Below are positions 1 to 64,000 of a DNA stretch of 64,000 nucleotides, one piece after another. The DNA is taken from NCBI RefSeq assembly GCF_008831285.2, contig NC_045138.2, positions 17,517,934 through 17,581,933 of the forward strand. Direction: 5' to 3'. This DNA comes from Nymphaea colorata (lineage: Eukaryota > Streptophyta > Magnoliopsida > Nymphaeales > Nymphaeaceae). The notes under the pieces are model-generated. The model did no database searches. It was not told the DNA's origin and saw nothing but the letters and a program-made list of their open reading frames with translations. The position numbers and the translations under genes are program-made. How positions within the stretch are numbered: position 1 is the stretch's first letter; each line of letters begins with the position of its first letter.

Positions 1-367
1 CGGGGATGATCAGTGCATCATAATCCTCAAGATTAGCATCGCTGAAGCTGGCGTTTAACGTGAAGAAATGACCTTCTAGCTCCGTGTATATCTGTTTGAA
101 ACAAGCAATTCACTGTTAAGCACTGTAGCTGCAGTCCTTGCGTTACGAAGTTTGAAAGAGGAGGGAGAGAGCGGGGTTTACCTCATATCCCATGTACTCG
201 TGGACGGCCGTGACGCACTTCTGACCCGTTTTTTTGTTTGGCGATACGGCATCGACTCGGACGCCAACGGCTTGGAGCACCTGGAACGGCACCATGGCTT
301 CGTAGTCCTCCATGTAATCTCCGCATATCATCAGCGCTCGCTTTGCTCTCTGACCGACCGATCCCAT
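1..367 (-). CDS. DJ-1/PfpI family protein, DJ-1 homolog D-like (5' part, two exons)
   Basis: Two exons are visible: exon 1 at 367..182 and exon 2 from 91 to beyond the left edge, with intron 181..92 (GT-AG, phase 0). Exon 1 encodes 62 residues starting MGSVGQRAKRALMICGDYMEDYE, then a VPFQVLQAVGV stretch. Exon 2 continues with YTELEGHFFTLNASF and DYDALIIPG. This matches plant DJ-1D proteins, which carry two PfpI domains and act in the cytosol as glutathione-independent glyoxalases converting methylglyoxal to lactate. The acidic residue in GDYMEDYE corresponds to the conserved Glu that supports the nucleophilic Cys; the Cys itself lies outside the window. The start at 367 is the first ATG; the codon seven positions upstream in the same frame is TTG. 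Function is by family similarity. Confidence 0.9.
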
Positions 368-479
368 CTCTCTCTCTTTCTCTTTCAATCTCTAAGGCAG
401 CTCCGGCCGGCCGGCGGGACGACCTGAGAACCGATCCGTTACACTCTTTTATGAAGATGGTCTCCCCCTCACTCTGCCT

Positions 480-560
480 CTCTCTCATCGGTGTTCTTCC
501 TTTCTTATAAGGAAGAAGAAGTTCTTCTCCTTCTCTCTCTCTCTCTCTCCCCCACGTGAA
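480..560 (-). promoter_or_regulatory. Putative promoter/leader of the DJ-1-like gene
   Basis: Read on the minus strand, this stretch upstream of the ATG at 367 has a TATA-like TTATAAGAAA (about 511-502), a CT/GA tract (527-549) and a G-box CACGTG at 553-558. Distances suit a core promoter with a leader of roughly 100 bases. The G-box is a plant bZIP/bHLH site and would fit a stress-responsive glyoxalase, but that link is inference. Confidence 0.4.
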
Positions 561-719
561 GCATGGAGTTCAGAGATCGATGAGGCGTTGATGGTTCGGT
601 GGGACTCGGCTCGGGTCGTGGTTACCAACGAACTCCTCTTTATTTCGCCGAAATTCAAATGACGGCCTTCAAATTTGCTTTCGCGCACCTCAGATCTTAA
701 ATCTTTGATATTCTCCAAT

Positions 720-1990
720 TCAGGGTTTTTGATATAATAATGCTACGAAAGTGTTCGTCTTCTCGCATGCGAATCTCTTTTATCTATTGGCAAATAGCAC
801 TTGAATTTAAGTGGCTTCCTTTTTGAAAGTGATCTTACAAGAACTACGTTATAGAAAATCTTAGACAACAAGATGGCAGGATCAAGAGCTTAGATTTAGT
901 CCAAAGCCTTCAACTTGCCGCAATTTATACTCCTCGCCGGTGGTGGAGAAACACGGCAGCCCCAACATGTAACTTCAAGTAAATTTAAGCTACAGTATTT
1001 TATTATTTACTAGCATGAGCCAGGTTTACAGTGGACATGAAAATAAAGGTAAAAGAGGGGTGCTTTTATTTTTGAAGCATTCAAGGAATGTATTACGACC
1101 ACTTTTGGAGAATACTCCAGTGGCTGCTTTTCGTTGGTGGGTTCGAAATTAACTGTTTAAACTTTAATATGATTGTGAAAATTATTGTCGGTATATATAT
1201 ATAGATATGACTAAACTATATGAAATAAGAAAAACAGATAATATAAAATAATTAAAAAAGATAAAGGGTTCCTACCAATATGCACTACAAGAAAAAAAAA
1301 TGAATGGCACTTGGTATTAAGGCGTGCGTGTGCCTAATTAGCTACTAGTCAAGGTGAAAAAATCATATAATTGTGACGCAGCCTAAGGTAATAACTTGTT
1401 TAGCTCAATTTTTTTTTAAAAAATTAAATTTTAATTGTTTTATATAAAAATTTTGAAAAATGATATTTTGACCCATGTCAAAATTTATAAACTTTAATTT
1501 GGCTTCCCTCATGAAAAATTTCTGGCTCCCTCTACTTATCATCAATGGCCTATTCTGAATGGATACCATATATTTAGTAACACTTCATTTAATAATGGAG
1601 TCATTAATAATAAAAGATCCTGATTGAGCAAAAGGAACGGTCTGAAAGTAACTTTTTTCATTCATATTTATACGGGGGTGTTAATAACATTCCTTAGATT
1701 AGGATATAAATGTCATTCTCCCACTTGTTTGATAAGTTCATCCAATTTTGTTGTGTTTGCAAAATATGTGGACTAAATAAATAAGGGTGGTACATGAACT
1801 AATTACAAACAATTAACCGATAACTCAGTTAATGATTTATAAGGTGTCGCATGTAAAATTTATTTTTTAGCTTTGAAGGAAAACAACGAATGATTTAATA
1901 CTGAAAAAGTAACTTTGCAAGTGGACAGGCTATATTGTGAACTATCAACTAAATTGTAGTGACAATTCATAGCAAGTCTACATAATAAAT
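720..1990. other. AT-rich intergenic DNA with a CACTA-like terminus
   Basis: No gene is recognisable. At 1283-1299 the sequence CACTACAAGAAAAAAAA matches the terminal inverted repeat typical of plant CACTA (En/Spm) transposons. No matching opposite end was found, so it is a candidate remnant only. The rest is AT-rich with short TA repeats near 1190-1205. Confidence 0.35.
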
Positions 1991-1993
1991 TAT

Positions 1994-2125
1994 TTTTAAA
2001 TTTTAAATGGGTCGAGCCCAAGCCAAGACCCAGGCTATTGGGCCGGGCCCGGGCCGAGACCCGGGCTATTGGGCCGGGCCCGGGCCGAGACCCGGGCTAT
2101 TGGGCCGGGCTCACCGGCCAGGCCT
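1994..2125. repeat. GC-rich tandem repeat of about 33 bp, roughly 3 units
   Basis: The motif GGGCCGGGCCCGGGCCGAGA followed by CCCGGGCTATT repeats almost exactly from about 2025 to 2110, with a diverged unit before it. It is an island of very high GC in AT-rich DNA. Short GGCCGGGC-type tandem arrays are common in plant transposon tails, so a transposon origin is likely but no coding part is present. Confidence 0.7.
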
Positions 2126-2544
2126 GATGCCCACCCTTACTAAAAAGGCGTTTTGTGTGCGTTTATTAATGCATTTTTCTAAGCCCAAGGGGCTTATCTT
2201 AGCCGGTGTATTTTCATCTTCTTATGCCAAATATCGGCAAAAATGATTTTCATCAACGTCTAAATGGAATGAGTTGATGAAAGTATCAGTTATACCGACG
2301 CTTAGGCTAAACGTCCGTTGGTAATTGTTCGCCCAAAATTTCTTGCATTGACACGAACACTGTCACTAGGAGGTGTCACTAAAATCTTTTTTTTCTCGAC
2401 AGCCACTGACTGGCCATCAGTGAACAAAAACTTTGACAGACACGTTATCATCGGATCGGTGAAGGTCAATATTTATCCACGTCTTTTTCTAAATATTGGT
2501 GAAGGTCAATCTGCATCGAACTCATGAATAAACGTCGATAAAAA

Positions 2545-2960
2545 ATTGTGGAAGCAGGTCGAGTTCGACTTGTCATTTATGTGTTGAGCTTGAACTCGAC
2601 TCAATTAAAGCTTGACAAACTCGTTTGAATGTATGGACTATTACTTTGCCATAAATCGAGCTCAACTCAATTAAGGCTCGGCAAACTTCAATGAGCTTTT
2701 GTAAAAACTTACATAATTAATTAAGGTCAATATATCAGTTTTTTAATTAAAAACGAGTAAGATATTTGAAAAATCGCTACACATCATTTTCGAGTCAAAT
2801 GAAGCTTTAACAGTGAACTCGAACTCAACTCGATTATTTGAACAAGTTGACTCATAAACACGAGCTCGACTCGTTAAGCAAATAACTCAGTTCAAACTCG
2901 GTTACGAGTTGTGTTTTAAAGAGTGTAGCTCTAATAGCTCCACTTGTTGTTCACCCCTAA
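2545..2960 (-). mobile_element. Non-autonomous hAT-like element remnant
   Basis: The segment is filled with scattered GAGCTCGACTCG / AACTCGACTC motifs, typical of the subterminal repeats of plant hAT-like elements. It ends at TTGTTCACCCCTAA (2946-2959), the reverse complement of TTAGGGGTGAACAA at 12597. The start near 2545 (GGAAGCAGGTCGAG) matches the inner part of the 12597 element in reverse. It codes for nothing. The left terminus is not defined. Confidence 0.5.
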
Positions 2961-4590
2961 TCAACAGCGATCCATCCACTCTTTGATGTTTCCATGTTTT
3001 TTTTATAGTTAATAACTTAACGTTGCTGTAAACGGGGACATACATAAACAAGAAAAGCACTAGTTGACAGATTCTTTGAGAGACCAAAGCAGCTTCGAGC
3101 CCTTAACCTACCAGAAAGAGGAAATGGAAGCTTCCGTTCTCATTGGGATAGTGAGATTCTCGTTCTGCTGACTAAAAAACTCATTTTCTTTGACCGAATG
3201 TTAAAATGGCGGTCGAAATTAGAGGCAGGCATATGATATTAGCAACACATGACACACTTCTGCAATCTCTGGTACCGTTATTCCAAGATTTAGATGGAAT
3301 GCTTTGTTACGGAGAACATGATGTGAGACGATTCAGTTGCCGGGAAATGAAACTAGACAGTCGAAAATATTTTAGAAGTCCCAAGGATTTCCTTTTCTTT
3401 TTTTAATCTTTGATATATATATATATATAAGTCGGAAGATTGATGATATAAAAAAGTTCATGAACTTTCTAATTCATGAGACTGCATAAAAAATACTCAT
3501 AATATATATATATATATATATATATATTTCTCATTCCTATAACAGTTTAATAATCAATCATCAAGAAAAAGGCACGAAGGTTCCCCCTTCCTTTTTCTGC
3601 TTCTACAATGGTAAGTGTCAGTGATGGCAATGTTGTATCCTTTAATTTAAATATTGTACCTTACAACTTAAGATGTATACGTATGACGCCTATAACAATT
3701 CAATTTTTAATTTTACAGTATTGACTAAGGGTGAAGGGAGGTGTGGGCAAAGTATGGGCAATCGCGGATCCACAAAAAGTATTTATTTTATATATTGACA
3801 TATCAAAATAATTTTTCTCATTTACTTGTTGATGTCCTTTAAAAACATAAAAAATTCATTACCCGTACACCTTAATAAAAAATTTGTGACTCCGTCCCTA
3901 ACATTGATTACCACAGCATCTAGATTCATTTTTTTGGATCAAACTAGATGCTGCGTCGGGTTGGCCGAGGCAGAAAACGCGGGTTCCAGCAGGAACACGC
4001 GCGACCACACCCCTGGTACATATGAGTGAAGAAGATAATGACAACATCTCATCTGCCTACACAAATGCTTAGCAAGTGAAGAAGAATAATTAAAGATTAA
4101 AAAGCCTTCAAACTGGACTTGTATTTCTAAATCACCTTATATAAAAGCAACCATATTGGGTCCATTTGAATGGTCGAGAACGTCCTACAAAATAGTCAAG
4201 TTCAATGATTTCATCAGCTCTTATGAAATCGGTGGCAGGGCCATAAATTTTTAGGTGAGAGGCAGTAGTTATAAAGAGTACATCACCCACAACTAGTATC
4301 GATCAATGTTAAAAATCAATGGGCCTATGCTCTTAGTTGGCCTCACATGCTCACACCTAGCTCTGTCACTGTACTGTATGAAACACTAATCAATCCACAT
4401 ATCGATCTGATTAGGCAAGTAATCACCATGATACTGAAAAAAAAAGGGTCCTGATATGGATCTAAGATGAGTATGGGAAGCAACGGCAGGGCCAGAAATA
4501 TTTGGCTAAAGGGCACTAAGTGACCGCTTGAAGAAAGAGCAGCAAATTCACTTGTTGATGGACTAAAGATGGCGGTCAAAGGACCCAAGA
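2961..4590. other. Intergenic DNA with AT microsatellites and diverged transposon pieces
   Basis: No gene is supported. AT repeats occur at 3412-3429 and 3503-3526. Two pieces (about 4230-4370 and 4480-4560) resemble the dispersed repeat family seen at 30062-30228: a GGCAGGGCCAGAAATATTTGG-like start and a CACACCTAGCTCTGTCACTG-like end. Confidence 0.5.
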
Positions 4591-4594
4591 CTGA

Positions 4595-4647
4595 TTAGGG
4601 ATGTCAACATATCTGCTTTGGATTAGTTATCCGACTAATCACTTTGA

Positions 4648-4679
<32 letters not shown>

Positions 4680-4870
4680 ATGTGTGTGTGTTCGATGAAG
4701 AGATCAGATTAAATTCAGATTTAAGAAATGACATATGATCGGATTCAAATATATATAAGTATCTGATTGGATTTGAATTTAGATAGATATCTAAATCCAA
4801 TGCTCGTATATTTTGAAAATCAGCTAGATTCGGTTCAAAATTCAAATATACACAAAAATACATGTTAAAG
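4595..4870 (+). mobile_element. Small hAT/MITE-like repeat with internal TA/TG microsatellite
   Basis: It starts with TTAGGGATGTCAACATATC, a hAT-type terminal pattern, and continues with ATTTGGATTC/AAATTCAGAT-rich sequence interrupted by a TA then TG microsatellite (4650-4692). A second copy starts at 33683 and a reversed one ends near 24851. It has no coding capacity. Confidence 0.45.
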
Positions 4871-4944
4871 CTCTGAGATGAGTCGCAAAATGATCTCTTG
4901 GTGAATGGTGATTGAATATAGCCTAGGATCGTAATGTTGCTGGT

Positions 4945-5060
4945 TAGGCTGGCAGGCCGGTAAGAGCTCGGTCGTCAGTTCGATTCTTATGGGCACTACT
5001 CATCTTGACTGCAAACTATGACATGTGAAACATTCAAGTTGAAGGGTAAAGCGTAGGTCC
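4945..5060 (+). repeat. tRNA-like SINE remnant (candidate)
   Basis: The stretch has a tRNA-like layout: a GGTAAGAGCTCGG segment, then GTCAGTTCGATTCTTATGGG resembling a polymerase III B-box arm. Similar tails occur near 20750. No cloverleaf with a paired acceptor stem can be drawn, so it is not called a tRNA gene. Confidence 0.35.
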
Positions 5061-6270
5061 ACAGAACTCTCAAAGCAACCCTCAACCCCAAGAAGAAGGA
5101 GAAAAGGGCAGCTTTTGCCTCTCGCAAATTGCCAGTTGTATAGAGATGAATTGGTTCATACTATTAGAAGTTATGTTGTTTGGTGTGGTGCAGACATGAA
5201 TGCAAATAGATGGGCTTTCATCTGATATTAGATATGGAAATTGGACTCTTAAAATGCAAATTAGGCAAATGAATGAGATCAATAAAACAGATGCCGATTG
5301 ATCTGGTTTGAATCTCAACACCATCTAATTTGATGGACATCTAAATCCAATAGCACATAAAGTTTTACACTTGCGCAGACGAATGCAAAGTCCCATTTCA
5401 AACAAGTAGATGTAGCATCCCAGTTAAATTGTGTTAGAATGGGTGGACATAATGTCTCTAAAAGGCACATGTTTTGAGATATTTCATCTCAGGCTCTATC
5501 CTCATAGATAAAAGAGAATGAATTTTTCTTCTCAGAAAACTTGCCCCCATCTTCTTTTGGTACAGTTTGACTGTGATAAGTTGTCCAGAGAAGTTTATCT
5601 TAAATTTTCTCCTGCATGGGAACACGCTCTTAAGGTAAATTCGCTAATGACTTGGGTGCGTCTTGATGATGGGAAATTTCTCAGGTTACTTAACACCACA
5701 TACCCATTCCTTTTCTTTTTCTTTTTTGTTTTCTTTTTCTTTTTGAAAAAAAGAAAAAAGTTACATTTTCACGTGTAAGTAATCTCTGTCAACGTTTTCT
5801 CAAAAGGAAAAAAAAAACAATCAAACGCCACCAAATTTTCTTGGGAATAAGATTCTTGCCTGTAATTTTCTGACTCAATGCCTCAATGTCCACAAGTTGA
5901 AAGAAAATGGACTGCCCATTTCTTTTTTCTTCACTGTGTAGCTGGAAATTAAAGTAATGGAACTCCATGGATGCAAATCCAGGATCTCATATGCTGTAAA
6001 ATTCTTACACAAACTAAGCAGTATCAATAATACTCCACAAAGGAGCGCTTAATAAGGTTTTATAGATCTAACTCAGTTCACGTAGGGCGCTTGATCCCAA
6101 AACATATTTCCCAACAATCCCAAAGACTAAAAACGATCGACTTGGCGCTAGCTTTCAACACCAGCTTCCACCAAATCAACCATTCTAACAATTCATAAAC
6201 ACAGTTCTAAAAGAATACACTAGTATCGATCCATGAATCCACACAAAGATTATGGGCGCCTGCACCACCC
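5061..6270. other. Intergenic DNA, no gene seen
   Basis: AT-rich sequence with a T-rich run of about 45 bases at 5708-5755. A short open frame at 5518-5778 has no recognisable domain and ends in the T-rich run. The last part (about 6150-6274) is the probable 3' UTR of the KCS gene. Confidence 0.5.
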
Positions 6271-6274
6271 ATCC

Positions 6275-9200
6275 TCATGTCTCAACTTTGACGATCTTCG
6301 GCACTTCGACGGGGAAATTTTCGATCTCGTCCATCCAGGGGTTGGTCTCCTTGGCCGGCTTGATGGTCCGGGTCGCGCGCCAAACCGCACTGTTGCACTT
6401 GAACCCGGACCCGAACGCGATCTGCCACAACCTGTCCCCCCTCTTGACCCTGCCCTTGGCCTCAGTGTAGGCTAACTCATACCACAAAGATGAGCTAGAA
6501 GTGTTGCCAAACCTATAGAGGGTCATCCTAGAGGGCTCCATGTGCCAGTCACTTAGCTCCAGGTTCTTCTCTAGCTCATCCAGCACTGCCCTGCCACCAG
6601 CATGGATGCAGAAGTGCTCAAAGGCCAACTTGAAGTCTGGTATGTAGGGTTTCAATCCCTTGATCTTTAGCAATTTTCTACCAATCAAGGTGGCTAAGAA
6701 CAGGAGCTGCTCTGACATGGGCAGCACCAATGGGCCCAGTGTGGTGATGTTGGTCTTGAGTGCATCCCCAGCCACAGCCATGAGGTCCTTGGACAGGGCC
6801 ACACCAATCTTCCCCTGCTCATCCTCGCGCTGGTACACACAATTGTAGCACTGGTCGTCCGCGCCCTTGTGGGTCCGAACCGTGTGGACGAGCTCGTACT
6901 TGGAGCGGCGGCGGTCGGACCGGCGGTTCGAGAAGAGGATCGCAGCGCCACCCATGCGGAAAAGACAGTTGGACACCAGCATGGACCGCTCGTTGCCGAA
7001 GTACCAGTTGAGGGTGATGTTCTCCATGCTAACCACCATGGCATAGGTGTCCCTGTGGACCTGTGGAAAGTGATTCCAATGTTATTTTCACATTGGAAAG
7101 TTGGAAAATGTTTCCAAGGTTATTTTGATGGAGGAAAACTTTTTCACCAGAGAATTTTTTCCCTTTTTTTCTGAAAGTACAACTTTAAGAAGCTTGATTG
7201 TGATGGCATGAATGAGAAACAAAGTGGCCCTTTGATCTAGAAGGTTTTTGGTTGAAGAAAGTCAAGAGTTTAATGCTTGAGGTACACTTTTTAAGATCAC
7301 TGTCAGATATTTGACTATATTTAACTTGTGATGAGACAAGCTGGCAAAGGACATAAGACAGGCACATTAATTAGCAAAATATGACATCAGGATCCCATTT
7401 CTTAATGTTTTAGATTACAAAAATATTATTTTTTTTTTATATTTGATTAAGATTTTCTATGAAGCTTTTAGCAGAAAATGTGGGTCAGAGACCACCTGTC
7501 TGCACGTGACATCACAAGGACCCTTCTAAACATTCAGAAGAAAATGACTCTAAGACTGCTGAATGCAAGAAACTGAAAATTTCAGGAGCTTCTAGCGAAG
7601 AAATAACATGACAGGTGGGTCCTTGCAAATTATTATTTTTTCAAAGGAATTGCAGATTGAGGCCAACTGTTTTTTGTTTTTATAAGTTTCCACACATTTA
7701 TGAGGACCAAATCTTTATTCATTCATTATCTTTACCTAACTCTTTGGGCTTCTTTTATTATATTGAAGAGTCAATGATGATGGTTGGGAAATGGTAGCCA
7801 ACCATCCTAACTCCCAACTAAGAGCTCACACATTGAAATCAGAGACTCAGGAAAACCACTTTGCATACAGTAGTCATACCAACATCACCAAACTCTGAAA
7901 AACCCCAGAAATCAAGCCTGACCATCGCTGTGCTGCCAAGTGTTCTCTTTTTCTTTTTTTTTCGAGCGGCAAAAAAATATTTAATATTTCTTGAACTTTT
8001 CTTTTATTAAAAAAATACATGAGGTTGGGATACAACCTTCCCCCCCTATTTATGGCGTCCTGCTGGATTGAAGGGATTCTGTGAGGGGAGAGAAAGCGAC
8101 CTCTTATTATAAAGAGTTGTCTTGGATGATCACATGGGGGCCTTGATTGGGGTGTGCAAGCAGCATAAAGAAATTGAGGTGCCATTGTTGTTGTTCAATT
8201 TCAGAATCCTTCAATTCACACCACTTGGCTAATTATTCGCGAAAAATGATGGTAAGATCACGTTAGAAACTTGAGATTTAAAACTAATTTGCTCGAGAGA
8301 CTGGTAAGGAAGGCCTATCGTTGAGCTTCTTCATGAAATAAGAAGTTTTTCTGCACTTGAAAGTTACGAAATTTTCTTGAAATAACTTGTTTTTGGTAGA
8401 AAAAAGAAGGAGATTTCTAAGCACTGCCACCAACTAATTACAGGGGAATTATATTTTTGTTTGTTTTGAATTTATGAAAAAAAGATATGAGGGGCTTTTG
8501 AAAATGATTTCCTTAAATGCAGCAGCTGTGATCATCCGGACGCCTACCGGATTATGACGATTGAGACTCAAGGGAGATTCCAAACGCAAAGTCAAATGAG
8601 CTCCAAAAGAATCATTTTCACATTCATTAAATTGCCTTTGAGAAAGGTAAGGGAGCTCCCGGAATATCCTTCGAACCAGGTGAGATGGCGCCTTCGCTGC
8701 GGGCGAATGGAGCTCAGGGTGCCTGAGTTTTGACTGGTTGATCAAGTTTTAGTTTGACTGAGCCAAGTGCTATTAAAAAATAATAAATACCAACTTAAAT
8801 GTATGTATCTGAGCTTCAATTAAGTTTCAATTTCAATAGCACAAGTAATCTGAATTTGAATCGGAGGTTGGTGGTTGGCTAAGTTAGCCAGGACAACATT
8901 TTAGACCTGAGCTGGTTCAGTTGGGGAGGTCGAAGGTTCGAGCCTACCTTCTATGGCTTTTCTTCAGATTTGAAAAGAAAAAATTAATATGTATTTTTTA
9001 AAAAAAAAAAATATTTTCCGTCAAAATTTTGATTGACGGATTGCCAGCTCTGCTCGAACCTAAGCGCATTGATGGGAGCAAGCATGATCTTGAAGTTGGA
9101 ATGCATTAAACAACAAAGAAAAAAGGAAGAAGAAGAGAGGAGATAATGGGGACGACGGACCTGGAGGAGCTGCTTGGCGAGGTCGACGGAGATGAGGCCG

Positions 9201-9873
9201 GCGCTGCAGCCCATGCCACCGAGGTTGTAGGAGCGGATGTTGCTGCGGAGCTTGTAGTGGTTGACAAGCATGGCGGAGAGGGAGGGGGTGGGGTTGAAGA
9301 GGCTGCAGTTGACGATGACGATGCCGATGTCCTTGGGGTTGACGCCGGTCTTCGCCAGGAGCTGGTCGACGGCGCCGAACATGACGGCCTCCGCCTCCTT
9401 GCGGGCCTCCGCCATGCAGGGGTTGGGCGGCACTCGGAGGACGGCGGGGGGGAAGTAGGTGTCCTGCCCGAGCCCCGACCGCTCGAGGATCTTGCGTTGG
9501 AACTCGAGGTTCTGCTCGGTGAAGGTGCCGGCGAGGGCGGAGCGGGTCATGAAGATCTCGCGCGTGCACTTCCGCTCGGACTCGGGCTTGTAGCAGGCGA
9601 AGTCGAGGAGGTAGACGGGGCGGGGGCGAGAGGAGAGGTGGAGGGCGCAGAGGAAGACGAGGAGGGAGGCGAGGGCCACGGAGGAGAGGAGGTTGTAGCG
9701 GAGGAGGGACCAGAGGGCGGTGACGTCGGTGGGGAGATGCGGGTGGAGAGGAAGGCGAGCATGGGGACGGCGAGGAGGTAGGGGAGGTTGGAGATGAGGT
9801 AGTGGTAGCCGAGCTTCACGTACTTGAGGCGGACGGAGTGGCGGTAGTCCGGGCTGGCTGCTCCGGCGTCCAT
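6275..9873 (-). CDS. 3-ketoacyl-CoA synthase (KCS11-like), two exons, with a 1-nt frameshift in exon 1
   Basis: KCS condenses malonyl-CoA with acyl-CoA at the ER, the first and chain-length-setting step of very-long-chain fatty acid elongation for waxes, suberin and sphingolipids. Exon 1 spans 9873..9161 and exon 2 spans 7060..6275, with a 2,100-bp GT-AG intron at phase 0. The N-terminus begins [20 protein letters not shown] and has two membrane segments. The active-site Cys is in GGMGCSAGL, the catalytic His in [10 protein letters not shown] and the Asn in [16 protein letters not shown]. If one missing base is allowed in the G run at 9731-9734, the protein is 499 residues and these fall at 223, 391 and 424, exactly the family numbering. 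As read, the frame breaks around residue 47 just before [15 protein letters not shown], so the gene is either a sequencing/assembly error or a very recent pseudogene. The exons are strongly GC-rich. Confidence 0.9.
8870..8980 (+). repeat. tRNA-like SINE remnant inside the KCS intron (candidate)
   Basis: Contains TGGTTCAGTTGGGGAGGTC and GAAGGTTCGAGCCTACC, which resemble polymerase III A-box and B-box arms, then an A-rich tail around 8970-9010. It lies in the 2.1-kb KCS intron. A SINE origin is inferred. Confidence 0.4.
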
Positions 9874-9993
9874 GGCGTCGACGAAAGACAGAGGTAGAGA
9901 TCTAGAGAGAGGAAGCAGAGTTGGGGATGGGGAGGAGAAGGAAGAGGGATGGGGGTTTTAAGGAGGGAGGAGGAGGTGGAGCAACGCAGAGTG

Positions 9994-9995
<2 letters not shown>

Positions 9996-10034
<39 letters not shown>

Positions 10035-10143
10035 GAAGGAGAAGAGAGGATGCAACCACCCCAACTAACCGTTTAACTGCGGTGTTCCTCTTGCATTCAT
10101 TACGAAAGTTGGAACTGTGCGTGTGCAAATACGTGTCTGGAGT

Positions 10144-10192
<49 letters not shown>
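9996..10192. repeat. GA and AT microsatellites upstream of KCS
   Basis: A GA run occupies 9997-10030, which would be a CT tract in the KCS leader. A compound AT (10145-10166) and GA (10168-10192) array follows. CT tracts just upstream of plant start codons are frequent and can act as promoter elements; no specific site is identified. Confidence 0.75.
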
Positions 10193-10199
10193 AAAGTGG

Positions 10200-11095
10200 G
10201 TCTACCTCTATGAGGCCAATGAATGGATCAGAAACATATTCATTTAAATCTAGAGAGAGAAAGGGAAAGTCTGAAATGAGTCTAACATGAGAGCCCAATT
10301 ATGGCAAACTAGAAACAGATCCATTTAGAGTTGGAAACGAACCTGGCCGGCCGCCGGTTATTGACTTCTCCTGTTGATCAGAATGTTCAACAGATTTGGC
10401 TCACAAAACATGGTGTTCCTTTTATCTAAGACTTGGTTTGGTAATATAATTTTAACAAAGTGGTTGAACCGATAATGCTATTGGAAGGTTCAAGCCACAG
10501 AGAATTACAAGGTTGTGAACGCCATTGGAAAGTTGAAACTATAGAATTACAACAGGCTAGTAAGGCGTGCTGCCGATCGGAGCTGTAAATATGGATATTG
10601 ATGACTAGTGCTGTAAATCAGGCCATTGTAAATATCACTGCCTTGTAAAATGATTTTACCCCCAATAGCGATATTCACGACATTCTTGAAGAGATGAGAA
10701 GACCGGAATCCCCATGGTAATTCCGGCCGGCCAACTCCCGGCCGGTGGCTCAGCTGACACTAGCAGAGCCACCTAACCATACGGATCTGCGTAAATTGTT
10801 TAGTAAGTATACTGGACGATCGTTTTTTTTTACTGTGTTAATGCCCGTCAGCTAAAATTTCTCCCCGGTGAAATTTCTGAAAAATATTATTCTACTTTTG
10901 TACAAGTCTAGAGAAAACTATTCTGCCAAAAAAAAATCTACCTTTACCTGTTAAGTTAACAAGGATTCACATCATTATATAAAAAGAAAAACAAGAAAAA
11001 TAGAAAAGGACTTGATCGTCATTTTATTAAAAGATAATGATGAGTTTAGTGTTAGGAGGCTTTGGCTCCAAGGATGTTAGAGGTAGAGAATTCTG
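10200..11095. other. Intergenic DNA, no gene seen
   Basis: No coding region or clear element end was recognised. It contains a few CCGGCCGGC-type palindromic words (for example near 10346 and 10725) and A-rich runs. Confidence 0.4.
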
Positions 11096-11445
11096 GTCAA
11101 ACGGCGAAGCCAAGATTTTTTTCAAGGGCGGGCCAAACAGTTCAACCTCAGATTTAGGTAGGGGCCAAACTGAACTCGAATGTAAAAAATACATTGCACA
11201 ACTAAAGTTTTTTAATTTTTTCAAATACATTTTTTTTTTCAATTAATTGGGATGGGACCATGGCTTAGGTGCCCCCCTCCCTCCACCCCGGTCAATAGGT
11301 ACTATTTGTATAATTTTAAAATTATATGACACACCTGTATGTAAATAAACAAGAAAGCAGCCATGAAATTTTAATATAAAAATAAACATTTTTTACGAGT
11401 CTGTGTGGGCAATTGCCCCCACCATGCTTACACCTACTCCGCTCG
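11096..11445. repeat. Copies of the dispersed GGCGAAGCC / GTGGGCAATTGCCC repeat family
   Basis: The segment starts with ACGGCGAAGCCAAGATTTTT, includes a GGGGCCAAACTG word, and near 11404-11420 has TGTGGGCAATTGCCCCCACC. The same layout recurs near 14440, 20250-20365, 23950, 30062-30228 and 31858-32075. It is non-coding, and probably a MITE or retrotransposon terminal remnant. Confidence 0.5.
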
Positions 11446-12595
11446 TGCTTGGCTCGATGTTTAGTAAACAAGCTTTTCTTTTGGTGTTTGTGGTCAAGCT
11501 TTCGTCCACATGTAATTTATTGTACTTCATATTGTTAACGCCTTTTTTTGGCGTTTGGAGTTTCCCTTGCTCTGCCTTTGCATAGGATTCCTTATGGTTT
11601 TTTTTTTCCTCGGTTGAATATAATATAAATATCAATTCAGAAAAATACATTCAACTTTTCATGTTTAGACGCTTGATTTAAAGTATTGATTTCTTAAGAT
11701 TCGCATTAAATTCCAAACAGCTCAAACTCGATCATATTTTTGTTAATTTCACTAAAAGTTAAAGCTAAGACATCTTCCAAATAAGATAATCAATAAAGTA
11801 TGTGGTCAATGCAACCGTAGGCAGCTCCAACGGAGATATTACTTAATATTATTAATATTGTTTGTCGAACTTGAATGCAAAACATTGTTTAAAAAGCACT
11901 TAATAATATGCTTTCTAAAATGCGATCACCCATGGTCGGGCTTCGATTCAATATGATCTTGAAAATGAAGCACCAAGTTCAAAATATTACTTGCATTTTT
12001 GAGCTAATGATGAGAATAATATGAAACACCAAAAAAATGTATATAAGATTCTTCTTAATTTACAGTCACATAACTTAGCAATTAAACATTCAAAAGTAAG
12101 TTTGATGCCTTATCATTAATTAAATTTGGGGAATCTTGGAAGACTTGATTTTTAATCCCTCCCAAGCTGTTGTCCCAACTGGAATGATGAATTTGCTATT
12201 TAAACTGATTCAACTTGATGTCACAAGTCAGCTTAAGAAATTGTATCTGTAGGCGATTAGTTTACTCTTGGAGACTGTCAGGTAATGATGTACAAGTAGT
12301 CGAGCCAACTTAGGTTCGACTTGAACTCGTTTGTCAGAACTCGACTCGTTTATAAACCAGTGGAATTGAGGTGAGTTGTTAATCACAAGTTTGATGACGA
12401 TGAAGGAAAGATAGAGGAAAATCTGTCAACAAATATGCATCAAAGGGGAGGGGAGGTATTTTTGAAAATTTTCATAAAATAATGGACATTTTAGACTTTT
12501 TTACCTTCTTCCTTTACCCTTTTAAGAAGTTTCTTTCTATATTTTAATAGGGCCATTGGGTCATTGCACACTCATTGTCAGATATGTTTCATGCA
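11446..12595. other. AT-rich intergenic DNA, no gene seen
   Basis: No open frame of any recognisable family. A short GTCGAGCCAACTTAGGTTCG / AACTCGACTCG patch near 12300-12350 looks like another trace of the hAT-like subterminal repeats. Confidence 0.4.
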
Positions 12596-12596
12596 A

Positions 12597-13080
12597 TTAG
12601 GGGTGAACAATGAGCTCGACTCGTTAAAGCTCGACTCATGAAAGAGTTCGAGCCGAGTCGTTTGTTTAACGAGTCGAGCTCGAGTTCATGAGTAGACTTG
12701 TTCAAATAATCGAGTTGAGTTCGAACTCAACACGTGATTGCCGAGCCGAGCTCGAGCCTTAATTAAGTCGATATATTCAAACGAGTTTACAAGTTTGTCG
12801 AGCCTTATTCGAGTCAAGCTCGAGCTCAACACATAACGACGAATATCAATTCTATTCAAACGAGTTTGTTGAGTCTTAATCGAGTTAACAATGAATATTA
12901 ATTTTATTCAACCGAGTTTATCGAACCTTAATCGAGTCAAGCTCGAGCCGAGTCGACCTGCTTCCATCAAGCCGGGTCAGGCTCATGCTGCTTCCGTCGA
13001 GCTATTTTCGAGCTCGAGGTTTCATTAACCAAGCCAGCTGACTGAACTAGGGTTCGATTGGACTCATGTTCACTCGTTAC
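12597..13080 (+). mobile_element. Non-autonomous hAT-like element with GAGCTCGACTCG subterminal repeats
   Basis: It begins TTAGGGGTGAACAATGAGCT, a hAT-type terminus, and for about 450 bp carries repeated direct and inverted GAGCTCGA / CGAGTCGAGCTCGAG words. The end near 13065-13080 (CATGTTCACTCG) is a weak reverse match to the start. The element at 2545-2960 is its inverted relative: the 14-bp terminus and the GTCGACCTGCTTCC word are both shared. There is no transposase. Confidence 0.6.
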
Positions 13081-13339
13081 ATGCAACATATTACGCTATT
13101 ACAAATAACCGGAAATTGATTTTAGATGCGCTTTTGATTAGTTAGCAATCTCTAAGAAAAAGGGTCTGCCATAGTCATTGAAACACAACCAATTAGATTC
13201 CCTGCACTGTCCCCATTATATGCATGACATATCACATCATACTTGAGGGCATGTTGCTAGTGATTTCTCCTTGCATTCATTTTAGTCAGGCGTATTTCTG
13301 CAACTTCAGGCCGAGTCTGACACACAACCTATTCCCACA

Positions 13340-13980
13340 CTTCCACCGTAAAAATGCAGTTGAATGTCGGTGCTACCTCCATGTACCATACATAATTAAT
13401 TTATCTTCTAATTTCAAATATTTTTAAAATTTTAAAAACATTTATATGCTTTTCATTTTCATAAGTTTAATTATTTGGAATCGGTTCATTTGATTCGATT
13501 TTTTATTTTCTATTGACTATATTGACAAGAGTCTAATGCATATTTAATCAGATCTGATTGAGAAATGGTTCTGATTCACCTATTCTGAATCATCTAACTT
13601 TCCAATCCCATCCAAAGTCATGACATTGGTAAAAAAAAAGTGAACAGTTGTATTCATTGAGTATTTATAGTAGAAATTAGATAAAGAAAAAAAATACGAT
13701 TATATATGGAGAAAAACAATAAGGAAGATTGGAAAATTTTGCCGTCACCAATGTAAAAGCAAGTGGGCGGCACTTTTCATGGAATGTTTACCATAGTAAT
13801 TAATTAATTGAAAAAAAGTAAAATTATATATGGAGAAAAATGAAAATGAAGATTGGAGAATCCTCTTCTTCCTTATTTACATACAACTGTTTCAGGTAAC
13901 TGGTGCATCTCTCAGCCATGGGCAATCTATCTAATTCCTATATATTATTGTTGATCTGGTTTCTGCTATTCAAGGGGTTG
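13340..13980 (+). repeat. Third copy of a repeat shared with 18290-18700 and 26510-26980
   Basis: Shared words in the same order include ATTGACAAGAGTC, AAAGTGAACAGTTGTATTCAT, ATATATGGAGAAAAACAATA, AGCAAGTGGGCGGCAC, CATGGAATG and TATATTATTGTTGATC. The three copies are clearly homologous but diverged, with small indels. No coding potential is evident. The other two copies are part of a larger duplicated block. Confidence 0.7.
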
Positions 13981-14888
13981 AGATTGTAAAATGGACCTGA
14001 ATAGGTGGATTTGAATCAAATTGTTCCCTTCCCGATTAGATTCAGGAGATGATTCTTTTTCACTAAAACTTGGCAAGGGTCGATCAGTTTCTATTTCGAA
14101 TTCTCGTAATATCAATTTATTATAAGAAAAGGATACAAATATGCAACTTGAAAACTTGAAACATAGAAGGTATATATATAATATCAATTTATTATAAGAA
14201 AATGATACAAATATGCAACTTGAAACATAGAAGGTATATATATATATATCACGGTTGTACCCTATTGTATGTTCCCCTCCATTGCAGAAAGCTAGCCCTC
14301 CTTGCTAAATTTAGGTCATAAATAGTAAAATGCTTACATAGTTTTGAAGGATGCAATATGTTATTTTTAGTACTTCACAAAAGAAAAAAAAACATTTGAG
14401 GAGTCCACATGGTTCTACTTTAGTGCCTTTTCAAAGGCTAGTGTGGGCAACAGCCTACATCAGCGCACAGTTGCCCACATTTGTCTCCGCTACTGCTATA
14501 ATTATATTATAACACTAATATTTGATAAAATATCATGTATTTTTTGGTGAATTTTGAAATTAAAGTGATCTTAACCATTCCCATACAGTTTTCCATTGAA
14601 ACCATTCACATACACTAATATGGATGTGTAACCTCCACCCGATCAATTGTAGAGCACTCTGATAAAGAAATCCTTCGGCCTTTCATAGCACACTACCAAT
14701 GCATTCTGATGCTATGTTTGTTTCGTAGGGCACTAATGCATTGGGTGGTTGTGATTGGAGGAAACTTTAAATGACTGGATGCCTTCAACTTTTATTTAAT
14801 ACATACACATGTGCTTGTATTCGGTAGTTGTGTTCATTTCGAAGTTCTATTAATTTATGTCCTTCGACATATTCCTTTCGGACCCGCT

Positions 14889-15648
14889 CTCCTAGTTTTC
14901 TTTCGAGATGGCACGATGAAAGCAATGGGTGTTTGCGTGGCTAGTGATGCATTAGCAATGGGGCGAGTGGGTTAAATAGGTGTTGGGGGCCAACCGATAG
15001 CCAACACGAGGGAAGAAAGGAACCGGTAGGAGAGGCTTGAGCCCCCCCTAATCGTCTACATGAGTGGACACTCGTTTTTGCGTGAGAATCAAGAGAAAGG
15101 AGGTGGTGGAGGCACATGTACATGTTTTTTTTTTTCACTCTCTTTTTTGTCTTTGTGAAATTTTTTGTTTATTTGACTGAGCCAGGCTGGGTAGCATTTT
15201 TGTGGAAAGATATTCTTTTTTTAATCTGTCTTAAATTTTATGTATTTATATATTTGTTTATATAAAAAAAACATTTCTTTTTATGCTTTCTTTTTGAAAA
15301 AATAAATAAATACATGCATACATAGGGATTCTGGTAAGAAGATCTCCCCACTAAAATGCTACCCAGCCTGGTTCAGTCAAATAAAACAAAAACTTTTACA
15401 AAGAAAAAAAAGAGTAAAAAAAAAAAAAGGAAACATCTCCTTTAGCTTCCTCTTGGTGCTCAGATAGACGGCTAACTCAGGCTCGAGTGCTGGCCCTTTC
15501 TACTGGTTCCCTTCCTTCCTCCCCCTAGCTGTCGGTTGGAACCCCGAACTTACTTAGCCCACTCCCCCTTTGCTAATGCATCACCAGTCATGCAAACACC
15601 CATCCCTTCCAAGGTGCCGTCTCCAAAGAAAACCAGACGAACTAGGGG
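14889..15648. repeat. Foldback element: two arms of about 300 bp around a 145-bp loop
   Basis: Left arm 14889-15204 and right arm 15349-15648 are inverted copies. Paired landmarks are TTTGACTGAGCCAGGCTGGG (left) with CCCAGCCTGGTTCAGTCAAA (right), GTGATGCATTAGCAATGGGG with CCTTTGCTAATGCATCACC, and GGTGTTTGCGTGGC with GTCATGCAAACACC. The loop (15205-15348) is AT-rich and recurs near 24105-24240. The arms have accumulated indels, so this is not recent. A short open frame on the minus strand in the left arm has no recognisable domain. Confidence 0.8.
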
Positions 15649-15984
15649 ATTGAGACTAAGATATCACAAGTGAAAACATCATCTAAAGATAATGATATTT
15701 TTATTTCTACTTTGACGGCAAGGAATATGAATTCAATAACCAATATATAGATTCAAATTTCGGTTCACATGGACATTCCTAGATGTTAATGCAAAAAAAA
15801 AAAACAACGGCGAAAGATGGACATGTTTTGGGTGAGTGAGAGGTATTAATCCTACCACCCGAAAAAATCCCAAAGGCCCCCCCATTCCCCCTTGCCTCTA
15901 GGGTCTTGAGCTACATCGGTGTCAGCAATAGCAACGGTGCACCCTTCAACTTGATTTTGCGTTCTACCACCTTAAGATACAAGA

Positions 15985-16080
15985 ACATAGCGCCCACAAT
16001 AATCGAACTAGAGACCTGCCTTTATATAGGCCCCTAGCCCGACCAGCTACGTTATACTCCTTGTGATGAGAGATGAGCAT
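15985..16080 (-). repeat. tRNA-like SINE remnant (candidate)
   Basis: On the minus strand it reads GTAGCTGGTCGGGCTAGGGG, then CAGGTCTCTAGTTCGATTAT, resembling tRNA D-arm and T-arm boxes. No closed cloverleaf is present. It lies in the duplicated block. Confidence 0.35.
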
Positions 16081-17270
16081 GTTGATTGCCTGCAAATCAT
16101 ATACCAATTTGTAAAAGCAAAATAGAAATAATAGATGAGAACCGAACGAGAATCTAACTTTTGTCTTCTTATATATGTGATGCATGGCATGATGACCTCT
16201 TCTTGTTGTTTCGTACTTTTCTCTTGTCCTCTTTTCTTTTAGTCAAGCAAAAATGAAGAGGATTGCTGAGGTTAGATAGGCCCTATTCTGCAGCAGCATG
16301 AGTTTTGAACTCTTGACCTCCCTTGAAGTTGAACTAACTAGGTGAATGGTGCTCTTATTTGGTTCTTGATCCAAACGTTAAATCCAATAGATATTGCACA
16401 AATGGGTCCAGATCAGGTTAGCCAGGTACCAAAGTGAAGGAAATGAACTTCACAAAAAATATATATCTTGGTTCTCCGTTCAAACATGATCCATTTTTTG
16501 AGTTTTTGCTATGTGATATGGCATAATTCTTCATTTTCAATCGATTTTGCAGTTTTTTCTCAAATTTTTTAAGCTTTTGGGTTGCACTGTTTGGAAAACT
16601 TGGTTTAATGTAACAAATCATAGTTTTTGAGACCTGGTTGAAATGTTTAGAGAGAAAGAAAAACCAAAGCTTTTGTTTTTTTTAGGGTTAGGGGGCATAA
16701 GTTATTCACACCCATTTAAATATATATATTTTATACTTAATTATTATGGTCAAGACTACAGAAACACTGTACGACCCACTTGCTTTCAGATCTACGAGAG
16801 GGGAGATTTTCTAGTCTTCCTTATAGTTTTTCTCTGTACATAAATTTATTTTTTTCTTAATTTAATTTCTATTATAAATACTCCATAAAGAGTATTGGTC
16901 ACTGGTTTTGACGTACATTAATGGAGAAAGAGTATTGGTCACTGGTTTTGACTTACATTGATGGAGAAAGGATTTTTCAATCTTATTGGTCGTTTTTTTC
17001 CTATATATAATTTCACTTTTTATTTTAATTAATTTTCATGATGAAGACTGCCCACTTGTTTCCACATGATTGGGAATAAAAAGTGAGGTAGGCTCTTCCG
17101 GTGAATTAACCAAAAATAAAAAAATTGATCAATTTAATTTAATTTTGTCATGCTTACCCCATGTGCCACACATCATTTATTTTTAAAAATTTTTAGCTTT
17201 TAATAAGCTTTTATATGTTTTTTCTTTTTCTTAAATTTCATTTTTTTTTGAATCGGTCCATTTGATGGTA

Positions 17271-17461
17271 GTGGTTGGGAGGCAAGGCAAGGCAAGGAGG
17301 GCCTCGATGCATCGGCGCTCGAAGGTCTGGCCGGAGGGAACGATGACGGGGTCTGCCATGGGAGCGTTGGAGATGGGGCGGAGGAACTCGAGCGGTGGCG
17401 CTTTCTGGTGTTGCTGACGGAAGTGGAAGGATATCGTCCACCGGTTTTTGCCGCTGCCCAT
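17271..17461 (-). pseudogene. Truncated plant U-box (PUB) gene fragment, left arm
   Basis: From an ATG at 17461 it reads MGSGKNRWTISFHF, then PPLEFLRPISNAPMADPVIV and PSGQTFERRCIEA. This is the N-terminus and first half of a U-box as in plant PUB38-41-type E3 ubiquitin ligases, where the U-box recruits E2 enzymes. The fragment stops at the outer end of the inverted repeat, after CIEA, before the second half of the U-box; no ARM repeats follow. The key Cys of the FLCPI motif is Arg here (FLRPI), unlike the right-arm copy. Confidence 0.8.
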
Positions 17462-18081
17462 TTCCTTCCTCCTCTCCCTCGCTGTGGACAAGAGCTCCAG
17501 CGATCGATAGAACCAGAACGGGCCTGTGGTCTCTCTCTCGTTCTTAGGTGGGAGGAAACATCAGGAGAAATCTTCGACCAGAGAAGAAGCGGCTACAGAG
17601 AGATAGCGAGAGAGAAACAGAGAGGAGGGGGCCACTTTCCAAACGCCAATCACTACACATGAATGTGTTTCAATTCCATCAACTGTTTCTGAAGATATTT
17701 CGGGATTGCTATTCCTTCCTTCCTCTTCCTTCCTCTCACCGCAGAAATCAAAACAATTTTGGGAGTTGGCAGAAAACCTGAGCTCTATCGAGTTGATGGA
17801 ATTGAAAGGGGAAGGAAGGAAGGAATGGCAATCCCGAAATATCCTCAGAAACAGTTTATGGAATTGAAACACATTCATGTGTAGTGATTGGCGTTTGGAA
17901 AGTCGCCCCCTCCTCTCTGTTTCTTTCTCGCTATCTCTCTGTAGCCGCTTCTTCTCTGGTCGAAGATTTCTCCTGATGTTTCCTCCCACCTAAGAACGAG
18001 AGAGAGAGAGAGACCACAGACCCGTTCTGGTTCTATCGATCGCTGGAGCTCTTGTCCACAGCGAGGGAGAGGAGAAAGGAA

Positions 18082-18275
18082 ATGGGCAGCGGCAAAAACC
18101 GGTGGAGGATATCCTTCCACTTCCGTCAGCAACGCCAGAAAGCGCCACCGCTCGAGTTCCTCTGCCCCATCTCCAACGCTCCCATGGCTGACCCCGTCAT
18201 CGTTCCCTCCGGCCAGACCTTCGAGCGCCGATGCATCGAGGCCCTCCTTGGCCCTTGCCTTGCCTCCCAACCACC
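18082..18275 (+). pseudogene. Truncated plant U-box (PUB) gene fragment, right arm
   Basis: From an ATG at 18082 it reads MGSGKNRWRISFHF, then PPLEFLCPISNAPMADPVIV and PSGQTFERRCIEA, keeping the canonical FLCPI motif. Homology ends at the same codon as in the left arm, at the edge of the inverted repeat; the frame then runs into unrelated AT-rich DNA and stops at 18322-18324. It cannot encode a complete U-box. The intact donor gene is not in the window. Confidence 0.8.
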
Positions 18276-19764
18276 ACCTCCTTATATGTTTTTTATATGT
18301 ATTCAATTTCACAAACGATTCTGAACCGATTCACTGATTCATAAAATCATTTAGCTTTCAGATTCAAGATTTGATAACATAAGTAAAAAACAAGTGAACT
18401 GTTGTCTTCATCAAGTGTTTATAATAAAAATTAAACAAAGAAAAAGAATACAATCATATATAGAGAAAAATGGTAAGGAAGATTGTAAAATTTTGCCCTC
18501 ATCAATGTAAAGGCAAGTGGGGCGGCACTTATAATGGAATGTTGACCATAATAATTAAATAATTGAAAAAAAATAAAATTATATAGGGAGGGAAAAGATA
18601 AGGAAGATTGGAGAATCATGTCCTTCCTTATCAGCCTAAAGATTATTTCAGGTAATTTGTTAATTTCTCACTTAAGAAATCAATGTAATTCTTATATATT
18701 GTTCTCGAGGGAGGGGGCTAGTAAGTGGTAAGTTTTGGTTTCAAACTTTTGTAGCATCAATTTTTTGTACTACAAAAATCACTAGGTACCTATGCAAGTT
18801 GAAGTATAGTGGTGGTGTTGTCCTACACACCAAAACTAGGCCATTCTGAACTCTAAGAAGATTAGAGAAGAGAGAAGGTTTGGGCTTCAGTAACATAACA
18901 TAACATAGCTTTTTTAAACAATTTTAAGTGAAAAATGTTGTAATGAGCTTTTTTTAGTGGGTTGAAAGTTGTTTCTCAAATATGTTTTTGATTTGCTCTT
19001 TCGTTTTTAGTTTATCATTATTTTTTATTATCTTTTTCATAAAGTATTTATTCTTTCATGTCTTCTATTTTTTATTTTTAATGCCCCAAATGCAAGAACC
19101 CAAGATATCAAACAAAAGCCCCTAAAATAAATAAAAAAAACTTTACCAGAAAGCAAGCAACCCAAAGTCCCTAAAATTACCAGAAATCTCCAAATTGAAA
19201 CCCTTGAGCTCCTGTAAACTCGAAATTTCAGTCAATCACCAAGTCATCTCTGAGAATTGACCAGAACGGGAGATGAAACAAGAAAGGAGGAATCCCCTAG
19301 AGAGAGAGAGAGAGAGAAGTGGTTATTAGCCTCTTATGACAGGGACAAGAAATGTGGATCTTTTCAAGGGTTTCCTGCAAATGGTTTCTGGAAATTACAC
19401 CATCATAAACGATTTAGAGTCACAAGAAGAATAATAATCTGCTAAATTCTGTCATCCAGTTAGATTCTTAACCATGCTCATAAAGTTAGTTCAGAAGCAA
19501 CATCAATTTTGAAAGGTTTTCTACTTTCAACTCTTCCAGTATTTCATCGCGGATCGATGATATTGAGAAAGGAAGAAAATGAAAAGAAAAGGTCACTGAA
19601 AAAATCTGAACCAATCAACAAAAACCAAGTTTTCCAAAATCAGATCATTTTGGGTCATTGTTTGCATTCCAGAAGAGTAGTGCTCATGAGAATCAAATCG
19701 ATGAGTGATTGTTTACATGCCAGCAAGCTCGACAAGGTTGGTCGGTGCAGATGAGATTTCAATT

Positions 19765-20745
19765 AGGTTTTCAGAAAAGAAGAAAAACATTTCCTGCATA
19801 CTTACCTTCTCTTGGGATTAGTACATAACGACAGAATGTTCCTTAGACGTCATATAAACACAGGAGCACCTCTGAAAGTTGGGTCTAAATGCAGGCTTTG
19901 CCATCATATCAACCTTGCATGCCTCGGTCTGTTTTGAAATCAGTTTGGTCTTCCTTGAGTGGCAGCTCTGATTTCAGCACTTTGCTTTTAGCAACTCTTG
20001 AAACGCAAACTTTTCCCAGGAAAATTGGTGAATTGATTTCCCACATCATGATCAATATTTTGATTCTTTTCCTAGCAGTAGATTCAGAAACTAAGATGCC
20101 AGATTTCCGCGGTAGATTCATCTGGACAATGGCATAAGCTATTCACACTAGCATGATCAATGTCATTTTGGGGTTGCAGTTGTCATGCTTAATGATTTTG
20201 CGAGTTTTCAATTGTATGCACCTAGATTCTGACTTAGTAGTGGCCGAGCCAGAAATTTTTGACTAAGAACAGAAATTTTCATTCCTTAAGGGGAACCGGT
20301 GCATACAAATTAGCGAATATCTAAAATGCAAACAAAAATTGTAGGACTGGTGTGGGCAACATGCAATTCAGCGAATTGATTTTCCTAGGAAAAGTTTGCG
20401 TTTCAAGAGTTGCTAAAAGCAAAGTGCTGAAAATCAGAGCTGCTACTCAAGGAAGACCAAACTGATTTCAAGACAGACCAAGAAGGCCATGGGGCAGGTG
20501 CAGAATTGTTTCTCTTTCTAGTGACCTTGCATGATGACGGCAAAGCCTGAATTCAGCAACATTTGGACCCAACTTTTAGAGGTGGTCCTGTGTTTGTATG
20601 ACCTTTAAGGAACGTTTTTGTTATTATCTACTAATTCTTAAGGAGAAACTGCCATATTTGGTTTGCAATTGCATGAGGTGCAGGACTTTCTCAGGAGAAG
20701 GTAAATAAGCAGGAAACGTTTTTCTTGTTTGTAGGAAACCCAACT
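19765..20745. repeat. Foldback with diverged arms, same family as 20998-22670
   Basis: Left arm about 19765-20035, right arm about 20362-20745, loop about 330 bp. Paired landmarks: TTTGCTTTTAGCAACTCTTG (left) with CAAGAGTTGCTAAAAGCAAA (right), TGAAATCAGTTTGGTCTTCC with GGAAGACCAAACTGATTTCA, and AAAAACATTTCCTGCATACT with a matching word near 20700-20725. The right arm keeps about 70 bp lost from the left. The loop holds a piece of the dispersed GTGTGGGCAA repeat. Confidence 0.8.
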
Positions 20746-20997
20746 GTCATCGGCTTGATTCTCGTAGGCACTACGACTCTAAACTGCAAATGAAAGGCTC
20801 TCTCTCTCTCTCCCTCTCACCAAGTGATAGGTAGCGCAACTGGTGGGGTTGGGTGCGTGTTATAGCTATGTTCTCATTTTGTTTCTTTGAGGGTGCTATC
20901 GTGATGGTATTGAGGAGTAATGTTGATCTTGAAATTAGATGTGACATATTAAGACCAAGTGCACCCGTTCTTGTCCTTCCCTCTCTCTCTCTCTCTC

Positions 20998-22670
20998 TGG
21001 AAAAAACAGCACACGATATTGGGGTTTGCTTTTAGTAAATGTTTGTTACTTGTTGGCCCTCGGCCGGTGCAGGTTTTGGAAAGTGGGCTCGGGGATTGGA
21101 ATGAGGGTGTGAATTGATTGGAGGATAAGCAACAAGCGGTTCTGCCTTTCTTTGTAAGGTAAGGTAAGGGCTAAGGAGGAAGAGCCACTATGAATATGCT
21201 CCTTCTTCCTTCCCCTTTAGGGCCATTTCAAATTCACTTCCTCTTTCCTTGCATTCAATGGCAACTGTTGACCAGTTGCCCCCTTCTCTACTCTAGTTTA
21301 TTTTGTCTCTCTTTGTTTGTTTGCTTTTTGCATTTTATTTTTAGCTCATTTGTCATAATCTTTGTTATTGAATTTTTCATTTTATCGATTATATATGCAT
21401 TTAATCGATAAAGCCCTTGCGGCCCCTTGGCTCCACTCCTGAGATATGGGGCTGTGACTATAGCACCCTTTAGTCAAAAAAATCTTGGCTCGGCCGCTGC
21501 TTGCGGTGTCTGGCTTAACACCTTGAGGGTGTTTGTTAAAAAGAATATTACGCTTTTAGAACATATGTTCCTATAACATGTGTATGGAGAATACAATGTA
21601 AAATCTATACTTCTTTGCGATCACAGTATGTTTCTTGGATAAAAAAACCTAATGTCCTTAAATCACGTATTTTATAAGAACATATGTTTCAGTAACATTA
21701 TATTGTTCTTGGGAACGCCCTGTAAGGAACACTTGCCATACCGCTACCTTCCAAACAAGGAACTGAAATATTAATATTTCCCCACTCAATTTAAATGGGA
21801 AAACATTTTAGGGAAGAAACTCAGATCAAAATCTCTCACACTTTTTGAGAAACATTTCACATCTCAACGCCTCTTGAGGTTAAATACACTCAAAAGTTCA
21901 ATGCCTAGTGAGTTTCTTAACCCCTTTTTAAAGTTGGGCCTAAATGTTGCTGAATGCAGGCTTTGCCGTCATCATGTTGCGTCAGTAAAGAGAATCTCTT
22001 CTGCATCTGCCCCATTGCCTTGGTTTGTCTTGAAATCAGTTTGGCTCTGCCTTGAGCGGCAGATCAAAACAACTCTCACATTAAGTTCCTTGAGTGGCAG
22101 CTCCTTTCTTGTTTCAGCTCCAAAACAACTTAATGTGAGAGTTACTAAAAGCAGAGTGGTGGAATAAGAGCTGCCACTCAAGGCAGAGCCAAACTGATTT
22201 CAAGACAAACCAAGGCAATGGGGCAGATGCAGAAGAGATTCTCTTTACTGACGCAACATGATGACGGCAAAGCCTGCATTCAGCAACATTTAGGCCCAAC
22301 TTTAAAAAGGGGTTAAGAAACTCACTAGGCATTGAACTTTTGAGTGTATTTAACCTCAAGAGGCGTTGAGATGTGAAATGTTTCTCAAAAAGTGTGAGAG
22401 ATTTTGATCTGAGTTTCTTCCCTAAAATGTTTTCCCATTTAAAGGGGAAGGAAGAGGGAGCATATTCATAGTGGCTCCTCTTCCTTAGTCCTTACTTTAC
22501 CTTACCAAGAAAGGCAGAACCAACTTGATCCTTATCCCCCAGTCAACCCCATTGTTGACGCCACATCCACATCCCGATTATCATATCCATAACGAGCCCA
22601 CTTTCCAAAACCTGCGCAACAAGTAACAAGCATTTGCTAAAACCGAACCCCAAAATGGTGTGCTCTTTTT
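20998..22670. repeat. Large palindromic element with near-identical inner arms and nested hairpin
   Basis: Inner arms about 21792-22060 and 22172-22446 are almost identical inverted copies: both strands encode the same 61-residue read from MRLNTLKSSMPSEF onward, although this is not a credible protein. The centre holds a further inverted pair, AACTCTCACATTAAGTT (about 22069-22085) and AACTTAATGTGAGAGTT (about 22127-22143). Outer arms continue as 20998-21217 and about 22447-22670 (for example TTTCTTTGTAAGGTAAGGTA against TACTTTACCTTACCAAGAAA). The left arm is split by the insertion at 21218-21791. Words such as CTTGAAATCAGTTTGGCTCT and CCTTGAGTGGCAGCTC are shared with the foldback at 19765-20745. 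Confidence 0.85.
21218..21791. mobile_element. Insertion of about 575 bp splitting the left arm of the palindrome
   Basis: The right arm reads straight from CTTCCTTCCCCTTT to AAATGGGAAAAC (as reverse complement), but in the left arm these are separated by 21218-21791. The insert includes CCCCTTGGCTCCACTCCTGA and AATCTTGGCTCGGCCGCTGC, matching the dispersed repeat family, and has no coding capacity. Flanking TTT could be a target duplication but is too simple to rely on. Confidence 0.6.
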
Positions 22671-24099
22671 CTTCATGGCCAAAACCCATTCCAATGCCAA
22701 TCACGCCCCTCAATTAAGAAAATGCTTTTTCTACGTCGTCACCGGATAACGTCAAACAAATGCATCATCTTATGAAGTTACAAACTCTATTCTAAGTCAC
22801 CAAACTCTTTTATTTTACTGCCACACCCGAGTCGCATCGAGTCGGGTGTGCACTGAACATGGGTGCGGCTCGGACTCACACTCGAGCTCAATTAGAATGT
22901 CATATTACTAAATTACTTATATAATATATGTTGTTCTAATATTTTTCTATGAAATACAATTATTCAAATATGTTATATATATTAATAACTAAATTGTAAT
23001 AATAACATATACATGCTTATTCTTTTATATATATAATAAATTAATAATAATAATAAAATATTCTAGCCGCACCGCCATACTTAAATTTTTTTGGATGTGC
23101 CGCTTCGGCGCCCGCACCTGGCACTCTGGTGACATAAACTCTATTACTTTATAAGGCATGGAAATCAGAAAGGTTAATACCCTTTAAAACAATGTAGTCT
23201 CAATTACTCAATCTTCACAAACGAGTTAGAGAAGGCAATGTGGATTAACCAATTTTGACTTCAGCGCTACAAATCGAGGCAGAGTTTGGGTTTTCATTCA
23301 AGGAAAATCCCACTACCAAGCTTGGAGACAACTCTTTCTTGAACCCATTGCCATCCCCAGACCAGTCCCTTTCAAACACGAGACCCTTTACCCCGACTTT
23401 TGATACTCCATAAACCAAAGAATTTATCACCTAACCTGCCATTGAAGAGACGTAAGTTAAAACCCTTTGAATCCACTTAAGATGGAGCCCTAAGAGGACG
23501 TTTGATGGTGACAGGACATGCGGAACGGAACACGTGTGTCCTGTTTAGTCGATTTTTTTTATCAAACACTGTCCGCAGTAGTACAGGATGAACACGACAT
23601 ACAGTTGGACAGAGAGATATAAGTTATCTTGTGTTATATATTGTTGTGAACTAACCCTCATATCAGCATGTAACAAAACACTCTAACTGCCCTCTCACTT
23701 TCGTTTAACTTTTAAAAGTAACATGCCATTCTAGTGGCGCTGAAACCACAACTTGTTAGCGGTCTGAATGGGACTCACCCAAGCCCAAGTCCCTCTGCCA
23801 CATGCAAGGACCCAAAGCAAGGTTTATAATTTATTAGTGGAAACCAACAACAGGCACTAGCTATAAAATTTACAATTCTTAAAGGGCTCTCAGTATATAA
23901 ATGAAGAAAGCTTTCTTTAAATATTAAATATAAAAAATAAGACTTTTTACAAGCATGTGTGGGCAAGTGACCACCTTGTGTATGAATCAACAAAAGGACG
24001 ACCGAAGTTTTACAAATTGCCCACCAACTTTTCTTTTATAAAATGAAGCAAAAAATGAAGTACTTGCGTGGCATTTTGATACCCGAGAAAACTCGAGAG
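22671..24099. other. Intergenic DNA with small repeat traces
   Basis: No gene was recognised. An AT-rich tract covers about 22905-23060. A patch at about 23490-23620 has inverted TGTCCTG/CAGGACA-type words similar to 25600-25690 and 39380-39420, suggesting a small MITE family. A GTGTGGGCAAGTGACC word at 23958 is another trace of the dispersed repeat. Confidence 0.4.
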
Positions 24100-27000
24100 T
24101 AAGCCTCCTTTTGTTTTTTCTCTTTTTTCCTATACATGGAAATCTTCCTTCCGATGCTTTCTTTTACATAAATAAATAACTAAAATTTGAAACGGGGAAT
24201 ACTGATAAGAACATCTCTGCCCATGAAAATGCCACCACACATAGATATCTGAAAAAAAGCTTATAGGGTCGCAGAAGAATGTACTTCTCTTGCTAATTCA
24301 AGCAAAAACAATAGCGAAAGATGGGCATGTTAATTTCCTACAGATCAGAATCACAGATAATAGATGAGAACTGAATGAGAATGTAATTTTTTCGGACAAG
24401 AGATTGGTTTTCTTCACATATATGTGAGTAGGAGGACTCTTCTTGTGAAGCGTTGTTTCATTCTTTCTCTTGTCCTCCCTTCCTCCAAGTCAAGTGAAAA
24501 GGAAAGAATTGGTGAGCTTTGACAGTCCCGCTTCTGCCAGTATTTGAACTCTTGACCTCCCTTATCGAACAAAAAAAATAATTTTCCAATAGAAATACAG
24601 ATATTGTGTAAATGGGTCCAGAGCAGGTTAGAAATGTAATTCAAAAAGCATATATATCTGCTCTGGTTCAAACTAGTTACAAAGATTCATTTTATATTTT
24701 TTTGCTCCTGAAAATGGACATCTTTCTAGAAAATCAAGCAGTCCAACGTTGGACTCAGACACGACTTTTCTGCATTTGTATTCAATTCGAGTTTGGACAT
24801 ACAAATATATGGAAAAACAAAGAATATATCTAATACGAATATGATCTATTGACATCCCATGAGTGCTAAAAAAAAGTTGCGATTTTGGAAAACTGTGTTT
24901 TTCAAGTAGTAGTACAACGTGATCAGTGTTGAAAGCGAGCAATATTGGCGGATTCTCTTATGCTAGGGAAAATAGAATGGCATTGTTTTCTATTATTTTC
25001 AATCCAATAGAGCTAATTATTTTAAATGTATAATCTAAATTAAACAATTTTCCGAATTTATTATTAAAAACTGACAGAAAGATGTCAAAAAACTAAAATT
25101 CGTATAATTTTTTAAGCAGCAATTAACATGCCTGGGCATTACCTCACTAGCTGCATATCATGGTGTCACACTAAAATGCAGTACCATAGTGATATCACAT
25201 AGTTCTTTGATTTCACTAGATTTTGCACCTTGCTTTTCAATTCTTCTAAGCTTTTAGGTTGTACTGTTTGGAAAACCAGGTTTAATGTCAGAAATCTAGC
25301 TTTTTAACAACTATCACTTAAATAAGCCTTAAATGTCATTATTTAGATGATGAAATTTTTGGCTTCTAAAAAGTTATTTCCTGATCACAGCTTATCCATT
25401 GCTCGTGATAATCACAAACTTATACCCATCAACGGCGATCAGCAACATACATGATACATAATTGCATGCTTAATTGCCATAATCGTCATCACCATGAGAT
25501 GGGCAGAGGTTCTCCGGAAACACACCATAATCCGACCCAGTTATGGAACCAGACATTTTTGGTTAAGAAACACTAATAGCTTTAAATAATTAAATCCCTG
25601 AGAGGTCATTTGATTGTTGTCCATTAAGACAGGACGTCATGTCCATTACACTACTGTCCTGTCTTCATTAAGACGCAATCCATCCCTACAGTTCTATTTC
25701 GTAAAAAAGTGCAAAAAATCTATTTGAAAGTCAGGGCTACCCTTGTGTGCCATGTCATCATCTATTTTTTCATTTTCTAAATGTTTTTATATTTTAACGT
25801 TTAATAAAATTTTGTATGTTTTTCATTTTGTTAAAATTTTATTCAAATTCTGATTTTTTTATTAGTTATATGGACAAGAGCCTACCTCACTTCATATACC
25901 CAATCATGTGAAAACAAATGGGCAATACGCTTCATGGAGTCTTCATCTTAGAAATTAATAACGAAAGAAAACATAAAATTATATATGGAGAAAAACGATG
26001 AAGACGATTGAATCAAAATCCCATCACCAATGTAGTAACCACTGTTTTTAAAATCGGTGAGAATCCGCCTGAATCGGCCAATTCGAATCAATTCGGTTTT
26101 TTACCCATTCGCTTCAAGGCCGATTCAACGCCCACAAAAAAAATTGGCGATTTTCGTAAGAATCGGCTGAAAATCGAGCGATTCTTCGAACCTTCCGATT
26201 CCGCAACCTTCTTTTAAAGGTCATCTGCTACAACCCGTTTCGTTTTAGGGTTATCTGATACAACCCACCCTACCTTGTGCATGGACAAAAGGGGGACCAA
26301 AGTTTTACAAATTTCCCTAAACTTTATTTTTGTTATTAAAATGAGCCATATAGTAAGTTTTAATTCATTTCGTTGGACCTTAAATAATAACTGATTCTTA
26401 TTGCTAGTTAAAAAAAAATGTTGCCAGCAGGTGCAGAATCCCCATTAAAAAAGAGTTTATTGTGTTATGTTAATTTTTTAAATTTTTTCTTCTTATTTGT
26501 GACTGATTTTGTAATTGTTTAATTTTTAAATTTAAATTACATTTTAATCAAATCTGATTTACAAACAATTCAGAATCCGATTTGATTCACCGATTTATTA
26601 AGTCATTTAGCATTCTGATTCAAGACTTTGTTAACATTGGTAAAAATATGTGAACGGTAGTCTTCATGGAGCATTTATTAACAGAAATTAAATAAATAAA
26701 AATAATAAAATTATATAAAAAAAAAATGATAAGGAAGATTGGAATATTTTGCACTCGTCAATGTAAAGCAAGTGGGCAGTACGTTTCATGGAATGCTGAC
26801 CATAATGATTAAGTGATTGCTAAAAAAATAAAACTATATGTGAAGAAAAATGATAAGAAAGATTGGAAAATCCTTTCCTTCCTGATTTACCTAGAGATTA
26901 CTTCAGGTAATTGGTACAGTTCTCTCTCTCTTGGAAATCCATCTACTTCCTGTATATTATTGTTCATCTTCAGAGGGTTGCGAGCATTGGTGACAAAGTC

Positions 27001-27370
27001 GACAAGAATCGATCAGAATTCACTTGGGGTGGTTGGAATAGCCTCCTGCTTACCGGAATTCTCTTAAATATGTTCTCAATTTGCTCCTTAGTTTGTAGAT
27101 TTCATAAAGTATTTATTCATTTACGTTTTTCTGTTTTTGGTTTTCAATTTTTCATTTTCATTGCCCCAAAAGCTAGATCCCAAGATATCGAACAAAATGC
27201 CCACAGAAAAACAAACCCTTACCAGAAAGCAAGCAACCGTAAATCGCTAGATTTATCAGAACTCTCCAAAGTTGAAACCCTTGAGCTCCTGTAAACCCTG
27301 AAATTTCAGTCAATCATAGTCCGAACAGAGATCTCTCCTAGAGAGAGAGAGAGAGAGAGAAAGATAGAGA
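24100..27370 (+). repeat. Segmental duplication, copy 2 (partner 15220-19330)
   Basis: Collinear with 15220-19330 in at least six blocks and same orientation. It lacks the U-box foldback and instead has its own insertions, for example 24690-24860, a reversed copy of the 4595-type element ending at ATTGACATCCCA. It ends with the GA microsatellite at 27341-27361, matching 19299-19317 in copy 1. No intact gene is present. Confidence 0.7.
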
Positions 27371-29450
27371 AAGCAAAGGGTATTGAGAGAGGGACGAGAA
27401 AAGGGGATCTGTTTATGAAGACAAACGCAAGGAAGAAAGGAAAGACTCTCTCTCTCTCATTTCTTTCTCTACAGGGAAAGTGAGGAAAGAAGGAGGAAAG
27501 GAAGCTTCGAGCGGCGAAGAGGCTGCCCGGCTTTAGCGCATCCAACGACGCCCAAGGAAGCCGTGTGTTGCAGTCGACGAAAAATCTACGTTTCGTTTGC
27601 ACGCGCTAAAGTCGTGCACGAAGTGTCCTTATAGAGGTGGTGAGCAAGAAATATGACGATGAGTTTGGAGGAGGTTGATTTGGTTCCACAAACTCATCTT
27701 AGATATAATAAGAAAAGTGGCATTTCTTTAGTAGTGTTGTTTGCCTCAAAGGTGAAAAGAGTCCGCTCACGTTCTTCTTTCTTGTTCCTATTCTTCTAAA
27801 ATTTGAGAGTTCATTGCTTCTAAATTCTTCAAGAGAAGTATATTTCCCCAACGCACCATTGGTTCTCTTGTAGTTTCAAAAGAGGGTGAATTATAAAATA
27901 CTGAAAAATATGTTTTCACATTATACTTTGGAGAATATGGTGTAGACGTAATTCCACAATCCATAATGAAGAAACCATGTCTCCACAACAAGACTCTCAA
28001 GCCATCTGGCGGGTTTGTGTCCATGGCTTCTATGCTACCTTAAGAGACTCCGTTGATGATAGGAAAAACCTTCAGGTTTGGCTGGCTACAGGATCCTTCC
28101 TGACAAGTCTCCCCCATTATTAACAGGTCAAGCTTGTCTTCAAGTTGCCTTCGTAACTTCTAGTGGTAGAAAGTTGGTCGCCTTTCTGTTTACAGACACG
28201 AAAGGTCTACGTCTTGACCAAGGAGTACAGTAGTGGGAGGATATCAATGACCTACCTGAAGACACCATTCTCCGACAGCGCTTGATGGGTGGTGGCTTGG
28301 ACAGGTTTCAGAAGATTTTGCTGATTTCTAACAATATGGCAAAGCATCTACGGCAACATCTTTCACAGGGTGCAAATTCTGCAAAACAACAACCTGCATA
28401 TGATATTTTGTCTCTTGTAACCCAAGCTATGTAAATCTGGTTCTTTCAACTTTTGGTTTCAACTTGGTTTGTTTTTTTCCTGGCTCGCTCTAGCTCTTAA
28501 GTTAGAGTGACTGCCTATTTTTACTATATATATTTTTGCTATTGAAATAAAAGGTTAAGGGGCCTTTCTCCCGCAGGGTTGTTGCGGAAGTGTCCTTATA
28601 AAAAGAGAAAGTAGAGAGAGAGCCTTTTCTTCTCCTTATTCCTATCCCCTTGCTTGTCTTAATAAACAAATTCCCTTTCTTTATATATATATATATATAC
28701 CCTTCATGTTTCATCTCCTTTCAGATGAATTCGTTCAGATGAATTCGTGGAGATGATTGATTGACTGAGTAGGGTTTCAATATTTTTTGGAGATTTTTGG
28801 TCACTTTAGCCATTTTTGGTTGCTTTCTTCCTTATTAGGGTTTTCCTTTTCGGAGATTTTGATTGATTTATCGGGTTTTGTTTTTGTTTTTTTGTGCATT
28901 GGCGTCTAAAACTTTAAAAATTACATTTTCTGAATTCAGGAACCTCGCCATATTTCAGCTTGTATATCAGTGTCTTATTTTTGCAGCAAGATGATTGATG
29001 CCATAGGAATTTGAGATCCGACCACCTATTATGCCGGCCCCGATTTTTGCCCAACCCTTTTGGCTTGTACTATTTCTATAGGTAATTTTTTTTTGTTATA
29101 AACTAATTAAAAGGAAAAATAAAGCTTTTTTTACAAAATGAACATACAAAGAATTTTAATTTACTCTAGCAGGCCTCATATAATAACTGGATTTAAATGC
29201 AAGTTCAAAAAATGTCTCTAGGAGGCGCAGAATCCCCATTAAAAAATATTTGTTATGTTGTGTTACTTTTAAATTTTTTGCCCTTTTTCTGACTGATATT
29301 TTAATTTTTTAATATTTACCTAATTGGTACAACTCAAACCTATTGAAAAGAACAGTTCATTAGTGAAAGTAATGTTCGGGAATTGAGTATGCAGTTTGAT
29401 CTCAATTTAGTATAACACATAGTGGGGTGCTTATCATCAACTATTCTTTT
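27371..29450. other. Intergenic DNA with a decayed coding-like patch
   Basis: Mostly AT-rich. The stretch 27985-28434 looks like decayed coding sequence (see 28233-28434). An AT microsatellite lies at 28682-28700. The 27430-27600 stretch is more GC-rich, but its open frame on the minus strand has no recognisable domain. Confidence 0.4.
28233..28434 (+). pseudogene. Unrecognised coding-like fragment
   Basis: An open frame without a start codon reads WEDINDLPEDTILRQRLMGG, then DRFQKILLISNNMAKHLRQH and ends YDILSLVTQAM-stop. Amino-acid composition looks protein-like, and a second frame just upstream (27981-28125, MSPQQDSQAIWRVCVHGFYA onward) also looks coding but is interrupted. I do not recognise the family. 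It may be the decayed 3' end of a gene. Confidence 0.3.
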
Positions 29451-29634
29451 TCAATTGGTTTTTTTTTACACCAATTTAGAACTCAGGCAAGTTTCCATCG
29501 AGAAAGTGTTGATATGGTCAGCATTTCTTCTTTGTTCTTGTTCTTCTTTTGGAGATTTCCGTTTTAGATCTTTGCAGAGGCTTTTCTAACCATTGAAGCT
29601 ATTGAAGACAAGTTGTTTTTTTCTTTGTTGTGCC

Positions 29635-29812
29635 GAAAAATGTTTCAAATAATTATAGCTTATGCAAGCACCATATGTTAATGTCTTTTATTTCTATACA
29701 AAAAAAAGTATCAAACATAAGCTATAGTTGTTTGATATTTTTTTTATAGAAATAAAAGATATTAACGTATGTATGGTATTTGCATAAGCCATAATTATTT
29801 GAAACATTTTTC
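29635..29812. repeat. Hairpin-forming inverted repeat, about 80-bp arms
   Basis: AAAAATGTTTCAAATAATTA (29636-29655) pairs with TAATTATTTGAAACATTTTT near 29791-29810, and CTTTTATTTCTATACAAAAA pairs with TTTTTATAGAAATAAAAGAT. The loop is about 10 bp. The size and AT content suit a MITE; a small-RNA precursor is possible but unsupported. Confidence 0.75.
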
Positions 29813-30061
29813 TTTGATGCATTCGTTCTTTATTATTTTGCTATGCATTGCAAGATGGTCGCTACTTAAACCATTTTTATCAGAAGTCGTGCTCATCTTT
29901 TGCATGTATTTGAGTAATTTTGCGTATCTTTCTTCTCAGTAGTGCAACTAGCGTGTCAACCATGTCACTGGCACTGGCTTCTTTGGGTTCTACGAGTTGC
30001 TTTAGTTGTGCGACACAAGAAAAAGAAAAAAACAACTTGTCTTTGATAGCCTCAATGCAGT

Positions 30062-30228
30062 GGAGGAGCAAGAAATTTTTAGCTATGGGCACTGATATAA
30101 AAATTCTTATTTTTCAAGGGACACAACATATGTAACTAAGTAAATATTTGTAAGGAATTTATGTAAAAACATATAAGAATAAATAAAAATTTTGTTGCTG
30201 GCGTGGGCAACTGCCCACGCCAGCCTAT
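30062..30228. repeat. Dispersed repeat copy with perfect 12-bp palindrome
   Basis: Starts TGGAGGAGCAAGAAATTTTT and ends with CTGGCGTGGGCA-AC-TGCCCACGCCAG (30197-30222), a perfect 12-bp inverted repeat with 2-bp spacer. This is the best-preserved copy of the GTGGGCAANTGCCCAC family in the window. Confidence 0.6.
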
Positions 30229-30482
30229 ATGTAGTTAGGTTACTGTTTCAATGGTTGAAAAAGCCTCTGCAAAGATCTAAAATGAGAATCTCCCAAAGAA
30301 AAAAAAAAACAAAGAAGAAATGTTGATCATATCAACACTTTCTTGATCTAAACGTGCCTGAGTTCTAAAATGGTGTCAAAAAAAAAATCTGAATGCAGTT
30401 TTGCCTTTTCTTTTTTATATGGAACAATATTCAGACACGCAGTCATATTGGCCGTTTTGTCCGTTCAAACCTTTTGTTTCTT

Positions 30483-31584
30483 TAAGGTCCCGTTTGGTCT
30501 GGAAATTTAGAATTGAAAAAATATTTCTAAAAATATATTTTTTATAATAAAAGAATATGAATTTTTTTTTCGATTCTCATTTTGATGTATGTGTGATGAC
30601 TGAGATTCTTCTTTTGATGAAAAAGAAATATATTTTTTGATGAAAAAGAAATATATTCCTAGAAACCTTATAAAAGACCTAAATGTAAAAAGAGTTTGAG
30701 TAAACTTACAAATAAAAAACAAGAAAGGAATTACTTATTAGACAAGTCAATGGGTTCCAACTTCCAAGTGCATGAGAGCCAGGTAATCAGAAAATTCTCA
30801 GGCATATTGGTAGGCATAAAAAATTTCTACTATGTTGCATAAGCATAAATTGAATGAAGCAAACATCCATCATTTTCTAAACTATGTGCATATTCACTAG
30901 CTCCACACGAATATCCTTAAGAACAAACGTTCAGTATTAGTTAAAACATGAAAAGTGATTTCATCAAGAATCCTAAAAAAGTAAAAATAACATAAAAGGT
31001 CATGTATCTTCACCAAAAGATTATTTGATTCTCAATTGATCTAAAATTGGCCTACATGTGATCATTGTGAGATCCACACAAATATCTTCAGAATTGCACC
31101 AACTTTGCAATTTAGAGGAGGACAGTGAGTAAAGATGGCATACAATAGAGGCACCAATGGTAAACATATATACAATTATCCTCCAAATCTTAATGCCTTA
31201 AGTTATTTTAATCAAATATACCCATATAAATCACTATGTCTGCTTTGATAAGAATCAACTCCGAGCTCCTCTGAATAGGACAATACTATGAGAGTGAGAA
31301 GGCGAGAGAGGCAACGAGCAGCAGGCGGTTGAGCAAGGGCGAGAGATACGATCAAGGGAGGCGGCAGCCGCAGGAGGGAGGCAAGATGTGAGCGTGCCCT
31401 AACGGGCAAAAAAAAAAACCGGAAATATGTTTCCACCTCTCGCGGTGGAAACATTTTTCCGAAAGAAAAAATTCCGATTCCAACCTCAACGGTAAAAAGT
31501 ATTTTTCTACCTTTGATAAACAAGAAAAATTTTAAAATTTTGATTCAGTTACAGTGCTCTTCCAGGCCATCAAACGGGCCCTAA
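30483..31584. mobile_element. TIR transposon remnant (PIF/Harbinger- or hAT-like), about 1.1 kb
   Basis: Left end TTAAGGTCCCGTTTGGTCTGG and right end CCATCAAACGGGCCCTAAGG are imperfect inverted repeats of the common plant GGGYCCGTTTGG class. TAA flanks both ends and could be the 3-bp target duplication typical of PIF/Harbinger. The interior codes for no recognisable transposase; it includes AAGAAATATATT-type direct repeats at 30624-30657. Confidence 0.6.
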
Positions 31585-31857
31585 GGGAATTTGATTACGT
31601 AAAAATTGCAATTAGAACTTTTTTATTCATCTTGCTGCTAATGTTATGAACAATAGATGTAACTAGCCCTGGTTTCAGCTCATTTCTCTTACAAACGAAG
31701 CTTCCAGAAGCACCATCTCAGCAATTTTTCATGCAGCGGAAGTTCCGCAAAAATATGAACGCAATATCAAGAATTTTCTTCGGATACACAAGTATTTGAA
31801 ACAAGCAAAATAAGTACAACAGACCCTTCATAAGTATGTCCCAAGGGGTTGCGTAGC

Positions 31858-32075
31858 ATAGGGGCGAAGCCATTAATTTTTTGTCACAGAGGCCAAACTA
31901 TAGTTTTAAAATTTTAACAAGAGCCGAAATAAAAATTTCGAATTTTTTATATGTATTAAACTAATTTTTTTTAGATTTGCACATAAATTTTTAATGTTTT
32001 AAAAATATAAAGAGGGGGAGAGGGGGTGGGGCCAAGGCCCATGCAGGCTCTCCTTCCCTTTGCCCCTGCTAGGGT
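31858..32075. repeat. Dispersed GGGGCGAAGCC repeat copy
   Basis: Begins AGGGGCGAAGCCATTAATTT and ends GGCCCATGCAGGCTCTCCTT followed by TTTGCCCCTGC. The start resembles the 11096 copy. Non-coding; resembles degenerate plant retrotransposon or MITE ends. Confidence 0.5.
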
Positions 32076-33682
32076 GGTTGTTGTCACGTCTCAATGCGTT
32101 ATTTCTCTGAATCGTAATAGATTATGAAGTAAGCTCTCTGGAGCCTGCAGATAGTTTATCGTCTCAAGATGTTGCCTACTACGCGGCCTAGTGTGCGTTC
32201 CAGTGCTGCTGGAACGAGAAAATGGATCCATGAACCTAACCAGACACGCTTTATTTGGCTAGAAGTAACTGAAGAAATGGGTCAGTTTTTAGGTCGGTTT
32301 AGAACAAATCAGACCTCAAATCTGATGCACGCAAACGGGTCGAGCTTTGATCCACGCCTAGTTTTCGGATCAGCATAGCATACCCATATCCAAAATCGGG
32401 CGATTATGTCACCCACGTGGACCAAGTCCAAAGACAACCTGCAGATCCTAGATATGGATCAAGTCATGTTGGAAGAGCTGGTCCGTTTCGATTCGTGTTC
32501 AATGTTGTGAAAGCTTTTAGATTAAGACCCTTTACCATGCTCGATGAAAGATATCCATTTTCATGGGCAAACACTCAAATGGATCTCTCTTTCGTGTTTG
32601 AATCAGGTTAAGATATACATCAGCTTCGTTATTTATTTCCTTTCACATTGATACAGACATAGACCCATTTGTTCACAATATGTGTTTTTAATAAATTAGT
32701 TATTTGGTTCAAATTACCAAATAAGAGCACCATTCATCCTCAAACCAGGCTTACTTAGTGAATTTTCTCTCTCTTAAATAACCAAAGTAGTATCTCATTA
32801 GGTTGGGTCAGGAGCACGTGAAGAGGCACATATAGTTTGATTCCTACGGATGCTGTGCATTCGTGTTTTAAGAGGTGGAGTATGGTACCTAAGTTGAATG
32901 GTGCACCACTATTATTATTAGTGCCGATGCAACTCGAAATATCAAAAAGGGAGAACGGGAGGGCTTTCCGGCTCTTTTTCATTCCGCGAGTCGTAAGCCT
33001 CTAACTCCCCTTGAGAATAACCATGGGAATGCTTTTAATGATTTTGACGCTCTTTCTGAAACTCAACAAATTGTTTAACTGCAAAGTCAAAGTTCTTGTG
33101 GAAAACACACAAATGCAACTAACTAGCAGATACATCTGCCAAAAAGAGAAGAAGAAAATCCAATGAACCATGGTTGGCTGATGGGAATTAACTACTAGCA
33201 AATAAAAAACAGAATCCAGTCTTCAGTGAAGAGAATGGAAGATGGAAGGGCATTAGAAAGGACTTCTCGTCATCCCTTTTAGGCATAGAGATTCATGGAT
33301 TAAGTCGCAAGCGTAGTCAGTAATAACGTCTTGAAATTTTAAACGGCAAGTGAGAAACTAATAACACAAACATCAAAAGATAAATAGATTTGCAACATAT
33401 AAAAAATAGAAAATAAAAAAAACTATTTTACATTAAAAAACTAAAAAAAACTAAAAAAATACAAAAAACGCATTGAAACGTGTTTTTTTTTTTCTTAACG
33501 TTTTTCCCCAAAACATGTTTTTTTAAAGCTTTAAACAACTAGTTAATTTATCACGTTTTTTTCGAAAAAATTGTGTTTTCTTTTACTATGGTCGCAAGTC
33601 CACAAACCCATGGCGTTAGCTTGATATCAGGAGTGACAAAGGTAGATAACCATCCAAACCTCTGTCGGTAATAGTGCACGTA
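32076..33682. other. Intergenic DNA, no gene seen
   Basis: Several short open frames (for example 32169-32378 and 32417-32611) have no recognisable domain. A- and T-rich runs dominate 33400-33590. Confidence 0.4.
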
Positions 33683-34600
33683 GAGATGTCAATATATCTG
33701 ATTAGGATCGGATCTCCAATGAACCATTTCAAAAAGGATTAGGAGGCACTTGTATGCCACTTCAAAACTTGGTTTTGGAATTGCCTCCAAAACCACTTTT
33801 GAAAAGGGTTTGGATGACAAGAAAATGTTGTTTTGTGAAGAAGTGTTTTCACATCCTAGCATCGACTGGTAGGCGTTGTTGAGTCGTGCGGAAACTCCGA
33901 TGCGGTAAGCCGCCTCAGAAAATCTGCTCGCACCTTAGCCAAGTCGACCTCGAGCTACCAAGTCCGGGACTCACTGTCTCTAAGACGACACGAAAAGTCC
34001 ACTTATAATTTTCAATGAACTTATAACAAGAAGAAAGACTTGCTTAAAAAGATATTTCATGTTCTAATTCCATGTCAAAAATTGGAAATCTCATTCGTTT
34101 AGAACAACAAAGAACAATTATTCAGGTCCAACAACGAGTTTTCCAACAAGCCTTACAAGGGGATCTAGGAAGAAAAACAATAACCTGCTTTTAAATAGTG
34201 AATGCCTGGTTTTTCACCTGGTCACCCAAACATGCAAACTAGGTTGCAAAAACTCTTTTAGTAACCAAGTTCCCACAAAACTTGGTTTTTGTAAAACCAA
34301 GTTTTAGAGGGTGGCATTCAAACACCCCCTTAATATCTCATTAAGAAATTGGATCACATTCAAATTTAAGGAATGACATTCTATTGGATTTGGATTCACA
34401 TATACATGGTCAAATTTCAGATTTGAAACATATTTAGTAAATATCCTATATCTAGTGCTCTTACATTCTGAAGATTGGTCAAATTCGGTTGAAAATTTGG
34501 ATTCGGACGTGAATGTAAAAATCAAATTCAGATTGTGAAATTATATTTTAGATTCAAATTCAGATATGACTTTTGTTTGTTCATGTTCAAATCCGAACAT
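33683..34600 (+). mobile_element. Older hAT/MITE-like repeat, split by a younger element
   Basis: The flanks 33683-33738 (AGAGATGTCAATATATCTGA) and 34333-34600 (AAATTGGATCACATTCAAAT onward) together resemble the single uninterrupted element at 4595-4870. They are separated by the TIR element at 33739-34332, showing nested insertion. Confidence 0.5.
33739..34332. mobile_element. MITE with about 40-bp terminal inverted repeats
   Basis: Left end TTAGGAGGCACTTGTATGCC then ACTTCAAAACTTGGTTTT; right end read in reverse TTAAGGGGGTGTTTGAATGCC then CTAAAACTTGGTTTT. Length 594 bp, no transposase. TTA/TAA at the two edges fits a 3-bp target duplication. A GC-richer patch at about 33860-33995 in the middle looks like unrelated captured sequence. 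Confidence 0.65.
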
Positions 34601-35200
34601 GTGAATATGTAAGAAAGCTGTTACGGTATTAAAGAGATCTAACGATCAGAATCATAGTCACCACTACCATGCAATCTTTCATTGGTTTGATCTTAGTGGG
34701 TATCTGTCTTAGCCCGTGTTTGCACATTGGTGAAACTCATATAAGCTTCATTGGGTAGATTTTTCGAGATAAACTGTGTCCTTGAAAAGGCCGGGCAATC
34801 TTTTTTAGTGAATTATGATAGAAGAGACATGTTATCCCCCATGTATCTGTGTAGACCAAATGTTTTATGGGACATAAAGTCTGTGGTTTGGGGCCGATTG
34901 ACAATAGTTAGACATTATTACTGTCTTATGAATCGACTTTAAAAAAATAAATAAATTCAAGAAACACTTGTAGCGATGTTTTTTAAATTTGCTTTGTTTT
35001 TAAGACAGATTTATAATACAAATAATAAATTTTTTACGGTCGCCAAACAGCCCCAAAAGCGCCTTAATTCATTTCGTGCCCTTAGCTAAATTTTGTAATT
35101 GAACATACAAAATTCATGGGGCAGGATGGGTTTGCCGGGTCAGATATGGATCTCGGATCCTTTTAAAAGACCCGAAATTTTATATTATCGACTTCCCTCG
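34601..35200. other. Intergenic DNA upstream of eL27
   Basis: No coding region recognised. It is AT-rich and presumably includes the distal eL27 promoter. Confidence 0.4.
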
Positions 35201-35260
35201 TCTTTAACAAAGATTTTCCTGGGCAACAAGGTAAATTACTCTTGTCAGGAACGCCATAAA

Positions 35261-35360
35261 TTAGAGACCCTAACTTCTCGTATCTCCTCCCTCCAGACCC
35301 TAGCGTGAGAGCGGGCGTGCGAGCTAGCGAGAGAGAGAGAGAGAGAGCGAGGGAGTGGAG
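35261..35360 (+). promoter_or_regulatory. eL27 promoter/leader with telo-box-like motif
   Basis: ACCCTAAC at 35267-35274 matches the core of the plant telo-box (AAACCCTAA), which is typical near transcription starts of ribosomal protein genes. A GA tract (35329-35348) lies in the leader just before the ATG. No clear TATA box was seen. Confidence 0.5.
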
Positions 35361-35768
35361 ATGGTGAAGTTTTTGAAGCAGAACAAGGCCGTGATCATCC
35401 TCCAGGGCCGATTCGCGGGCCGGAAGGCGGTGATCGTCCGGCCATTCGACGACGGGACGCGCGACCGCCCCTATGGCCACTGCCTCGTCGCCGGCCTCCT
35501 CAAGTACCCAAAGAAGGTTATCCGCAAGGACTCGGCGAAGAAGACGGCCAAGAAGTCGCGTGTGAAGGTCTTCATCAAGCTTGTGAACTACAACCACATC
35601 ATGCCTACCCGGTACACCCTGGACGTCGATCTGAAGGACGTCATCACGCTCGACGCACTCCAGTCCCATGATAAGAAGGTCACCGCCGCGAAGGAGGCCA
35701 AGGCCCGCTTCGAGGACAGGTTCAAATCCGGGAAGAACAGGTGGTTCTTCACCAAGCTCCGATTCTGA
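35361..35768 (+). CDS. RPL27: 60S ribosomal protein eL27
   Basis: A single uninterrupted frame of 135 residues, the normal eL27 length. It begins [20 protein letters not shown] (KOW-type fold), includes [15 protein letters not shown], basic [20 protein letters not shown] and [16 protein letters not shown], and ends [12 protein letters not shown]. eL27 is a structural protein of the large cytosolic ribosomal subunit. The ATG at 35361 is chosen because it gives the conserved N-terminus; an in-frame GTG lies two codons upstream. The gene has no intron in its coding part, as in other plants, and is very GC-rich compared with its surroundings. Confidence 0.97.
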
Positions 35769-38045
35769 AATCGGCGGTTCATTCCTTTCAGTCCTTTTCA
35801 TCTCATTTGTTCTTTTTTGGTCGCGGTCTCTGACCCAATATGAGTTAAGACGAACGTTTCCGAACTCTTCATTGTTTGTCTTTTAGGGTTTGGTGATTAC
35901 TGTTTAAGATCTGATAGTGTTCTTCTCCTATATCATGATGTCTAGAGATTTTGATTTTTGTTGTCCGGCTACTTCTATTAAATTGAAGCTTAGATTTTGC
36001 TCAGTTAAGATGTGTTCTTATGATGTTATGTTTAGAATGATCAATAGGCGTTAGATTTTAAAGAAAGAGTCTGGCCGAGTGTCCTAATATTTGGATTTTG
36101 GTTCACCGAACGTTAATTCCCATTGTTCTTGTTTAGTTCGATGATCGTGTGCGGCTCTTTTTCTGATGTCTTGATGATTCGTTGGGTATTTTGAGTTCCA
36201 TATTTGTAGAAGTAACTATTTCTAAATGCTGTGAGACTAATCACCGTGCCCCTGAGTTCTTCTTACTTGTGTTTCTGGTTTTTTTTATCAAACAAAAAAA
36301 AACTTCAAAAGATTGTTAGTTTCTCCTGCTGAATGTGTACAATGTTCATATGTTTTCTTCTTTTCTGGATGAGTGACCCCACGTGTTATATCGCTATAAA
36401 GCAATAACTGTGATTAAAAGTTGACGCGGTAATTGGTATTATCGCTTTTCCCTACGTAATTTGTTTTTTTATGCTATGGACTTATTTTCCAAAAATTGTA
36501 TGTTCTCCTATAAGGTTTATGCTTGGTTCTCTTTTCTAATAAGAACTTGCCCGCACTTCTAGCAATTGTCCAAAAGCAACTCGGCTTTAGTGGATTAGTG
36601 CCTAACTAGAATTAGATCTTCCAGCTAGAATCATGATGTTTCTGATGTTGAAAATTAATTTCAGCGTGTTAGATTAAGAAAGACTCAAACTTGTGGGAAG
36701 GTGTTTATCTGTATTCTTTTTGTTTTCACTTTTCTCCCAAAGAGCCTGATTTCACTAGCGTAGATTTGTGGCTCATTGTCAGTTTGTGGTGATAATTTTT
36801 TGAAGGAAAAGTCAGTGGATATATAAATTGCAGATGGGGTCATTATCGTTTTGAATATGTTTGTTTTGGAATTGTGATGGAAGTTGGTTTGGCATTACTG
36901 GTAAAGGTGGGAATTGCTTCAAAAGCTGAATGTCGGGGGAACCTGTAATTTTAATCGGTGCCTAAGAAATTTTGAAGATTGTTGAGGAATAGTTGTTGCT
37001 TGGGAAACTGTGAAGCTTTAGGTCATAATTAGGGCTTTCCGGACACCGTTTATTTGTATTAGCCAGTGATTGTGAAATGGGTTTGATCTTTAGCCTCTGG
37101 TGCAATTATGTATATTAAATGGATGATTCATTAAGTGGGCACTTATTGATGCAAAAATGCATTGTACCTATAGTTAGCATGCTAATGAGCTGAACTACTA
37201 AACTTCTTAAGGAACCATGTGTTTATTTGGTTTTTCTGTTGGTTCGAAGATACCTAACTGGTTTGGTGAAGAAGTATGTTCTTGAAAAGAAGAGAGATGC
37301 AGTTTTCTGAGTTTGATGCTAGTTAGGCTCATTTACTGTTGTTGATTAGCAATGGATATTATGGTAGTTGATGCTTAGTTAGGATCATTTATGTTTTATT
37401 TTCTAAGGTTTGTTTTTGGTAGAGTGAGGAGAGGAAACCTGGTTATTCCCTTATTCAATAGGTATGGTTTCTTACATGGTCTTAGCTTCGTCCGTCGGGT
37501 ATATCTTATTACATATAATGCGTTCATCATTTTGTAATGTAGTCAGAAGTTGCCTAGTTTCTCAAGATACAGACTAGCTTTTAGGGCTGTTTAGGTGCTT
37601 AATAACTTGTATGTTTCAGTACAACATCACTTTTCGGGGGACAGATCATTTTGCTACCTGAATAGGTCTCACGGTCTGGCCCCCCTTTTTTTTTTCTACC
37701 TCCTGGTTTGTTGAATTAATGACCTAGAAAAATTGAAATACTTGAAGTCTTTAGTTACCACTTATTGTCTTGTATTGATTGTTTAAAAAAAATTAGTATT
37801 TTGAATACAAGTTTTTCTAGATTGATTGTTTCTTTCCGAGTGACGCCTAGGCACCGATTACCTTTTGAATTTTGACTACCTAATCTTCGATTTATGGGCG
37901 TACGTTGTTAAAGTGTTGCGTTGTCTATCTGATAAAAATTCACATATCGTATATCGAGCTTTTATCTGATGCCACTTTACATGAATTTTTCCTTTTCTTT
38001 CTCATGTCTATTCGACAAGAGTGTAGCTAAGCTGCTACAGGAGGT
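35769..38045. other. 3' UTR of eL27 then intergenic DNA
   Basis: T-rich sequence following the eL27 stop, then about 2 kb without recognisable coding content or clear transposon ends. Confidence 0.5.
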
Positions 38046-38897
38046 TGAGATGATTTGTTGCTTCTTGCCTTGTTGAGTGGCTTCATCATGCGGGCATCTA
38101 CCTAGACATCATCCAGCCTATTTTCAAGGCGTAGATTGATGAAGGGATGCTTACTGAGGGATCAGAAGAAAGGTCAATATTCTGATCTCCCAGCAGCCTT
38201 TGACATGGTCTTCCTTTGAAGTAATAGCTTTTAATTCAATTTATTTTCACTATTCATTGAAATTGCTTCCTGAATAGCCGAACTTTGGTACATTCATGGC
38301 TCGGTTCAGACGGGAGCATAAACAAAAGTGATTTTCTATGGAAAGTCATCCGGGATTGTTTGAGGGGAAAGAACGAGATATTTTTCACAGTTCTTTTCCT
38401 AGATATATCCGGACATTTACGTTTTGATATTTTATGTACCGTTCTCTTTGTTTTAATTTTTTGAAAGTTGAAGCCTGGGAATTCCAACCTTTCTTCGTTA
38501 TTGGTTCCATATTACGCATATAGCATGAAGGGGAAGTTTTCTGTTGCTTTTGATTTACCCTTAATTTTTGTATTTTCCATTTACTGTTACGTGTTTATGT
38601 TGCGCGCCCCGGACGTGAGAGATGATGGCAGCGTCTTGGTCAGGTTCAATCACTTGCGAAATTCAGATGATGGCACTTCTCGACACTTAACGCTTCATGA
38701 ACCGCAGCCTACCTGCTTCGATGTGTTCGGGAGGCTGAATACTTTAATCTTGGGATGGTTTGTTTGGTTCTTGCCTTGTTGAGTAGCTTCATGATGCGGG
38801 CATGTCCCCAACACATCATCCAGCTTAGTTACGAGGCATAAATTGAGGAAGGGATTTCCCTCTCATCGGCTTATTGAAAGATCACAAACTGTCGGTT
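38046..38897 (+). repeat. Direct repeat pair of about 125 bp
   Basis: 38046-38172 and 38759-38897 share CTTGCCTTGTTGAGTGGCTTCATCATGCGGGCAT-type sequence (split: TTCTTGCCTTGTTGAGT, GCGGGCAT, CATCATCCAGC, TGAAGGGAT or TGAGGAAGGGAT). The copies are diverged and about 590 bp apart. The DNA between them has an open frame (38468-38782) with no recognisable family. Confidence 0.6.
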
Positions 38898-40350
38898 TTT
38901 TTGGTCTCGATCAGCCTCTGACATCTCCTGGTTAAGTAATCGACTTATATGGTTATGGAATTTGAAATTGGACGTTTTGTTTTTTAAAAATGGATCAGAC
39001 TAAAATAACATCTGGGTCGAAACTGCATTAGATTCCAGTTGGTAGTCACGCTCAGATTCAAATTCGACTGTGAAACTGCATGCCAAATATGAAACCCTTA
39101 AATAATCGGATTTGCCGTCTTTTGAACAAGACAGTTCTCTTGGTAACCGTGGTCCCTTGACGACTAGAACTTCATCACTTCGTTTTGTCACGGAACCAGT
39201 TTATGTTGTAGATGGAAAATATTCATTTTCTAGGTGCACCAAACCAACATGATCTCGAGTCTTGTTTTGTCATAAAACCGCATTGAAAGTTGATCGAAAC
39301 ATCGTGTTTGATTGTTCCATGTCTGTGTTTGATGACACACTACCTCGGAACAGAAAGGGAGCCTTCGGTTTCCTTAAGTTGCCACCAAACACTGTCCACA
39401 GAACAGGGGTAACAGGACAGGCAATAGAACAAATGGCGCTGTTCTCTAGTTACCCTTGGAACTCCAGTGAACAGAATTCTTTCAGCTGTTCTTTTATTTG
39501 TCATCGTTTAGAAGCAGCTCATCTCCTCCTGTCACAATGATAGTGTTTTTCATAATAAACACGACAATGTTCTTCCTGCTTATTCAGACTCACTAATGCT
39601 GTAAAATCTTGTGACATGATCTGTTCTCAAGAATGTGATTGTGTGAGCTTCTCTACGTGACAGAACGTCGGATGCTTTTCACCTCTTGTGACCTACCTGT
39701 TGAGGTGTGCAATACTGTAATATATGAAATTTGGATCTTTTAGGTATCAAGCTTGAATTGAATGGTTGTTCATTGGGAAGTTCCATACGTGAGCTGTGAA
39801 ATTTGAGTTAAAGGTCAGACCTGTTAAACAAATGTGGAATGCAAGCTTATAGTTTCTAAGAATTGGCCTTAAATACTTCTTTGATCTCTTTAAGATGCGA
39901 CAAGGTGAGGTTCAAAACAGACCATATCTTTCTCTTTTCTCTTCCAATTCATTATTGCTTCATCTGGGTTTGTTTATACTGCTAGCCTATACATATAATT
40001 GGTGGCTTAAGGTATGGTTGTTAGGTGACATTGTGTTTGATCATACAACTTATGGGTACTGCAGAGTGAACTTGATGGCACGAAAGAGGGAAGACGTACC
40101 GATTCTTGTTGCTTGATGCAACCCAACTGAAAATCTACAAAGGTAATACATGAATAGGCTTTGGAAGGTGCCTGAGAGCCCTTGCAATCTATTTCTGGGT
40201 ATAGATCTTGACCAGAAACCTGAAGCTGTTCTTATTAGTATAGTTGTCAGCAGTACCAATACTGTTTTTGCCTTTTTGTTGTAACTATAAGATTTTTTTT
40301 GTCTAAGTTTTCTTTGTGTAAGAAATATTTTTTGAAATATAAATTATTTT
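38898..40350. other. Intergenic DNA, no gene seen
   Basis: Several short open frames without domains. A patch at 39385-39500 has inverted ACAGGACAG / CTGTTC-type words, possibly a small MITE. Confidence 0.4.
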
Positions 40351-40356
40351 TTTGTA

Positions 40357-40434
<78 letters not shown>

Positions 40435-40572
40435 ATCGAATCTAAATTCGACCACCCAGATCTCCCACTCTTTTCTCTCTCTTTCTAATCCTTATATATA
40501 TATATATATATAGTCATCGAATCGAAATTGGACCACCCAGATCTCCCACTCTTTTCTCTCTCTTTCGAATCC
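40357..40572. repeat. CT/AT microsatellite followed by an 81-bp tandem duplication
   Basis: A CT run at 40357-40376 is followed by about 28 AT units (40376-40431). Then AGTCATCGAATCTAAATTCG plus CCACCCAGATCTCCCACTCT and a short AT run (40432-40511) is repeated at 40512-40572. The AT run next to each unit suggests slippage-assisted duplication. Confidence 0.9.
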
Positions 40573-41260
40573 GTTGGTGGCCCTGCCTGCATAAGGTTGG
40601 AAGGGTAAAAAGGAATGCTAGACAACACATTACAAAGGCAATCAATCAACATGCAGCCAAACTGTTTAAGAAGATTGCTCGGTTAAAGATGAGGACGACG
40701 ATAGAGGCTCTCAACAATCTAACAAGGAAAGACAATCTAAGAGCATTAGAACATATCTCAACAACTTATAAAAGCAATCACTATGACAATGTAATCTCTC
40801 CTAAAATTAAGGTGTAATTTTATAAATAGTACAAGAACATCTCCACCAGTACCACAGTGGAAGAGCTCTCGCGTGAACTTGGGTGATCATTTCACCGAGT
40901 AAATCTGTCTTCTTCCACGGGCTTGCCCTTTGCCTTTACCCATTGATGGGTAGAGGAAAGGAGGAGCCATTGCTGCTCCTCTTTGAAAGATGAGAGAGAA
41001 AGAAAATGAGAGAGAGAAAGGAGAGATTTGGACCATTTGTTATAGATTGGATAGCGGAGACTTGATGTTCTCAGATGTTATATATATAAAACACATTCCA
41101 GTGCACAAACAATACAACACAAACGCTGAATGGATCGCTGAGAATGGACAAAGTATGAGACAAATATTAGACGAAGTTGAAACAAATGAATAAAACATGA
41201 AACAAACGTTAGATAGACAAAATAGATGGAATGTGAGCAAACATCGGACACAACAGATAA
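40573..41260. other. Intergenic DNA, possible transposon remnant
   Basis: No gene recognised. The order of ATCTCCACCAGTACCACAGT and TTCACCGAGTAAATC resembles a retrotransposon LTR end by texture only; no duplicate LTR is in the window. Confidence 0.25.
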
Positions 41261-41391
41261 GATAGATAGAACATGAACAAGCATAAGATAAAATGAACAA
41301 AACAAGCAAATGTATCATGTGAAACGATAGATAGAACATGAACAAGCATAAGATAAAATGAACAAAACAAGCAAAATGTATCATGTGAAAC
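41261..41391. repeat. Tandem repeat, two 65-66 bp units
   Basis: Units 41261-41325 and 41326-41391 both read GATAGATAGAACATGAACAA, then GCATAAGATAAAATGAACAA and end TGTATCATGTGAAAC. They differ by one inserted base. Flanking DNA has looser relatives of the same words. Confidence 0.9.
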
Positions 41392-41435
41392 AAGCGTCAG
41401 ACAAAAAAGACATGGTATGTTGTTCATCTAAGAAC

Positions 41436-41557
41436 ACTCTTATCCGCGACAGATGGTAGTGTGGTAGATAGGAAGTCCTTACGACAACAATCAAATACTC
41501 TTATCCACGACAGATGGTAGTGTGGTAGATAGGAAGTCCTTACGAAAACAATCAAAT
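41436..41557. repeat. Tandem repeat, two 61-bp units
   Basis: Units start at 41436 and 41497 with ACTCTTATCC(G/A)CGACAGATG and end GACAACAATCAAAT or GAAAACAATCAAAT. Only about two differences separate them. Confidence 0.9.
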
Positions 41558-41844
41558 GGCCTTTTATGGAACACTAAATTCTGGTATTGCATGAAAATTT
41601 CGCAAACTAAGGATTCATGAATATTGTGTTAGTGTTTCTATTAAACACCCTCTGAGAGTCGAACGATCGTTGAATCCTAATTCAAACAAATTGACAATTT
41701 TAATTTGAGAGCTTGTGCATGTAGACAGTGATTGAGGAATGGAGACAGATCCATGGTATTGACCCAATTTTAGAGAAAGTTGTAGACGTTGCCGATAAGT
41801 ACCAAATAGGGACATATAACCACATCACCCATTTGCGGCCGTTT

Positions 41845-41994
41845 CATTTTATATAATTTCATCATCGTTCCCCTTCACCTTCCCCTGCGAGCAGTAGCAG
41901 CAGGACGGCTTGCATCGGCAGCCAATTACAGCGCCGTCAACATTTCCAAGAAGTTGCTTCTGCTCATTCTGGTCTCAGCAGGCAGTAGTTCTCT

Positions 41995-42055
<61 letters not shown>
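41845..42055 (+). promoter_or_regulatory. Possible distal promoter/leader with CT and CA microsatellites
   Basis: TTTTATATAATTTC at about 41848-41861 is a good TATA-box match, followed by a pyrimidine-rich stretch and a CT (41999-42027) then CA (42027-42055) array. It could begin a leader exon of the tryptophan synthase gene 2 kb downstream, joined through the acceptor TTTTATTTTGCAG ending at 43883. This is inference. Confidence 0.3.
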
Positions 42056-42057
<2 letters not shown>

Positions 42058-42059
42058 CT

Positions 42060-43970
42060 CCTGCCCCCGCCCTTCATCTGCTCGACCTAGACCGTCGCCG
42101 TAGTGTCGAATTACCAGACCGGCTTCAACTTTTTATTGACGGGTTGGGCTCTATTGAGCTGGAAGGGTGCTATTTTTCTCTGCTTGTTTCTTTTCGTGGG
42201 TGTTGGTATTTTTCAGTTGCATGCTATCATTCGTGTGTGATCATGGTTCCTGTTGGTTTTCTGCTGTGCGTGTTCTTCTTCCTTGGGCGCTTCTTAGAAA
42301 GAAAAAAAATGTGATACTGTGTTTTACTGTTTGGCTTGACTGACCCGATTGGCGCGTTCTTTTCTGAGTTTCATAAGAAAAAATGTGGTTTTGAGTGAAA
42401 TATTTGCATCTTGTCCATTCAACATCGTTGCTTTTGAGTCCATTGTCCAACTTGTGCTAGATTTATCCGCGGGTGCGTAGAATGTGAGAATGGGGAAGCC
42501 AAGGATTTGATGAGACATGGCTGAATCTGTTCCATATTTGGGTATGCACTGAATGTTAGTGGACTGATATTGAATTGAGGACTGTCAATCTAAAAAATAA
42601 ACTTGTCGCCTTATCCACCTTGGCGTTTCTATTTAAGCAATCCCATGCTTTCAGTTGGTAGAAATCCTTTACTTGTTAAATTTCATTTCGTAAGGCCGGA
42701 CGAGCCAGCGACAGGGTTTCATCAAGGAAACCCTGTTTGAAGTGCTGCCTCTGATCTGGGCTGTGCATCCATCCCCCGACGACCACCAGCGACATCTCCG
42801 GCGACAGCGATAGAGACGGCGACAGCCTCTCGTCCAGCCGGTGCTCCCTCTGACTGCTACTGTTTTCTGGCGAATCAGCCTCTTGTCCGGCTACACTCTG
42901 GCGTCAGCTCCTCCGGCGACAGCTTCAGTCCAGCGAGAGCCTTCGGCAAGGTTTATTTGTCCAGCAAAAAAAAAAAAAAAAACGAAATCAAGTTTAGTTT
43001 TTTTTTTTTTTAATTTATTTTTCTTGTTTATCCCCTAAAATTCAGGGCCTTACTGTAAATCGTGGTCGCCTAATCTAATTTCTTAATAAAACTTTGTCAT
43101 AATCTTCAATCGGTGTTATTCTTACGATCTTATCGGTTATCTATGTTGAATCGGTGATGTACCCTTCATTCCACAATTTTGTTTCTGCCCTATTATCCAT
43201 GCTTTTGTTTATCTTTTCACCGAGCCTATTGTTCCTCTTTTCACTAATTTTTCTGCGGTGCATGTAGTGCTGACTTCATTGACAGAATGCACTAGTGTTC
43301 CTATAACTTCTATGGATTTACATGCTACGGAATGATTGAATGAGGCTGAAAGTTTAATAAATATGCAATTTCTGGCGCTCCTCCTTAGTTATATAGTCAT
43401 TAGCTTTTTTGTTTGTGCTTGGAGTTTTAAATCTAACAAACGTTATGAGTCTAATGACTTATGATTAAACCTTAATTTCTACCAACTATTTTTGTTTGTT
43501 GTTATTTAGTTTTGGTTGAAATTATATATATGTATACATATACGCACCCGTACTGAATTATTTTTGAGATTTGCCACATCCCACACCGGCACCCGCAACC
43601 ACACCCCGCACTCAGGTGATGTAGATTTTAGCTTTACAGTTTTTTGCAGTTCTTATGGTTTTGGAGCAAACGGCTTAAATCAGAAAATCTGGCAATGATA
43701 AGTTTTTTGATCCATGAACTTTTTTCTCATTCGTCAGTCATCACACCTGATGAGGTCTTTTGGGAAATTGGTTTCATGCCCATCATTCACATGTTAAAAA
43801 AACACAGGGTTGGGATTTTCTTTCTTGGAAGAAGATTCTAGAATTTTATTTAGTGGATTTTTATCTCAGTATTTTATTTTGCAGCCATCAAATGGGGCCT
43901 GATGGGCAAACCCTTTTATGCAGGCTATTTGACGACGGATGTGTAAAAAGAGTGAGAGAGTGTCTGGTAT
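42060..43970. other. Region upstream of tryptophan synthase alpha, with a GC-rich A-tailed patch
   Basis: 42700-42960 is GC-rich with repeated CGGCGACAGC-type words, ends in an A run of about 16 (42966-42982), then a T run. This resembles an A-tailed retro-inserted fragment. No gene was recognised in the rest. Confidence 0.4.
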
Positions 43971-46900
43971 ATGGGTATGGCACTTGTAGTGAGGACTACC
44001 ATTAGTTTTCTGCCTTCCAAGCACAGGATCTGTCCATCTCTGGCTACAACCACCACCAAGAGGTTTATAGCAGTTTCCATCTCTTCCCCAACAATGGCCT
44101 CCTTGAAGGCCTCTCCTGTTCCTGCCCTGAGCCTTTCAGAGACCTTCTCTAGGTTGAAGAAACAGGGAAAGGTGGGTCTTTTTTCCCTTTTCTCATTTGG
44201 GTTTTTTCTCCTTATTTGGTTTCTGCAAGTTAACTTCTTGTTGCTTGATTCAATTGCGCTTACTCATTTCGAGGTTGTTGACTTCTCTATTTTCTTAGGC
44301 CCCTATGACATGATTAACAATCCTGCCCTTTAGTTGCTGGAGTTTTAGTTCTCCCACGTAATTAGTTGTACATTTTGGTCGTGTTATTATTTTAAGTTCC
44401 AATTTTTTTCTCTCTGGGTTTCTGGTATCTCCTTTGAGTTCCATGCATTCGTTGCCTTGTTCTTTAGTTTCTGCGCATTTGTGTACACCATGCTTTGTCT
44501 CTTGTCCTTTTCCAGCCAATTTAGATCCATCAATTGTTAATTTGTTTTGTTTCATAGTTCTAGTTGCTTCCTATGAGGATTCCCCACTAATTTCCCTTTT
44601 TCGACTCTTTAGTTGGCATGTGGATTTGAGCATTTGCTTGACATGTTCCAGTTTCTACTTGTCTGTGAGATGACTATGTGGATTTGGACGTTTGATTTAG
44701 TGATATTTTGGACCCTGCATATGCTTTCTAGTTCAATGTGCAAAACAAACTTGTGGTTCGATTGCTCCTTTAGTTGTTGAATAAAATTCATGCAAGACAT
44801 TGTAGTGATTGCTCGGATAAGGCTTAGTCTGTGTGCTAGGAGGAAGCAATATACATAAATTTGAGTTGTAGCAGTACCAAGTCCAACTATTGCCAAGGAG
44901 AACTGAGTATAGGGTGTATAACGTCATGGTTATTTACTCAATGAATGCATTGATTCAAGGTTGTAAGCAGTAAAAGTTTCCATTTTGTACATATTAATTA
45001 TGTTTACAAGCCAAGCCGATGCATGCTGAGCCAAACTCGATTCCTTGGATTTGGCTTTTATTTGGCAAACCTATTTGATGAGTTTGATTGAGCTGTTAGA
45101 GTCCTGACACATGGGATGAGCTGGGTAACATGCTGCCCTCCCAATTCAGGACGCTATTTGTATGTCTTGCATTTTATCCTGTCACTATTTGAGTTGGCTT
45201 CCTAATATATTCTGATATGCATTTTTTTTTTCTTGATGTGGCTTTCCATATGATGGAGAAGTTTTGCTTTGCGTGGAGAATAACAGCAAATACACCACTT
45301 GGCCCACTTCTTTGAATCCTTGTTTCTCTTCCTTTTATCCTTTTTTGCTTCTATAATCCATTGAATAGGATCTTTTAGAAAAAAAATTCTTGTTAGTTGA
45401 TGGATATTAACTTTTTAAAATGATGTTGGGTATCTTGTGGGATTATGTTGGGAGCATCTACGTGCCATTCACTCTGTTACTGGATACTTAAGCTTGGTAG
45501 CTGTTTACAACCTTCCTAAAATTTATCCTCACCATGCACAGGTAGCCTTTATACCTTATATTACTGCAGGAGATCCTGATCTTTCAACAACTGCAGAAGC
45601 ATTGAAAGTTCTTGATTCTTGTGGCTCTGACATCATTGAATTGGGAGTACCATTTTCTGACCCTTTGGCTGATGGACCAGTTATTCAGGTTTGGGAATTG
45701 TTCAATTTCTTTGTTATTTGTTCTCATTTTATGCTTCTTCAGAGGGTCATAAGTTGGTGTTGCATGTGTTATCAGGCAGCTGCTACACGTGCTCTGGCAA
45801 AAGGTGCAAATTTTGATGCAATTGTTGCTATGCTAAGAGAGGTACTGTATTTAAAGTGCCATTAACACTTTGTGATGCATTTGCATTTGGATGGTAAAGC
45901 AATGCACATATATGATCTGCTCTGATGTCTATACAGTCTGCCCTATTTATTAAAGCAAGGATTGTGCCATTTTTTCCCCTAAATTGAGACAATAGCATTC
46001 ACTTCTCTTGAACTCTCAGAACGTTCAAACTTCTGTAATTTGTATACTTCAAAACTTGTTGCTGTTTTATTATCTGATAGTGTCTCTTTCATCTTGTATC
46101 TGATATATTTGATCAACATGGCTGCTTCTGACTCTTCAATACTCTGTCCTATATACCAAGATAAACTTCATGAGAATGATATAGAACTAGTGCTAATCTA
46201 TCTTGTTGAAATTTGCTGAGCAGGTCATCCCTCAAATATCTTGTCCAGTTGCTTTGTTTACTTATTACAATCCTATCCTGAGACGTGGAGTTGAGAAATT
46301 CATGGATATCCTACACGATGCAAGTGTCAAGGGTAATATATTCTCAGCTTAAGAATATTTAGTTCCTTGCTTTTTCTCCAAAAGGATGGTATACTGCAGT
46401 CTTCTTCCGAAACTATTCTCTGTTGAGTGAGTTGCACTTTGGACTCAAGTGCTAAGACATCTCCTCTCTTCAAATGAAATTTATGGGAGAAAATCATAGC
46501 TGTTCCTGTGCATGTGCTTTTTCAACATTCTCCTGCTTGGTTGTCCCTATATGGCATTAAAATCAATATCAAACTGATTTCAATATTTGTCCACAGATGT
46601 TTGCTGATTTTTTTATGATGAATCTGGTGTGCGGATGCACAAAAAAGAAAAGCTCATTTATGTGGACCAGTTTCCTGTGTCATTATGGTGACCGAATGTC
46701 ATAGGATTCTTTCTTTGGAGTACTTGAGAAATTACCATTCCCTGGTTAGTTTAGAGTATGTGCTTAATTTAGCATTTTGACCTGATGGTTTGTGTTTCAT
46801 CTTTTATCCTGTTGAGTTTAGAACAGAAAATTTTACCTTAGTCACAAAAGATGTTCCTTTCCTTGTAAAAGGATGGCTTTCTTTCCTTTCTCTGGCATAA

Positions 46901-49145
46901 AAATCAGTGTCCTCATCAGTCATGGCTGGCTTTAAGTCCTTTTTACTGTGGAAGCGATTGTACTACAGTACTCAATTCCTGCTTTTATTCTTCTGTATTC
47001 TTTGCATCATTATGCTTCTTTCAATTCTACTTTATTATCCATCTCAAAACATGGATTGCTTGTCCATGTTTCTGATCTATCTGAATTTGGTGAATTTGTA
47101 GGCTTGGTTGTTCCGGATGTTCCTCTAGAAGAGACCGAAATTTTGAGAAAAGAAGCCACCAAAAAGGATATTGAATTGGCAAGTATTTATTCTTTGACAG
47201 CTTTTTCACTCAGATGGTCGTACCTTGTACTTCCTCCACATAACTATTGTATTGTGGAATGAAGCACTGGTGGAACCATAGGGTTGTTTCACCAATGTCA
47301 CACATCCCAGAAAGTTGGATCCATGGTAAATGATTTTCAGACTAAATGTCTGATTGATGTGTCTTCCAGATTGATACTCGTGTTGTAAAATCTGGTCTGG
47401 AAACAGAAAATTTACCTTTTCATGTAAGCTATTAATAACAAGGATGCATGTCTAGGAGCAAAAAATGCATAAATGCAAGTGGTCAGATGGCATGTTCTGG
47501 TAAATCTGAAAGCGACATACAAATATGACAGAAATTATTGTCATTTTGTTTGTGATTGAACTATCCAGGTCGAATTTGGGAAGCAACTAACAGAATGAAC
47601 AAATAAGTGATTGAAAAGTTGTCTTTGGTAAAATATTGTAGTGTTGAATCATAAGTGAAACAAAGAGGTTGGAAGATTTTTGAGCAAATGTAGGATTAAA
47701 TTCATGAATGGCGTCAGACTAGTGTTCCGTGAATAACGTCAAATGCGTATGTCCCAGAATATATACTTTCTAGCTTTTGTATTTTGTGAACCTTTTTGTC
47801 TTTCATTTTTTAGGATTGTTTTTTAGCATCTCGCCTTAGTCGAGTAATCATGATACTTGAATTTTGCATGTGCTTTGAGTTGTTTTCTTTTCAGAGCAAT
47901 GTTGGTTCAATATGGTGTCAATAAGCTAGTAGATGTAATGCTGCAGATGCATCTTCTAGTGCAAGATACTAGACTATCTGCTCTTTTTTCTAGTTTTGAG
48001 TAATTTTTTCATTTTTCTAATGGCACTTGTTATTTTCTTTAATTTTGTTAGCTTGTCAAAGACAAGTTGTAGAATCACATTGACAAAGGTTGGTGACTGA
48101 CATATCACAAGCTGTTCTTGCTAATTCTTGCTTAACTTTTTCAAGGTTCTATTGACGACGCCTACTACACCAACGCATCGAATGAAAGCCATAGCTGATG
48201 CTTCACAAGGATTCCTCTACCTTGTAAGTTTTTCTCTCTTTTCCAGTTCAAAGTTTTTAGTTATAATTGAGGCTATTTGTTTTCATGGTAATGTAAATTT
48301 CTCAATCCACTTGAGATTCTTAGTTTCTCTTATCTGGAAGGCTAAAATGTTCGAACGCTAGTTGGAAATGGCTTGACATGGATGCCAATGGAAATCCCAC
48401 ACCCATTTCAAATGAATGTCCTATTAGATTGGGCATGCCGTCTAATGAATGTTATTATGGATGGTAATCTATCAACTAATTTGCAAGGATCTTGGATGTT
48501 ATCATGCAGGTGAGTTCAACAGGTGTCACTGGTGCTCGTGCTTCAGTGAGTGAGTCTGTTCAGACTCTTCTTCGTGATATAAAGGAGGTATTTTCTTCTT
48601 TTCCCTCATTGAATTTCATGTTCAATTTTGTTGTTACTCCAAGTAGATGGTAACAAAACATCCTCATTATTAATTTTGTTGCTCCTTACTCTAAGATGGA
48701 TTCACTGCACAGTGCGCATTCTCTTTGTTATTTGACAAAACATTCTATGCACCGAAAGTCCTAATTTCTATAACAACCGACAGCATGTCAATTTCAATTC
48801 CAAAGTGATCAAATTGAACCGGTTTTCTACATATCTTTCAGGTGACGGATAAACCTGTGGCTGTTGGTTTTGGTATATCAAAACCAGAGCATGTATCCCA
48901 GGTTAGTTCTGTCTCTCTCCCCCCCCAAACACACACACACCATCCAACTGTTAGAACTTGAATATTCTTGCAGTAAATGTCAATCACTACTAAATGTTTT
49001 CTTATTGCAGATAGCTGAATGGGGTTCTGATGGCGTTATTGTTGGAAGTGCTATGGTGAAAGTGTTGGCTGAGGCAAAGTCTCCTGATGAAGGACTCAAG
49101 AATCTCGAGACTTTCACCAAGTCCTTAAAGGATGCCCTTCCATAA
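43971..49145 (+). CDS. TSA1: Tryptophan synthase alpha subunit, plastid, nine exons
   Basis: Cleaves indole-3-glycerol phosphate to indole and glyceraldehyde-3-phosphate in the plastid, passing indole to the beta subunit. Exons: 43971-44171, 45542-45688, 45776-45841, 46224-46332, 47102-47178, 48146-48223, 48510-48587, 48842-48901, 49011-49145; 316 residues, close to the usual plant length of about 312. Residues 1-50 form a Ser/Thr-rich transit peptide; a second ATG at 43977 is an alternative start. The TIM-barrel core starts at [14 protein letters not shown]. Catalytic Glu (residue 100) and Asp (111) lie in [15 protein letters not shown]. Phosphate-binding parts [11 protein letters not shown] and GVIVGSAMV are intact. 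Intron 5 starts with GC instead of GT (TTG|GCAAGT), the only choice that gives the family sequence [13 protein letters not shown]. Exon 7 has a broken copy at 51262-51515. Confidence 0.95.
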
Positions 49146-49324
49146 TGCAATTTTGTAATGTCCTAGCAATTTGATCAGGTCGATCATGAATGTCATGTCT
49201 CCAGCATTTATGCAATTGTGAACTTTGGACAGGTAGAATTAGTATGGACGAGCTGAAAGAGATGGTTCCAATTATCATAACATGCATATTGCTAACATAA
49301 TAGTTCTGCTTTGACAACGAATCA

Positions 49325-49665
49325 GCAATATGGACAACATCGATGATGCTATTCCAAGTGAATAGATTGGGATGCTCAATTTACCTGAAAATTTCGTTGA
49401 CATGGCACAAATCAGGCAATGCAGGTGAGTAGGTAGAAGTTTGCTGGCTGGCCACAAAACCTTCGGTAATGATGACCGCAATGATCAAGTGAGCGTGTAA
49501 CTGGCAGAAATGTTCAATACAGTAGCAGATCTTCCGATCAGCGGAAGTACGGATGGATTTTTGTAAGCTGACTGGTGTAACGAAGAATGCACACGATTCT
49601 ACGCAAGGCTTCTGATGGAGCATGAAAAAGAAGCAGGGAGTTAGTGACACGGAAGAAACAAGCTA
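49325..49665 (-). pseudogene. PPR gene 5'-end fragment, broken copy of the gene at 51606-53555
   Basis: On the minus strand from an ATG at 49623 it reads MLHQKPCVESCAFF, then FCQLHAHLIIAVIITEGFVA, ALPDLCHVNEIFR-stop-IEHPNLFTWNSII. The intact gene has MLRPKHCIELFRLL, FCQLHCHLIVTGIIADGFLA, ALPDLHHAHKVFRQIERPNL. The Gln of FRQIE is a stop here and the fragment ends after about 100 codons. Similarity extends upstream of the ATG (AGTTAGTGACACGGAAG against GGTGGTGACACGGAAG), so this is a DNA-level duplication, not a retrocopy. Confidence 0.9.
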
Positions 49666-49669
49666 CGGC

Positions 49670-51260
49670 CAGGCCGTGCATTTATTTCCATGGAGAGAGT
49701 CTCGCCGTTTGATTCCATCTAATTGATAAACTGGTTATGTAATTAGTCAATTAGACGGAACCAATTAGATAGATTCCTCTTCAGCTACTGGTAAAAGGAG
49801 TTGAGCCTTCTTATTGATCAATTGATCGATCTTTGTAGTAGGAGTAGATGGAATCGAGAGATCAGACAAGAGGTCCCAAGAAAGAACCTCAGTGATCTTC
49901 CCTACGACATGGGAGAACATAATACGCCTTAAGTGATTTAGCACGACAAGAATGTGATAGAGGACAAGCCTTTGAGAGTTTCAATAAAATATGCGCAACA
50001 AAACTTGCATGGAGTATGATGGAGTAGCAAACAAGCTGAAGACGGGGGTGTCCGAACGAAATAGTTAGTCCTTGTGTTTGATGAAAGCACACAGGAGCTG
50101 AACAAGTATTCCAAGCTTTGTCAGGCTTGAGTCGTTCATCTTGCCATTAAAGCAACAGAAGCTGCAAGATCTATGATTTCCTGTTCTTGGGGCGCCACCT
50201 GTTCCTGGTGTTCAAAGAATGCAAATTGCTACATTTGGGTTAACGATGGGACAGACACTCCACTTAACGGAATTGTTGCTTCACCTTAATTTCGTTGGTG
50301 TTCCTCTTCCTCAAGAAACTTTGGTGACGCTGATTGTGAAGCATTGGTTTTCAAAAATGGCCAACTGCCAAACTCGATTCTCAGGAGTAAAGTATTATGT
50401 CCGGTATAGAGAGGCTCCGTCTCACAGGTCACTACGGTTCCAGATGGAAGTAATTAGATTGGGGGCTTGGAGAGATCTAAGCAGGGGCATGAACAGTTCA
50501 GATTCAGTTTAGTCCCAGACTTTAGCAAATTGAACATACTTTTGAGTAATCGAATTTAGATTCAAACTCAAATTTGAGCACTTATTTATAAACAGAATTG
50601 TGCTTCAAAGGCATACCATTTGACAATTATATGTAAATAAGTAGGACCTATTTATTGAACCCGAATGGAGATCAAATTCAAATTTGAATTTGCCTATGAA
50701 ACTCTATGACAAATCTCAAAGTTAACATGTGTTTCCTTTCATCTCAAAGAATGGCATACATTTTTAGAAACAGACCTTCACATCAGGTCCTAATGGTAAT
50801 ATGAATTTTCTATCACCATTAGATTTATTTAGGTAAAGAAATTATCTGTCATCTCTTCTCATGTGCATGTAGGAGCTTCTTTATTCTTTGCCCTTTTTTC
50901 GGAGCAGGCTGGTGGGTAGATGTGCCTTCAGATTTGATCGTTGGGAACGATGGCTCGATAGTGGAGATTTATCTGCCCATTCCTCCATGAGCCATAAACC
51001 TATGTTCTGAAGTGGTCTTATGTTTATAAAAAGTGAAAACATTGTCAGAAGTACAATGATATTTTGATTTTTACCTTGACAGCAAGGAGCATGTATTCTC
51101 ATTTTGAAGAAAATATCATGATTTCGTTGCAAATATTATTTACATTTATCTCTTGACAAATGGACCTCACCAACAAATATCAAGCGATTTACATTATAAA
51201 AGATTATAAATGGTTCCTTTTTCCTTGTTGAGACGAAACTTTTGAACATGAAAGCAATGG
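49670..51260. other. Intergenic DNA between the two duplicated fragments
   Basis: No gene recognised. An open frame at 50219-50512 has no known domain. This stretch may hold unrecognised remains of the duplicated unit. Confidence 0.4.
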
Positions 51261-51261
51261 C

Positions 51262-51515
51262 CAATGGAAATCACACACCCATTTCAAATGAATTTCCTAC
51301 CGGATTAGGCATAACGACCAACTGAATATTACTATGTTGGGAATCTCTCAACTAAGTTGTAAGGATTTTGGATTTGATCATGCAGGTGAACATGACAGGC
51401 ATCGCTGGTGCTCGTGCTGCTGTATGACTGTTCGAACTCTTCTTCATGACATAGAGGAAGTAACTTCTCCTTTCCTCACTGAAATTCACCGTCAATTTCA
51501 TTGTTACTTTTTCAC
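51262..51515 (+). pseudogene. Tryptophan synthase alpha exon 7 fragment with intron flanks
   Basis: Matches 48380-48640: upstream intron words AATGGAAATCACACACCCAT and CATTTCAAATGAAT, the acceptor TTGATCATGCAGGTGA, exon-like GGTGCTCGTGCT and GAACTCTTCTTCATGACATA, and the following intron. The exon frame is broken (a stop falls soon after GCTGCTGTATGA). Retained intron sequence shows it arose by DNA duplication. Confidence 0.9.
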
Positions 51516-51605
51516 CAAGCAGTGACTCGTGAGGGCCTTGACGAAACACAGGGATATAGACGAATTTTGCTGGTTTGACTTTCAGAATCAAGTAACTTGC
51601 ATAAC

Positions 51606-53555
51606 TCAAGCAAGTTTTAGGTATAAAACATTGACATCTGTTGGGAAGCACATTTGCTTATCAATCATTTCAAGCAAGGAATGTATCTCTTCAAGCTGAG
51701 AGTGTGAATCATCCCCAGCTAGAAATTCATGGACTATGCCATCCACATCTATTGAGCTACACCCTGGTGCTTTTCTTTTCCCTTTTGTTTTCTGTTCTTT
51801 CCTTAACCTTCGAACACCATCCCATTTGGCAGCTTCTGCATAAATATTTGATAATAGAACATGGATCCCACAATCAGTAGGGTCCAACTCCAGCAGTCTC
51901 TCCGCAGCAATCTCACCCAGTTCAACATTATTGTGAACTCTACATGCACTGAGCAAAGCCCCCCATATCACTGGATTTGGTTCAAATGGCATCTCGGATA
52001 TTAGCTGATGCGCTTCTGTCAGTCGCCCTGCCCGACCAAAGATGTCCACCATGCATCCATAGTGTTCAATTTCTGGTCGGATTTCGTACATTTTCTCCAT
52101 CATATAAAAAAGTCGACGACCTTCACTGGTCAGGCCTGCATGGGCACATGCACTTAAAAGTCCAAGAAACGTAACTCCATCTGGTTTTACATCTAATTGC
52201 TGCATACAGGAGAAGAGGTGCAAGGCATCTTGTCCGCGACCGTGCATAGCAAGCCCACATATCATAGATGTCCATGTTAACAGACCCCTTTTATGAACCT
52301 TACTGAAAATCTGCAGAGCTCTGTCAACACTACCACATTTTGAGTACATGTCAATGATAGCGCAGTCTAAGAAACCATCCAAATTCAAGCTGTTCTTCTC
52401 TATGAAGGAATGAACCCACATGCCCATTCCTAGAGCTCCGAGGCCAGCACATGAGGATAGCACCGGAAGCATGGTTACACTGTTGGGTTTTACACCAGAC
52501 AACCCCATGTCATTAAACAGTGCTAAGGCCTGCTTGTGTCGTCCAGCTCCAGCAAGCCCAGCTATTAATGTGTTCCATGATATAATATCCTTCTTCACCA
52601 TCTTACCGAACAAATCACAGGCCATATCTGTGGCACCGCTTTTGACACATTGGTGAATCATGGAATTCCAAGCTACTACATCTTTATGTGGCATCTCATA
52701 AAAAACTTGGAAAGAAGATTCCAGATCTTCGCAATCAGCATACACACCCGACAATTCAATGGCAACAAAAGCATCTGTTTCAAACCCCCTTTTTCTTATA
52801 GAACCATGTAGCTTCCTAACCACACTCAATTCCTTCAGCTGACAGCAGGCTGGAAGAATTGTCGCCATCGTCACTGCATCAGGCACAACACCAGCTGTCT
52901 CCATATCGGAGAAAAGTTCCAAAGCCTCCATATACTGGTTCTCGCAGACATACCCACGAATCATCGAAGTCCACATAACAATTCCTCGTTGAGGAATTTC
53001 ATCAAACAATCGGCGTGCACAGTCGACAATGCCACATCCAACATAAAAACCGATAATTCCACAGGCCACGAACTCGCTCGACCCAAATCCCATTTTCACA
53101 ACATTGCAGTGAGCTTGTTCCCCATCTGATCTGGCAATACAAGCCCTGATAAGAAACAAGAAGGTGTGGCTGTCAGGAGAGATGCCGGCGACGCGCATCT
53201 CTCTATAGAGAGAAAAGGGCCAGGTAGGCTCAGACCGGGCAACATTGATCATGGTATTCCAACTGAAGAGATTGGGACGCTCAATTTGCCTGAAAACTTT
53301 GTGGGCATGGTGCAAATCAGGCAATGCAGGTGAAGCAAGGAGCTTGCTGGCCAGAAAACCGTCGGCAATGATGCCTGTCACGATCAAGTGACAGTGTAAC
53401 TGGCAAAAATGATCAGCAGTGACAATTCTTCCGATCAACGGAATTACACATTGAGTTCGGTAATCTATAGAAATGAAATGGTTGGTGTGAACGAATGATG
53501 CACGAACTCTGCGCAGAAGACGAAACAATTCTATGCAATGCTTCGGACGGAGCAT
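51606..53555 (-). CDS. PLS-class pentatricopeptide repeat protein, E/E+ type
   Basis: Intronless, 649 residues. Such proteins bind organelle RNA and usually take part in C-to-U editing in mitochondria or plastids. Repeats run from about residue 75 to 530, with typical signatures SWNTMI, VMWTSMIRGYVCENQYMEAL, VAWNSMIHQCVKSG, ISWNTLIAGLAGAGRHKQAL, LTWTSMICGLAMHGRGQDAL and GVTFLGLLSACAHAGLTSEG. The C-terminus has the E and E+ pattern (PNPVIWGALLSACRVHNNVE, APGCSSIDVDGIVHEFLAGD) and stops before any DYW deaminase domain, so an editing role would need a partner deaminase. The basic N-terminus (FRLLRRVRASF) could be an organelle signal. The start at 53555 is the first ATG; an upstream in-frame stop follows with no other ATG. 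Its 5' end is duplicated at 49325-49665. Confidence 0.93.
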   Translation of the reverse strand: MLRPKHCIELFRLLRRVRASFVHTNHFISIDYRTQCVIPLIGRIVTADHFCQLHCHLIVTGIIADGFLASKLLASPALPDLHHAHKVFRQIERPNLFSWNTMINVARSEPTWPFSLYREMRVAGISPDSHTFLFLIRACIARSDGEQAHCNVVKMGFGSSEFVACGIIGFYVGCGIVDCARRLFDEIPQRGIVMWTSMIRGYVCENQYMEALELFSDMETAGVVPDAVTMATILPACCQLKELSVVRKLHGSIRKRGFETDAFVAIELSGVYADCEDLESSFQVFYEMPHKDVVAWNSMIHQCVKSGATDMACDLFGKMVKKDIISWNTLIAGLAGAGRHKQALALFNDMGLSGVKPNSVTMLPVLSSCAGLGALGMGMWVHSFIEKNSLNLDGFLDCAIIDMYSKCGSVDRALQIFSKVHKRGLLTWTSMICGLAMHGRGQDALHLFSCMQQLDVKPDGVTFLGLLSACAHAGLTSEGRRLFYMMEKMYEIRPEIEHYGCMVDIFGRAGRLTEAHQLISEMPFEPNPVIWGALLSACRVHNNVELGEIAAERLLELDPTDCGIHVLLSNIYAEAAKWDGVRRLRKEQKTKGKRKAPGCSSIDVDGIVHEFLAGDDSHSQLEEIHSLLEMIDKQMCFPTDVNVLYLKLA

Positions 53556-53609
53556 GAAAAATAAGAGGGGAGGTGGTGACACGGAAGACAAGAAGCAATG
53601 CTCTAGCTA

Positions 53610-54500
53610 CGCATTTATTTGCAGGGTGAGATAAATCTGTGTTTGAATGGTGAGGTAAGGGTGTCAAGAGACAACTGCATTTCAGAACCAAATTCCCAAA
53701 TCTAAAGGCATGCTTGAGTGGTGAGAAAAGGTGCTGTCAACCGTCAAGAGGAACCAATGCTCAGACATGAGATGAGATGTCTCAGGCACCAATGTTCATA
53801 ATCAAGTTGCTGCGGTCGCCTATTCATAGAAGTGCTCTTCGTAATGGTTGCCAAATGAATGCCATCTTCCAGTTTGAATAGTCTTGAACTTATGAAAAAG
53901 TAATAAATTCAGCAAAGGACAGTATCAAAGATGAACACAGAAAATCTGATTAAAAACTCGAAGAGAGAAACTAGAAAAACCACAATGAGTATCTGATACT
54001 GTAGCCTTTCCCTGTACAATATGTAAACAAATATGAACACCTTTAATATAGAATTCTATGTTAAATAGCTAACTAGTACTGTAACAAGATTCGACCAACC
54101 AATGAGGCAAGTTAACAGTAGAAAAACACGAGTGAATTATTATAACCAAAACCACAAAGGTATAATGCAGGAAAACACTAATTTGCTATTAAAATGGAAA
54201 ACATATACAATTCTTAACCCTAATAACGACGGGAAAACGTTGAGCTTGTATGCAAGCTCCCTTGGAAAAAGCCTGTCGTTCGTTCGCAGGAAAGGCATAA
54301 CCTTCATCATCGGGAAAAAGAAGAACGGGCAGTAGAAAAGAAAAGAAGAGACTTGTTCCAATGAAGGATCGCTGAGAGGTAAAATGAAAAAATGTATGTA
54401 CGAGAAATTTTACCTTGTTTTAGTTCTGGTATTTTAATACAGATCCGATTCTTTTACAAATTTCAGATCTATTATCGAGTCAATTTCATTTGATCCATAT
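53610..54500. other. Intergenic DNA between the PPR gene and eS28
   Basis: The two genes are divergent, so this holds the PPR promoter on the left and the distal eS28 promoter on the right. No coding region was recognised. Confidence 0.5.
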
Positions 54501-54510
54501 CCGATCCGTT

Positions 54511-54610
54511 TCTATATAAGGACCCAATTTAGGGTTTTAGGGTTCTCCTCTTGTGGCAACAAGTGCTGTGTCGCTCCTCTGCTTCCGGCGATTTCGTCCA
54601 TCCTCGAGAG
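54511..54610 (+). promoter_or_regulatory. eS28 core promoter and first (non-coding) exon
   Basis: TATA box TCTATATAAGG at 54511-54521, then TTTAGGGTTTTAGGGTT (54528-54544), a doubled telo-box in reverse orientation, the hallmark of plant ribosomal protein promoters. A leader exon probably runs from about 54545 to 54610, ending CCTCGAGAG before a GTAATT donor. Confidence 0.75.
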
Positions 54611-54910
54611 GTAATTAACCTTTACTGTTCCTGTTCCTAATCTACCTTAGATCCTCGGAGATCGATTTTCCTGATAATTGGTTACTCGTCTCTTTTCTTC
54701 TTCTTCCCGTTTTTCTGTATTTTGTTGTCTTGTAGAGGTTGTTATATCTGCTGCACTTACATTGTGTATATGTATGGGTTTGCACAAATAATGCGTTGAA
54801 AGGTAAAACTATCTTGTTGTGTCGAGATGGAATTGAGACTTGATGACATGCTCGGCTGGGTTTTGTTCGGACGCATGAGGATATTTTTATTGCTTGTGGA
54901 AGACACACGG

Positions 54911-55039
54911 TTAGGCTTTATGTCAGGGTCTCCAAGGGAAGGCTCGGTTGGCCTATTATTGGGGAGACCCTTGACTACATCTTCCATGGCTACACCTCCA
55001 CGCCTGAGGATTTCATGGTGAAACGACGTGCCCTCTAGG
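54911..55039 (+). pseudogene. Cytochrome P450 N-terminal fragment (CYP85/CYP90 clan-like)
   Basis: In one frame it reads VRLYVRVSKGRLGWPIIGET, then LDYIFHGYTSTPEDFMVKRRAL-stop. The pattern G-x-LGWPxxGET with a downstream P-x-x-FMxKRR is that of CYP90/CYP85-type P450s, the brassinosteroid and related steroid oxidases, just after the membrane anchor. Only about 43 codons are present, with no heme-binding Cys. It lies inside the eS28 leader intron and is probably an inserted gene fragment. Confidence 0.6.
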
Positions 55040-55573
55040 CATATCATCATCGTGATCAGTGTTGTCGTTGTTAGTGACTGTAATTGTTATGTGGCACCAT
55101 AACCGTGCTATATGTTGGTTGAATTTGGTTGAGAATTTTGAGGGCAAGGATTTTGTTCATTTCAATGTTTCTGTATGGAGTCTTTCCCCTACTCTCTATT
55201 CCGTGGTTGCGTTATTCTTTTCAGCATCCCTTTTCCGTTTTTTTTTTTGGTACCGGAAAAAGTTTGTCAGGTTTCATGGTGGAAAAAGGACGAACTCGTT
55301 TATCCCTCAAATTGTATATCATAAGTGTCGGCAATGTTTTTTGAATTTTCTTTGTTCCTTTTTTCTGTTTCCACTTCTGTGCAGTCAGTCTTATTATGTT
55401 CACAACGCCTTATCATCCTCAATTCTACTATGATAGAAACCTGAGAAATTTGTAGTAGTTTTGTATCTTCAAGATTGCAGTTTCGAGTATTAGATCTGAC
55501 CTGTTTTTTCTGTCCTTGATTGCCTGCTGGTTGGTGCAGTAGCATGTTATGCCTCTCATCTCCTTTCCCTCTC

Positions 55574-55578
<5 letters not shown>

Positions 55579-55666
<88 letters not shown>

Positions 55667-55690
55667 CGTGTGTGTGTGTGTGCGTGCGTG
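55579..55690. repeat. Compound CT/AT/GT microsatellite
   Basis: A CT run (55579-55615), AT run (55618-55643) and GT run (55643-55666) are followed by interrupted GT/GC units to about 55690. It lies inside the eS28 leader intron. Confidence 0.95.
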
Positions 55691-56267
55691 CACACCTGTG
55701 TGTTGGAAAAGGAGGTTGTACGTGTAAGATGAAATGATGTCATTGAGAATTAATAAGAATATGTAATTTTACCTTAGCATCTTAGACTGGTCGACTGGAT
55801 TCATCTCACACCACAAAATTTTCTGCTTCCCACTTGCATGTACACTACACATTTGAGGTGTATTCATGAAATTCTGGAAAAACAGAAAGAAAGATATGCC
55901 GATCCTCCTGATATTAATAGATTATATAATGTCCCAATATGTGTAAAATTTACAGTTGCTGTAACGTGTTTTTGCTGGTTAGCAACTGAGGACATCTTGG
56001 TTTCCAAGTAAACCCCTTTCTTCTCTTATAATATATATGCCAAGTGTCTTTCGGCTGAACATCCAATGCTCTGGTTGCGTGCAAGTTATAAAACTTAGTT
56101 TTCTACCGTATAGAGCATGATGAGCATTGTAGATTTGTTGAGTAATTTTTTCACAGGAAATGTATGAGTAGTCATTAGTTTTCTTCTCTGTTTTGATTTT
56201 TCATGGTTTTCTTGGGAACACGGTATCTGATTCTTTGAGCATTTTCTTGCTGCCAGCTGCAAACAGA

Positions 56268-56465
56268 ATGGATACTCAAGTCAAACTTGCCGTCGTTGTT
56301 AAAGTGATGGGCCGAACTGGTTCCCGTGGGCAAGTGACTCAGGTCAGAGTCAAGTTTCTGGATGATCAGAATCGACTGATCATGAGGAATGTTAAAGGAC
56401 CTGTTAGAGAAGGAGACATTCTCACCCTTCTCGAGTCAGAAAGAGAAGCGAGGAGGTTGCGCTGA
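56268..56465 (+). CDS. RPS28: 40S ribosomal protein eS28
   Basis: 65 residues, [20 protein letters not shown] to [17 protein letters not shown], almost identical to known plant eS28. It is an OB-fold protein of the small cytosolic subunit near the mRNA exit channel. The ATG at 56268 sits one base after the leader-intron acceptor; the coding part has no intron. The region upstream that is open in the same frame is intron sequence, not protein. Confidence 0.97.
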
Positions 56466-56469
56466 AGAT

Positions 56470-59400
56470 GGCCGTTTTGCTTTTTATTTTTGGATGTGGT
56501 GAATGTCAATTTTGAAGGGACGTTTCTGTCTGAATTCCGATCAAGCATGTCAGGAAACTATTGTTTTGTTGCGTTTCAGTTGATGGCTTTATCTGTACTT
56601 TGAGGACACACCTCTAGATTATCTGACTATTTGTTTGGTTGCTAGCAGTTTTTGCGATTATGCTGCATCTTATTTGATTGTTATTGGGTAATCTTATCTG
56701 TTTTTAGTACACTGGGTGTACTAAAATCTTGCATTCAATGGGTGTTGGGTTTCAGATTTTCTTATGAGGTTGGACTAATAGGGATTTCAACAATTGGATG
56801 CAACCCTGTCAAGGGAGACACCTCACTTATTAATCAAGAACTAAGGAATCCGCAGAATTATCACTAGCAAGTAGAGCAGAACAAAAATCTTTATAGAGGA
56901 GACAAGAACCACTGTACGGGAGATAGGGTCTTCCAGAAAACCCCGATAATCTCGGAGAAGTTCTGTAGTAAGGTGAATCAAGTAAACACCTTGCTGTTGG
57001 GATCTGAAACAAACTCTTTATAGAAGGATAGGGAAGACCGCAAGAGTTACAATACTCAAATGCACCTTCTGTGGACGCCATTCCTTCAAGCTTAAGATCA
57101 GATTCACCCCGTCTTTCACTGTAAAAATACATTTCCACAATGAACTCCTATTTGAAGGAATGCTGTGAACGCCCTCCTGCTTGTGATCACAAAAGCCACC
57201 TTATGTGCCTTCTTCCTGACACGGGCACCACTTCATAGTGGAATGAGATTGCAAAGGTGGGTTCGAAAAATTGGGAATGATACCGATTTTCAGTCACAGG
57301 AAGATGTATTTGTGGTGTGCGTTGGCCAAAGATTGATTCAGAACTAAGTCTCTTAAATCATCCCAAAGCACGCGATGAAACTCACCGGAGTGCATGCCTT
57401 GCTTCTATGGTAGATAGAGTTGAATATTCTCTATTTTTTCTGAACTGCTACAGGAAGGATCATGTTCCATATCCTTGGTGTCTATCCCTGCTTAAGGGAG
57501 AAGGTTCTCTACTTCTTAATCCCGCAGAGATTGTCATAGAAGAGTAAGTTCTTGTAGACATTTCTGGTGATGAAAGACTGCACCCTTTTAGCAAAATTGC
57601 ACATGAAGAATATGTAGCTTGTGGATTCTTCGGTGGCCTAGTAGATGCAACAAAACTGGCAGGAAAAAACCCATCTTCTTCATTATCCAAGCAGTGAGCA
57701 TTCAAATCTTCGCATGCTAAATATAGGAACCATTTGGAATTGGGGGTGGACGGATGATGCTTAATTTCGATCTCTCTATTCCCACGCATCAGACAGTATT
57801 TACTGACATCGAGTGTAGCACCTCTGAAGGCGTTGCGAATTGAAGTTGAGCGTATCCTTAGGTGTCATTTATCATCTTGAGAGAGAGAAACCATGGGAGA
57901 AGATGAAGACATCTCAGCAGAAACAATGTGTGAACATAAGACGTGAAATGATAAATGGGTCTCTAAGCAAAGCACGTAAACGTTTCTATATTCATGGAGA
58001 TACGGAACAACGTATAAGTTATCATGCTTGCATATCCATCCATCATTTGAGTCTCCAATCATTATTTAATTACATATCAGATTTGACCTATGGACGAATA
58101 TGCATGCTTCTTTGAGTAATATTAATGAGATTCCCCAAATTACCTTTCTTTCACATGTGGCTCGATCAAAACCTTCAAGGAAATACAGGTGGCCAGAAAA
58201 CTCATTACCAGCAATCACAGTGCGTTAAAAAATAATAATTCTCAAATTAATCAATATCCCTTTGTCCGTATTTCATCAGTATTTCAAAAATGCGCGATAT
58301 TTTCTTGATATCGCATAATCAGTGACTCTACGTAGTTAGCGCCATGGTCCTTTCATGGTTTGTTGTCACAAACTTCTGCCAGCATTTCCACTCACACTTT
58401 GACTGAATAATCGAGTGACCCTTCTCTCAAACAGGAGCATTGGTGGGGCTGGACTTCTTTCTTGGATCTGAATTTGAAGAAAAATGATCTTCTGATTACA
58501 CTATTTGTGTTTCTGGCATTGAAATGAATCCAATTCTGCTTTGACATGTGCAAAGGAATGATAGCATCAAATTCTCCCTTTTATCTTTCTAAAGCAACAT
58601 CTCACTTTTGCAATTGTATGGTAGCCCTCTATGCTGCTACATCTATGGCCACTTCTGTCACCATTCTTTTCTTTCATGTCCCTCTGATCACAGCCCTGCG
58701 GTTGGTAAAGTAGAAGAAAAGGCCCTAGGTTTGTTCTTTTCTTTTTTCTTCTAATCTCTACTTCTGCCTTTTGAGACCAAAAAATCCACCAATTGATCCT
58801 GCAATCAGTAGGATTGCAATTAGTCTGCGATGATGTAAAGGCTCTGGATTCTGATCGGGCCTGGGCATTACAAGTTCAGAATCATAGAGATCGATGAGGA
58901 AATATATAATTGAATCTGGTCAGTTCAGGATCGTTCAATTGCATTTAGCTGGATCTGGATTGACATGCAAACCTTCATAATAGATATGCATGTGGTTATT
59001 AATCGGGCACAGGTTCGGTGTGTTGGCTTCTGCCAGTGTCAAGAAAATTGGGTTTTGAATTTACCCAGATCGCAATTTAACTGAATCTGTAATGAACAGG
59101 CAAAAATGTTGTTATATTTATTTTAAAATAGTTAATAGATAGTCAAGAATAAGAAAATTTGGATTTGGATTTTTTCTCTTTGTTTTCCGAGATAGCAATC
59201 GAATTCTTATTTGGAAGTGAGAATGATTTGTTTAATTATTTTCCACTTCATACTTGGCGATAGACAAGTTATATTAGTTGTTGGACCTCTGGTTCTCTTA
59301 AACCTATAGGAAATACCATAAGTTTCTTATCAATCTTTTACTTTTAGATGATGCTCCGGGTGAGCGCAAGGAATCCCACTGCCTGAATGAGAGCCGGTGC

Positions 59401-60625
59401 TTGAAGCAAGTAACTATGTACTATGACTAGGTACACGGGAATCAAATGAAAACACACCTTTCCGTAACAACGCCTGCAAACCAGCTTACTATGCCCCTTG
59501 AAGCAATCTTCCCAACGATGCTTGCTCCAGAAGCATCTAACTGCGTGTTTTCTAGTGCTTTCTCAAATTTACAGGAAGCTTTCTTAAAATGTGGTCGCTC
59601 TTTAACAGATAGATATTCTTTCTTGATATTGGAATTTTCTTTTTATGCTCAAACAGTGTACTTTCTGGTTGATTTAAAACTTTTTTCTGTAATAAGATTG
59701 GAAATAATGTATTTCGCAAATGCTTCCGACATGTACTAAAGATAAGAAAGGGGCATGATAGCTAATTATGTGTTTATATTTTCTATGAACATACCAATTA
59801 TTGCTCTTGTTCTTGGTGGTGTTGTTTTCACTGTTCATTAACATAACTGACAAGGAGTTCTTCGAGGACCATACCATTTTGTCTTGAGAACACTTTAGGA
59901 AGCTAAAACTTTAATCGCAGACTACAAATCCAAGAGTATCCATCTTATCCCCCTTCCCCTCTCCCTTTTTACGACATTTTATTCCCTTACAGTGACTTGC
60001 TTTTACGAGTAAAAATCAGATCACTTTTCATTTACACCTTTCTAAGTTCCCCAAAAAACCAGAACCCTTCATGTGATTGTCATTATACTCTCAGAAACAT
60101 CTGTTATGTAACCCAAGTTACTGGGTGACACAAGCAGATGGTGGCTTGTTCTGAGTTCACCTTTGCTCCTTGCAAGTTTCTTCATCACTAAGTTTCAGAT
60201 GACCAAGATGGCACCAATCTCATGAGAACATCTCTCCCTCTCCCTGGCTGTGTATACTGTCATATTTATAGGGGGATTCAACGCCATTGTTTTATTTCAT
60301 GACAAAGGAACATTCAAAAAGTAGGGTCTGCTCCTTCAGAGTAAAACCTTGAGTGAACCCTGAACGTCATGCAATGTAGTGCCGTTGATTTGCGATTGTT
60401 GATTCTGATATACATATCGAATTGTTGATTTTCTTCAAGAATGAGGGGCCCTTGTAAGCTCAAACTTATATTTAGATTGGCAGATAAATCAATGCACTGA
60501 TCGCATATATCTCCATACTCTTCTTTGGATATACAGATCTCATTCAGTTTATGTTCATATAGCAGCTTTAATTAAGGAGGAAAGAGGAATACTGGCTTCT
60601 AGTGGCTTTAGTGGGTAATAATAGT
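56470..60625. other. Intergenic DNA with unassigned coding-like patches
   Basis: Starts with the eS28 3' UTR. Minus-strand coding-like patches occur at 56830-57138, 57460-57850 and near 58135-58205 (see next entry). From about 58250 to 60625 no gene was recognised. Confidence 0.4.
57460..57867 (-). other. Unrecognised coding-like segment, possibly a pseudogene exon
   Basis: A minus-strand frame open from about 57867 reads RNAFRGATLDVSKYCLMRGN, then REIEIKHHPSTPNSKWFLYL, ACEDLNAHCLDNEEDGFFPA and ends SRDRHQGYGT-stop. Composition looks protein-like. A second minus-strand patch at 58205-58140 reads TVIAGNEFSGHLYFLEGFDR, followed by a possible donor. I do not recognise the family and cannot join the patches with confidence. 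Confidence 0.3.
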
Positions 60626-60630
60626 ATAGG

Positions 60631-61014
60631 TTAGGTTGAGGAAGATGCTGCTGCCTCCAGCATGTACCTCTCCTTGAGGTTGGTGAAAAGCCAACCAAAG
60701 GAGAAAAAAAGGCCTACTGATGCACTGAGCACAATAACCACAACTTTTTCCTTGCTTCTTTATTTACGAGTCTCTGTCTTTTCTCTCTCAATTATTGCTA
60801 GTGTGCTCAAGAGGAGCTTTGAAAAAAATCCATCCACCTCATACTCAACTAAGCAGTTCATACTCAATTTCTCTATTGACCCCAATGCCAATGCATCCCC
60901 TTTTGAGCCACCCACAACTTCCGGTTCAAAATTGACATCCCTGTCTTCAAATTGCCCGAAATTCAAATAAAATAAAGGCAGAAGTGGATTGTCAATCTGT
61001 GTCCATGCCTCCAT
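60631..61014 (-). pseudogene. Unrecognised small membrane-protein-like frame with an internal stop
   Basis: From an ATG at 61014 it reads MEAWTQIDNPLLPLFYLNFG onward to IEREKTETRK, then a TAA (60762-60760). The same frame continues for 42 codons, KEKVVVIVLSASVGLFFSFG, WLFTNLKERYM and a stop at 60631, giving one clear hydrophobic segment flanked by basic residues. Either the protein ends at the TAA and the rest is chance, or this is a tail-anchored protein gene broken by one nonsense change. Family not recognised. Confidence 0.3.
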
Positions 61015-61264
61015 ATTTATTATTTGTATATTTTTTATGTCCAACTGAACTTTCATAATGGGGCCCTTATCCCACTACCGACCACAAACCGTCAAAAAGT
61101 TTTTTGGAAATCCAACTCCACATTTCATTGTTCCCATCCCCACCAAAAAGCAGCAAAAACCAATTTCACAGTTCACCCCTTCACCCCAATCAACCAAAAA
61201 AGTAAAAGGAATATTAAGATTTTTCTAGTCACAGTATCATTAATATTTGAAGAGATTGCCACAG

Positions 61265-61268
<4 letters not shown>

Positions 61269-61295
<27 letters not shown>
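61269..61295. repeat. GA microsatellite
   Basis: Thirteen or more GA units, about 100 bp beyond the stop codon of the bHLH gene, probably in or next to its 3' UTR. Confidence 0.9.
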
Positions 61296-61297
<2 letters not shown>

Positions 61298-61398
61298 CCA
61301 AGCCCATAACCCAATCAGAGAATCAACCCCTGATCATGAACCATGGGCGCAGGTTCTCGTGGTCAGCATGCCATGAGGTGCTAAGGGAGCAGGGAGTA

Positions 61399-63337
61399 CT
61401 ATGATTGTGTGCTTGGTTCTGGTTTGACTCTGGTAGCAGGTGCATCTGGCTGGTGTGTGTGGTACATGGCCATGGCCAGTGAGATGGGCATGAGGCAGAG
61501 GTCCTTAGACTGGAGGAACTGCATGGCTGCACCCACATCCTCTTCCATGAGCTTAGCAACCTGCCGCTCTGTTCCATCCGCGGACCATTTGTCCCAAACT
61601 TGTTGTTGCTGCGGTTGCTTGGATGAACCTCCACTTGCTTCTCCCTGCACTCAACACATCACACATCATACATAGGCATGGTGACAGAACTGAGCAAAAA
61701 AATGGCTCCTATATCGACAATACATCAACAAAAAACTGATTAAGTTAAATCACAGGAAAACAGAATGGTTTTATTTGTCAAGAGATAACATAAATGTAAA
61801 TAGAAAAACCTAAATTATGATATTTTCGTCAAATCAGAATACACACTCTTTGCTATTAAAGATGGCAAATATCATGTTCTTTTGACAGTGTTCTCATTCC
61901 TTATACATACAACTATATAATATACAACCACTCTAAACACAAGTTTAATGTGGCAGATGGAATAATGGGCTGATAAAGCTCCACTATCCAGACATTGTTC
62001 CCAAGATTCGAATCCCAAGAAGAGACATCTACACACCAGCCTGCTCCAGTAAAAAAAAAAAAGGAAAAGAATAAAGAAGCACCTAATTCGATGCTAAAGG
62101 GCTAACAGACAATTTGCTTGCTTAAATAAATCCGATGACGACTGAGAAGTCATATTGGCAGTAGGCGTATTGCGAGGATATCCTTTGTTTGGCACACAAT
62201 TTATGCCATTCTTTGAAATAAAACAAAAAAAGTGCTAAATTTTCTCAAGAATGAAGTACATAATGGGTGCTATTGTATTGTTTGCATGCCTCAAATGCAC
62301 ATCCACCTTTTCTGCAGACATAAATACGAGCAAACATGGAAAAAGGAAATACTGTTTCTGGACCACGCAGGCCCCAATATTCTTAGTCATGGAAAAAGTA
62401 GGAATGTGAATTGAGTTATACTGAAGAGTTGAGTCCTTTAATAAAAATCTTCAAAATATGCCCAGAGATAATTTCTCTACCAAAAGAAGCAAAAGGTGCA
62501 CAGCTTGTCTCGTCTGTTTAAGTGATATAATCACAACTGTAAATGCAATGGACACAAGTACAGACAACAACTGGAAAGCTTATTCCAGAATTGAATTTAT
62601 CATTTCAGAAAAGGTAAAATTAGGCAAGGATAAATATAGATTTTAAATGAAATATCACCTCGATAGTGGGAGATGGGATGTCAGCCACTAGTTGCGCAAC
62701 AGTTCCTGCCCCACCTAGCCTGCTCATGCTTAACACCTGTTAAAGTTTAATCAACACTTTACTAAGTTACAATATCTAGACAAAAATATGTCCTAACAGA
62801 CAAAAAGGAGTATCTCTGCTTCTACTTTCACTCAGGATCCTAAAAGTGATAGGAATGAAAGACGTGCATCATTGTCAAGCTGATAAATGGGGTGCCAGCT
62901 AGACTAGCCACTTTGCATAATTTTTTGAAATGAGTTAAAAGAAGCATCTGATAGTGAGAGTCACCACATTTAACAATGACATGAAACTACTGCATATCCA
63001 GCCAACTACACTATGATATAATGATTAAGCTTATGAAATCCACCATTCCTGCATATCTAGTGAACCATCCACAGAAGTGCTTAGGCAGTCCTTAATATGA
63101 CGATGAATCAGAAAGTGAAATGCATAAACATAAAGCAAATGCCACATGAGTAAAAAGCAAAATGAATATAGCAAACTGCTGGTGCATTATGGCTAGTAGA
63201 GAGGAAAATTTCCCCAATTAATAGAGAAAGAGAGAGAGCTTTCGCCAATTAGTAGGAGAGAGCAACATTACATTTACTTGTAATCTGAGAAACTTTACGT
63301 AGTCCATAATTTCGTCAAGCATGGCTGCTCTGTCCGT
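61399..63337 (-). CDS. bHLH transcription factor, UNE12/LRL-type (3' exons)
   Basis: Three exons are visible: 63337..63272, 62736..62659 and 61644..61399, all joined at phase 0 with GT-AG introns. The first encodes [22 protein letters not shown], helix 2 of the bHLH dimerisation domain. The second gives [20 protein letters not shown]. The last has [40 protein letters not shown] and [16 protein letters not shown], the conserved C-terminal region of UNE12 (bHLH59), bHLH7 and LRL proteins. These are nuclear regulators involved in fertilisation, root hairs or temperature response depending on member. The basic region and helix 1 lie beyond the right edge. The donor of the first visible exon is taken as AAT|GTAATG, because the earlier GTAAAT would delete two conserved residues. 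Confidence 0.92.
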
Positions 63338-64000
63338 CTGCATAAAGATTAAGGAAAGCAAATAAACAAAATTAAAAATTAAATTTAAAAATTTGAAAAC
63401 AGGAAAAAATGGGAAATTACAGTGACAAATGGGTAATGTCCAAGTGTCCACATTGCGTGTTTCTGAAAATAGGTAATACTTGACATGGAGGAAGATGAGT
63501 TGACTATCGAACAACAAAGACCATATTTTTTAATTTTCAGAGAATTTATCCAGCTAGGATGATATCCATAAAGCTTGGAGGACCAAGAGGTTGGTCAAAC
63601 AAGCATCACTTTCTTCAAGAAACAGTGTTTCTGTGTATCCAGACAACTAGATGAGGCTTTCTAACATTAATAGTTGGCATTTATTAGGTTAAGAGCAATT
63701 ACTCAGCTCATCATAACTTGTTCACAAATATGCGAATGACGTATATGGCTCCAGAAAATGAAAGCCTCCTTGAAAAACAGGCATGCTAGGCAAGGGCCTA
63801 GAACTACTCCAGCGACAACAAGATTAAAGCACTACAGGCTAAATGGTGCCATATCACTGTCAATTATGTGGGGCCAGCACTGTACAGCCATGATGATTGA
63901 CCTAGAAAACAATACATTGATTGTGCCGGAGCAGTAGGCGTAGGATAAGTTGAAGGAAATGCAATGCTTTATTCCATGACACCCTGATCCCTTCAGAAGA
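63338..64000 (-). other. Intron of the bHLH gene up to the window edge
   Basis: No sequence matching the basic region or helix 1 (the expected ERLRRERIAERMK-type motif) is present, so the next upstream exon lies outside. The stretch is AT-rich without recognisable features. Confidence 0.6.

Follow-up and report, generated by a model that had tools for sequence, protein, structure and literature searches.

Inverted repeats have a documented place in plant RNA silencing. In Arabidopsis, transcribed inverted repeats are reported to be processed by DCL2, DCL3 and/or DCL4, with DCL1 helping, and one such locus, IR71, forms about 3 kb of double-stranded RNA for which siRNAs have been shown (PMC12825306). 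In soybean, an inverted repeat built from a fragment of an aquaporin gene (NIP6-1, Gm14) measures 621 bp, and 40 of its siRNAs also match a gene without a mismatch (PMC3534067). In petunia, naturally occurring RNA silencing of chalcone synthase gives siRNAs of 21 and 22 nt; the abstract of that study does not name an inverted repeat as the trigger (PMC3608071). Inverted duplication of genes also underlies a model for the birth of MIRNA genes (Allen et al., as described in PMC3237417). Gene-fragment inverted repeats that yield siRNAs are therefore already known in plants, and the locus described here would be a further instance of such a repeat rather than the founder of a class.

The locus in question is a foldback made from two copies of the 5' end of a U-box gene, and lies in a 64-kb stretch of Nymphaea colorata DNA that was analysed as a whole (hereafter, the window). 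Like IR71, it could form a long, near-perfect intramolecular duplex of the type that serves as a substrate for DCL2, DCL3 and DCL4; unlike IR71, it is only half a kilobase in size (PMC12825306). With the soybean NIP6-1 repeat it shares an inverted gene fragment and a similar arm size, but the soybean arms are about 1,000 nt apart and similar to exons 2-4, whereas here a 64-nt spacer separates arms that hold a leader and first codons (PMC3534067). Both IR71 and the soybean repeat yield siRNAs, whereas the U-box foldback is known from its sequence. It also resembles the starting structure of the MIRNA-birth model, in which gene segments lie in divergent orientation, but the outcome of that model is a miRNA with its target, and the foldback would represent its earliest stage at most (PMC3237417). 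A literature search returned no title dealing with a U-box inverted repeat specifically. Taken as a whole, the locus reads to us as the 5' end of a U-box gene that was recently duplicated in inverted form and inserted bluntly as a palindrome, with the potential to give siRNAs if it is transcribed. We put the chances of this reading at about even, and note that the readings weighed below are not mutually exclusive.

Structure and gene content of the foldback

The sequence-only reading of this DNA had proposed a near-perfect foldback at 17271-18275, with very similar arms of about 465 bp on either side of some 70 bp. A gapped arm-to-arm alignment bears out the foldback and moves its limits outward by a few bases (Table 1); the arms measure some 470 bp, and the distance between them, short as proposed, comes to 64 nt. 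Over 480 alignment columns there are 455 matches, 13 substitutions and 12 gap positions in four gaps, which makes 455 of 468 aligned bases identical (97.2%, gap positions excluded). An ungapped scan of the window sees the same structure as pairs of 252 nt (97%) and 202 nt (96%) with an outer pair of 26 nt (96%), and the gapped alignment joins these three into two continuous arms. By eye, a 16-nt word, GTTGATGGAATTGAAA, is present three times: within the left arm, within the right arm with a single change, and as an extra copy at 17792-17807, where the spacer meets the right arm. The arms are also set apart by their composition, with 55% G+C against 27-33% in the flanks. The arm differences comprise nine transitions and four transversions, and the observed/expected ratio of CpG has the same value, 0.75, in the two arms, as against 0.45 and 0.33 for the flanks, 0.62 for the window overall, and 1.03, 1.06 and 0.55 for three gene stretches taken for comparison; neither the split of substitutions nor these ratios decides anything with regard to a methylation signature.

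Table 1. Coordinates of the U-box foldback, its reading frames and the repeats that surround it (positions within the window).
Feature	Position	Strand	Size	Remarks
Older outer inverted repeat, left arm	16705-16909	none		Pairs with 18387-18594 at 72% identity
Left flank, part of old repeat	17172-17266	+		Matches 13403-13494 (76%); 17191-17242 matches 25792-25843 (79%)
Left-arm open frame	17231-17461	-	76 codons	Runs into flank; partial U-box, PF04564 profile 2-45 of 73
Foldback, whole	17267-18278		1,012 bp	Limits from gapped arm-to-arm alignment
Left arm	17267-17738	- (gene sense)		Leader and first 65 U-box codons; ATG begins at 17461
Spacer (loop)	17739-17802	none	64 nt	Limits from arm alignment
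Right arm	17803-18278	+ (gene sense)		Leader and first 65 U-box codons; ATG at 18082
Right-arm open frame	18082-18324	+	80 codons	Runs into flank; partial U-box, PF04564 profile 2-35 of 73
Right flank, other part of same old repeat	18306-18703	+		Matches 26557-26961 (78%); from 18328 matches 13573-13949 (79%)
Older outer inverted repeat, right arm	18387-18594	none		Pairs with 16705-16909

Each arm consists of a leader of about 280 bp and a U-box coding start of 65 codons, and the two gene starts face the centre. The head-to-head arrangement of two U-box gene starts with their leader had been recognized from the letters, and Pfam now supports it, with PF04564 found in the correct frame of both arms (36.4 bits in the right arm and 32.5 bits in the left; cut-off 21.4). 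The right arm additionally matches U-box chains in the PDB (best E 9e-8; six distinct sequences at E ≤0.01). Its plus-strand ATG frame begins MGSGKNRWRISFHFRQQRQKAPPLEFLCPISNAPMADPVIVPSGQTFERRC, an N-terminus that we take to be reminiscent of the Arabidopsis PUB38-40 group. At the CPI motif the right arm encodes Cys and the left arm Arg at the same place; since the two PDB U-box chains compared have Cys there, the left arm is probably the changed one. A functional U-box E3 ligase gene requires a complete U-box, and neither arm has one, both being partial in the Pfam profile. No copy of the parent U-box gene was found in the window, where the only matches are to the foldback itself.

Two details of the earlier description need amending. 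The copies were thought to be cut at the same codon; the outer base at which they end is indeed shared, but close to it a gap of 2 nt shifts the frames of the last codons relative to each other. The statement that neither copy can make protein was too strong, as both arms retain an open ATG frame (Table 1), though one that covers only part of a U-box.

Hairpin potential and direction of transcription

The anatomy of a hairpin-RNA candidate is real. The block folds into one long stem at -978.0 and -979.5 kcal/mol on its two strands, against a mean of -362 kcal/mol (SD 9.5) when the plus strand is shuffled 20 times with its dinucleotides preserved. These energies, together with a BLAST E of 0.0 for the inverted repeat, exclude a chance origin of the match. 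Nine identical arm-to-arm runs of at least 21 nt, which total 365 nt, would pair perfectly, and 195 of the 459 21-nt words in the right-hand stretch 17800-18278 recur unchanged in the left-hand stretch. A long, near-perfect inverted repeat able to fold as a single RNA, as a hairpin siRNA locus should be, is thus present. The proposal of a candidate hairpin-RNA locus accordingly holds for the anatomy and its perfect runs, while its extension to a MIRNA gene is not supported at present.

The orientation of the captured fragments has a consequence that the sequence-only reading did not draw. With both gene starts pointing to the centre, any promoter captured in the arms would send transcripts outward that are not complementary to each other; judging from the layout, such a promoter would be expected to yield two same-sense copies and not a duplex. 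A hairpin therefore requires read-through that enters from a flank. RNA polymerase arriving in this way would produce a transcript able to fold into a duplex of some 470 bp, which would be a substrate for DCL2, DCL3 or DCL4 and could be cut into siRNAs of 21-24 nt, directed at the parent's leader and initial codons. Both the reading of the foldback into RNA and a role in silencing are hypothetical.

An inert palindromic duplication of a pseudogene, with the same origin but never transcribed through, producing no siRNAs and without function, is a serious possibility, albeit one that we place short of even. The flanks consist of A+T-rich old repeat sequence, and the captured leaders are no help toward a hairpin given that the gene starts point inward. 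The coding stretch shows no sign of peptide constraint, few as its changes are: four of the five substitutions between the arms fall at codon positions 1 or 2 in the right-arm frame (the last of the four beyond the 2-nt gap), and Arg stands for Cys in the CPI motif. There is no direct evidence against an inert duplication, although similar plant inverted repeats are reported to feed Dicers when they are transcribed.

Probable insertion into an older repeat

The flanks of the foldback are two parts of one old repeat with relatives elsewhere in the window (Table 1). A related repeat at 13403-13949 carries both flank parts in one run and without the foldback. On the left, homology to 13403-13494 stops at 17266, one base before the arm, and when the foldback is removed the joined flanks match the 13.5-kb copy continuously through the junction; some 15-20 bp beyond that point, about 33 positions (three gaps) are present only in that copy. 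On the right the junction is harder to read, as good alignment of the flank begins only at about 18306-18328. The foldback is absent from the copy near 26 kb too, but that copy has unrelated sequence between its parts and aligns less cleanly, which makes it a weaker witness than the copy near 13.5 kb. On a larger scale, several collinear matches of 69-88% link 16128-19238 with 24357-27316, which suggests an old tandem duplication of about 3 kb, with its copies 8 kb apart.

Direct repeats were sought at the arm ends within narrow boundaries (left 17258-17275, right 18270-18290), and there were none, whether exact at 5-8 nt, with at most one mismatch at 9-10 nt or with at most two at 11 nt. A second scan of the arm ends, for 8-9 nt with at most one mismatch within 15 nt, likewise found none. 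The arm ends thus lack the target-site duplication of 8-11 nt that marks a cut-and-paste transposon. When the same scan was applied to eight inverted repeats, it found an exact duplication of 8-9 nt in one (9 nt, at the palindrome 29635-29812), near matches with one mismatch in another (21790-22443) and nothing in the other six, which include the U-box foldback. With one exact duplication and one set of near matches among eight repeats, the scan can find duplications, but a negative is by itself only modest, weak evidence. Taking the junctions together, we read the event as a blunt insertion of a palindrome into the old repeat and not as standard transposition. The related repeat copy without the foldback and the lack of a target-site duplication at the arm ends are both new observations.

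Beyond the palindrome, its gene content, the left junction and the foldback-free repeat copy, all of which are seen directly in the alignments, we infer the steps of fold-back and joining. A broken 5' piece of the parent, a plant U-box gene of the PUB type, would have folded back on itself and been copied into a palindrome, which would leave the arms with a common outer end and a short spacer unpaired between them; the finished block would then have been joined bluntly into a chromosome break within the old, diverged repeat. A fold-back copy inserted as a palindrome would account at once for arms that end at the same outer base, for the shortness of the spacer and for the lack of a duplication, the last of these because joining into the break would be blunt. 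The fold-back model would also lead one to expect, in the parent gene, a short inverted homology at the spacer edge. In large human inverted duplications the spacer has been ascribed to fold-back, but these spacers measure 766-70,466 bp, in duplications that are far larger, against 64 nt here, and this gap in size counts against the analogy (PMC3907307).

The copies of the surrounding repeat are only 72-79% alike, against 97.2% for the arms, and the foldback would therefore be the younger layer unless gene conversion has kept its arms alike. With 13 differences over 468 sites, the arms diverge by about 0.028 substitutions per site. If each site changes at 6.5e-9 to 1.5e-8 substitutions per year, rates which may not be those of the host, this would correspond to an age of about 0.9-2.2 million years, or to a lower limit if the arms have been gene-converted. 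By the same measure, the surrounding repeat layers would be much older.

Pack-MULEs and foldback transposons bring gene fragments and inverted repeats into plant DNA, and the U-box foldback shares both of these features. It is nevertheless unlikely, in our estimation, that such an element captured a U-box fragment and has the foldback as its cargo or its arms. A diverged outer inverted repeat does surround the foldback (Table 1), and the region of 13.6-30.4 kb holds several other inverted repeats, two of them similar to each other, in the manner of mobile elements. The ends of the outer repeat, in a wide scan of 161 x 221 boundary pairs, are accompanied by one exact direct repeat of 8 nt and four of 10 nt with one mismatch, but all are A+T-rich, and the aligned ends have none of them within 15 nt. 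Unlike Pack-MULEs and foldback transposons, the arms have no target-site duplication and the block has no second copy in the window. Moreover, the outer and inner repeats are centred on different points, neither of the other two copies of the flanking repeat contains an inverted pair, and the cargo is absent from both. No transposase was found in nine further nearby frames scanned with Pfam (71 frames of at least 65 codons were listed), which gave two weak matches below the cut-off and none above it. Two further candidates were set aside. The outer inverted repeat is not claimed as the frame of one element, as its layout differs from that of the copies at 13.4-14.0 kb and 25.8-27.0 kb and its ends cannot be defined. 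A 30-nt direct match of 83% between the flanks (17211-17240 and 18282-18311) was rejected as a duplication because it is less alike than the arms, is A+T-rich and has its left copy 26 nt from the arm.

In all, the window contains four palindromic and six spaced inverted repeats, every one of them between 13.6 and 30.4 kb (minimum 150 for palindromic ones; minimum arm of 100 columns, within 3 kb, for spaced ones). Among the palindromes the U-box foldback exceeds the others in length and in arm identity, yet is not the sole one. A second strong foldback at 21790-22443 is about 90% alike over the palindrome and adjoins an older inverted repeat (21002-21219 / 22440-22670; 75-76%). Part of it resembles the inverted repeat 19817-20025 / 20379-20635 (84% over 172 columns), as copies of an element would. 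An older palindrome at 14892-15636 is 70-71% alike. The small palindrome at 29635-29812 has the exact 9-nt direct repeat TTTTCTTTG beside it and may be a small DNA transposon; the repeat is one whose right copy overlaps the arm end. The palindrome sits between the inverted arms 29459-29597 and 30247-30385 (88%). A Pfam scan of two frames within these other repeats, the first belonging to the foldback 21790-22443 and the second lying between the arms 29459-29597 / 30247-30385, gave no match; gene pieces may be present in the remainder. Elsewhere in the window there are two minus-strand frames of a 3-ketoacyl-CoA synthase-like gene (6275-7081 and 8984-9901; PF08392, profile 160-290 and 3-168 of 290), a plus-strand frame for ribosomal protein L27e (35328-35768), a plus-strand fragment of tryptophan synthase alpha (45419-45865; profile 8-59 of 259) and, on the minus strand, a long PPR protein with an E motif (51606-53606).

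Remaining alternatives and significance

Usual MIRNA precursors are far shorter and less perfect than this nearly perfect duplex of some 470 bp. That the locus is a young or evolving MIRNA gene is accordingly very improbable, even though MIRNA genes have been proposed to arise when segments of a target gene are duplicated in inverted orientation, whether convergent or divergent (PMC3237417). A scan of 12000-32000 found no Rfam family at the gathering score, which a new MIRNA need not reach. Palindromes are known as a class of assembly artefact, but a chimeric inverted read is hardly credible here, and an artefact unlikely, because the 13 substitutions and four gaps are spread along the arms; the block has a spacer of its own, and a self-folding read should give identical arms after polishing.

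We return, then, to the young inverted duplication inserted as a palindrome. A stronger form of this reading holds that a silencing locus was born in one step and without a transposon: the 5' end of the gene would have folded back and been joined bluntly, and read-through from the host repeat would at once have given siRNAs against the leader and beginning of the parent E3-ligase gene. This stronger form we regard as doubtful, if conceivable. New silencing loci and MIRNA genes of plants have been proposed to come from gene fragments duplicated in inverted form, but such a locus is, in our judgement, seldom caught in the act of forming. In the present case the sequence allows an argument about which event came first and how the insertion took place, because the arms are still 97% identical, the left junction is readable and a foldback-free copy of the host repeat lies in the same window. 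If expressed, the locus would amount to a natural RNAi construct against a ubiquitin ligase.
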